34,174 nucleotides of DNA from a virus, in IMG/VR virus record IMGVR_UViG_3300030451_004293, positions 1 to 34,174 of that record; one strand, 5' to 3'. The notes beneath the pieces were generated by a model. The model saw nothing but the letters and a program-made list of their open reading frames with translations. It ran no database searches and was not told where the DNA came from. Each line of letters opens with the position of its first letter. Positions within the stretch are counted from its first letter, which is position 1. This document shows positions 1-34,174 of this stretch, piece after piece. A program made the position numbers and the translations under genes.

Positions 1-86
1 CAACCGCAGTCGCATTTCTTTTTACCGCAACCGCCTTTTTTGCGTTTGCTTTTTACTTTTGTTTTTCGCTTAGAATAATGTGCCAT
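1..86 (-). CDS. Small basic Cys-containing protein (partial, runs off left edge)
   Basis: This is the N-terminal part of a gene cut by the left edge of the window: 28 complete codons with no stop. The start ATG (86-84) shares one base with the TAA of the gene upstream (TAATG junction), which supports the start and suggests coupled translation. The visible protein begins MAHYSKRK, continues as a Lys/Arg-rich stretch, and then has clustered cysteines and glycines (GGCGKKKCDCG). The cysteine spacing C-x4-C-x-C could bind metal, but the protein is incomplete and I do not recognise a family. It closes the run of small basic genes at this end of the window. Confidence 0.6.
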   Translation of the reverse strand, partial: MAHYSKRKTKVKSKRKKGGCGKKKCDCG

Positions 87-406
87 TAATAATTAGGTCT
101 AGTCATTTTTTTTTTGCGTTTTTCTTTTATTTCATTAAGTCTATCACCAGGAGATAGGCTAGGCAAACGTCTTTTTTCTTTTTTCATTCCATAATTTCCT
201 GAAGAAGATTTTTTTTGTTTCATAAGTTTACGCCTTGCATCACGTTTTTTTTGCTCAATACTTTTAGTATTTCTTACTTTTGGAGTTTCAGCTTTTGGCG
301 AGTTAACCTTTGCTTGAGGCTTTTCTTTGTTTTGTAAAACAGAAGATTTAGCACTCATTAGATTAGCATCTTGTTTTTGTTTTCTTTTTGAATATAGACC
401 TGGCAT
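86..406 (-). CDS. Lys/Arg-rich hypothetical protein (106 aa)
   Basis: A 106-residue protein dominated by Lys, Arg, Ser, Gln and Asn, with almost no hydrophobic core, so probably disordered. It opens MPGLYSKRKQKQ and has two strongly basic patches, at about residues 53-68 and 78-100. The start lies four bases after the stop of the preceding 50-residue gene and the stop overlaps the next ATG, so it sits in a tight cotranscribed row. No domain is recognised. Composition and position after the virion genes suggest a nucleic-acid-binding or virion-packaged basic protein, which is inference only. AT-rich DNA by itself raises lysine content, so composition is weak evidence. Confidence 0.65.
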   Translation of the reverse strand: MPGLYSKRKQKQDANLMSAKSSVLQNKEKPQAKVNSPKAETPKVRNTKSIEQKKRDARRKLMKQKKSSSGNYGMKKEKRRLPSLSPGDRLNEIKEKRKKKMTRPNY

Positions 407-410
407 AATT

Positions 411-563
411 TTAATATCTATTTAGTTTTGCTTTTCTTTTTGAACGTACTTTATTTTTTTTAGCTTTTTTAGCTTTTTTACCTTTTGCAGTTATTACTCC
501 ACGTCCAATAAGAACGTCTTTCATTGTTATTTTACCGTCTCCGGATAAGTCTTTCATTGCCAT
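411..563 (-). CDS. Small protein with EF-hand/dockerin-like Ca-binding loop and polybasic tail (50 aa)
   Basis: A short gene read directly from the minus strand: ATG at 563-561 and TAA at 413-411. The N-terminus (MAMKDLSGDGKITMKDVLIG) contains a 12-residue loop, Asp5 to Asp16, that matches the EF-hand/dockerin pattern D-x-[DNS]-G-D-G-x-[ILV]-x-x-x-[DE], followed by a short helix-like segment. The second half (about residues 28-50) is almost entirely Lys/Arg with a repeated KKA unit. It fits exactly between its neighbours (11 bases after the upstream stop, 4 before the next start), which argues for a real gene. The likely role is a Ca-binding, nucleic-acid-binding or virion accessory protein; function is unknown. 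A second ATG three codons in is also possible. Confidence 0.65.
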   Translation of the reverse strand: MAMKDLSGDGKITMKDVLIGRGVITAKGKKAKKAKKNKVRSKRKAKLNRY

Positions 564-574
564 AATTATAATTT

Positions 575-973
575 TTAAGATCTGTCAGATGCTGCAACTG
601 TAAATATCATTACTTCTACAAACTCTCCAGATGTACCGTTTACATAAACATCTTGTGCACCACTTCCTGGTATTATTGCAACTTCGCCTACATCTAAAGT
701 TGAAATACGATTAGATGCAATAGTATCAGTAGATGAGTTATGCACTTTTACAAAATGAGTTCCAGCTGTAGTACCTATGTTTTTAACTATTAATAATGTA
801 GCTCCAGTTAAATCAGCTTCTTGTATTTGAATTGCTGTACCAGTAAGCTGAATTTTTTTAATTTCATTAGCTAAATCTACTGTATAAGTTGTAGATAAAG
901 ATGTAGCTAAGGCATCAGAAAATGGGCCGCCTGCCTGTGATGTTAATGTTATCGCCGCTGTTAAAGTTGCCAT
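575..973 (-). CDS. Putative beta-rich virion/decoration protein (132 aa)
   Basis: A 132-residue, near-neutral protein made mostly of Thr, Ala, Val, Ile and Ser, with alternating hydrophobic residues typical of a beta sandwich (for example LLIVKNIGTTAGTHFVKVHN). It lacks the basic composition of its neighbours. There is no signal peptide or membrane segment. Small Thr/Ala/Gly-rich beta proteins in phage late regions are often capsid-decoration or fibre-associated proteins, so a virion surface role is plausible, but no family motif is certain. Its start follows a 24-base gap after the 265-residue gene upstream. Confidence 0.6.
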   Translation of the reverse strand: MATLTAAITLTSQAGGPFSDALATSLSTTYTVDLANEIKKIQLTGTAIQIQEADLTGATLLIVKNIGTTAGTHFVKVHNSSTDTIASNRISTLDVGEVAIIPGSGAQDVYVNGTSGEFVEVMIFTVAASDRS

Positions 974-997
974 ATTTTATTTATATTTTATAAATTA

Positions 998-1795
998 TTA
1001 GGTATATCTACCTACTCTATAATTACTTGTTTTTATTGTTCTTTTTTCTCCGGTACGAGGATTTATATATTCAAAAGTTTCCTTGCCAGCTTTTTTAGCC
1101 TTAGCCATAGCTGCAACATTACCTTTAGCCCGTTCTTGATATTTAGCTTTTTGTTGTTGTAAACTTGTTTTACCATATATACCTCCTCTACTTATGCGAG
1201 TATAATCTTCGGCAATCATAGAGTTTTTATTACTTTTCTTTTTTGTAGGATCGTAAGACGTTGTTTTACCTGAGCGATCAGTATATTCATAAACATTATC
1301 TTTGCTTTTTCTATTTACCTGAGATGGCGAAGATGGTTTATAGCCTTTAGGTTTAGGCATACTAGTAGATTTTTCAGGCTGACCAGATCTTTTATCTAAT
1401 GATATAGGCTTATTGTTTGCTTTTTCTTCTTTAAAAGCTCTTTTACGTCTATTCTCAGCTAGTCTTTCTTTCTTTTGTGATTCAATTGCTTGTGGAGCCA
1501 TGGTTCTTGCTAATCTTCTAGCATCACCGCGGCTTAGACCTTTTGTTGACATACCCGCCTCTGTAGGCTGTGGATTTCTTAAATTACGTCGTATTTTGCG
1601 ACGCATTTGTCTTTCTTCTCTTCTAGCATCGCCCTGTGGTGTAGCACCTACAAGACCTTTTATAGCACGGCCTATACCACCTAATATACCACCACCTGGT
1701 TTTCTTGCACTAGGACTTCTATCAAAGCCTCTACGCACCTCGTAAATGCCTCGCTTATTTCTTTTAGGTCCTTTTTGAAAAAATCCGTTTGCCAT
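998..1795 (-). CDS. Basic, low-complexity hypothetical protein (265 aa)
   Basis: A 265-residue protein rich in Lys, Arg, Gly, Ser and Asn. Near residues 34-50 it has a Gly-rich hydrophobic patch (GGGILGGIGRAIKGLVG), which could be an amphipathic or membrane-active helix; the rest looks disordered. Two short similar patterns occur near the C-terminus, YEYTDRSGKTTSYD (about residue 168) and FEYINPRTGEKRTIKT (about residue 241), and look like a duplicated beta-hairpin. A TATATTTG element lies 15 bases upstream of the ATG. The family is not recognised. Position after the ejected internal proteins allows a virion-associated DNA-binding role, which is inferred. Confidence 0.65.
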   Translation of the reverse strand: MANGFFQKGPKRNKRGIYEVRRGFDRSPSARKPGGGILGGIGRAIKGLVGATPQGDARREERQMRRKIRRNLRNPQPTEAGMSTKGLSRGDARRLARTMAPQAIESQKKERLAENRRKRAFKEEKANNKPISLDKRSGQPEKSTSMPKPKGYKPSSPSQVNRKSKDNVYEYTDRSGKTTSYDPTKKKSNKNSMIAEDYTRISRGGIYGKTSLQQQKAKYQERAKGNVAAMAKAKKAGKETFEYINPRTGEKRTIKTSNYRVGRYT

Positions 1796-1809
1796 AATAT
1801 AATTTTTTA

Positions 1810-1817
1810 CAAATATA
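1810..1817 (-). promoter_or_regulatory. TATATTTG element, possible Bacteroidota promoter -7 box
   Basis: The minus strand reads TATATTTG, a match to the Bacteroidota -7 consensus TAnnTTTG, in the 28-base gap before the 265-residue gene. I see no TTG at the expected 17-23 bases upstream, and the resulting leader would be under 10 bases, so this is weaker than the copy at 21171. Confidence 0.35.
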
Positions 1818-1823
1818 GTTAAA

Positions 1824-2108
1824 TTATTTAATTCCGTTAATGTGATCTACCTCAGGCAACCTCATTTTATTTCCAATGTTACCTTTAGTTACTTTACGTA
1901 TTTTTTTCTTTCTATCACGTCTTCTTTTTGACCGTGCTTTTTTAGCAGAATCAGAAGCATGATACTTGTTGTATTCATATTTATAATCGCGATTACCGTT
2001 TTTATATTTGCCATTAGCAGTAAACTTTTTACGCTTACTACCTTTCTTACGGCTTTTTTCGTTTTTACCGCGATTTGACTTATGTGATATTACTCTTAGC
2101 TCACTCAT
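1824..2108 (-). CDS. Basic protein resembling a permuted HNH-type phage protein (94 aa)
   Basis: A 94-residue, very basic protein whose ATG shares one base with the stop of the 2891-residue gene (TAATG). The centre (about residues 40-70: YKYEYNKYHASDSAKKARSK, then RRRDRKKK) resembles short phage proteins of the type YKxYHxSxxxKKxRAxRN that normally continue into an HNH-like end, VDHxxG followed by NLRVxSxxxNR. Here VDHINGIK lies at the extreme C-terminus, while an LRVISHKSNRG segment is at the N-terminus, so the order of the pieces looks swapped. I recall this family from marine phages and cannot verify it here. Nuclease activity is unproven. Confidence 0.6.
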   Translation of the reverse strand: MSELRVISHKSNRGKNEKSRKKGSKRKKFTANGKYKNGNRDYKYEYNKYHASDSAKKARSKRRRDRKKKIRKVTKGNIGNKMRLPEVDHINGIK

Positions 2109-5100
2109 TAGAATGGTTCTTCTACTTTATAATTTATTGTTGGATCATAGCCAACTTCCTCTTCTCTCATGTGTTCCCATATAGGTTCTATTGCTTTACC
2201 AATACCTGTTGCTGGAACACCAAGTCCTATTTCTAAAGCTGGTTTTGTTGCTTTAGCCCATTTTTCAATGGCATCATATATGTCTTCTGGCTCTATCTCT
2301 TCTTGCGCTTTTAATAATTCTTTATTAAAATTTAAAGCCTGTACTGTACCTCTACCAAAAGCTTCTATAGGACTTTCTAAAGGGGACATTCTATATCCGT
2401 AGTTTAAATCTTCAATATATAAATTTGTAAAAAAGCTTATAATATCTTTCATAATAAACATACCGTTAAAACTGCCTACTACAGCTGCTCTCATATGAGA
2501 TCTAGGAATAGCTCCTATTTCTATCTTATCCCAATTTTTCCATGAAGGATCGTCAATCCACGCCTGCATATTAAATTTTAAATCTTCTCCTCTTTCATCA
2601 TCGTCCATCATATATTTACGAGCGTAATTAAATGCATTTGTAGCACCTTGGAATAGTTGAGGTAATATAAAATGATATATTATTACTTTTTTTAAGTTTT
2701 CTAAGGATGTACCTTTTCCAGCACTTTGAGCTCGTATAGCCGCTCTTGATTGTCTATAATAAGACATTGGAGATGTAGCATACATAGCCATCATTTTACC
2801 TATAGGGTCTCTTTGCCCTACAGATAAATCAGATGCTTCAGATGCTTGCTGAGCAAATCTTGTTGACGCTTCAAATTCAGTGGCTGCTATTTCTCTTGCT
2901 TCTTGTTCTGTCTTTCCAGCTTCTAAAGCTTTATTGTATTCGTATTTATATTTTGGCCAGCCTCCAATTATAATAGCTAGTCTATCACCAAATACAACAG
3001 GAGACATTAAAGCATTCGTTAATCTTTTCTTTGCATAAGCGACTTTGTTTGGAACTCTTTCAAATTCAGCTGGACTTAGTACCTGTGCTAAAGCGTCATC
3101 AAATTGTAATCTTGAGTAACGTTTTTTCATATAAGGTAATGCCATTAATGTTTCATAAGCTTCTTTAAACTCTGGTAATAAAGCCTCTCCTTTTGATGTG
3201 TCACCAATTCTTGCTAGGTTTAATAAACCTTTACTAAACTCAGTTATTGGCATGTCTGCACCATAAGCTACAAAAGATGTAAGCTGCTTTAACGCAAGAG
3301 AAGGCTTTGCCCCTAAACTACCTATTACGTAGTTTGATCTTACAGTTTGTATTGTTTGCAATAAACCGTTCATTTCTCTTTCCTTACCAGCAAAACCACG
3401 AAGGTTCATATTTAAGTATTTATTATACTCAGGTCCAAAATCGTCGTTTATTTTATCTTTAACAGCTTCATTATTAAATACATTATTTAAATCAGTTAAA
3501 GGCTTTTGGTATGCTTTAAAGAACTCCATTTTATGTACAAAGCGTAACAACATATTATTAATATCTTGTTTAGCTAAAGCCATTGAATTATTTTGTTTTT
3601 CTTTAAAGTGACTGCTTGTCATTTGCTGATAAAAAGCTTCGGGTGTAAGTAAGTCAATTCCTTCATTTAACATATTAGAATCTAACTTTCTCATTACAGG
3701 AGAATACTTTTTATTTTTTGGTAAGCTAAATCCATAAACACCTCTAAAGACTTTATCCAAATTGGTATGGCCTTCATATAGTTCACCGTGTGAATACGCT
3801 GGGAAAAATTCATTTACAACAAAATCAGCCCATTTCATTAACTGAGGATCTACTAAATCAATAATAGCTTGTCCCTTATTAGTAATTTCATAACCTCCTT
3901 GTGTGTCTCTTTCATATGCTTCTTGCGCTGACTTCCTGATTTGAGCCAGTGCTTTTTCATGAGCCGAAGCTTGCATTTTTTGTTTAGCCTTTTTTGCCTT
4001 TGAAGAAATAGCTTTATCATCAAATTCTTTTTCAATTGCTTCAAGTTTTAACTTATTTATAGTGTTAATAGCATTTACTGCTTGCTCAACTGTTCTTGTT
4101 CTTAAACCTTCAAAGCCTTGACCTACAACTTGTATTTCAAGTTGATTGTACGCTTCAGCATCTTTTTGAAAGTCTTCAAATGATTTGTATCTTTCTTTTA
4201 AACTATATTTTCTACGCATCATACCCATAGTCTCAAAACCGCGATGGTTTGTAGGGTCTTGCATTTCAATATATATTTTAGCAGCTTCATTAGCTGACCA
4301 CTGTTCTGTTTCAGTTTGAGGATTACCTTCTTCGTCTAAATATTGTATGTATTTTTTAGTTTTATTTTTTCTTTCATTTTCTCTAAAAATATCAGTAACA
4401 TTTTTTTGATATTTATTTTTATTACGAGTATTTGCACTAGCGTCTAATTCTGCTATGTCATATATTTCTCGCATTTTTCTATTTAAAACTTCTAATACAG
4501 CATATTTATTTTGGTGATAATCGTTTTCAGCTTGTGACATTCTATTTAAAGCAAACTTTACAAGTGGGCTTTTAAACGTTTCACTTTCGCTATGATTTAT
4601 AGATAAGTCATCTAATATCGAATAAATATTTTGTGTACCATATAAGCCTAAATTAAGCCTAGGGCCTCTATATCTTTCTCTTGTGCCACCAAAAAATCTA
4701 GTTAAAAATGATCTTCTACCTTTTTTACCTCCATCACCCTCTAATATATCAAGAGCCATTCTTATATTTTCTTCTGTTTCTAAAGTACCTGTTTTAAATT
4801 CATTACCTTCTATCTCACCTTTTTTGAATGCATCTTTACCAAACAACTCAAGTTTTTGTATTGCTTTAAAATGACTTTCCCAGTTTGATTGAAAATCTTC
4901 AGTAGTAAAATCAACTAATTTTAATGCAGTAATCCATTGTTGTATTTCAGCTTCATAATCTTTATCTGTAGCTTTAGGATTTTCTTTTAAATATTGTTCG
5001 TGTAAAGCACTACGTTTAGCTTCGCCTTCTTCAGATGTAAATAGTTTTGATGTAAACTGGCTATATTGAATAGCTTCTTTTAACCAATTGTCGAGCTGTT

Positions 5101-8100
5101 CTTTACGAGCTCCAATAACATCACCATTGTAATCTACAATAGCTTCTGATATTTCTCCCAATGCTTTTAACTTATCCGCTGTTTTATCGTCATACAGCTT
5201 ACCTAATCCTTGCGGACCGCCTGATCTTTTTACAAAAGTTTTCTTTTTACCAAACTTAGAAAGATATTCTAAATAAGTATCAGGGGTTGTAACTTTTTCT
5301 CTTGCTATAAATAGCTCTGTATCTGGTGCAGCTTCAATCGTAACCTGCTGACCTAGCTGTTCATATTTATGTCCAAAAGGAATAAACTTTTCAGGGTTAG
5401 TTTTATTAACTCTATCAAGAGCGTAACCTAAATAGCCTTTTTCTCCGGTATAAGGTACATCATAATCAGATTGCATTATTTGAAATATTGCTTCATGACT
5501 TAGTGCATCAAAGCCTCCTTCATAAGCTACTTTGTCATAAGCATTAAAAGCTTCAGCCATTTTAGCAATTATTTCACCATTTGAATTATGATATGATGCA
5601 GTTAAATCTAATAACCGCACTATAGTTTCGTATCTATTTAGTATTTCAGCTCTTTCTGTTTCAGTTAAGTTTTCTTTACCTCTTGCTTGTAATTCGTTAT
5701 ATCTATTTAATACACTTTTATTTAAATCATTAAATACAAATCTAAGAGATGTAGGTAAGTAATCTTTAATTTTAGGCATTTGAACAACATTTCTACCACC
5801 ACCTAATAAATTTTCAATTGCAGTTTTTTCAGCCATTGCAACTGCATAAAACTTATCATTAAATCTTTGCTCTTGATATGAACTCCAAGTTTCTAATTTT
5901 TTAATATTAGTTTGCTTGTTTAATAGCTCAATATATTCTTCTCTTGATTGCTCACGTTCTAAAAATTCTTGCTGAGTTTGTATATCTTTTAAATCTTTTT
6001 GATTTTTTTCTTTTTCTTTTCTTAATTCAGTTGTATTTACAAGAAGTGGTTTAATTCTTGCAGCCATATTTTTATCTAAATATAATCCCGCAAACTTATT
6101 CATCACATCTCTTGTATTAGTGCCAAGTCCTAATCCGCTTTCTAAAGATTGGATAGCATGTTGTGTTTCATGAACTATGACACTTAAAACGTCTTTACCA
6201 GGCAAACCGCCCTCCATTAAATCAAATAAATCATTATCACTTGTTATGTTATATTCTTGCTTAAAAAATTTTAATAATTCTTCTCTTGACTTTGTTTTTA
6301 ATTCTGGGTCTAAATATATTTCAATACCTTTATTAATATTTGCAAAAACACCATGGGATTTTCTAGCTTGCTCTGTAAACTTGAAAGTAAGTTTCATATC
6401 AGCCAGCTCTGGGTAATATAATTTATATGGACCTTCTAATATTCTGCCAAGTGACATACTATAGTTTAAAGGACTAGCGGCGCTTGTTTTAGATATTACA
6501 TCTACTATATTTTCTAATGCGCCTTCAGTAAAATAACCTGGCCCTTCAAAAGACATCAGCTTACCAGTATTATTTAAATAGTAACCTGTTTCTTTATATA
6601 TATCAAACGGACTTTGATTATCTCTTCTCATTTCACGAGCAATCATTAAGTCATCATATATTTTTTCACCTGGCTTATGCTTTTTTACTATCGCACTTTC
6701 GCCTATAATATTAAAAGATTCATTTTCAGCTTTACCTTCTATAATAGGTAACTTTATTTCAGGACTGAATGATAATCTATTACCAGAACGAACAGCTCGT
6801 ACAATTTTATTTTTAAAAGAATTTAAATCAGATAAATCGCCAACAGTTATTTTTCTAAAGTCTGTACCTGTTTTTGTAAATAATTCAGTCATGGCATTGC
6901 CTATAAGGTTACTGTAAGCTGTTTTTAAGCCACGAGTAACGCTAGGAGTGAGTTGATCTTTAGCAAGTTCACTACCAAGCCATTCAGCCATTGTTTCGTT
7001 TAATATTAGCTTTTGGTTATCTGCTAATTGTTTAGCTAGTTCTACATCAGTAGGTATACCTTTTATTGGTTTTTTATAATTTTGTTGTGCCCACGCATAT
7101 TTTTCAGCATATTTTTTATTTGTTTTCATTTGAAACTCCAACTCTCTATATGCTTCGGGTGCTACAACTTTAATCATTTCTAATAATGGATGTGCAAGCT
7201 CATGAGCTAATATATAAGGAATATCTCTTGATTTTAGCGAAGAGTCTATAGACACATCAACATGAACTATATTGTCTTTACCTACAATAAAAGGATTTTT
7301 AGATTGTTTTAAAGCATCCGATTGTATTTGGCGTAAATCTTCTCTAAACTTTGTTTCGCTATACCCTTCTACACCATCTATTTTAGAACGGCCTTTATTA
7401 AATTTAGAAATAAGATTAGCGCGTTTTTCTGCTGCACGAGCATTAATAACTTTTGCAAGTGAATTAGCTTCAGTGTGAAATACAAACTTTACACCAATTT
7501 CTTTTGGCATAATATTTAAAAGCTTTTTAGCCACTTCAAGCCCTTTTAATAATTTAGGATTTCTTTGGTGTCTTTCTTTTTGTTTTTCAAATCCTATTTG
7601 ATTGTCAACAGTATTATTGCTTATTTCAACAACATTAAAGCTACCGCCTGTTTCTTTACCATCTCCAATAAATTCAGGTGTTTTATTATTTATATTTCTT
7701 TTTTCAGCTTCAAATATTTCTGTTGCTCGATCTTTATCAGCCTGTTTTATTTTTTTAACTTGACCTTTACTTAATCTATAATATTTACCATCAGCCCCTC
7801 TTCTTACAAAATATCCTGATAAATTATTATTACCTTCTATATAAGAATAGTCACCACCAGTACCACCGGTTTTACTTTGTCTTATTCTAAAATAAATAGG
7901 TCTTTCTTTACCAGACTCCATGTCAATAAAAGCTTGTTCTCTTATTATACCATATCGCTGTAAATATTTAGCTCTTGCAACTTCCTGGTCTTCTTGTCTT
8001 TTTAAATAATAATTATACATTTGCATTGGAGCATACATGCCACTTATTTTTTCAAAGTCTTTTTCTGTAAACTCAACAGCTTGTGAACCGTATAATTTTT

Positions 8101-10783
8101 TATTTAATTCATTTAATTTATTAATATATCGTTTACTTGTTTTTTTCCAAAACGGCGGTTTATATAATAAATTATTTATAAGACCTGCTTGTAAGTCTAT
8201 AATGCCATTTGCATAGGCTCCAGCAGAAGTACTATTGTTATCTATTATAGTTTGCTTTTGAATAAAGTTTTCTACATTTTTTTGAAAATCAAATGCATAT
8301 TTTAAATCGGCATCAAAAGCTTCTATCTTATCTTTATTTATTTCGCGGCCTTTTCCTCCCCACACAATATCATTTGATAAATAATTACGTGCCGCTATAA
8401 TATCTGCCTTTTTAGTAGCAAAGTCTTCTCTCATTCTATCCTTTACAAGCTTTAAGGGGCTAACGCCGTTTTTGCCTGTTGCTGGATTATATGTTGAACT
8501 ACTGCGTAATAAATTACCTATACTAGCAGGATTATAAGCCTCTGATATGCCTAAAAATGAATTTAATGCAAGATTGAATAGTAGTCGCCTACCAACCTCA
8601 TCTACACCTGGAAATAGTTCATCAAACTTTTCCATAAAAGTATCATCATATCTTGCTATTTCATAAAAGCCACGAGTCATTTCAGCAGCTTCCATAGCTA
8701 ATGTAGCTGATGAAGCTTTACCTAAATTACCTAAAACATTTCTTTTAAATAATCTAGCATACATAGGTTTAGGTTGCCAAGCACCAAATAGTTTTATTGG
8801 GAAAAATCTAGCTGCTCCAAATCCAAAACCTGCACCGGTGTGTCCTCCAACGGTTTGAAAAGCAACTTCTTCCATTGTACCTCCTATCATTACCATCATC
8901 ATTTTTTCTTTAAAAGATAAACCAGATAATAATTTACCGCCAGCATCTACACGTTTTTTATAATAGCTACCTAAAAGTCCGTTTTTAGATAACCCTGTTA
9001 ACTTTTTTGCAAGCTTAGGATATTTTTGTAATCTTTTAGCTGAAGCTAAACCGCCTAATGTTGTGGACACATAGCTCCCTCCTAAAAATATAGGATTCAC
9101 AACTTTTTTCGCAAAATATAATTTCCCTACTAAAGAAGTCATATCACCAACGGCCATGGTAAACTCTTCGCCTGTACTAACTCCTAAAGCTTCTTCTTCC
9201 TCGTCGTATAAATCAATGCCAAATTCATTTAAAATATTAACTGCGGCAGCCTCTTTATATTCGGGCGTACCAAAAAGAGCGGCAGCATCTATAGGATTTA
9301 CTCCTAAGCCTTGAATTAATCCTTGGCCAAATTTTTCTGCTTTATATGTATCTAAAGCTTCTTCACCTGTTAAATATCTATGATTTAGTAAATAGTAATG
9401 ATTTATAGCTTCTGCATCTGCTTTTGCTAAAAATAATTTTTTTCTTAATTTATCAAATTGAATATCGCCTTCTGCGTCTATACCAAACCTATCATCAGCT
9501 GCTCCCGCTGGTCTATTTTGATAAAAGTTTTTAATTTGATTTTCTAAATCGGCAACATGCACATTAGATTTAAGCCATCTATTTTTTAATGTATGCAGTT
9601 CGTCTGGGTTTTGCAAATCGTACATGTGCTCTAAAATATCAAAACGATATTGAGCCTCGTTTGTTAATTCAACAGCCTCTTGTTCTGTAACCCCATCTAT
9701 AATCTCTCCTTTTGTATTACGAAGAAATTTACCAAAACCTACTTTATCTCTTTCAGCCTCAAGCTTTGCTAATATTTCGTTATATTGATTTTGAGTTGTA
9801 AAGTTTGGTGTAGCTTGATATGTTTCATAAGCTTCATTTAATTGTTCATTAAGCTCATATATATTTTTTAATGTTGGGTTTTCTGTATTAAGATTTTCTA
9901 AAACAGTATTCAAAGTAGCATCATGCAGCTGATTATATGCAATAGCTTTATTTTTATTTTCCCAATCTAACTCGCTGTCATATTCAATACCTGATAATAT
10001 GTTACCTAGCTTAGGTGCATTAGGTAAATTTGTTGTTTCGTTTAAACCCCAAGTTTGTATTTGTGATTCTTTAAGCTTTGCTATTTGTTCACTAAAAGCA
10101 GACTGCCACGAATTTTCACGAGCATCATCAGCTCGTTTTGTTTTTATATTATACTTATATTCTTCACGTATTAAATCAACTAATTCTTTTCTGTCATCTT
10201 CAGTATATAACTCAGTCGCAAAGCCTTGCTCTCTTATTTGGTTTGATATTTTTTCTGCTAGCTGCCCTCCTATTTGTGTATTAATTTTTTCATCTATATG
10301 TTCATCAACACTTTTTTCTTCTCCATTTAACCAAGATTCAAAATTATCATCATTTAAATAGACATTATTTAATAGACCAAAAGGCTCATACTTATAATCT
10401 ACATTTTCATAATTGTTTTCTTGAAAATTAAAATCAATATCCAAAGAATCCATAATCTCTTGCTTTTTATCAAGAGAGTATTGCTCTGCCCATGTAGGCG
10501 GATCTTGTTTTTCCTCTTCTGTGTCATATTGAGATGTTGTAGGCTGTACAGATTCTTCTTTTAAATAGTCAATATAGCTCTGTACTCTATCTTCGTCTTC
10601 AGAAACTCTTTCTTTAAATATTTGAACTTTAGCTTTATCTTCTTCGCTAAGTTCTTCAAGAGGGTCTATATCTGTACTAGATACATTAATTGTATCATTA
10701 GGTGTAACAAGCGTAGTATCAACAGTACTTACGGCATCATCTATATTCTGCAAGTCTGCAGTTAAATCTAATTCGTCTGACAT
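2108..10783 (-). CDS. Giant internal/ejection virion protein, polyvalent type, with two HExxH motifs (2891 aa)
   Basis: The largest gene in the window, last of three internal-protein genes, in the place occupied by T7 gp16-like ejection proteins. Visible parts in order: an acidic disordered N-terminus (1-130); helical region (130-540); Gly-rich hydrophobic or amphipathic region (about 550-680); a zincin-like motif HELAH at 1194-1198; a second motif HETQH at 1538-1542 in the context IVHETQHAIQ, which resembles the LPD23-type domain of phage polyvalent proteins; long helical segments; and a C-terminal region (about 2490-2720) with SLALKQLTSFVAYG and a hydrophobic stretch YHFILPQLFQGATNAF, as in membrane-penetrating ends of ejected proteins. 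It probably enters the host with the DNA, cuts host protein or cell-wall peptides and helps form the periplasmic conduit. Function is inferred; the motifs are read directly. Its ATG lies 6 bases after the previous stop. Confidence 0.85.
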   Translation of the reverse strand: MSDELDLTADLQNIDDAVSTVDTTLVTPNDTINVSSTDIDPLEELSEEDKAKVQIFKERVSEDEDRVQSYIDYLKEESVQPTTSQYDTEEEKQDPPTWAEQYSLDKKQEIMDSLDIDFNFQENNYENVDYKYEPFGLLNNVYLNDDNFESWLNGEEKSVDEHIDEKINTQIGGQLAEKISNQIREQGFATELYTEDDRKELVDLIREEYKYNIKTKRADDARENSWQSAFSEQIAKLKESQIQTWGLNETTNLPNAPKLGNILSGIEYDSELDWENKNKAIAYNQLHDATLNTVLENLNTENPTLKNIYELNEQLNEAYETYQATPNFTTQNQYNEILAKLEAERDKVGFGKFLRNTKGEIIDGVTEQEAVELTNEAQYRFDILEHMYDLQNPDELHTLKNRWLKSNVHVADLENQIKNFYQNRPAGAADDRFGIDAEGDIQFDKLRKKLFLAKADAEAINHYYLLNHRYLTGEEALDTYKAEKFGQGLIQGLGVNPIDAAALFGTPEYKEAAAVNILNEFGIDLYDEEEEALGVSTGEEFTMAVGDMTSLVGKLYFAKKVVNPIFLGGSYVSTTLGGLASAKRLQKYPKLAKKLTGLSKNGLLGSYYKKRVDAGGKLLSGLSFKEKMMMVMIGGTMEEVAFQTVGGHTGAGFGFGAARFFPIKLFGAWQPKPMYARLFKRNVLGNLGKASSATLAMEAAEMTRGFYEIARYDDTFMEKFDELFPGVDEVGRRLLFNLALNSFLGISEAYNPASIGNLLRSSSTYNPATGKNGVSPLKLVKDRMREDFATKKADIIAARNYLSNDIVWGGKGREINKDKIEAFDADLKYAFDFQKNVENFIQKQTIIDNNSTSAGAYANGIIDLQAGLINNLLYKPPFWKKTSKRYINKLNELNKKLYGSQAVEFTEKDFEKISGMYAPMQMYNYYLKRQEDQEVARAKYLQRYGIIREQAFIDMESGKERPIYFRIRQSKTGGTGGDYSYIEGNNNLSGYFVRRGADGKYYRLSKGQVKKIKQADKDRATEIFEAEKRNINNKTPEFIGDGKETGGSFNVVEISNNTVDNQIGFEKQKERHQRNPKLLKGLEVAKKLLNIMPKEIGVKFVFHTEANSLAKVINARAAEKRANLISKFNKGRSKIDGVEGYSETKFREDLRQIQSDALKQSKNPFIVGKDNIVHVDVSIDSSLKSRDIPYILAHELAHPLLEMIKVVAPEAYRELEFQMKTNKKYAEKYAWAQQNYKKPIKGIPTDVELAKQLADNQKLILNETMAEWLGSELAKDQLTPSVTRGLKTAYSNLIGNAMTELFTKTGTDFRKITVGDLSDLNSFKNKIVRAVRSGNRLSFSPEIKLPIIEGKAENESFNIIGESAIVKKHKPGEKIYDDLMIAREMRRDNQSPFDIYKETGYYLNNTGKLMSFEGPGYFTEGALENIVDVISKTSAASPLNYSMSLGRILEGPYKLYYPELADMKLTFKFTEQARKSHGVFANINKGIEIYLDPELKTKSREELLKFFKQEYNITSDNDLFDLMEGGLPGKDVLSVIVHETQHAIQSLESGLGLGTNTRDVMNKFAGLYLDKNMAARIKPLLVNTTELRKEKEKNQKDLKDIQTQQEFLEREQSREEYIELLNKQTNIKKLETWSSYQEQRFNDKFYAVAMAEKTAIENLLGGGRNVVQMPKIKDYLPTSLRFVFNDLNKSVLNRYNELQARGKENLTETERAEILNRYETIVRLLDLTASYHNSNGEIIAKMAEAFNAYDKVAYEGGFDALSHEAIFQIMQSDYDVPYTGEKGYLGYALDRVNKTNPEKFIPFGHKYEQLGQQVTIEAAPDTELFIAREKVTTPDTYLEYLSKFGKKKTFVKRSGGPQGLGKLYDDKTADKLKALGEISEAIVDYNGDVIGARKEQLDNWLKEAIQYSQFTSKLFTSEEGEAKRSALHEQYLKENPKATDKDYEAEIQQWITALKLVDFTTEDFQSNWESHFKAIQKLELFGKDAFKKGEIEGNEFKTGTLETEENIRMALDILEGDGGKKGRRSFLTRFFGGTRERYRGPRLNLGLYGTQNIYSILDDLSINHSESETFKSPLVKFALNRMSQAENDYHQNKYAVLEVLNRKMREIYDIAELDASANTRNKNKYQKNVTDIFRENERKNKTKKYIQYLDEEGNPQTETEQWSANEAAKIYIEMQDPTNHRGFETMGMMRRKYSLKERYKSFEDFQKDAEAYNQLEIQVVGQGFEGLRTRTVEQAVNAINTINKLKLEAIEKEFDDKAISSKAKKAKQKMQASAHEKALAQIRKSAQEAYERDTQGGYEITNKGQAIIDLVDPQLMKWADFVVNEFFPAYSHGELYEGHTNLDKVFRGVYGFSLPKNKKYSPVMRKLDSNMLNEGIDLLTPEAFYQQMTSSHFKEKQNNSMALAKQDINNMLLRFVHKMEFFKAYQKPLTDLNNVFNNEAVKDKINDDFGPEYNKYLNMNLRGFAGKEREMNGLLQTIQTVRSNYVIGSLGAKPSLALKQLTSFVAYGADMPITEFSKGLLNLARIGDTSKGEALLPEFKEAYETLMALPYMKKRYSRLQFDDALAQVLSPAEFERVPNKVAYAKKRLTNALMSPVVFGDRLAIIIGGWPKYKYEYNKALEAGKTEQEAREIAATEFEASTRFAQQASEASDLSVGQRDPIGKMMAMYATSPMSYYRQSRAAIRAQSAGKGTSLENLKKVIIYHFILPQLFQGATNAFNYARKYMMDDDERGEDLKFNMQAWIDDPSWKNWDKIEIGAIPRSHMRAAVVGSFNGMFIMKDIISFFTNLYIEDLNYGYRMSPLESPIEAFGRGTVQALNFNKELLKAQEEIEPEDIYDAIEKWAKATKPALEIGLGVPATGIGKAIEPIWEHMREEEVGYDPTINYKVEEPF

Positions 10784-10789
10784 ATGTTA

Positions 10790-12787
10790 TTAATCTAAGC
10801 CTAATAGGCGTGATGCTACATCTCTATATTCGTCACTATACATATTACTTTGCATTACAGCTTGTAGCTGCTCAGATGATAGGTTTTGTAAATTATATTC
10901 TGGATCTGTCATGTTCGCAAAATTATGTCCAGTATTTTCTTGTAATTGAGCTTGTATTTGATTTAAAGGTACAAGCATTTCTCTAGTAGTTCTTTTTCTA
11001 TCTTCACTAAATACCGCATTACCTTTTGCTGCTGATGTAAACCCAATATATTTTTTCCAGTCCTTAGGATGTTTTTCTTTAATTAAAGCTACTAAGTCGT
11101 CTGTAAGAATAGCCCCAGGTTTTAAATTATAACCAGGTACTCTATCTCCTTCAAATCCAAAAAAAGTTCTTGACTTTCCTACCGGGCTAAATCTATCAAA
11201 AATAAAGTCTTGCCTTAATACTGGAATATTGTTTAATATTTGAGTTGGAGTAAATGTTACTTCACCCGATTGTTGGTGCGGGAATGAAGGATCAACACCA
11301 CCATCTTCATCTTTACCAATTTGTCCTATCTGTATAGCTCCATTGAAAGGTGTTATATTAGTTGTTACACTAAAGAAGTTACCACCTGAAGAAGAACCTT
11401 CTAAATCATATGCAAAGTGTCCCATACCAGTTGGATCTGTAAGAGTCACAAAGTGCTCATTATCAGCTTCTTTATATGTTACATCATCGCTGTTATATCT
11501 TCCTTCAGCAACACCTATACTTGATGTTGGTACAGCCGCAGGTACTTGTTTAGTTACACCACCTTTTACAACTTTATCTTGATATTCTTCTGTTACACCA
11601 CCTGCTGCCGCAGAAGCAATGTTAGGGTCTTCATATTGTTCAACCATAGCTGCACGCGTATATTCAACCCACGCATCTTCTAAATCTTGTGCTGTATATG
11701 GCTTACCTCTAAAACCTTGCGTATCCATAAAAGTTCTAAACTCATCTGAATATGTATTAGCAATACCTCTAGCTATTTTATCTTGTATATATCTACGAAG
11801 AGTTGAATCATCTTTTAAACTGCCGTCTCTATTTTTACTAAGAGGGCTAAGTACAGCACTTGGTATTTTTAAAAGCTTATCTATATCATCTGTTGAAGCT
11901 GGCTTTGGTTTGCTTTGTCCACCACCTGTAGTTCTTTCTGTTTTTCTATTTTTAGCAAATTCTATTGCTCTATCAATAGCTTCTTGCTGGTAGCGAGGAT
12001 CATTTACCATATCGTCGTGCCCTGGTAAATTCTCTCCATATTGGCTTTCAATATAATCTGAAACCATTCCTAAGAAGTTTGGATTGTTACGCCCTCCAGC
12101 GCGCTGTATTGCGTCCTGTGTAGCTATATTCCAGTCTTCTGGATTACTCCCTAAGTATCCAATAAAATTTTCGGTATAATCAGGCTCTGCAACAGGCTTT
12201 AAAGCAGCTTCAAAATTTAAAGCGTCCCACTGCGCTAAGGGTACCTGATCATCCTCTTGCGTTTCTTCATTATAAACAGCAATTGTAATATTACCATTTT
12301 CGTCAAAACCTAATCTTTCTGGCTGATTTACAAAATCATTTATTTGAGCCCATTTGCCTTGTATGCTTTCGTACTCCTCTTCATTAAAATTTAAGGTATT
12401 TTCTTTATATGCTTTCATATACTCTGAATAAGCTGTCATAGCTTTATTCATAGCTTTTAGCCCGTCTGTAGCACTTTGTTTAGTAGCATTATAATTTGCT
12501 TCTACAGCGTTATTAAAATAGTCTGATTTTTTATCTAGTAAAGGAGCATTAGCTAATCCTTTGTCGGTTACTAAGCTTTGTAGTTTTTGTTTTAGCCCGC
12601 CAAATTTTTGGTGTACTTCAGTAGTTAAAGTATCAGGAGTAAAAACGCCAGCATTAGCTCTCATTCTTTCTTCTGTTCGTTCTCTAAGCTGTTGTCTTAA
12701 TTGAACAGCCCGATCAAAACGTGCAAAGTTATTGCGTACGTTTTGAGTTATACCAGAATCAAATTGTTGTCTTTTATAATTACTCAT
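10790..12787 (-). CDS. Internal virion protein (665 aa)
   Basis: A 665-residue protein, mostly polar and helical with Gln-rich N- and C-terminal parts (RQQFDSGITQ at the start, LQNLSSEQLQAVMQ near the end). A coiled-coil-like stretch covers about residues 20-130 and a central region has Gly/Ser-rich loops (about 440-480). It has no signal peptide or transmembrane segment. It sits between a 220-residue internal protein and the giant 2891-residue protein, an order and size gradient like T7 gp14-gp15-gp16, so it is probably packaged in the head and ejected with the DNA. Sequence identity to gp15 is not visible, so the assignment rests on position, size and composition. Confidence 0.7.
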   Translation of the reverse strand: MSNYKRQQFDSGITQNVRNNFARFDRAVQLRQQLRERTEERMRANAGVFTPDTLTTEVHQKFGGLKQKLQSLVTDKGLANAPLLDKKSDYFNNAVEANYNATKQSATDGLKAMNKAMTAYSEYMKAYKENTLNFNEEEYESIQGKWAQINDFVNQPERLGFDENGNITIAVYNEETQEDDQVPLAQWDALNFEAALKPVAEPDYTENFIGYLGSNPEDWNIATQDAIQRAGGRNNPNFLGMVSDYIESQYGENLPGHDDMVNDPRYQQEAIDRAIEFAKNRKTERTTGGGQSKPKPASTDDIDKLLKIPSAVLSPLSKNRDGSLKDDSTLRRYIQDKIARGIANTYSDEFRTFMDTQGFRGKPYTAQDLEDAWVEYTRAAMVEQYEDPNIASAAAGGVTEEYQDKVVKGGVTKQVPAAVPTSSIGVAEGRYNSDDVTYKEADNEHFVTLTDPTGMGHFAYDLEGSSSGGNFFSVTTNITPFNGAIQIGQIGKDEDGGVDPSFPHQQSGEVTFTPTQILNNIPVLRQDFIFDRFSPVGKSRTFFGFEGDRVPGYNLKPGAILTDDLVALIKEKHPKDWKKYIGFTSAAKGNAVFSEDRKRTTREMLVPLNQIQAQLQENTGHNFANMTDPEYNLQNLSSEQLQAVMQSNMYSDEYRDVASRLLGLD

Positions 12788-12796
12788 GTCTATATT

Positions 12797-13459
12797 TTAT
12801 TGTCCTCCATAACCCGGGTTATAACCATAATTAGGGTCTGGCCCTATACCCCCGTATTGGTCAGTATTGTCTATTGGAGCAGGAGCAGGTGTATTAGTTG
12901 TACCTGGATTAGCAGCTATATTAGCGGCTGGCGCTGGAGCCGTAGCTCCTCCTCCTCCTCCGCTACCCATACCCATTGTTACGGCAGATGTTATTGCGGA
13001 ATCAATAGCTCCTAAACCTTGGCTTGCTCTTTGTTTACCTTGTTGTATTAAATCAAGAGCCTCGCCTCTTCTTCCCTGGAAGTCTTGCCATTTTTTATCC
13101 ATTACACTAACCTCTTCACTTCTAAAGTTTTGACGCGCTCCCGAACGTTTTTGATCCATAAACTGCAATAAAGCTAAATCAGATTGTAAACCCTCAGATG
13201 TATTTGCACTTGACATTTTAGCCATAGCTAATGGGTTTCTTCCAGCAGCGGCCATTTGATTAGCTTGCCTTTGAGCCTGACTATTTTGCATCATGTTAAT
13301 CATTCCTTTATCATAAGGATTTAACAGATCTTCTTGTGCTATAGTTGATATTTTAGGCGTAAGGGCATCTCTTTGCTTTTCAATTTCTGCAAGGTTACGT
13401 TTACCCTCCTTTTTGTCTTTTATACCACCTACTATTTCATTTATACCTTGTAATATCAT
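12797..13459 (-). CDS. Small internal virion protein (220 aa), T7 gp14-like by position
   Basis: A 220-residue protein with a helical N-terminal two-thirds containing KKEGKRNLAEIEKQRDALTP and Gln/Ala/Met-rich helices, then a short hydrophobic Gly run (SAITSAVTMGMGSGGGGG, about residues 151-170), and a Pro/Ala/Asn/Gly-rich disordered tail ending in Tyr-Gly repeats (YGYNPGYGGQ). The size, helical N-terminus and place at the head of the internal-protein trio match the smallest ejection protein of podoviruses, which in T7 (gp14) inserts in the outer membrane. A promoter-like element with a TTG 18 bases upstream precedes it. The role is inferred from position and architecture. Confidence 0.65.
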   Translation of the reverse strand: MILQGINEIVGGIKDKKEGKRNLAEIEKQRDALTPKISTIAQEDLLNPYDKGMINMMQNSQAQRQANQMAAAGRNPLAMAKMSSANTSEGLQSDLALLQFMDQKRSGARQNFRSEEVSVMDKKWQDFQGRRGEALDLIQQGKQRASQGLGAIDSAITSAVTMGMGSGGGGGATAPAPAANIAANPGTTNTPAPAPIDNTDQYGGIGPDPNYGYNPGYGGQ

Positions 13460-13474
13460 ATTGTGTTATTTATG

Positions 13475-13503
13475 CAAATATATTAATTATTTTTGTAAGA
13501 CAA
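13475..13503 (-). promoter_or_regulatory. Candidate Bacteroidota promoter before the internal-protein genes
   Basis: The minus strand reads TTG (13503-13501), 18 bases, then TATATTTG (13482-13475), matching TTG-N17-23-TAnnTTTG. The -33 element lies within the end of the 1857-residue gene. The predicted leader to the ATG at 13459 is short, about 8-9 bases, which lowers confidence. It would let the 220/665/2891 genes be transcribed separately from the tail genes. Confidence 0.5.
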
Positions 13504-16500
13504 TGGGCTGTAGCTCATGTCTACATTAACCGCATACAATTCTATTAAATCTTGATCTGTATCTAAATATGTATAGTCTGATGGAACAATAGAAAAATCA
13601 CATGTAGCAAATACACCTTTAGGTCTTTCTCCTTCTATACCTACACAAGGACTTAGTATTTTAACTAAGAAATATGTGCTATCAACAACAAAAGTTCCAT
13701 CAGCTTCAATAGTTACAGTTAACTCATTTCCACTAATACTTTCTACAGTTACAACTTTAGGCACAGATGGTGTTGAACCATCAAATAAAGCATAATTAGC
13801 TCCTGTAGTTATTAGTTGTGCAACTTCACTTTCTGTCATGCCAGAGCAGGTTAAAATTGTATCGCTTGTATATGTTACTGTAGATATGCCTTCATATTCT
13901 AAACTAACTTTTTCTACATAATCTTTAAATTCTTGTTTTGAACCTAAGGCTACTGGCATGTAATATACACCTTCTTTTCTTTGCCAATAGTGCTCTCCTC
14001 CTGGCGCATGCAATTTTCCTGCATCTGTTTGGAATGCAGCTAAAAAGTTTTCAGTTTTAAAATTACCTGGTGTCCATGGATATGTACCTTCTAAAGATAA
14101 ATTATTATATGTTTTTATCATTGAAGGTTCACCATTAAACACAAGCTCAATTTTTGAAGCATCTGAAGTTGTAGCCCCATAAAACTTATTAAAGTTAGCT
14201 TTTGTTTCATCTTGATTGTGCAAGTATAAATAACCGTTTTGAAAGCTATAAAAGTTTGTTCCTAAATTCATCATAAATTCAGGCTTATATGTATAGAATG
14301 AAACATATTTATTAAGGTCTTCATAAAAACCAACAGTTCTATTTAAAGCGGAGTCAAATACAGGCCGCTTCGTGCTTATTGCCTCACCGTAATAAATGTA
14401 TTCATTTGTTTGAGGATCAACACCTCCTACATGTGTATAAGATGAATCAAAGCCTCGATCACCTAAAAAAGCAACACGATCTCTAAAATAGTTTAAAAAG
14501 TAACTTTTCATACCATTTTGTGATATTAGTGTAAGTCCGTCTGTGCTTAGTCTAACCATACAACCTCTTAGCGGGTCAACAAAATATATTCTTCTACCAT
14601 ATTTTACTACACTTTCTGCTGCTTTAGCGGGGCCATAGTTTCCTGCATATGGTGTAGCAACAGATAAAATTTGATCGCTCAATGCTACATTACTATCACC
14701 CGTTGCTCCCATTAATAATGCTTTTTGCACCATCACTCTTGTTACTTTATTTGAGTGAAATAATATTAGGTTTGAGTCACTTTCTATAGCTCTTTCAATA
14801 TCGCCATATCCTATAGAGTATTCTTTAAAAGGTAAATCTATTAAATTAAACTCACTTAGTCCATTTACATTTGAAGAAGGTAAATACGGCCCAGAATAAT
14901 ATACTGTTGTATTTCTATGCTCTTCTTTAGCATATTGATTATATGTATGTTTTCTTCCTTTATTGTAAGAATCAGATTGTATAAAGTCATTAGCAAAATA
15001 ACTTTCAAAATTATTTGATGCGTAATTAACAACAATTCTTGAAACACGGCTATCAACTGTTCTTCTTCCTACTAAATAAACATCTCCTTTTGTAAAGTAT
15101 CCAGTAGCAGGTGTTCGGAGTTCTGTATTTGTATCATGGTTTTGATCAAGACCTGTACCGTCAGACGCATGATATTTATCTCCTGTATCTAAGTCTGTTT
15201 CAATAGGTATTTTATTTGAAAAACCATAGAAAAATATAGGTCCTTCTTCAGTTTGTTTTTTTGGATTATATATTTCAAATAATAGTTTATGATAATTACC
15301 ATCATTTGACGTACTAATGTCTTCCCATCTCCAACCAGCAACATCAGGCGAATTAAATGAAATCCAATAGCCAGCCATATATTTTTTTCTGTCTGCTGTA
15401 TTACTAAATTTAGCTTCATAAAATTGTCGTAAAGGATTACTTAAAGCAGGGTCAATATCACTTTCTTCAGTTTGATATTGATATACTTTTGCGTCTTGCA
15501 CGGGTACATCTATGTATTCTTCTACAGCACCTTCAGAGTTTCTAAGAAATCTAATTCTATCTCCTTCACCAAATACATAATCAATTAAAGGGTTATCAAT
15601 ACTTTTATAACTGTATTTTTCACCTTTAAAAGAGTTTAAATTAATATATATTTTTCTATCCCCTGAATCATTTATATTTTTTGCTACACGCTCTGAAGTA
15701 AACTGCAAAAAGTCTTTAACTGTAGTATTACCAGCATATACCCATTGATACCATTCGGCCCAATCAGGCGGCGTGTGATTTATACTCCATTTAAGTGAAG
15801 GCAAACCTAAAGCATCTGTTTGATCTGAATTAACGCCGTCTGTTGAAGCACTACCTCTTTCGGTTGGAAATTTTACATATGTTCTAGTCTTTGAAGACCT
15901 GTTTACAAATGAAGTTTGATTTCTATTATTACCATATACTATACCAAAATCATGAAATGCGCCAGTTTTAAATGTAGCTGTAGTTGAAGCAGCATCCATA
16001 ATACGAGAGTTTTGCTCAAACGACCATCTAGCCATCTTAGGTCTTGCTAAAAATCCTGTTTCATGACCAGCTACACTTGTTTGCCTAAAATGAATATATA
16101 ACATATTGCCTGGCTTACCTTGTCCAGCTGCAGGTGCATAGAAAGTACCATCTGCAAAAACTTCAGTAGTTCTCCAATTTCCAACGCCCCAATGAGTTCC
16201 TGAGCTTACTAAATGAGTACCAAGACTGGCAAAAGCATCGGCTATTGCATCTCCAAACTGCTGTTTAGTTGTTGTTTCATTTGTAACAGTAGCTGTAACA
16301 CCTTCCCATTGATGTCCTATACCAAATTTTTTATTGGGATTTTGGCCCGCTCCATATTTATAGGCAAATTTAAAACTACCACTAGATATAAATGTTGTAC
16401 CTACATCAACATAGCCACTACCATTTGTAGGTATATTACTTAAATCTAATTGCAATATTAATCTATTCTTTTTAAAATCATTTTCCCAACTACTTGACCC

Positions 16501-19056
16501 CCAACCATTTGTTCCGTCAATACCAGGCCATGACACTAGTGCATGACCGTTTTTAATACCAGGGCAAGGATCATCATAACTATATTTTGTCCCCGGTGAA
16601 TTTGGACTACCACTTAAGTTGGCTCCAATTGGTACTTGTTGATCATTTGATATAGCATTAGGAGATCCAAAGCTTGTATCGTTAGCCTCATAGTTATTAC
16701 CGGCATTTACATAAACCTGAAACTGAGGGCCAACATTAACAGAAAAATTAGTTGTTCCCGTTGGATTATCATTGTCATCAGAAGATTTATATTGAGCTTC
16801 AACGCTTGCATCAAAATGACATGCACTATCAAAACCATCAGTAACATTTGCATATATAATGCTACTATTATCTATTACTTCTTGCGTTTGCGCTTTGTGT
16901 GGTAGCCAATCATATAGCTTGTCTGCATTTCTGCTATCTAATACAGGATATATACCATCATTATAAAAATATACAACTAAATCATTAAAAGGAATGAAAT
17001 TAGTATTTACAGGATTTAATACTAACGGGTCTGTTGCCTCAGTAGTACCTGACATTGAAATACCGTCTAAAACAATTTGCGAAGTAACACTTCGAATATT
17101 AGGCTGTTCAGCATATTCATTTACGCATAGACTAGTATACCAAGTTACAGTATCAATTAATAAAAATGGATCTTTATTACTTTTACGAGCATATACTTCA
17201 ATAGCTTTTATATTTGAAGGAAAAGCATAAAGTCTATGCGCTATTCCTACATTACCCTGTGTATTTGTGCCATGAAGTCTTGGAGTTGTGTCTGAGCCAG
17301 GCAAACCGTTCTCGCCAGATTGATTCTCTGTTTGTAATCTATTCCCACCGTCATTTAACTTAGGTATAGTTATTTTTATTCTATTATGATGTGTTTGATC
17401 ATATGAACTTCCTGTAGCTGCATTTAAAGACATATGTGCAGGTATCACTACGTCTGATATAGGCGCTAATGCTGAAGCTTCTTCATCGTCGTATAAATAT
17501 CTATAAGAAAACTGCCAAACGCTCCCAAACACATCGTTTTTCTTTTTTGTAGAATCACTTAAATACTCATATGTTGCTCTATCTCTAGGGCCTCTTTTAT
17601 GAGCATTTATATATTGCTCTTTTATTTGTCTATTGTTATTATTATATGCTTCTGGCCAATATCTTGTTATAGGATCAAAATCATAACTATATCGCGCTGC
17701 AGTATTTTGATTTTCATTAGCTTCAATATATTTTATTACCCTATATGTAGTACCACCTACTGTTGCACTAGAATTTATAAACTCATGGTTTAATACAATT
17801 TTTTTTCCATCGGAGCTTACGTGTGTAACTTTAAAATATCCGTTATATTCATGATATACAAATGGAAAGTCTTGTTCAACGTAAATAATATCTCCTGGCT
17901 CATATCCAAAATTTGAATCACTTACAAGAGTTAACTTATCCTGTAAGCCATTTTCATTGCCTTCAAATAAAACGTTTTGAAATTCTTCGCTAGAATATGT
18001 AGCCGAGTGATTATCATAAAATCTTTTACCATAAATCTCTCTCCACTGCAAACCTCTCATGCTTTTAGCTATATTAAGCCTTTTAGGAGTTTCAACACCA
18101 TCTGTCCAGGCTAAATATTCACTACCTATAACATTTAAACTATGTATTTTTCTATTTTTAGGAAAGTTTAATGCTGCAGTAGTACTAGATTGCTTTTCTT
18201 TATATACAACATTAATAGTGTCTAAAGATTCTTTATACTGTAATACATAATCATATAATACTGAACCACCAGATATTTGAGTTACAAGCCAATATATTGT
18301 TCTTTCAACTTCGTCGTTTACAGCACCTACACATTTATATACAGGAGGAGAAGCTAATACTGGTGTATATCGTAAATTTCTTTTGCCTTGGTGTAATGAA
18401 ACAGCATCGGAAAATTGTAAAGGGTCTTGAGCAGGGCTAGTATGGTTGTCTAACCAAACAGGACTAGCTAAATTAAATCCTGGCTGTAAACATTGTATAA
18501 CAATATTATTATCATTTTGTGTAACTTCTATATGACTAGCTAGTGTTGCATCAGCAGCAATATCTGCTTGGATAGCTTGCGTTATTAAACGGGTTGCTAC
18601 AATTTTATGCAATTGCGCATTTGATACATTTTCAGTAAACTCAGCTATAATATTATTATACTCAGTTTCAGTTACAATATGTGTATTTGGTGTAGGCTCA
18701 TAAGTAGTGGTCCCATCACTTAAATTATAATCTAATTGAAACTGAATTTCTTTATATTGTTCATCTCCCTCGCTATCAAAATAATAACCCCATTGTGGTT
18801 GCCATTGTGAAACATTAATTGTTAATTCACCACCAGCTGGATCATCTGAGCTAAAAGAAAATAAAGGAGCACCTTCATTAGCATTTATATTTCCTTTCTG
18901 TATATGTCCTGGTACAGGTGTAATAACACCTAATGTGCCGTCATCACCATGTAAATTTTTTATATTAGTAGCATCTCTATACTGATCGTCAGGTATTAAA
19001 CGCTGATCAATATCTTTGTTCATACCACCTTTAAATGTGCGTTTATCTATAGCCAT
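13483..19056 (-). CDS. Tail nozzle/stabilisation (muzzle-like, T7 gp12-like) protein (1857 aa)
   Basis: A very large structural protein of 1857 residues, rich in Asn, Thr, Tyr, Gly and Asp, with beta-strand alternation throughout. The N-terminus (KRTFKGGMNKDIDQRLIPDD, then QYRDATNI) follows the pattern FxGGMNxDxDxRLxPxxxYxxAxN, typical of phage stabilisation/tubular tail proteins: the T7 gp12 class and the muzzle class of crAss-like phages. Around residues 1470-1560 there is a propeller-like region (SNLILFHSNKVTRV, YGRRIYFVDPLRGCMVRLS). It follows three connector-like genes, as expected for the protein forming the distal short tail. No signal peptide or transmembrane segment is present. It likely forms a hexameric tail tube. 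No separate fibre gene is visible, so receptor contact may lie here or outside the window. Confidence 0.82.
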   Translation of the reverse strand: MAIDKRTFKGGMNKDIDQRLIPDDQYRDATNIKNLHGDDGTLGVITPVPGHIQKGNINANEGAPLFSFSSDDPAGGELTINVSQWQPQWGYYFDSEGDEQYKEIQFQLDYNLSDGTTTYEPTPNTHIVTETEYNNIIAEFTENVSNAQLHKIVATRLITQAIQADIAADATLASHIEVTQNDNNIVIQCLQPGFNLASPVWLDNHTSPAQDPLQFSDAVSLHQGKRNLRYTPVLASPPVYKCVGAVNDEVERTIYWLVTQISGGSVLYDYVLQYKESLDTINVVYKEKQSSTTAALNFPKNRKIHSLNVIGSEYLAWTDGVETPKRLNIAKSMRGLQWREIYGKRFYDNHSATYSSEEFQNVLFEGNENGLQDKLTLVSDSNFGYEPGDIIYVEQDFPFVYHEYNGYFKVTHVSSDGKKIVLNHEFINSSATVGGTTYRVIKYIEANENQNTAARYSYDFDPITRYWPEAYNNNNRQIKEQYINAHKRGPRDRATYEYLSDSTKKKNDVFGSVWQFSYRYLYDDEEASALAPISDVVIPAHMSLNAATGSSYDQTHHNRIKITIPKLNDGGNRLQTENQSGENGLPGSDTTPRLHGTNTQGNVGIAHRLYAFPSNIKAIEVYARKSNKDPFLLIDTVTWYTSLCVNEYAEQPNIRSVTSQIVLDGISMSGTTEATDPLVLNPVNTNFIPFNDLVVYFYNDGIYPVLDSRNADKLYDWLPHKAQTQEVIDNSSIIYANVTDGFDSACHFDASVEAQYKSSDDNDNPTGTTNFSVNVGPQFQVYVNAGNNYEANDTSFGSPNAISNDQQVPIGANLSGSPNSPGTKYSYDDPCPGIKNGHALVSWPGIDGTNGWGSSSWENDFKKNRLILQLDLSNIPTNGSGYVDVGTTFISSGSFKFAYKYGAGQNPNKKFGIGHQWEGVTATVTNETTTKQQFGDAIADAFASLGTHLVSSGTHWGVGNWRTTEVFADGTFYAPAAGQGKPGNMLYIHFRQTSVAGHETGFLARPKMARWSFEQNSRIMDAASTTATFKTGAFHDFGIVYGNNRNQTSFVNRSSKTRTYVKFPTERGSASTDGVNSDQTDALGLPSLKWSINHTPPDWAEWYQWVYAGNTTVKDFLQFTSERVAKNINDSGDRKIYINLNSFKGEKYSYKSIDNPLIDYVFGEGDRIRFLRNSEGAVEEYIDVPVQDAKVYQYQTEESDIDPALSNPLRQFYEAKFSNTADRKKYMAGYWISFNSPDVAGWRWEDISTSNDGNYHKLLFEIYNPKKQTEEGPIFFYGFSNKIPIETDLDTGDKYHASDGTGLDQNHDTNTELRTPATGYFTKGDVYLVGRRTVDSRVSRIVVNYASNNFESYFANDFIQSDSYNKGRKHTYNQYAKEEHRNTTVYYSGPYLPSSNVNGLSEFNLIDLPFKEYSIGYGDIERAIESDSNLILFHSNKVTRVMVQKALLMGATGDSNVALSDQILSVATPYAGNYGPAKAAESVVKYGRRIYFVDPLRGCMVRLSTDGLTLISQNGMKSYFLNYFRDRVAFLGDRGFDSSYTHVGGVDPQTNEYIYYGEAISTKRPVFDSALNRTVGFYEDLNKYVSFYTYKPEFMMNLGTNFYSFQNGYLYLHNQDETKANFNKFYGATTSDASKIELVFNGEPSMIKTYNNLSLEGTYPWTPGNFKTENFLAAFQTDAGKLHAPGGEHYWQRKEGVYYMPVALGSKQEFKDYVEKVSLEYEGISTVTYTSDTILTCSGMTESEVAQLITTGANYALFDGSTPSVPKVVTVESISGNELTVTIEADGTFVVDSTYFLVKILSPCVGIEGERPKGVFATCDFSIVPSDYTYLDTDQDLIELYAVNVDMSYSPLSYKNN

Positions 19057-19060
19057 CTAA

Positions 19061-19807
19061 TTATGTTTTAGGTGATTGTCGTATATGCTTTCTGGATTGT
19101 ACAAGTACTTGATCTTTATTTAATCCTTGTACTCTTGCTCTTGCTAATCTTTTTTGATTATAATAATCTTTTTTAGCCATATCTTTATCTACAGCAGTAT
19201 AATCTCTTTTATACTTAATATGATGCCACCATATATACGACCGTAAAGCTTCAGTTAAAAAACTATGTATAATAACATTATCATTTGCATCTACATTATT
19301 AAGACCATCGGTAACATATTCTAATATTACTTCTGTAAAATCAAATCCTGTAGCAAACTCTAATGTACTTGACGGTCTGTTTTCTCTAAAATAACCAAAA
19401 GCATTTTGTCCGCCACCTCTTCCATATTGTTTGCCAATACCTCTTCTATCTTTATACACTGGTGGATCATTTTCAATATTTTCTTCAGCTACAGCGCCTG
19501 TAGGAGTTTGAGAGCCTATATATATGTTATTATCTAAAGCTAAATAATTTATTCTCCCATCATCTGCATATACTCCTACTTTAGTATATTTTACATAATC
19601 TGAAGGTAAGCTTACAGTATTTGTTGTTTCATTTACTGTAAGTAATACAGTTTTGGTATAGCCTTGTGTATCAAAAGTTAACTCTTTTAAACCGTTACGA
19701 GCTATTTCCCATAATCTAAGATAGCTATGCTCACCTATTACCTCCATTTGTACCATCAAAGATTTTATTACTTGAGCTAACGATATGTTTTTAAAACCTT
19801 GTGCCAT
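19061..19807 (-). CDS. Head-tail connector/ring protein (248 aa)
   Basis: A 248-residue protein starting with a helical segment (LAQVIKSLMVQMEVIGEHSY, then LRLWEIARNGLKEL), then beta-rich sequence with SLPSDYVKYTKVGVYADDGR, and a helical C-terminal half with LTEALRSYIWWHHIKYKRDY. The pattern of an N-terminal helix bundle followed by xLPxDYxxxxKVxV is typical of adaptor/tubular-A-like connector proteins that form dodecameric rings below the portal. It is the third of three consecutive connector-size genes, 2 bases after the previous stop, and directly precedes the nozzle gene. Function is inferred from this pattern and position. Confidence 0.7.
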   Translation of the reverse strand: MAQGFKNISLAQVIKSLMVQMEVIGEHSYLRLWEIARNGLKELTFDTQGYTKTVLLTVNETTNTVSLPSDYVKYTKVGVYADDGRINYLALDNNIYIGSQTPTGAVAEENIENDPPVYKDRRGIGKQYGRGGGQNAFGYFRENRPSSTLEFATGFDFTEVILEYVTDGLNNVDANDNVIIHSFLTEALRSYIWWHHIKYKRDYTAVDKDMAKKDYYNQKRLARARVQGLNKDQVLVQSRKHIRQSPKT

Positions 19808-19809
19808 TT

Positions 19810-20451
19810 TTATTGATCTATATTATCATTTATAAAATCTTGTTTTACAGTATTCATTAAGTTATATAAATCAAGCACTGATTTTATAACAGCAGATTCA
19901 TCTCCTGGACTTAATGGATACATATCATCATCACCAATAGATGTAGACATTGCAACAAGACCTAATAAAACTTTTGAAGGTGGATTATTTTCGCCAAAAA
20001 ATATTTTAGAATTTATCCACACATAATAATTACTTTTTGACGCAGAAAAACTTGGCAAATCTATATATAAAGACTCTGTACCCGCTGATATTCTACGAAT
20101 ACTTGTATCCAAGTCATTAGCATCTTTTACATACAATATACCTGCACCGTCTGGTAAATCTATTGGCACTTGTGGTATAGTTATAAATCTTTGTCCTCTG
20201 TTAGAATCAAATCCTGTACTTATTATAGATTCAGAAACATAATTACCCAGCACGTCATGTGGCGCTGGAGCTGCAACAGATCTTTTATTTGCTGGCTTAT
20301 ATGACTCTAATATTCTTTTTTGTATTATGCTGTCTCTTTCACTGTCTACATGCAACATAATTTCTCTAATATCAATATCGGAATCTACACTTACGTCACC
20401 TCCTTGTAGTATTCTTAATATTCTTTCGGCTATTTGTCTACGTGTTGCCAT
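19810..20451 (-). CDS. Head-tail connector/ring protein (213 aa)
   Basis: A 213-residue protein beginning TRRQIAERILRILQGGDVSV and continuing DSDIDIREIMLHVDSERDSI. This N-terminal helical module (xxAxRILRxLxGGxxSxDSxIxxREIxxxV) looks like that of ring/connector proteins in short-tailed Bacteroidota phages. A beta-rich middle follows, then a C-terminal helix (SAVIKSVLDLYNLMNTVKQD). It lies 1 base after the stop of the 230-residue connector gene. It probably builds one ring of the connector between portal and tail nozzle. The assignment is from position and pattern, without a database search. Confidence 0.68.
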   Translation of the reverse strand: MATRRQIAERILRILQGGDVSVDSDIDIREIMLHVDSERDSIIQKRILESYKPANKRSVAAPAPHDVLGNYVSESIISTGFDSNRGQRFITIPQVPIDLPDGAGILYVKDANDLDTSIRRISAGTESLYIDLPSFSASKSNYYVWINSKIFFGENNPPSKVLLGLVAMSTSIGDDDMYPLSPGDESAVIKSVLDLYNLMNTVKQDFINDNIDQ

Positions 20452-20452
20452 A

Positions 20453-21145
20453 TTATTCGTTCATTAATTCAGTTGTAGCATAATTAAGTATATCACCTTC
20501 TTTAAGATGTATACCTAAATATTGTAATACTTTATGCATAATTTTTGTATGTTCTGACTTTGGAGCATCCAAAGCAGTACTTGCGGATAAATCAAATAAT
20601 CCCGTGTTTGCTTGCACTACATAATGACCATTTACAGGTATCGTAGGCTTCGCTAAATAAACAACCTTATAAGATATATTGTTTGGTCCTCCAGATGACG
20701 TATAAAAGTTTATTTTAGTGTTTGGAGTAGTGTCACTATTTGAAGTAGGTGCTATAGTATATATAGGACTACTACTTGAAGGCGCTACTATTGAACTACC
20801 TAATATTTTACCTAACTCTGTATGCCTTACAAACTTTACTTCTGTTGTGCCAGAAAAAATTGCAACAATATGCATATAATTATCCGGCAAAATATATCCT
20901 GCCCCAGAGCCAGTTATATGTCTTAAATAAGGTATTAATGCGTCTGTTCTTTGAAAATCGCTCTCAATACCTCTTTGTATTCTATTAGCTTGTATACTTT
21001 TAAAATAGTTTTCTTCAAATATATCTAATTCAGCTTGTTGCAAAAACGTATTAAACTGCGAGGGCTTAACATAGCCTTTTTGCTCTTTATTAGTTATTGC
21101 ATTTATAGTCTTAAATATATGATTTACGTCTGCCTTTGTTGACAT
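20453..21145 (-). CDS. Head-tail connector/ring protein (230 aa)
   Basis: A 230-residue protein with an N-terminal helical region (DVNHIFKTINAITNKEQKGY, FNTFLQQAELDIFEENYF), a beta-rich core including SGAGYILPDNYMHIVAIFSG, and a C-terminal helix with KIMHKVLQYLGIHLKEGDIL. The arrangement, helical start followed by YxLPxxYxxI, again suggests a connector or adaptor that packs around the portal or tail. It is the first gene after the capsid-region terminators and has the best promoter candidate in the window 25 bases upstream. It is probably the first gene of the connector/tail transcript. The exact ring position cannot be told. Confidence 0.65.
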   Translation of the reverse strand: MSTKADVNHIFKTINAITNKEQKGYVKPSQFNTFLQQAELDIFEENYFKSIQANRIQRGIESDFQRTDALIPYLRHITGSGAGYILPDNYMHIVAIFSGTTEVKFVRHTELGKILGSSIVAPSSSSPIYTIAPTSNSDTTPNTKINFYTSSGGPNNISYKVVYLAKPTIPVNGHYVVQANTGLFDLSASTALDAPKSEHTKIMHKVLQYLGIHLKEGDILNYATTELMNE

Positions 21146-21170
21146 AATATGTTCTTATTTTGATGTTACA

Positions 21171-21198
21171 CAAATATACAAAAAAAGTGGGACTGCAA
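21171..21198 (-). promoter_or_regulatory. Candidate Bacteroidota promoter for connector/tail genes
   Basis: On the minus strand TTG (21198-21196), 17 bases, then TATATTTG (21178-21171), an exact match to TTG-N17-23-TAnnTTTG. The predicted start leaves a leader of about 17 bases to the ATG at 21145. The -33 TTG sits inside the loop of the terminator at 21184-21213, so one transcription unit ends where the next begins. Confidence 0.6.
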
Positions 21199-21213
21199 TA
21201 ACAACCCCACTTT
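21184..21213 (-). terminator. Rho-independent terminator after the 300-aa gene
   Basis: On the minus strand AAAGTGGG, a 14-base loop, then CCCACTTT form a perfect 8-bp stem, followed by an uninterrupted run of T (21183-21181 and on into the stem's T side). It begins 26 bases after the stop codon at 21239, the standard place for a terminator. The plus strand also carries an A-run before and no U-tract after, so it works in the minus direction only. Confidence 0.85.
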
Positions 21214-21238
21214 CAATCTGTATTATAAGTATATTATA

Positions 21239-22141
21239 CTATTTACCTACTACATTAGCTAGTTTAGTTTCAAGCTGTGCGTAATACTCTTCAAACTTAC
21301 CTTCGTCTTTTAAATACTTAACAAAAGCTTCAAGTGGCGGTTGACCAAGTGGCACAGCCATAATTCTGACTCCTGTACCCCATTTAATTTCATTTTCATT
21401 AAATGAAATAACTCCATAATCTTTAGCCATTAAACAAGATCCCTTAAACATAGCCTCTTTATTATCAAAAAGTTTTACAAAACCTGTAGGATTTTTTGCG
21501 GCCATTGATTTTAAATCATATCTTATTTCGTCTATAGATCTATTGGTGTTTAAATTTAAATACTTTGCTATAGGAATAATCTTATCTATTGGTGAACGTA
21601 ATGCTAATGAAGTAGCTTCTAAAATATTTACTTCTTCCGCAATAGTTTTCTTTTTAGCTTTTGCAGCATTAATTTCAAAAAATACTTCTTTTGCATTAGA
21701 CATTCTATCAGGATTGCTTTTGTTAAAATTACACATTCTCATGTATTTTATTAAAGCAGGATCTGTATGTTGTACTATAAATAAGCCTTGATTAAACTTA
21801 ACCATTGTTGGCTTTGCATTATCACTTTGCTCGTCAACATATATGCTAGCTTCACCTCTTGCGTATCTAATTTTTCTTCTTTGCTCTGTTTCTTTACAAT
21901 ATATTAAATCTTCAGTTCTAAAAAATACTTCAGATTGATAACTTTTTATACCTGTTCTTTTATCAATTGTATGTTTTACAAGCTCAAATACAACAGGCTT
22001 TTTTCTTTGAGTTTCTTTATCATAAGAATCTCGCCAAAGCTTAGAATATATATTTTCAGATTTTATTTGTGTTGGTGCAGCTACTGAAGTTGGTGTAGCT
22101 GTTGCTTTTGCGGTAGGTGCCGCGGACATTTTCTTTGCCAT
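21239..22141 (-). CDS. Capsid-region protein, own transcription unit (300 aa)
   Basis: A 300-residue protein directly downstream of the major capsid gene. An Ala/Thr/Pro-rich flexible N-terminus (1-25) precedes a beta-containing region (about 45-150) with FNQGLFIVQHTDPALIKYMR, then helices including LRSPIDKIIPIAKYLNLNTN and IDEIRYDLKSMAAKNPTGFV. The pattern VxxxxPxLIxYxxxxxxN followed by an IRxxLxxxAxxNPxxF helix occurs in proteins next to capsid genes of marine phages as I recall them, but I cannot name a function. It is bounded by two hairpin terminators, implying independent control of its dosage; an auxiliary capsid or vertex protein is the best guess. Confidence 0.7.
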   Translation of the reverse strand: MAKKMSAAPTAKATATPTSVAAPTQIKSENIYSKLWRDSYDKETQRKKPVVFELVKHTIDKRTGIKSYQSEVFFRTEDLIYCKETEQRRKIRYARGEASIYVDEQSDNAKPTMVKFNQGLFIVQHTDPALIKYMRMCNFNKSNPDRMSNAKEVFFEINAAKAKKKTIAEEVNILEATSLALRSPIDKIIPIAKYLNLNTNRSIDEIRYDLKSMAAKNPTGFVKLFDNKEAMFKGSCLMAKDYGVISFNENEIKWGTGVRIMAVPLGQPPLEAFVKYLKDEGKFEEYYAQLETKLANVVGK

Positions 22142-22150
22142 TTTAATAAT

Positions 22151-22170
22151 TTTAATTTAATTTAATTTAA
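22151..22170. repeat. Four perfect TTTAA tandem copies
   Basis: Four uninterrupted TTTAA units (TTAAA on the coding strand) lie between the capsid-gene terminator and the ATG of the 300-residue gene, about 10 bases before the start. It may act as an unstructured A/T-rich translation leader, or be simple slippage. No other copies are apparent. Confidence 0.8.
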
Positions 22171-22177
22171 TAATAAA

Positions 22178-22201
22178 AGAGAAACCCCGAAGGGCTTCTC
22201 T
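22178..22201 (-). terminator. Rho-independent terminator after the major capsid gene (TTCG tetraloop)
   Basis: The minus strand forms a 10-bp stem, AGAGAAGCCC pairing with GGGTTTCTCT (one G-T wobble), closed by a stable TTCG tetraloop and followed by TTTATTA. It lies 13 bases after the stop of the capsid gene. This is a strong hairpin and the clearest terminator in the window; the T-tract is interrupted, so partial read-through is possible. Confidence 0.88.
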
Positions 22202-22214
22202 AATATAACTACTA

Positions 22215-23675
22215 TTATGATCCTAAAATATCAGAAATCATGAATCGGTTAGCACCGTAAACTTGAAGTCCTCGTTCAGTTCTGTAATGGCACTTTAAAA
22301 CGTCCTCAGTTGAATTAGGAGTTTGTAATACCGCAGAACCTGTTAACCAGTGCTCCATTTGACGAGAGTAACCATTTGCTTCTCTGTATCGAATTTGTAA
22401 AGAAGGTAAATTAACACCATTTGGAGCTTTGCTCATACCAGCAGGCATAAATAAAGCTCTGTCACGGTATCCTAATGTACCAGCCATACCTCTTTGGTTA
22501 AACAACTCATAAGTTTTCTTATGGAAAGTATAACCACCTTTATGGAATGAAGTAAAGCCTAAGTTTAAAGCCATGTCTTTACTATTATTAAAAGCTCCAT
22601 AATTAGTACCACCATCGTAATAACTATTTTTAGAAGCTAACCACTTGTCTATAGCTAAGCTGTAGTTTAAACCACAAAAAGCTGTGTATTCTTTAGCTCC
22701 ACGTTGCTTATCAATAGCATCAATCCAAGATTCTACTTGATCATCGTCAACTATCCCACCTTGAGCATGAGCTAAATCTTCAATACCTTCTTCTAATACT
22801 TTAGACAATAGTCCTTGGTAACCAGTAATATTACCTCCAGTTCCAGTAGGACCAGCAAGTCCTGAAGAACTACTAACTTTGTCCATAAATAACATTTGCG
22901 CTTCCATGTAGTTTTCAAAACGCATACGAGTATCGCCTTCACCTTTTAAATACCATACATATCCTGATTTACCAGTAGATGGGCTATTTACTTTTACATA
23001 TACAACTTGTGTAGCGTCAGACCCTGAAACGGCAAAAGACTCTTTAAATATAGCCGTACGACCATATTTTTTGTCAACCTTTGGCTCTAGACCATCTGGC
23101 TGTTGTCCACCTTTACCAAATTCAAGACCAATAATAATGAATTTAGCATTATTATAATCAGCCGCTGTATCAGAAGCATAGTCTCCAGCGTAAGGTGTTA
23201 CATCTACTTTATCACCGGCAACAGCTTTTACTAATAATAACTCTCCGCCAAAAGTAGCTTCTTGCATTTTAAGAACTGCATTTGGTCGAATTGTAGCTGC
23301 TAAATCTGCAGAAGATATTTTTAAACGACGATCATTAGCATTATTAGCAATAGCAGTACCTGATTCGTCAGCATCTGTAACTGCAGAAGAACCTGCTAAA
23401 GTATATTCATCATGTAACATACGCTCTTCAAAGTGCATAAATTCATCAGAACCAGTAGGTTTTACGTTACCCATTGCTGTTAACATACCTGTTATTCCTT
23501 GTTCGCCATAACGCTTAACTAGCGTTTCATCCATATCTTGCTTTTGTAAGCCAAGATTGGTAATTGTAGTGACGTCTACATAATTACCTGTAGTAGTGAC
23601 CGCGCGACCCGATATTTCAAAGTCAGAAGCAACTATATCACTACCTAATTTTCCGGTTTGTGCAACTTGTGCCAT
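22215..23675 (-). CDS. Major capsid protein (486 aa)
   Basis: A 486-residue protein in the canonical place after the scaffold-like gene and before the connector genes. The size fits HK97-fold capsid proteins of crAss-like and related short-tailed phages. Supporting features: a polar N-terminal arm (MAQVAQTGKLGSDIVASDFE), a long mixed alpha/beta body with Gly-rich loops (PTGTGGNITGYQGLLSKVLE), and no signal peptide. Its codon and residue composition is more balanced than that of its neighbours, with fewer Lys and more Gly/Ala, as expected for a highly expressed gene. A strong terminator follows directly, isolating a high-abundance transcript. The A-rich leader before the ATG has no Shine-Dalgarno site, as in Bacteroidota. 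Confidence 0.85.
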   Translation of the reverse strand: MAQVAQTGKLGSDIVASDFEISGRAVTTTGNYVDVTTITNLGLQKQDMDETLVKRYGEQGITGMLTAMGNVKPTGSDEFMHFEERMLHDEYTLAGSSAVTDADESGTAIANNANDRRLKISSADLAATIRPNAVLKMQEATFGGELLLVKAVAGDKVDVTPYAGDYASDTAADYNNAKFIIIGLEFGKGGQQPDGLEPKVDKKYGRTAIFKESFAVSGSDATQVVYVKVNSPSTGKSGYVWYLKGEGDTRMRFENYMEAQMLFMDKVSSSSGLAGPTGTGGNITGYQGLLSKVLEEGIEDLAHAQGGIVDDDQVESWIDAIDKQRGAKEYTAFCGLNYSLAIDKWLASKNSYYDGGTNYGAFNNSKDMALNLGFTSFHKGGYTFHKKTYELFNQRGMAGTLGYRDRALFMPAGMSKAPNGVNLPSLQIRYREANGYSRQMEHWLTGSAVLQTPNSTEDVLKCHYRTERGLQVYGANRFMISDILGS

Positions 23676-23694
23676 TGTTTTATTTTTTTAAAAA

Positions 23695-24762
23695 TTATAA
23701 ATCGTTATTTGCTCTCATAGCATTAAATATTTGTTGCGCAACTGATTGCGTCCCATCATTATTGCTTAGAGTTTCTTTACCCTCATAAGAAGGATTTTTT
23801 AATTCTTGAACAACTTCTTCAGTACCCTGTGATTTATAATGATTAGCAACTGACTTTACAATATCATCGATATTATTTAATATAAACATATCAGTATTTA
23901 ATCTATCATAATTCCAATTACCATCTTGATCAACGTATTGATTAAAGAAGTTATCTAAATTATTTACATACTCCTGAGGATCTGGTCTATTCTCATCTGT
24001 AATTTTAAAAGTAAACTCTGTACCCTTATCATCAATATCAAATGTTAAACCTTCAATCTCATTCATATCTTCTATAACATCATTGTAAAATTCATCTTTT
24101 TGCGCTTGCATTTCTTCGTCCATTTGTTGCTGATTAGCTAAGTCAGACACGGGCGATTTATAATGCTCTTTAAATGCATTAATTTCATTGCGAGCACGCA
24201 TAGCTTCCTTTTTCATTGCTATAGAACCGAACCTTTTTTCATTTGAGTCTTCTTCAGCATTAAGCTTATAAGTTTCCTGCATATAAAATTTAAGGTCATC
24301 GGCAGAAAGTCCAGGGTTTTCTCTCTGTAATAAAAACATTACAGCTTGCTCATCAGACATTTCGTCTGGCTTTAAACTTTGAGTTAGCATATAATCCTCT
24401 ACACTCCGACCAGTAGATTTTACATAATCATTTATTTGCTTTAGCGTTTCGCTAGCAAAAGGATTAGCTTGTTCTTCGGTTTCTTTTTGTGTATAGTTTT
24501 CAGCTAAAAAATTATCAAAGTCTTCCATGCTTGAAAACTCTGTTCCGTATTGTTCTGAAAGCATATGAGCTAATAACTCACTATCACTTATTTCATCCTC
24601 TGCAATTTCTGCATTTTCAGTAACTTGTTCAGCAGGCTCTTCAGCAACGCTTTCAGTATTTTCAGTATTTTCAGTATTTGAAAGAACTTCATCTTGACCT
24701 TCAGAAACGACCCAATCATTGATAGGCCCGTCTTGAATTTCTTGATTTTCTTGATTTTCCAT
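23695..24762 (-). CDS. Scaffold-like acidic protein (355 aa)
   Basis: A 355-residue, very acidic protein directly before the capsid gene, where scaffolding proteins are encoded. The first ~60 residues are Glu/Asn/Thr/Gln-rich and disordered, including an ENTENTES run produced by a DNA triplication. The rest is largely helical with Gln/Glu-rich coiled-coil-like stretches (about 165-230) and ends in a short helix (VAQQIFNAMRANNDL). Acidity, helix content, lack of a fixed core, and location support a capsid scaffold, probably absent from mature particles. A fused protease domain is not visible. A TATATTTG element lies 25 bases upstream. Confidence 0.75.
   Translation of the reverse strand: MENQENQEIQDGPINDWVVSEGQDEVLSNTENTENTESVAEEPAEQVTENAEIAEDEISDSELLAHMLSEQYGTEFSSMEDFDNFLAENYTQKETEEQANPFASETLKQINDYVKSTGRSVEDYMLTQSLKPDEMSDEQAVMFLLQRENPGLSADDLKFYMQETYKLNAEEDSNEKRFGSIAMKKEAMRARNEINAFKEHYKSPVSDLANQQQMDEEMQAQKDEFYNDVIEDMNEIEGLTFDIDDKGTEFTFKITDENRPDPQEYVNNLDNFFNQYVDQDGNWNYDRLNTDMFILNNIDDIVKSVANHYKSQGTEEVVQELKNPSYEGKETLSNNDGTQSVAQQIFNAMRANNDL
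24651..24677. repeat. Three perfect tandem copies of a 9-base unit in the scaffold gene
   Basis: TTTCAGTAT is repeated three times in frame (ATACTGAAA on the coding strand) and encodes the repeated Thr/Glu/Asn triplets of the disordered acidic N-terminus of the scaffold-like protein. Copy number could vary between relatives without breaking the frame. Confidence 0.85.
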
Positions 24763-24786
24763 TTAATTTGATTTAAGTTATTAACG

Positions 24787-24794
24787 CAAATATA
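24787..24794 (-). promoter_or_regulatory. TATATTTG element before the scaffold/capsid genes
   Basis: The minus strand reads TATATTTG, matching the Bacteroidota -7 consensus, in the 42-base gap before the scaffold-like gene; the predicted leader is about 17 bases. No TTG is present 17-23 bases upstream, so activity could be weak or depend on a phage factor. Confidence 0.42.
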
Positions 24795-24804
24795 TAAAAA
24801 ATTG

Positions 24805-25530
24805 TTACGATGCTACATGCGTCGCGGAAATATTTTTGGTGTCATAATCTAAAATATGTATACCATCTTCTTCCGCGGAAATAATAGCATCAAACAGTTG
24901 TTGTTCTAAAATATATAAATCTTCAACGCTAGATAAATAAGAAGCCGTTATTGCAACTTCTGATATACTTCCTGTATTTCCACTTGATGTAGGAATTCTA
25001 ACTCTATCTATTTCGGATACATCTATAGTGCCTATAGTAAATTTTATATGACTTGTGCCACTACCATAATATAGTTTTACTTCAGTAGCATCACATGTTA
25101 CTTTTGTTATTTGGTCAAAAGGTATAGTATATATTACACCTTTATTATAATTTTGAACAAACGGGTCATAAGTACCTGAACTATAGTCATTGCCTTTATC
25201 ATCTTCAAGTTCAGTTGTAATACCATCAAAGTTTACAATTCTATCATCTGCTAAATCTAAATTTTGTATGCGTATTATAGTATCAACAGCTTCTGAACTT
25301 AAAGCTCCAATTAAAAAGCCTTCATTTTTTAATTGCTCAAATACATGAAATCTTAAATTCGAAAGCTCTCTTTCGCCACTAGCTGGTGTATACTCTACTT
25401 CTAAATCGTCTTGCTCATACCTAGGAACTAAAATTTTATAAGTTGTTCCTACAGTCAAAGCTCCAACAGCACCTACGTTTTTTTGTACAACAGGTACAGC
25501 ATCTACATATTTAATTTGTAATAATCCCAT
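24805..25530 (-). CDS. Virion protein between portal and scaffold (241 aa), unknown
   Basis: A 241-residue protein with mainly beta pattern (GALTVGTTYKILVPRYEQDD; KVTCDATEVKLYYGSGTSHI) and a C-terminal helix (SSVEDLYILEQQLFDAIISA). Its ATG shares one base with the stop of the portal gene (TAATG), so production is probably coupled to portal. It is slightly acidic and has no signal peptide or membrane segment. Position between portal and scaffold suggests a head protein such as a decoration or head-fibre protein, but nothing diagnostic is visible and I do not recognise the family. Confidence 0.6.
   Translation of the reverse strand: MGLLQIKYVDAVPVVQKNVGAVGALTVGTTYKILVPRYEQDDLEVEYTPASGERELSNLRFHVFEQLKNEGFLIGALSSEAVDTIIRIQNLDLADDRIVNFDGITTELEDDKGNDYSSGTYDPFVQNYNKGVIYTIPFDQITKVTCDATEVKLYYGSGTSHIKFTIGTIDVSEIDRVRIPTSSGNTGSISEVAITASYLSSVEDLYILEQQLFDAIISAEEDGIHILDYDTKNISATHVAS
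24808..24824 (-). terminator. Possible weak terminator at the end of the 241-aa gene
   Basis: On the minus strand CGACGC, loop ATGTA, then GCATCG form a 6-bp stem with one C-A mismatch, overlapping the last codons of the 241-residue gene, followed within 8 bases by TTTTTT (24800-24795). The short imperfect stem makes this a tentative call. Confidence 0.3.
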
Positions 25531-27980
25531 TACATCATCATATCAAGTCCACCCATACGTTCTGTTTGCCCTTGTTCTTCTGCAGGCAATTCTGTAACTA
25601 GTCCTGAATCAGGTGCCATAGGATCAACGTCAGCCATAGCTTCTGGAGATTCAGCCGCTTGTTGTTTTAAAGCCATTTTACCTGCATTAGCAGTTTCTTG
25701 CACTTTATTGCTACCCTCAACTTTTATTTTTTCTTTATCAGCTAGCCCTTGATTTTCTGATTCTTTAAGTTTCATCTTTAAATCATATTCAAGTTGTAAT
25801 CTAGCCATTTCATTTTGATGCTTTAAATTTTCTATATCCATGGCAGTTTTTGCTTCAAGTTGTTTTTCTGCCTGGATTTTTTGCATCTCAGCTTGAGCCT
25901 TTTGAGCTTGAGCTTGTTGTTGCGCTTGTTGTTGTTGTCGCACTTGTGCTTGAGCTTCTTCTTGATATTTTTTACGTCTTATAATTAAACATTGATTAGC
26001 TAACTTTGTATTTTTTATAGAGCGTATAAATATAGCATCTTCTAAACGTAATTCTTTTTGTTGAATTGACATTTGAATATTTTGCTCAAACTTAGCACGC
26101 TCTTCTTCATCAGGCGCCATAGTTATTTTAAGACCAAATTCATTAATATGAAAGTCTTTACCCATAGATATACTTTCCATAACAGCTTCACCGAGCATGG
26201 CAATATATTTCTTTTTAAGTGGGGAATACTTAATTAAATCTTGTAATCTTAAAATACAGTGTTCAGCAACTCTAGTTGTAATACTAAGCTCACCGTTATT
26301 AATATGTTTGGTAGCATTATTTGAAGCCATAAGAGCAAGCTTTTGCGTACCTATTAATGCTTTATTAGAAGGTTGTGTAGCATCTCTCGCTTCATTAATA
26401 CCAGTTACATCTCTTATAATTTGTAAATTATGATTATAAATAGCTATTAAACTATTCATATCTCTACCAATACCATTTTCTAATTCTTGTATTGGTATAG
26501 GTCCTGATATACCGCCTTCGTCATCTTGTCTTCTATAATATATATTACCAGTTTGATCATATATATCTTGTAACTCTAATGGTGTAAATGTAGCACCGTC
26601 ACCTTTCCCTACATTCTCTAATGCGCCTAATTCAAATGCAGCTCCTTTAGGTCTAGCCTTAGCTATAACTAATTGCATTTTAAGATGCGCTAATTGTATT
26701 TGGTCTGCAAAAGGCATCATTCTTTCAACTAATGATTTACTAGTTGCATTGTGCACATTAGGTATATAAACTATATAAGGACATGGTGTATCATCTAATG
26801 TAGACTTTTTACGTACCATATTTTCAAGAGGACCATAATTAATTACATGCTCTGTACCTACAATATAAATTCCTTTATAATAAATAGAAGCCGGTTGATT
26901 AGTTACTTCTCTCTTAAACTTTGATTTTTTTGGCGGCTTATATCCGTCTTTTTTACGGTATATATTATTGTATCCGTATTTATTTTCTTTCTTTTCATAT
27001 ACTATATTATAATTAGATTTAAAAACAGCATCTAATACCTCTATAGTAAATGAATCGTATTCATATTCTTCATAACCTAATTCTGAATTATAAGAACTAG
27101 TAGCACTAAAAGAATAAGGATTATTATTTTTACCTGCGTAACCTCTAGCAATATGTTCAAATTCTTTTTCTGATATTTCACCAGGCTTGCATAGTCTTTT
27201 TATTTCACCTATAGACATTCTTTTTACTTCACCAGCATGATATAAATCTTTACAATCTGGTGATTTACTATAAGAATGAATAAAATTAGCAGGGTCAACA
27301 TACTTAATTTTTATGCCTCTAGCTCTATCTGTTTCCGTTTTAGAAACAGCCATACCGCAAACAGTAAGGTCTCTTAATAGTTGTTGTCTTATTTCGTGGT
27401 AGTCATTTAATTCTTTTATAGCAGTTAATGCTTGCTCCATTGCAATTTCATTTTTTTGCTTATAATTTAATGACATATATAACTCAAGCTCCTCGCTAGT
27501 TTCAGGTATGTATTCTTCTTGAGATTGAGTATTACCTGCTAAACGGTTGAACTCTTTATTAAAGTCTTTATTTATCATATTAACAAACAAAGAATTTCTA
27601 TCGCTTATTCTTTTGTTTAAAGAAGTACGGTCAATAGCAGAAACTTTCATTTCATATTCTTGCTCTGTTAAACCATTTACAATAACATCTACAAATTTTG
27701 GAATAATACTTAAATTACTCCAATCTAAATTCATATATGATTGGTCACCAGAATTGTTTAATAAAGATTTATACTTTTCAACCGATTGTGTACCACTTGC
27801 ATATTGTCGTGCTGTATTAAATCTACGCTTTCGCCCGGCTACAGAATTTTGGCCTTGACCAGACCATTCGTGATACATTTTTTTAAAATACTTAAGACCG
27901 TACTCTTTTTTGTCTTTTACCTTTTTAGGGGCAAAAGGCGATGGATAACCTCCTATTTCTTTTATTTGTTTATTTCTCAT
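25530..27980 (-). CDS. Portal protein (816 aa)
   Basis: An 816-residue protein directly after the large terminase, overlapping it by four bases (ATGA). Size and architecture fit large portal proteins of crAss-like and related phages: an alpha/beta body with MNLDWSNLSIIPKFVDVIVN and GLTEQEYEMKVSAID, a stem/wing region, and a long C-terminal helical barrel or coiled coil rich in Gln, Ala, Lys and Glu (about 665-765, including QQQQAQQQAQAQKAQAEMQK). The tail ends in MMM. It should form the dodecameric DNA gate at one capsid vertex, contacting TerL and the connector proteins. No single signature is decisive, but length, neighbours and the C-terminal coiled coil agree. Confidence 0.82.
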   Translation of the reverse strand: MRNKQIKEIGGYPSPFAPKKVKDKKEYGLKYFKKMYHEWSGQGQNSVAGRKRRFNTARQYASGTQSVEKYKSLLNNSGDQSYMNLDWSNLSIIPKFVDVIVNGLTEQEYEMKVSAIDRTSLNKRISDRNSLFVNMINKDFNKEFNRLAGNTQSQEEYIPETSEELELYMSLNYKQKNEIAMEQALTAIKELNDYHEIRQQLLRDLTVCGMAVSKTETDRARGIKIKYVDPANFIHSYSKSPDCKDLYHAGEVKRMSIGEIKRLCKPGEISEKEFEHIARGYAGKNNNPYSFSATSSYNSELGYEEYEYDSFTIEVLDAVFKSNYNIVYEKKENKYGYNNIYRKKDGYKPPKKSKFKREVTNQPASIYYKGIYIVGTEHVINYGPLENMVRKKSTLDDTPCPYIVYIPNVHNATSKSLVERMMPFADQIQLAHLKMQLVIAKARPKGAAFELGALENVGKGDGATFTPLELQDIYDQTGNIYYRRQDDEGGISGPIPIQELENGIGRDMNSLIAIYNHNLQIIRDVTGINEARDATQPSNKALIGTQKLALMASNNATKHINNGELSITTRVAEHCILRLQDLIKYSPLKKKYIAMLGEAVMESISMGKDFHINEFGLKITMAPDEEERAKFEQNIQMSIQQKELRLEDAIFIRSIKNTKLANQCLIIRRKKYQEEAQAQVRQQQQAQQQAQAQKAQAEMQKIQAEKQLEAKTAMDIENLKHQNEMARLQLEYDLKMKLKESENQGLADKEKIKVEGSNKVQETANAGKMALKQQAAESPEAMADVDPMAPDSGLVTELPAEEQGQTERMGGLDMMM

Positions 27981-30058
27981 CGCATTCTTATATTACTTGC
28001 CTTGTTAAATGTTCTAACAAAAGGCTTAAAGTCAACTTTTTTTACTTTCTTTTTAAATTTATGGGTAGCACCTATTAGTGCTAAAGCAGACGCTATAGCA
28101 GCGTCATACTTTGTTCTATTATCTATTTCAAATACACTCCAATCTTTTAATAAGCCATTTAAATAACAATTACCCATTGTACCATCGGCTTTAAATCCTA
28201 CATGATCGTGTATATATGATTCGATTAAATCACCCATTAAATTTATAACTTCTGCGCTAGCAGTAGGAATACCAGGCGTCATTTTTTTATTAGAGTTTGG
28301 TGCCTTATTATATGTATATTCGGGTCTAGACATTAAATAGCCTGCAAACCCATTTTCACGAAAATAGTTAATAATTCCGACTTTATTGTTTTCAATTAAA
28401 ATTAATGCACCGTAGAAAACCACGGCTTTTAATACATCTTCGTAAAATATACTTGCTTTTGGTGGTCTGTTTATATACTCGCAACAAAAAATTTGGCTAA
28501 CGTTTTCAAAAGGATTAAACCTTTTATAAATATACAAAGCACCATCAGACCTACGATTATCAACGGTGTAATCATGATCAAAAGGGTCACAGCCGCCAAC
28601 ATAATTAATAGCATTACCAGGGCTCTTAATTCCTTTTTTAATAACTGTTTTGTTTCTGTCATCTTTATCTGGCAAGTATGTTATTTTAAATTTACCATTT
28701 TTATTAGGCACCCACTTAACTTTATCTTTTTGTTCAGGATTTTCCCATACAAAATTACCAGTAACAACTAATTCAGGGTGTTCCTCATTAAAATCCATTT
28801 GTTGAAATATTTTTTCAACATCAAATGTAGATTTAGAAGCATCTGCTCTAAAAGCTTCTTCTTCAGTAAAAGGAAACTGTCTTTTAAATTCGTTTAAATC
28901 AATATTATTACCTTCTAAAGCTTTTCTTCTATTTGATAAATATTCTTTAGACCCTATTTCAATAGGCATTTCATCAATGCCCATAACAGCTTTTTTAGGT
29001 TTATTTATAACGCTTTGCCCATATATATCAATAAACCCTTCTAAGTTATCAAAAGCTGGTATAAACAATGAATACAACCCAGAAACAGTTTGTCCGTTTG
29101 CATCTCTATTCGTTACATCAGAATTATTATAAATTTCTTTATATTCTTCACCACCCATATCCTGTGCGTTGGCTGTTGTTCCCATCATGCACTTACCCAC
29201 AATTTTTCTACCAAGCAATAAACAAGTTCGTGTAACTCGCCAATTCTTTTTTATACTATTTGGCTTTACCCATTTAGCACTTTCATCATGTATTAATAAT
29301 TTTAGCTTTTGGCCATCATATGAGTTTGAACCTGTATTTCTCCAATTTATTGTAGAGTTTAAAGATTCGTCTACAGAAGTGTATTTATTTTTTTTGGTAA
29401 TTTTTTGAGCAGGTGTTCTAAAAGCTAATTCCATACGCGGGTTTGAACTACCATCTTGTATAGGCTTAAAGAACCAAGGATAATTTCTAAATATATATAC
29501 GGCTTTATCCGTAAATAAATCCTGAGCATCTTTACCAGTTTTTGATAAAATACCATTTACAGTATTTTCATGGCTTGAAGCTATGTTTACAATTTCACTT
29601 GCAGAGCAATAACTAAAACCACTACGTCTATTTTTTAAATAGCATATACCATAACATCTATAATCTAGCTTACACGCTTCCCAAAAAATAAATAAGCGAC
29701 GATTTGCGTCTCTGTATTCAGGGTATCCAACATCTATCTTAGACCATTGTATATACATATAATGGCTTCCTGTAATATAAGTAGGTTTACCATTATTTAA
29801 AAACCATATACCTTCTCTCCTGCGCTTAAACTCTTCTATTATGAAGTCTTCGTATTTATCAATATTATCTCTCGTACATAATGGGTCAAGCTCTTGTCTA
29901 ATCCAGTACTGGTCTTTTTTACTTTTATCATAAAATAGCATTTTTTTACGAGGAGGAGCCTTAGGCAAACCAATACGAAGATTTTGTATAGTTACAATAT
30001 CTCCCTTAGTTTTATTAGGACATATCCATACAACATCTTTTTGTTTATCGTACCCCAT
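27977..30058 (-). CDS. terL: Terminase large subunit, packaging ATPase/nuclease
   Basis: A 693-residue packaging motor. ATPase part: an atypical Walker A-like segment LKNRRSGFSYCSASE (about 141-155) in place of a GKS/T loop, Walker B KLLIHDE with Asp258-Glu259, and a coupling motif MMGTTAN at 291-297. Nuclease part: YVGGCDPFDHD with Asp491, Asp494 and Asp496; LILIENN with Glu556; and YDAAIASALAL with Asp652, which together form the RNase H-like metal site. It packages DNA through the portal encoded next (four-base overlap). The start overlaps the preceding 106-residue gene by 14 bases. Full length compared with relatives of 600-750 residues, with both domains intact. Confidence 0.93.
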   Translation of the reverse strand: MGYDKQKDVVWICPNKTKGDIVTIQNLRIGLPKAPPRKKMLFYDKSKKDQYWIRQELDPLCTRDNIDKYEDFIIEEFKRRREGIWFLNNGKPTYITGSHYMYIQWSKIDVGYPEYRDANRRLFIFWEACKLDYRCYGICYLKNRRSGFSYCSASEIVNIASSHENTVNGILSKTGKDAQDLFTDKAVYIFRNYPWFFKPIQDGSSNPRMELAFRTPAQKITKKNKYTSVDESLNSTINWRNTGSNSYDGQKLKLLIHDESAKWVKPNSIKKNWRVTRTCLLLGRKIVGKCMMGTTANAQDMGGEEYKEIYNNSDVTNRDANGQTVSGLYSLFIPAFDNLEGFIDIYGQSVINKPKKAVMGIDEMPIEIGSKEYLSNRRKALEGNNIDLNEFKRQFPFTEEEAFRADASKSTFDVEKIFQQMDFNEEHPELVVTGNFVWENPEQKDKVKWVPNKNGKFKITYLPDKDDRNKTVIKKGIKSPGNAINYVGGCDPFDHDYTVDNRRSDGALYIYKRFNPFENVSQIFCCEYINRPPKASIFYEDVLKAVVFYGALILIENNKVGIINYFRENGFAGYLMSRPEYTYNKAPNSNKKMTPGIPTASAEVINLMGDLIESYIHDHVGFKADGTMGNCYLNGLLKDWSVFEIDNRTKYDAAIASALALIGATHKFKKKVKKVDFKPFVRTFNKASNIRMR

Positions 30059-30365
30059 TATTTTTTGCCATTTTTTCTACAAAGCCTTGTTTAAATGCTT
30101 TTTTATCCTCAGATATTTGATCAAGATAATCTGCATCTTCTGCTAATTGTTTTTCTAACTTAGCAATACCTTCTAATATTTCTTGTGCGTCTAAAAAAGC
30201 TTTTTTCTTACTGTCTAAAGCATTTTTTCTTTTTTCATCTAACACCTCGTCTGATATAGGCTTTTCAACATCATTAATTAATGTTTCAATAGCCATTTTA
30301 CCGGCGTCTATAAGCTTTTGAAGCGTACTATTTATATATTGCTTATTATCCATTTTTAATAGCAT
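30045..30365 (-). CDS. Small helical protein in terminase-small-subunit position (106 aa)
   Basis: A 106-residue, almost wholly helical, highly charged protein (EILEGIAKLEKQLAEDADYL; DEKRKNALDSKKKAFLDAQE) directly upstream of TerL and overlapping it by 14 bases. Position suggests the small terminase subunit that recognises DNA ends, but no helix-turn-helix is obvious. Alternatively it is a chaperone-like or scaffold helper. Two starts are possible: ATG at 30365 (overlapping the co-chaperonin stop by 20 bases) or ATG at 30353, giving MDNKQYINST and an overlap of 8 bases; the second has the A-rich leader usual here. Confidence 0.6.
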   Translation of the reverse strand: MLLKMDNKQYINSTLQKLIDAGKMAIETLINDVEKPISDEVLDEKRKNALDSKKKAFLDAQEILEGIAKLEKQLAEDADYLDQISEDKKAFKQGFVEKMAKNNGVR

Positions 30366-30948
30366 ATATTGAGTGTGTACGCACTCTGTAAACTACATCA
30401 CCTCCAGGCATTTCTATATCATAGTCTCTACCCTTAGCAAACATTATAGTGTCGCCTACTTTACCTCCTCCGTCAATAAACGTGTCATCTGCTACTAAAA
30501 CTTTGCCTTCACCTTCTTCGTATCTTTTTGTATATCCTGTATATATACCACTATCAGTAACTTCTTCTTCGTCGCACTTTTTAGTTATAATACAAAAAGG
30601 CCCTATAGTTTTATAACTACCGTCAGGCTTAATACTCATATACATCATACCTACATCCAAAAAAAAGTAAAATGAATTACATTCATTTCCATCATCAAAT
30701 TCAATTGGCTTTGCTTCTTGAGTTGCAAAATGATGTATTAACACTTGATCGCCAACATCAATGTTTTTATTTCTTTTAGACTTTTTAAGAGGTTCTTTAA
30801 TTATTGTAGCTATCGTTTGAGCGTTTTGTAAAGGATTAAATGTATTATCAACATAAATTTCTTTTCCGCCTAAATATCTTTTTTTGTGTAAAGAATCTAC
30901 TCTAATTATATATTTATCAATTGATGTAGCATTATTAGGAATTTTCAT
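30346..30948 (-). CDS. Tandem GroES-like (Cpn10) co-chaperonin (200 aa)
   Basis: A 200-residue protein that appears to contain two GroES-like domains. Domain 1 (about 11-105) starts DKYIIRVDSLHKK and carries VGDQVLIHH at 65-73. Domain 2 (about 116-198) starts GPFCIITKKCDEEEVTDSGI, has EGKVLVADD at 147-155 (the position of GEVVAVGPG in GroES), KVGDTIMFAKGRDY at 163-176, and closes with VYRVRTHSIYAIKNG, like the YLIMxxxDILAIV end of GroES. Two Cpn10 domains in one chain resembles chloroplast Cpn20. It probably replaces host GroES and works with host GroEL to fold capsid or other large virion proteins, as T4 gp31 does. Identification is from pattern matching only; a mobile-loop GGIVL-type contact is clearer in domain 2 (SGIYTG). 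Confidence 0.72.
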   Translation of the reverse strand: MKIPNNATSIDKYIIRVDSLHKKRYLGGKEIYVDNTFNPLQNAQTIATIIKEPLKKSKRNKNIDVGDQVLIHHFATQEAKPIEFDDGNECNSFYFFLDVGMMYMSIKPDGSYKTIGPFCIITKKCDEEEVTDSGIYTGYTKRYEEGEGKVLVADDTFIDGGGKVGDTIMFAKGRDYDIEMPGGDVVYRVRTHSIYAIKNG

Positions 30949-31207
30949 AAATAGGTTTTTTTAAATTATATTCAAATGCAATTGGCATGTCCTGAAAGCT
31001 TTTCCACATAATTTCTTCTTCAGTATTATCCATTATAATAAATAAATCTACTTTTAAAGTACCATACTTTATCCAATGTCTTTCATCATAAACAATACTA
31101 TTTAAAGTAAAATGTGCTCCAGGTGCTTTATATTTTGTGCCTACAACATAATGCATACCGTTTTTCATATCACTACCTATGGTGATTTTTCTTATTTGTT
31201 CAAACAT
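30935..31207 (-). CDS. Hypothetical protein (90 aa)
   Basis: A 90-residue protein with beta-strand pattern (MHYVVGTKYKAPGAHFTLNS; GTLKVDLFIIMDN) followed by WKSFQDMPIAFEYNL. It starts 6 bases after the holin stop and overlaps the co-chaperonin gene by 14 bases, so it sits in the coupled row. No signal peptide or membrane segment is visible. I recall similar short proteins in marine phages but no function; a role linked to the co-chaperonin or to lysis cannot be distinguished. Confidence 0.55.
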   Translation of the reverse strand: MFEQIRKITIGSDMKNGMHYVVGTKYKAPGAHFTLNSIVYDERHWIKYGTLKVDLFIIMDNTEEEIMWKSFQDMPIAFEYNLKKPIYENS

Positions 31208-31213
31208 TTAATT

Positions 31214-31603
31214 TTATTTTTTTGAAGATCCTCCGAAAAAGAAATCTATTATAGTATTTACTTTGCTTGACATAGCACCAAATACTGTAGATATAAAACC
31301 AATTTCATAATCAGACAATTCTAGCTGATTCATTACAAAGTACTTAAACATAAAATAAGATATAAAAAAGTAAGCTGATGTAAATATTACAGCTAATACT
31401 TTTTGTATAAAACCATCGCCTGAAAACATAGTTCTAGCGCTGCTTCTATCCTGCACCTCAAGTGCAAACATATCTTTTTCATGGTCTTGTACAACTTTTT
31501 GAAATTGTTGTTTTAATTGTTCTCTTTCTTCGTCCGTAGTAACAACTTCATCTATTATTGTAGATGCTTGCCCTACTAATGATTTAATTATATTTTTTAT
31601 CAT
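31214..31603 (-). CDS. Holin, 3-TM / GTA-holin-like family (129 aa)
   Basis: A 129-residue protein with the architecture of GTA_holin_3TM-type holins: an amphipathic N-terminus (IKNIIKSLVGQAS), a charged helix (DEEREQLKQQFQKVVQDHEK), the typical DRSSARTMF motif at about 52-60, two hydrophobic segments (VLAVIFTSAYFFISYFMF at about 69-86; IGFISTVFGAMSSKVNTIID at about 101-120) and a GGSSKK end. It would form pores in the inner membrane at the end of infection so that the endolysin reaches peptidoglycan. Its ATG overlaps the endolysin stop by four bases (ATGA), pairing the two genes. Confidence 0.85.
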   Translation of the reverse strand: MIKNIIKSLVGQASTIIDEVVTTDEEREQLKQQFQKVVQDHEKDMFALEVQDRSSARTMFSGDGFIQKVLAVIFTSAYFFISYFMFKYFVMNQLELSDYEIGFISTVFGAMSSKVNTIIDFFFGGSSKK

Positions 31604-32067
31604 AATGCTTTTATATTATCTTTTGCGTGTCTATATGCTGTTTTACCTTTGTCATTTTTATATGCTTCTAAAACTTGTCTTCTATTAGAATCACAAAATG
31701 ATATATGAATCCAGGCAAAATCAAACTCATTTATCATTTGATCAAAATCTAAACCTGAGTTTAGTATCCAATCATACATAATTTTGTTATTCATTTCGCC
31801 GTCTTTCCAAAACTGTAAATCCAACGCTTGGCCTTTGCAGTGTTGTGAAGTACGACTTCCACCAATAGCTTTGTTGAGTTTAGGGCTGCGATAACCACTG
31901 CTAATACGAATAGGACCAATAGCATCGCGCATAGGCTGTATAAGTTCTGTAATGAGCAACTGCATTGCTTGAAGATGTTCTTTATTAGGCTCATTGCTAA
32001 TTCCTAACCTTTTTGCTGTATTACTTTTTGTTATTTCAGATAATACAAAGTTTTTACTTAATCTCAT
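31600..32067 (-). CDS. Endolysin: peptidase M15 (D-Ala-D-Ala carboxypeptidase/endopeptidase-like)
   Basis: A 155-residue zinc peptidase of the M15A type. The metal ligands are visible: His76 and Asp83 in the segment SRTSQHCKGQALDLQFW, and His121 in WIHISF. The substrate-side motif SSGYRSPKLNKAIGG (about 57-70) precedes them, as in the family. It would cut peptide stems or cross-links in host peptidoglycan. There is no signal peptide, so release depends on the holin encoded directly after it. The N-terminus LSKNFVLSEITKSNTAKRLG is typical of phage M15 endolysins. The start overlaps the stop of a 37-residue gene (ATGA). Confidence 0.92.
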   Translation of the reverse strand: MRLSKNFVLSEITKSNTAKRLGISNEPNKEHLQAMQLLITELIQPMRDAIGPIRISSGYRSPKLNKAIGGSRTSQHCKGQALDLQFWKDGEMNNKIMYDWILNSGLDFDQMINEFDFAWIHISFCDSNRRQVLEAYKNDKGKTAYRHAKDNIKAL

Positions 32068-32177
32068 TTTTTAGGTCCCTTTTTTTTATTTAAATAATAG
32101 GCTTGAATTTGCGCTAATGTAAATATTTTTCCCGAAGGTGACTTGTACTTATTTTTTCCTATTTTTTTAAACGGCAT
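32064..32177 (-). CDS. Small basic protein (37 aa)
   Basis: A short gene in the 111-base space between the lipoprotein-like gene and the endolysin gene: ATG at 32177-32175, TGA at 32066-32064. The protein starts MPFKKIGKNKYKSPSGKIFT and ends in a Lys-rich tail (LNKKKGPKK). Its stop overlaps the endolysin ATG as ATGA, and its start is 2 bases after the previous stop. Perfect fit between neighbours is the main support. The KYKSPSGKxFTxxQxxAYY pattern seems familiar from small marine-phage proteins, function unknown. It could regulate translation of the endolysin through coupling. Confidence 0.6.
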   Translation of the reverse strand: MPFKKIGKNKYKSPSGKIFTLAQIQAYYLNKKKGPKK

Positions 32178-32178
32178 A

Positions 32179-32514
32179 TTAAAAGGCTTCCATTATTATT
32201 TCGTCAACTGAATCTTGTACTTCTTTTTTTGTAGCTTCCATAGTCATCATAATATTTGCTTGAAACCTTTTAGCTTCTTCATTATTATTAAAAACTACTA
32301 AGGTTGGTACAACAACTATTTTATATTCGCTAGCCCATCTTGAGTCAGATGTAATATCTATTCTTTCTGTTTTACAATCTGTTAACTTAGGCAACCAAGC
32401 AACTTCATTTGTTTTATTAAAACTAGCATTAAATTCAACAACAACTAATCCGTCCGAAAAATCTTGCGAACATGCTATTGCTGGAATTAATAGTAAGAAT
32501 AAAAATTTTTTCAT
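32179..32514 (-). CDS. Thioredoxin-fold lipoprotein-like protein lacking CXXC (111 aa)
   Basis: A 111-residue secreted protein. The signal sequence MKKFLFLLLIPAIACSQDF has a basic start, hydrophobic core, and a lipobox-like AIAC with Cys15, so lipidation is likely; a signal-peptidase I site after CSQ is the alternative. Beyond it, VVVEFNASFNKTNEVAW aligns with the thioredoxin strand and active-site region but has SFNKTN where WCGPC should be, while ERIDITSDSRWASEYKIVVV and the cis-Pro motif VPTLVVF are kept. It therefore looks like a thioredoxin fold without redox activity, facing the periplasm or the outer membrane. In the lysis region it could be a spanin-like or envelope-remodelling partner of the preceding membrane protein (inference). 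Confidence 0.68.
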   Translation of the reverse strand: MKKFLFLLLIPAIACSQDFSDGLVVVEFNASFNKTNEVAWLPKLTDCKTERIDITSDSRWASEYKIVVVPTLVVFNNNEEAKRFQANIMMTMEATKKEVQDSVDEIIMEAF

Positions 32515-32516
32515 AA

Positions 32517-32801
32517 TTATCTTAGCTTATCAATCTTCTCCTCCATTCTAATCATTTGTGTTTTTATTTCTTTTACGTCATCTTGTGTAGTCATAATAGT
32601 TTGACGTATTAATTGATCCTTCATGTCATACTCCATACGAGTAATTTCTGGGTCAGGAGGAAGAGGTAATTCTTTAGCATCTGCTATATCATTTTGTAGT
32701 GTAAACCACATTCCTACTAATGTAAATATAAGTGCAGCTATTCCTGCTAATGTTTTTAAACTTATATTAAATGATGTTTCTTCGCTTAATTCTTTTGCCA
32801 T
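32517..32801 (-). CDS. Membrane-anchored coiled-coil protein, possible inner-membrane spanin (94 aa)
   Basis: A 94-residue protein with a charged N-terminus (1-15), one transmembrane segment (LAGIAALIFTLVGMWFTL, about 18-35), a short acidic/proline linker (KELPLPPDPE) and a C-terminal coiled coil (about 56-94; DDVKEIKTQMIRMEEKIDKL). This architecture matches inner-membrane spanins and some small holin-associated proteins. It lies 2 bases after the outer-membrane protein stop and 2 bases before the lipoprotein-like gene, upstream of endolysin and holin. Topology cannot be settled by charge alone. Alternatives are an accessory holin or a virion membrane protein. Confidence 0.6.
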   Translation of the reverse strand: MAKELSEETSFNISLKTLAGIAALIFTLVGMWFTLQNDIADAKELPLPPDPEITRMEYDMKDQLIRQTIMTTQDDVKEIKTQMIRMEEKIDKLR

Positions 32802-32803
32802 TT

Positions 32804-33904
32804 TTAAAATATTACATAATTAAGGCCAACGCTAAAGTTGTGCCATTTGCGATTCCAGTATTTATTATACCTTCCTTCTACAAATATACCCAAACTTTTA
32901 TTAAATCTATATCCGTAAATTAAACCTGCCGAATAATCAATCCATTGACTACCTTTATAATTATAATACGAATATACGTTTTTTGTGTCAATATGATAAG
33001 GCATAATATTACCCCAGCTATGAAACCAAAAGTCTTTTGTAAAATGGTAATAGTCAAAACCTAAAACCGTAGAGTATTCTACTATATTAGATATAGAATT
33101 TCTTTGGGCTTCTACATAATCATCTATTACTTGTGGTATAACAACCTCTTCCCACACTTCTTGACTAGTTGCTACTACCTCTCCATTGGGTGCTAAATAC
33201 TGTCCATCTAATGTTATATTGTATCCCTCTTGCAATGCCAAGTATGTATAGTGTAATGTCCCATTGTCCAGCACCCAGTCTGCCAGGGGGTCAAACCCGT
33301 ATGGTTCTGCAAGACGCTGTACTGCTCCTATATTTACAGATAGCTTACCTGTCTCGCCTATTTTTAATCTAAATCTTTCTGATGCTTCAAAGTATTTTAT
33401 GTCTGCAAAACCATCTTCTAAATACTCTACTTTGCTTATAAATTTATCTGCAATATATCTTACAAAATGATGTTGGTTAGTATAGTTTATTCCTAACCGG
33501 CGTACAAAATCAGCCTCGAATAAATACTCAAAGCCATCGACTCTACCAATTGTGGCAGCATCACTGTATGAATTTTCTGTACCATTATAAAAAGTAAGAG
33601 CCCTGTTTTCATAACCAAATCTTTTTATTTTTCTTATACCTATAGAAAAAGTATAATCAAATGGAGTTTCTATTATGCTTTCTTCTAATGTGCCTGAAGT
33701 AACCGACCATATTTGGTCATTACCTAATGATGTACCTCCATTGACTGCAGCATAAACAGTAGAGTATTTAAATATTTTATGTAATCCTTGTGCATTACAA
33801 GATGTAGAAAATAGAGTGAAAAGTATAATATAAAATACAACTAACACCAACCAAAATGATAAGTACGCAACATCAGGTGTAAAAAATTCTTTTAATCTTT
33901 TCAT
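32804..33904 (-). CDS. Outer-membrane beta-barrel protein, phage-encoded (366 aa)
   Basis: A 366-residue exported protein. A long N-region is followed by a hydrophobic segment (about 16-33, YLSFWLVLVVFYIILFTLFS) and a flavobacterial-style cleavage site TSCNAQ|G near residue 39. The rest shows amphipathic strands with aromatic girdles and turn-rich loops, ending in hairpins YSAGLIYGYRFNKSLGIFVE and WHNFSVGLNYVIF; the final Phe is the usual outer-membrane-protein C-terminus recognised by BAM. Its ATG overlaps the stop of the T9SS-type gene by four bases (ATGA), so the two are coupled. Likely role: modifying the host surface (superinfection exclusion, permeability) or assisting outer-membrane lysis; both are inference. 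Known families not recognised. Confidence 0.75.
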   Translation of the reverse strand: MKRLKEFFTPDVAYLSFWLVLVVFYIILFTLFSTSCNAQGLHKIFKYSTVYAAVNGGTSLGNDQIWSVTSGTLEESIIETPFDYTFSIGIRKIKRFGYENRALTFYNGTENSYSDAATIGRVDGFEYLFEADFVRRLGINYTNQHHFVRYIADKFISKVEYLEDGFADIKYFEASERFRLKIGETGKLSVNIGAVQRLAEPYGFDPLADWVLDNGTLHYTYLALQEGYNITLDGQYLAPNGEVVATSQEVWEEVVIPQVIDDYVEAQRNSISNIVEYSTVLGFDYYHFTKDFWFHSWGNIMPYHIDTKNVYSYYNYKGSQWIDYSAGLIYGYRFNKSLGIFVEGRYNKYWNRKWHNFSVGLNYVIF

Positions 33905-34174
33905 TTCTTTAATACTTTTGTTGTGCTAGTGTTACCATTATATGTTACGCTAAAGCTATATATACCAGAAGGTAATAAACTTACGTCTAGTTGGTTTAGC
34001 CCTTTATGAGTTTGATTTTCTTTTATTTTAATAATAAGTTTTCCTGATATATCATATACCTTTATACCTACCGGTCCGTTTGTTAATATATTTAATATAT
34101 TATTCATAGGATTTGGATACATAACTATATTGTGTCCTCTAAGCAAATCTCTAGTATCTAACTCACTATCACCA
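33901..34174 (-). CDS. C-terminus of a T9SS-exported protein (type A sorting domain, partial)
   Basis: An open frame from the right edge to a stop at 33901. The visible ~90 residues (from GDSELDTRDLLRGHN) form a textbook T9SS type A sorting domain: MYPNPMNNILNIL, GIKVYDISGKLIIKI, then LDVSLLPSGIYSFSVTYNG and TTKVLKK at the very end. In Bacteroidota such domains direct a periplasmic protein through the Type IX secretion system to the cell surface and are removed by the sortase PorU. The N-terminal cargo lies outside the window. A TTG start at 34146 is possible only formally; the frame stays open upstream, so the gene is longer. It overlaps the barrel gene by four bases. Confidence 0.88.
   Translation of the reverse strand, partial: GDSELDTRDLLRGHNIVMYPNPMNNILNILTNGPVGIKVYDISGKLIIKIKENQTHKGLNQLDVSLLPSGIYSFSVTYNGNTSTTKVLKK

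Follow-up and report, generated by a model that had tools for sequence, protein, structure and literature searches.

The window analysed here, a 34,174-base IMG/VR virus record whose main genes all lie on the minus strand, breaks off inside a gene whose product ends in a sorting domain of the type IX secretion system (T9SS). The locus raises the question whether a phage encodes cargo for the secretion system of its host and, if so, what purpose the exported protein serves. The frame of 90 aa is open at its 5′ side, where the contig end cuts the gene, as an earlier note on this DNA had observed. It scored 54.5 bits against Por_Secre_tail (PF18962; cut-off 27, E 1.4e-14) and 49.6 bits against TIGR04183 (cut-off 23, E 2.9e-13). 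The latter match extends over residues 18-90 and covers the entire model to its last residue. Across the whole record, PF18962 gave a single match (E 5.9e-16); in 14 control genomes it gave none above the cut-off, and only Bacteroides ihuae yielded any signal. Both profiles bear out the T9SS type A sorting domain that the earlier note had read in a phage gene and had proposed for a profile check. The ATGA overlap was also present: plus-strand bases 33901-33904 read TCAT, so that the TGA ending the cargo gene shares bases with the ATG of the gene that follows. This overlap couples the cargo gene to a barrel gene, followed by two further envelope genes, and not directly to the endolysin (Table 1). 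Endolysin, holin and terminase do follow, but the operon does not end with them as had been supposed; the run continues past the terminase through the window. Judged from its sequence, the gene very probably encodes a phage-borne cargo of the host T9SS.

Table 1. Features of the window, from the contig end inwards.
Feature	Position	Strand	Basis or remark
T9SS cargo gene, 3′ end, 90 aa	33901..34173	-	open frame; 5′ part beyond contig end
T9SS type A C-terminal sorting domain (CTD), residues 18-90	33904..34122	-	PF18962, TIGR04183
Predicted outer-membrane beta-barrel, 366 aa	32804..33904	-	AlphaFold model; ATGA overlap with cargo stop
Predicted inner-membrane protein, 94 aa	32517..32801	-	one TM, then coiled-coil-like stretch, both by inspection
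Secreted thioredoxin-fold protein without CxxC, 111 aa	32179..32514	-	fold by profile
M15 peptidase endolysin	31600..32067	-	PF08291 61.8 bits; phrog_894 endolysin
Holin-like protein	31214..31603	-	phrog_3427 holin, E 3.5e-6
GroES/Cpn10-like gene	30346-30948	-	just upstream of terminase gene
TerL (terminase large subunit)	27977..30058	-	phrog_6681 549 bits; backbone marker
Portal protein	25530..27980	-	phrog_6547 494.6 bits
crAss-type muzzle (tail) protein	13483..19056	-	PF25731 E 3.6e-16, PF25729 E 2.1e-7

After the cargo gene, the window continues with the barrel, the 94 aa and the 111 aa genes, the M15 endolysin, the holin-like and GroES-like genes, TerL, portal and structural genes. The nearest relatives of TerL are the environmental podovirus ctfjg026, the elemo Flavobacterium phages, Maribacter phage Panino and Cellulophaga phi38:1 (Pervagoviridae), followed by crAss-like phages. 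TerL, portal and muzzle proteins are all of the crAss/Pervagovirus kind. The backbone is classed as a crAss/Pervagovirus-type podovirus because of the TerL relatives and the large tail gene matching the crassvirus muzzle. The host phylum is probably Bacteroidota; a search for tRNAs that could inform on the host found none in the window. The position of the GroES/Cpn10-like gene upstream of the terminase gene is common to the window, elemo and Panino phages. A protein of 2891 aa (2108-10783, minus strand) contains the metalloprotease-like motifs HELAH and HETQH, and no Pfam domain above cut-off. Its distant relatives adjoin or stand near the barrel gene in three other loci (L085, L089, L098).

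Full-length relatives of the truncated cargo gene are present in IMG/VR. Among 104 distinct loci, the cargos comprise 601-1325 aa (median 771) and carry 4-22 copies of the repeat GCTDxxAxNYNxxANxDDGSC, mostly spaced 26 residues apart. The proteins contain about 5% Cys and are acidic, with a median of 115 D+E versus 17 K+R. A notch-repeat-like segment (WLGDGFCDDG...) occurs at the N-terminus in 44 of these loci, including close relatives of the window's gene. The window copy lacks its N-terminus; a hydrophobic leader followed by Q was recognised by inspection and pattern in 37/37 non-redundant full-length cargos. Such a leader corresponds to the Q-rule signal peptide of Bacteroidota (PMC10653852). 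The model of one cargo (L004) is of moderate confidence (mean pLDDT 67), with a C-terminal domain folded as a seven-strand, Ig-like beta-sandwich. This domain superposes on the solved T9SS CTDs of NucA (8glk_D, TM 0.77), RemA (8gl6_D, 0.74) and mirolase (8qb1, 0.68), and the solved CTDs matching this moderate-confidence model include translocon-bound ones.

The full sorting domain is not kept everywhere, since five diverged cargos (L156, L163, L169, L172, L089) end only in a shortened tail, 'TDILGR..LLFxIYxDGSVxKK', to which Pfam gave no match. The tail is possibly a minimal T9SS signal. The cargo repeat has a wider distribution. Putative virion proteins of 1554-1960 aa with 4-7 cargo-type GCTD repeats are encoded upstream of the module in three loci (L010 2-5881, L023 780-5441, L035 2-5317). 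A virion structural protein of Synechococcus phage S-CAM3 holds two copies (L096 3572-5119), and the repeat is also present in a host T9SS-type protein. In phage records, cargo homologues were limited to short repeat matches in this cyanophage. PF18962 was not found in four related phage records (three isolates and one environmental genome). Weak sorting-domain matches occur in two huge phage records of 635 and 642 kb (LR745206.1 298423-298608, E 1e-3; LR756502.1 325931-326095, E 0.3).

The overlapping barrel gene was modelled with about 12 long strands at moderate quality (mean pLDDT 71, pTM 0.63). Its best solved-structure matches are outer-membrane barrels in general and none in particular, and its closest viral model is the unnamed protein A0A516LKJ4 (TM 0.66-0.70). 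The family had no match in Pfam, PHROG or NCBIfam. The T9SS helper barrels PorV and PorP/SprF did not match it in NCBIfam or Pfam and were absent among the best structure matches listed. In the family of the 111 aa thioredoxin-fold protein, the CxxC active site is absent from 20/20 aligned members, while the VPT cis-Pro loop is conserved in these 20. Because CxxC is lost and the VPT loop kept, this protein probably binds rather than oxidises. An active thioredoxin that folds the Cys-rich cargo was rejected, CxxC being absent. The leaders of the family follow the Q-rule in most members, and a few end in ACSQ. From the predicted features of the cargo, barrel, thioredoxin-fold and 94 aa proteins, all four products are predicted to be located in the envelope. 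A known defence system was considered and rejected: PADLOC gave no match for any of the four.

Cargo, barrel, one-TM coiled-coil protein and secreted thioredoxin fold without CxxC form a fixed four-gene module, which the earlier note had missed. The barrel is encoded in at least 565 IMG/VR contigs. Conservation was counted in 77 distinct loci in which the barrel gene is flanked by 5 kb or more on both sides. All 77 contain the thioredoxin-fold gene, 76 the 94 aa gene and 70 a cargo with CTD. The remaining seven encode a cargo-like repeat protein, which bears the shortened tail in five, matches the sorting domain weakly in one and is cut by the end of the locus in one. The gene order varies, with the cargo first, as in the window, the cargo last or the small genes first. 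CTD matches were obtained in 33 contigs (35 record-level searches), and 32 of the 33 have exactly one. Such conservation argues for a joint function of the cargo with its three partners, and the four genes are likely to act together. Promoter and terminator sites at the module were no more frequent than in shuffled sequences. One contig of 95,981 bases (IMGVR_UViG_3300030116_004105; L021, L030) holds two different module copies, one near each end; they may represent concatenated strains or terminal redundancy.

The carriers are uncultured, mostly marine viruses, probably of Bacteroidota. No barrel homologue was detected by tblastn in 50,697 phage records. In 84,980 species genomes only four matches were found, on MAG contigs of 3.8-63 kb. 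Two of these MAGs, both of Bacteroidota, encode SprA, a linkage by binning that does not prove the host. Most module backbones carry the TerL family of the window, often with the module within a few kb of TerL. Others are phages of 120-155 kb whose major capsid protein is Gp23; three of these also encode Terminase_6N. The barrel of one Gp23-bearing phage (L071) is 81% identical to that of the window; its nearby genes outside the module had no matches to the window. In the barrel tree this copy falls inside a fully supported clade with podovirus copies, and the tree requires three switches of backbone type, two or more of them imposed by supported branches. The module is judged to move between crAss/Pervagovirus-type podoviruses and T4-like phages. 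CTD, rest of cargo and barrel are read as being under purifying selection, with median dN/dS of 0.31, 0.13 and 0.10, respectively; these values are rough because dS is near saturation. The TerL matches of three genomes (G003, G005, G011) are interrupted in frame by stop codons, either TGA or both TAG and TAA, which may reflect introns, inserts or recoding.

The module stands beside lysis genes well beyond the window. Of the 23 contigs that encode an M15 endolysin, 22 have it no more than 8 kb downstream of the CTD, versus 4.0 expected under uniform placement; the count includes related and hence non-independent contigs and one approximate CTD position. The grouping with endolysin and holin points to late expression of the module. 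We infer export of the cargo by the host T9SS as a direct reading of its leader and CTD; we also infer the assembly, timing and purpose of the module.

Taken as a whole, the explanation that we favour, with moderate confidence, is a T9SS-exported cargo displayed with three envelope partners on the infected cell, where it would block adsorption or superinfection. The cargo would be exported by Sec via its Q-rule signal peptide, and its C-terminal domain would be captured by the host T9SS translocon. After crossing the outer membrane, the protein would be cleaved or anchored at the surface. It would work together with the barrel in the outer membrane, the thioredoxin-fold protein in the periplasm and the coiled coil in the inner membrane. 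The infected cell would then bear an assembly that is made by the phage, spans the envelope and presents a long, acidic, cysteine-rich repeat protein at the surface. By masking or blocking receptors, the displayed cargo could spare the infected cell superinfection and keep new virions from being wasted on the lysing cell and its remains. Adsorption blocking as the purpose is put forward tentatively, and ranks ahead of outer-membrane opening at lysis and of adhesion. It gains some support because the cargo repeat also occurs in putative virion proteins, the cyanophage virion protein and the host T9SS-type protein; a copy on the cell surface could compete with virions for shared partners. The sequence gave no sign of receptor binding.

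Rupture of the outer membrane agrees with the lysis-gene neighbourhood roughly as well as adsorption blocking does. The module could be the outer-membrane part of a lysis system, which breaks or opens the outer membrane after the M15 endolysin has acted and replaces the spanins. Two-component spanins combine a small inner-membrane protein with a periplasmic coil and a secreted partner, and adjoin endolysin and holin. In the window, holin and endolysin directly follow the module and no spanin was recognised. The proximity of the endolysin in 22/23 contigs and the predicted envelope location of all four proteins also agree with a role in lysis. Unlike spanins, the module has a thioredoxin-fold partner without an evident lipobox, mostly with a Q-rule leader in place of an o-spanin-type lipoprotein signal, and adds a barrel and a surface cargo. 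Surface export of a repeat protein of 600-1300 aa is unnecessary for membrane breakage, and no PF08291 endolysin was found in 12/35 contigs, though many of these are fragments. A lysis function is regarded as unlikely, if closest to the preferred one.

Somewhat less likely again is a surface adhesin by which infected cells or lysis fragments stick to particles, algae or neighbours, which would aid spread or protect the cell. Long acidic, cysteine-rich repeats would suit an adhesin, as would the occurrence of the repeat in host T9SS proteins. One relative (L075 9037-12519) carries a glycogen-binding module, AMPK1_CBM, barely above cut-off; most cargo relatives searched in Pfam have no recognised adhesin domain, and adhesion alone leaves the three partner genes and the lysis-gene neighbourhood unexplained. 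A secreted enzyme is very improbable. The earlier note had suggested a depolymerase, and an endoglucanase and a glycoside hydrolase are among other phage-encoded T9SS cargos (PMC7468147). Seven full-length relatives searched in Pfam lacked any enzyme domain that scored above cut-off, which makes a depolymerase unlikely, and repeats take up much of the cargo length. That a host gene or a chimeric contig has been mistaken for a phage gene can practically be dismissed, although the contig end cuts the gene and sorting domains are common in Bacteroidota genomes, because the gene and its neighbours recur in the same order in dozens of independent contigs, among phage genes and usually once per contig, and the barrel has only the four MAG-contig matches among species genomes.

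A phage-encoded T9SS cargo has precedents. In Cryophage, genes were described whose products carry type A sorting domains and are presumed to use the secretion system of the host, and exclusion or competition was proposed (Bellas 2020; PMC7468147). These products, an endoglucanase, a glycoside hydrolase and a PA14 protein, vary between strains and were termed a unique occurrence (PMC7468147). The module shares with Cryophage the phage-encoded type A cargo, and differs in having one repeat-protein family within a fixed four-gene set, with a barrel found in at least 565 contigs. The available part of a 2019 report on crAss-BACON phage cluster 2 from the gut describes T9SS sorting-domain genes upstream of head genes, and one BACON protein carrying the domain (PMC6949934). 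That part refers to BACON carbohydrate-binding repeats, in contrast to the GCTD repeats of the module cargo, and does not report a module of barrel, coiled coil and thioredoxin fold (PMC6949934). The idea of a phage-encoded T9SS cargo is sound; since both reports came earlier, it is not the first of its kind, a point that the earlier note had overlooked. The open literature searched for T9SS cargos in phages yielded only these two. According to it, the module of four genes appears to be new, as do its wide occurrence, its transfer between podoviruses and T4-like phages and its association with lysis genes.

The host substrates RemA and NucA resemble the cargo in leader, C-terminal sorting domain and matching CTD fold. 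Unlike them, the cargo is phage-encoded and tied to three phage envelope genes. The Llp of phage T5 is a phage-made superinfection-exclusion lipoprotein, encoded by an early gene, which keeps phages from adsorbing without productive outcome to infected cells or to fragments of lysed ones (PMC9586334). Llp is small and acts at the periplasmic face, whereas the cargo is proposed to be a large surface protein delivered by host secretion. Llp is also made early, whereas the cargo gene lies among late genes, which counts against exclusion.

The T9SS is a main route to the surface in gliding and polymer-degrading Bacteroidota, and phages depend on its surface products. Mutations in gld and spr led to resistance against phage V156 in Flavobacterium columnare (PMC9233685). 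Possibly, a mobile four-gene apparatus of podoviruses and T4-like phages of Bacteroidota spans the envelope and coats infected cells via the host T9SS, which would make it a class of display machine not described before. Abundant in environmental contigs and absent from the phage records searched, the module is therefore a concrete target for isolation, and its fixed gene set is a testable lead on three protein families without known function. A phage module using the T9SS would tie phage success to that system and let phages reshape the surface of the infected cell.

Follow-up and report, generated by a model that had tools for sequence, protein, structure and literature searches.

A mobile four-gene module of marine phages that may recruit the host type IX secretion system to the surface of the infected cell

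A gene for a predicted outer-membrane β-barrel protein in a 34,174-base virus fragment (the whole stretch of DNA analysed, referred to here as the window) was found to belong to a module of four genes, which encode a cargo protein of the type IX secretion system (T9SS) with cysteine repeats, the barrel, a 94-aa single-span coiled-coil protein and a secreted thioredoxin-fold protein without CxxC. The module is larger than two genes, phage-specific, mobile and, as far as the literature searched shows, undescribed; preprints and most subscription journals were outside the scope of that search. The four proteins are tentatively interpreted as a phage complex crossing the envelope, by which a surface adhesin exported through the host T9SS is anchored or displayed; we assign this reading a probability of about 45%. 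A wider form of the proposal, held equally tentatively, is that the four proteins make up a phage-specific, horizontally mobile trans-envelope apparatus by which the host type IX system is recruited and the surface of the infected cell rebuilt. To our knowledge, most known cases of phages controlling the host surface involve a single small protein of an enterobacterial phage, and no system of this four-protein composition is known to us. Here, phages with at least four terminase types, uncultivated and marine, share an obligate and apparently envelope-spanning set of four genes.

The barrel gene (32804..33904, minus strand) is a complete open reading frame with an ATG start and encodes 366 aa. 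A first-pass annotation had placed it in a phage late region, and genes for TerL, portal and major virion proteins do follow it on the same strand. The window TerL is nearest to those of phages of Flavobacterium, Cellulophaga and Tenacibaculum, with <60% identity, and the carrier is a marine virus of flavobacteria-like hosts. The open reading frame is not a product of chance, because 112 and then more than 550 relatives were found in IMG/VR (112 in a scan with the barrel protein, at least 567 and at least 571 in two scans with the barrel alignment) and because its dN/dS of 0.06–0.12 represents strong purifying selection.

The bounds of the open reading frame given by the same annotation were exact, and the signal peptide with NAQ cleavage that it described was upheld. 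Residues 1–39 (33788..33904, minus strand; MKRLKEFF...FSTSCNAQ, followed by G) contain a hydrophobic core; in 224 of 224 barrel relatives with a complete start, this region has a hydrophobic 12-mer as well as a basic start, and 216 of them show an AxQ-like cleavage pattern. Compared with the relative L011, 9 of 39 residues were identical before NAQ and 299 of 327 in the mature part, and this poor identity before and high identity after NAQ argues for a removable signal peptide, presumably cleaved at that site. The long N-terminus (STSCNAQ) was also considered as that of a lipoprotein, an idea rejected because the Cys is not conserved.

AlphaFold2, with an alignment of 60 relatives as input, predicted a barrel domain of 12 strands over residues 49–363 (32816..33760, minus strand; pLDDT 77, pTM 0.70), in agreement with the outer-membrane β-barrel claimed at first. 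The predicted strands lie at residues 49–66, 73–92, 124–136, 139–151, 155–164, 169–182, 188–199, 274–288, 292–304, 323–333, 338–349 and 352–363. Strands 11 and 12 pair as a C-terminal hairpin and the last residue, 366, is Phe, as it is in 188 of 224 relatives, which bears out the terminal Phe hairpin of the initial description. A conserved 74-residue insert (EPYG.DPL..W...HYT.LA..EGY..., residues 200–273; 33086..33307, minus strand) parts strands 7 and 8 and contains a predicted helix at 248–270. The best matches among solved structures were OmpG (Z 11.1) and CymA (Z 10.6), and TamA and BamA were also matched; FadL appeared at Foldseek ranks 12 and 14 amid generic barrels, and no PorV chain was among the matches listed. 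These low-identity matches to general outer-membrane barrels support assignment of the model to the outer-membrane barrel fold class, with closure implied by the structural matches and not read from coordinates, and they point to no function.

The most conserved regions of the barrel are residues 93–123, between strands 2 and 3, and the insert; given the usual topology with a periplasmic N-terminus, the former would be periplasmic and the latter extracellular. A porin or uptake channel, changing the permeability of the infected cell to nutrients or toxins, would be consistent with general porins, OmpG and CymA as the nearest solved folds. However, such fold matches are generic for any barrel (6–10% identity), the most conserved columns include the strand 2–3 loop and the insert and not the wall alone, and three obligate partners would be left unexplained, making a channel function very unlikely.

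No family for the barrel was found in Pfam, NCBIfam or PHROG, where scans of 60 members gave scattered chance matches only; a PDB sequence search with the barrel found none. Lom-type proteins of lambdoid phages are phage-encoded outer-membrane barrels expressed in the host; the present barrel resembles them in both respects but differs in belonging to an obligate four-gene set and in matching none of these three databases, and no search showed kinship between the two. The viral protein A0A516LKJ4 in BFVD, which has the barrel fold over its length (TM 0.70/0.75, E 3.8e-24, 23% identity), is likely to be a distant member of the family. In 50,697 GenBank phage records no match was found for the barrel, the 94-aa gene or a full-length relative of the cargo, and the thioredoxin-like gene matched only ordinary Streptomyces phage thioredoxins over about one-third of its length. 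A profile search of 395 Bacteroidia genomes gave strong matches to the barrel and the 94-aa gene only in one phage-like MAG contig, with no barrel relative in the 394 other genomes. A host origin of the barrel was rejected, the genome matches being confined to phage-like contigs binned with MAGs, and the earlier label of a host-style protein was abandoned, no host family having been matched either.

Co-occurrence of the four genes was assessed in 118 loci with at least 6 kb on each side of the barrel gene, in which the 94-aa protein was found beside the barrel in 115, the thioredoxin-like protein in 117 and a T9SS-tagged protein, detected by HMM, in 106. Absence of the T9SS partner from the other 12 loci was rejected as an HMM miss: the apparent exceptions inspected (L206, L214, L220 and L229) contain the cargo with a divergent sorting domain, and a search with the repeat motif found the cargo in every large locus. 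After removal of near-duplicates, the 80 non-redundant loci contained the cargo in 80, the barrel in 80, the thioredoxin-like protein in 79 and the 94-aa protein in 77, while the next commonest neighbour family was present in 32. Selection of loci by the other genes gave the same picture. When picked by the 94-aa gene, 36 of 39 loci were complete and the other three lacked only the selecting gene itself, which indicates a miss in ORF calling; when picked by the thioredoxin-like gene, 31 of 32 were complete. The first-pass annotation had proposed a two-gene surface-remodelling unit made up of the barrel and the coupled T9SS gene. The upstream T9SS gene is real and the idea of a unit stands, but the number of genes was too low, the unit comprising four.

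Three gene orders were observed (cargo–barrel–94-aa–thioredoxin-like; barrel–94-aa–thioredoxin-like–cargo; 94-aa–thioredoxin-like–cargo–barrel) with the set unchanged, and a shuffled order with a constant set argues for functional over positional linkage. The cargo and barrel genes overlap by 4 bp (ATGA) in the window, and a 4-bp overlap is also found in many relatives. Divergence of the barrel was correlated with that of its partners (rho 0.71 for the thioredoxin-like protein, 0.68 for the cargo Cys domain and 0.49 for the sorting domain), a correlation that could come from linkage alone. None of the four module proteins matched a PADLOC anti-phage defence profile.

The window contains the 3′ end of the cargo gene (33901..34174, minus strand), which is cut by the window end. 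The encoded C-terminus matched PF18962 above the gathering score (E 1.1e-14, 54.9 bits) and scored 18.8 bits against PF13585 (CHU_C), under the cut-off of 27; by these profile scores the sorting domain is of type A and not of the CHU_C-like type B. Most complete homologues of the cargo are 601–1161 aa long. Their architecture comprises a signal peptide (in L005, for example, MRKILFALLFSSLACYSQ; the window copy is cut), two β-rich domains, a Cys-rich helical domain with an invariant CC...WD..C motif and the sorting domain, and nearly all complete relatives carry 6–22 GCTDxxAxNYxxxANxDDGSC repeats. In a model of the L083 cargo (pLDDT 78; pTM 0.29, with domain placement unreliable), the C-terminal 68 residues superpose on the translocon-bound NucA CTD (Z 8.8, rmsd 1.9), and this CTD also matched the FspA sorting domain in the T9SS translocon (Z 8.2). 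Residues 186–287 of the same model gave a weak match to the Ca-dependent carbohydrate-binding module vCBM60 (Z 7.4).

Repeats of the form GCTDPxAxNY..DDGSC were also observed in proteins of 1201–1456 aa without a signal peptide, encoded in the structural-gene region of carrier phages (L196, 3519–7124; L184, 3753–8027; L177, 3290–7660), hinting at a repeat common to tail proteins and surface cargo. Such cargo-type repeats in tail-region proteins of some carriers, together with the structural genes that adjoin the barrel in many loci, would suit a barrel that is a virion (tail) component. This assignment is very improbable against a signal peptide in 224 of 224 relatives, the barrel fold and the T9SS partner.

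The gene for the 94-aa protein (32517..32801, minus strand) encodes an N-terminal membrane span at about residues 16–36 and a conserved, charged, coiled-coil-like tail, for which no Pfam family scored above the cut-off. The thioredoxin-fold member of the module (32179..32514, minus strand) is a predicted secreted protein of 111 aa; its profile was matched to thioredoxins (2vim, E 6e-8), and the match leaves out the CGPC segment. CxxC is replaced in this protein (FNAxWNxxN); N33, N36 and the cis-Pro are invariant, the two Asn in nine sequences. An exported thioredoxin fold with two invariant Asn in place of the redox cysteines is unusual in its own right. With signals on the barrel, the cargo and the thioredoxin-like protein and one span on the 94-aa protein, the predicted compartments fit an envelope-spanning set.

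In the window the module sits immediately upstream of an M15 endolysin (31600..32067, minus strand; PF08291, phrog_894) and a holin-like protein (31214..31603, minus strand; phrog_3427), which are not constant members, occurring in 31 and 38 of the 80 loci respectively. This position suggests a lysis module, in which the inner-membrane coiled coil, the thioredoxin-like protein and the barrel would replace spanins and breach the outer membrane, with the cargo helping from outside. Of the 80 loci, 68 have an endolysin, holin or related lysis gene in the flank, and in 29 such a gene directly adjoins the module; the layout of the 94-aa protein is i-spanin-like, being compatible with Rz-type spanins. 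However, the remaining 12 loci have no lysis gene within reach, and lysis genes were no more often adjacent to the module than to randomly placed blocks of these loci, except when overlaps were excluded (29 versus a mean of 29.5 at a distance of ≤1; 40 versus 36.6 at ≤2), on which ground a simple lysis cassette was set aside. Spanin and holin profiles matched at chance level only (the best for the 94-aa protein was Rz-like, 0.041), and the T9SS cargo would be left unexplained. A role in lysis is a live rival, but it appears rather unlikely and is not favoured.

Several other genes were observed near the module. A hydrophobic protein of 70–98 aa (GFIAFAIMCMIMVADLVTGW...; L004, 5400–5612, and relatives), possibly a small holin-like membrane protein, is encoded within seven ORFs of the barrel in 26 of the 80 loci. 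The window also encodes a 200-aa protein (30346–30948, minus strand) with a weak Cpn10 (GroES) match of 23.8 bits against a cut-off of 21.1, just upstream of TerL, and a giant protein of 2891 aa (2108–10783, minus strand); in several relatives, the gene directly upstream of the barrel encodes a protein of 2108–3155 aa.

According to PMC12618676, the host shuttle PorV recognises every type A sorting domain, and a type B substrate often has a genetic link to a PorP/SprF shuttle of its own. The constant linkage of a T9SS cargo to a barrel in the present loci invites comparison with the latter arrangement, and the barrel might be a dedicated T9SS shuttle in a PorP/SprF-type role, needed for secretion of the cargo. 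Yet the cargo domain is type A, the kind served by PorV, and the sorting domains are variable, with a mean identity of 0.34 and some very divergent members, against more than 52% identity throughout for the barrel. No Pfam match to PorP/SprF (PF11751) was found in 60 barrel members and hhalign against 19 PorP/SprF sequences aligned only 15 signal-peptide columns; for PorV there was no NCBIfam match (NF033710), and hhalign against 20 sequences gave a probability of 1%. A PorP/SprF or PorV homologue was rejected on these alignments, and a dedicated shuttle is considered unlikely. Because PorV is the usual shuttle of type A cargo (PMC12618676), anchoring or display is a likelier task for the barrel than export. 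The pairs of type B substrate and PorP/SprF in Flavobacterium (PMC12618676, PMC9143113) likewise link a T9SS substrate gene to a barrel gene; however, they are host genes, of type B, with another barrel family and without thioredoxin-like or single-span partners.

A parallel in cargo type is Cryophage, like the present carriers a Bacteroidota phage with type A T9SS sorting domains on its proteins, which presumably use the host system (PMC7468147). Three variable genes are involved there (endoglucanase, GH39 and PA14 domain), and the passage that describes them mentions neither a barrel nor a thioredoxin-like or membrane protein linked to them, whereas the marine module ties one conserved cargo family to three constant partners. 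Exclusion of other phages was proposed for the T9SS cargo by the Cryophage authors (PMC7468147).

In the favoured reading, anchoring and display, the host T9SS would carry the cargo to the cell surface late in infection, where the barrel, as a dedicated anchor or receptor in the outer membrane, would hold it. The thioredoxin-like protein would bridge the periplasm to the 94-aa inner-membrane protein, the two small proteins thereby tying the barrel to the inner membrane, so that inner membrane, periplasm, outer membrane and surface would be occupied by the 94-aa protein, the thioredoxin-like protein, the barrel and the cargo in turn. The module would thus display on the infected cell an adhesin of phage origin, possibly with a domain that binds carbohydrates in a Ca-dependent manner. 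The likeliest benefit would lie in an altered surface, as met by other phages or by released progeny; superinfection exclusion, the outcome for other phages, would be the simplest benefit and is plausible. Counting against this role, the vCBM60 match behind the carbohydrate-binding idea is weak, PorV serves type A cargo, so that export has no obvious need of the barrel, and the loops of the barrel show a high conservation that is not usual in surface proteins exposed to antagonistic selection. If the module acts as proposed, hijacking of the T9SS by phages is routine. Studies of superinfection exclusion (or of outer-membrane lysis) in Bacteroidota would then have a defined set of genes to target, and presence of the module in a phage would mark its host as possessing a T9SS.

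Movement of the module between phage lineages was assessed in 50 carriers, whose records are often fragments, by searches with the window TerL and Pfam Terminase_6N. TerL was 46–56% identical to that of the window in 21 of the 50, about 28% in five and about 25% in eight; three carriers, with records of 122–147 kb, had the Terminase_6N type, and none was found in the remainder. The module thus occurs with at least four terminase types. Terminase labels changed 13 times on the barrel tree (minimum 3; shuffled mean 14.9), and the window and L013 share 90% identity in the barrel but only 27%, over part of its length, in TerL. The slight agreement between the barrel tree and the terminase types indicates that the module has been exchanged between unrelated phage lineages as a selectable unit. 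On one 96 kb contig (IMGVR_UViG_3300030116_004105; L002 and L012), barrel copies were observed near the two ends, at 6921–7958 and 94218–95252, one with a long and one with a short signal peptide; the contig may hold two modules, or variants brought together by an assembly wrap-around.
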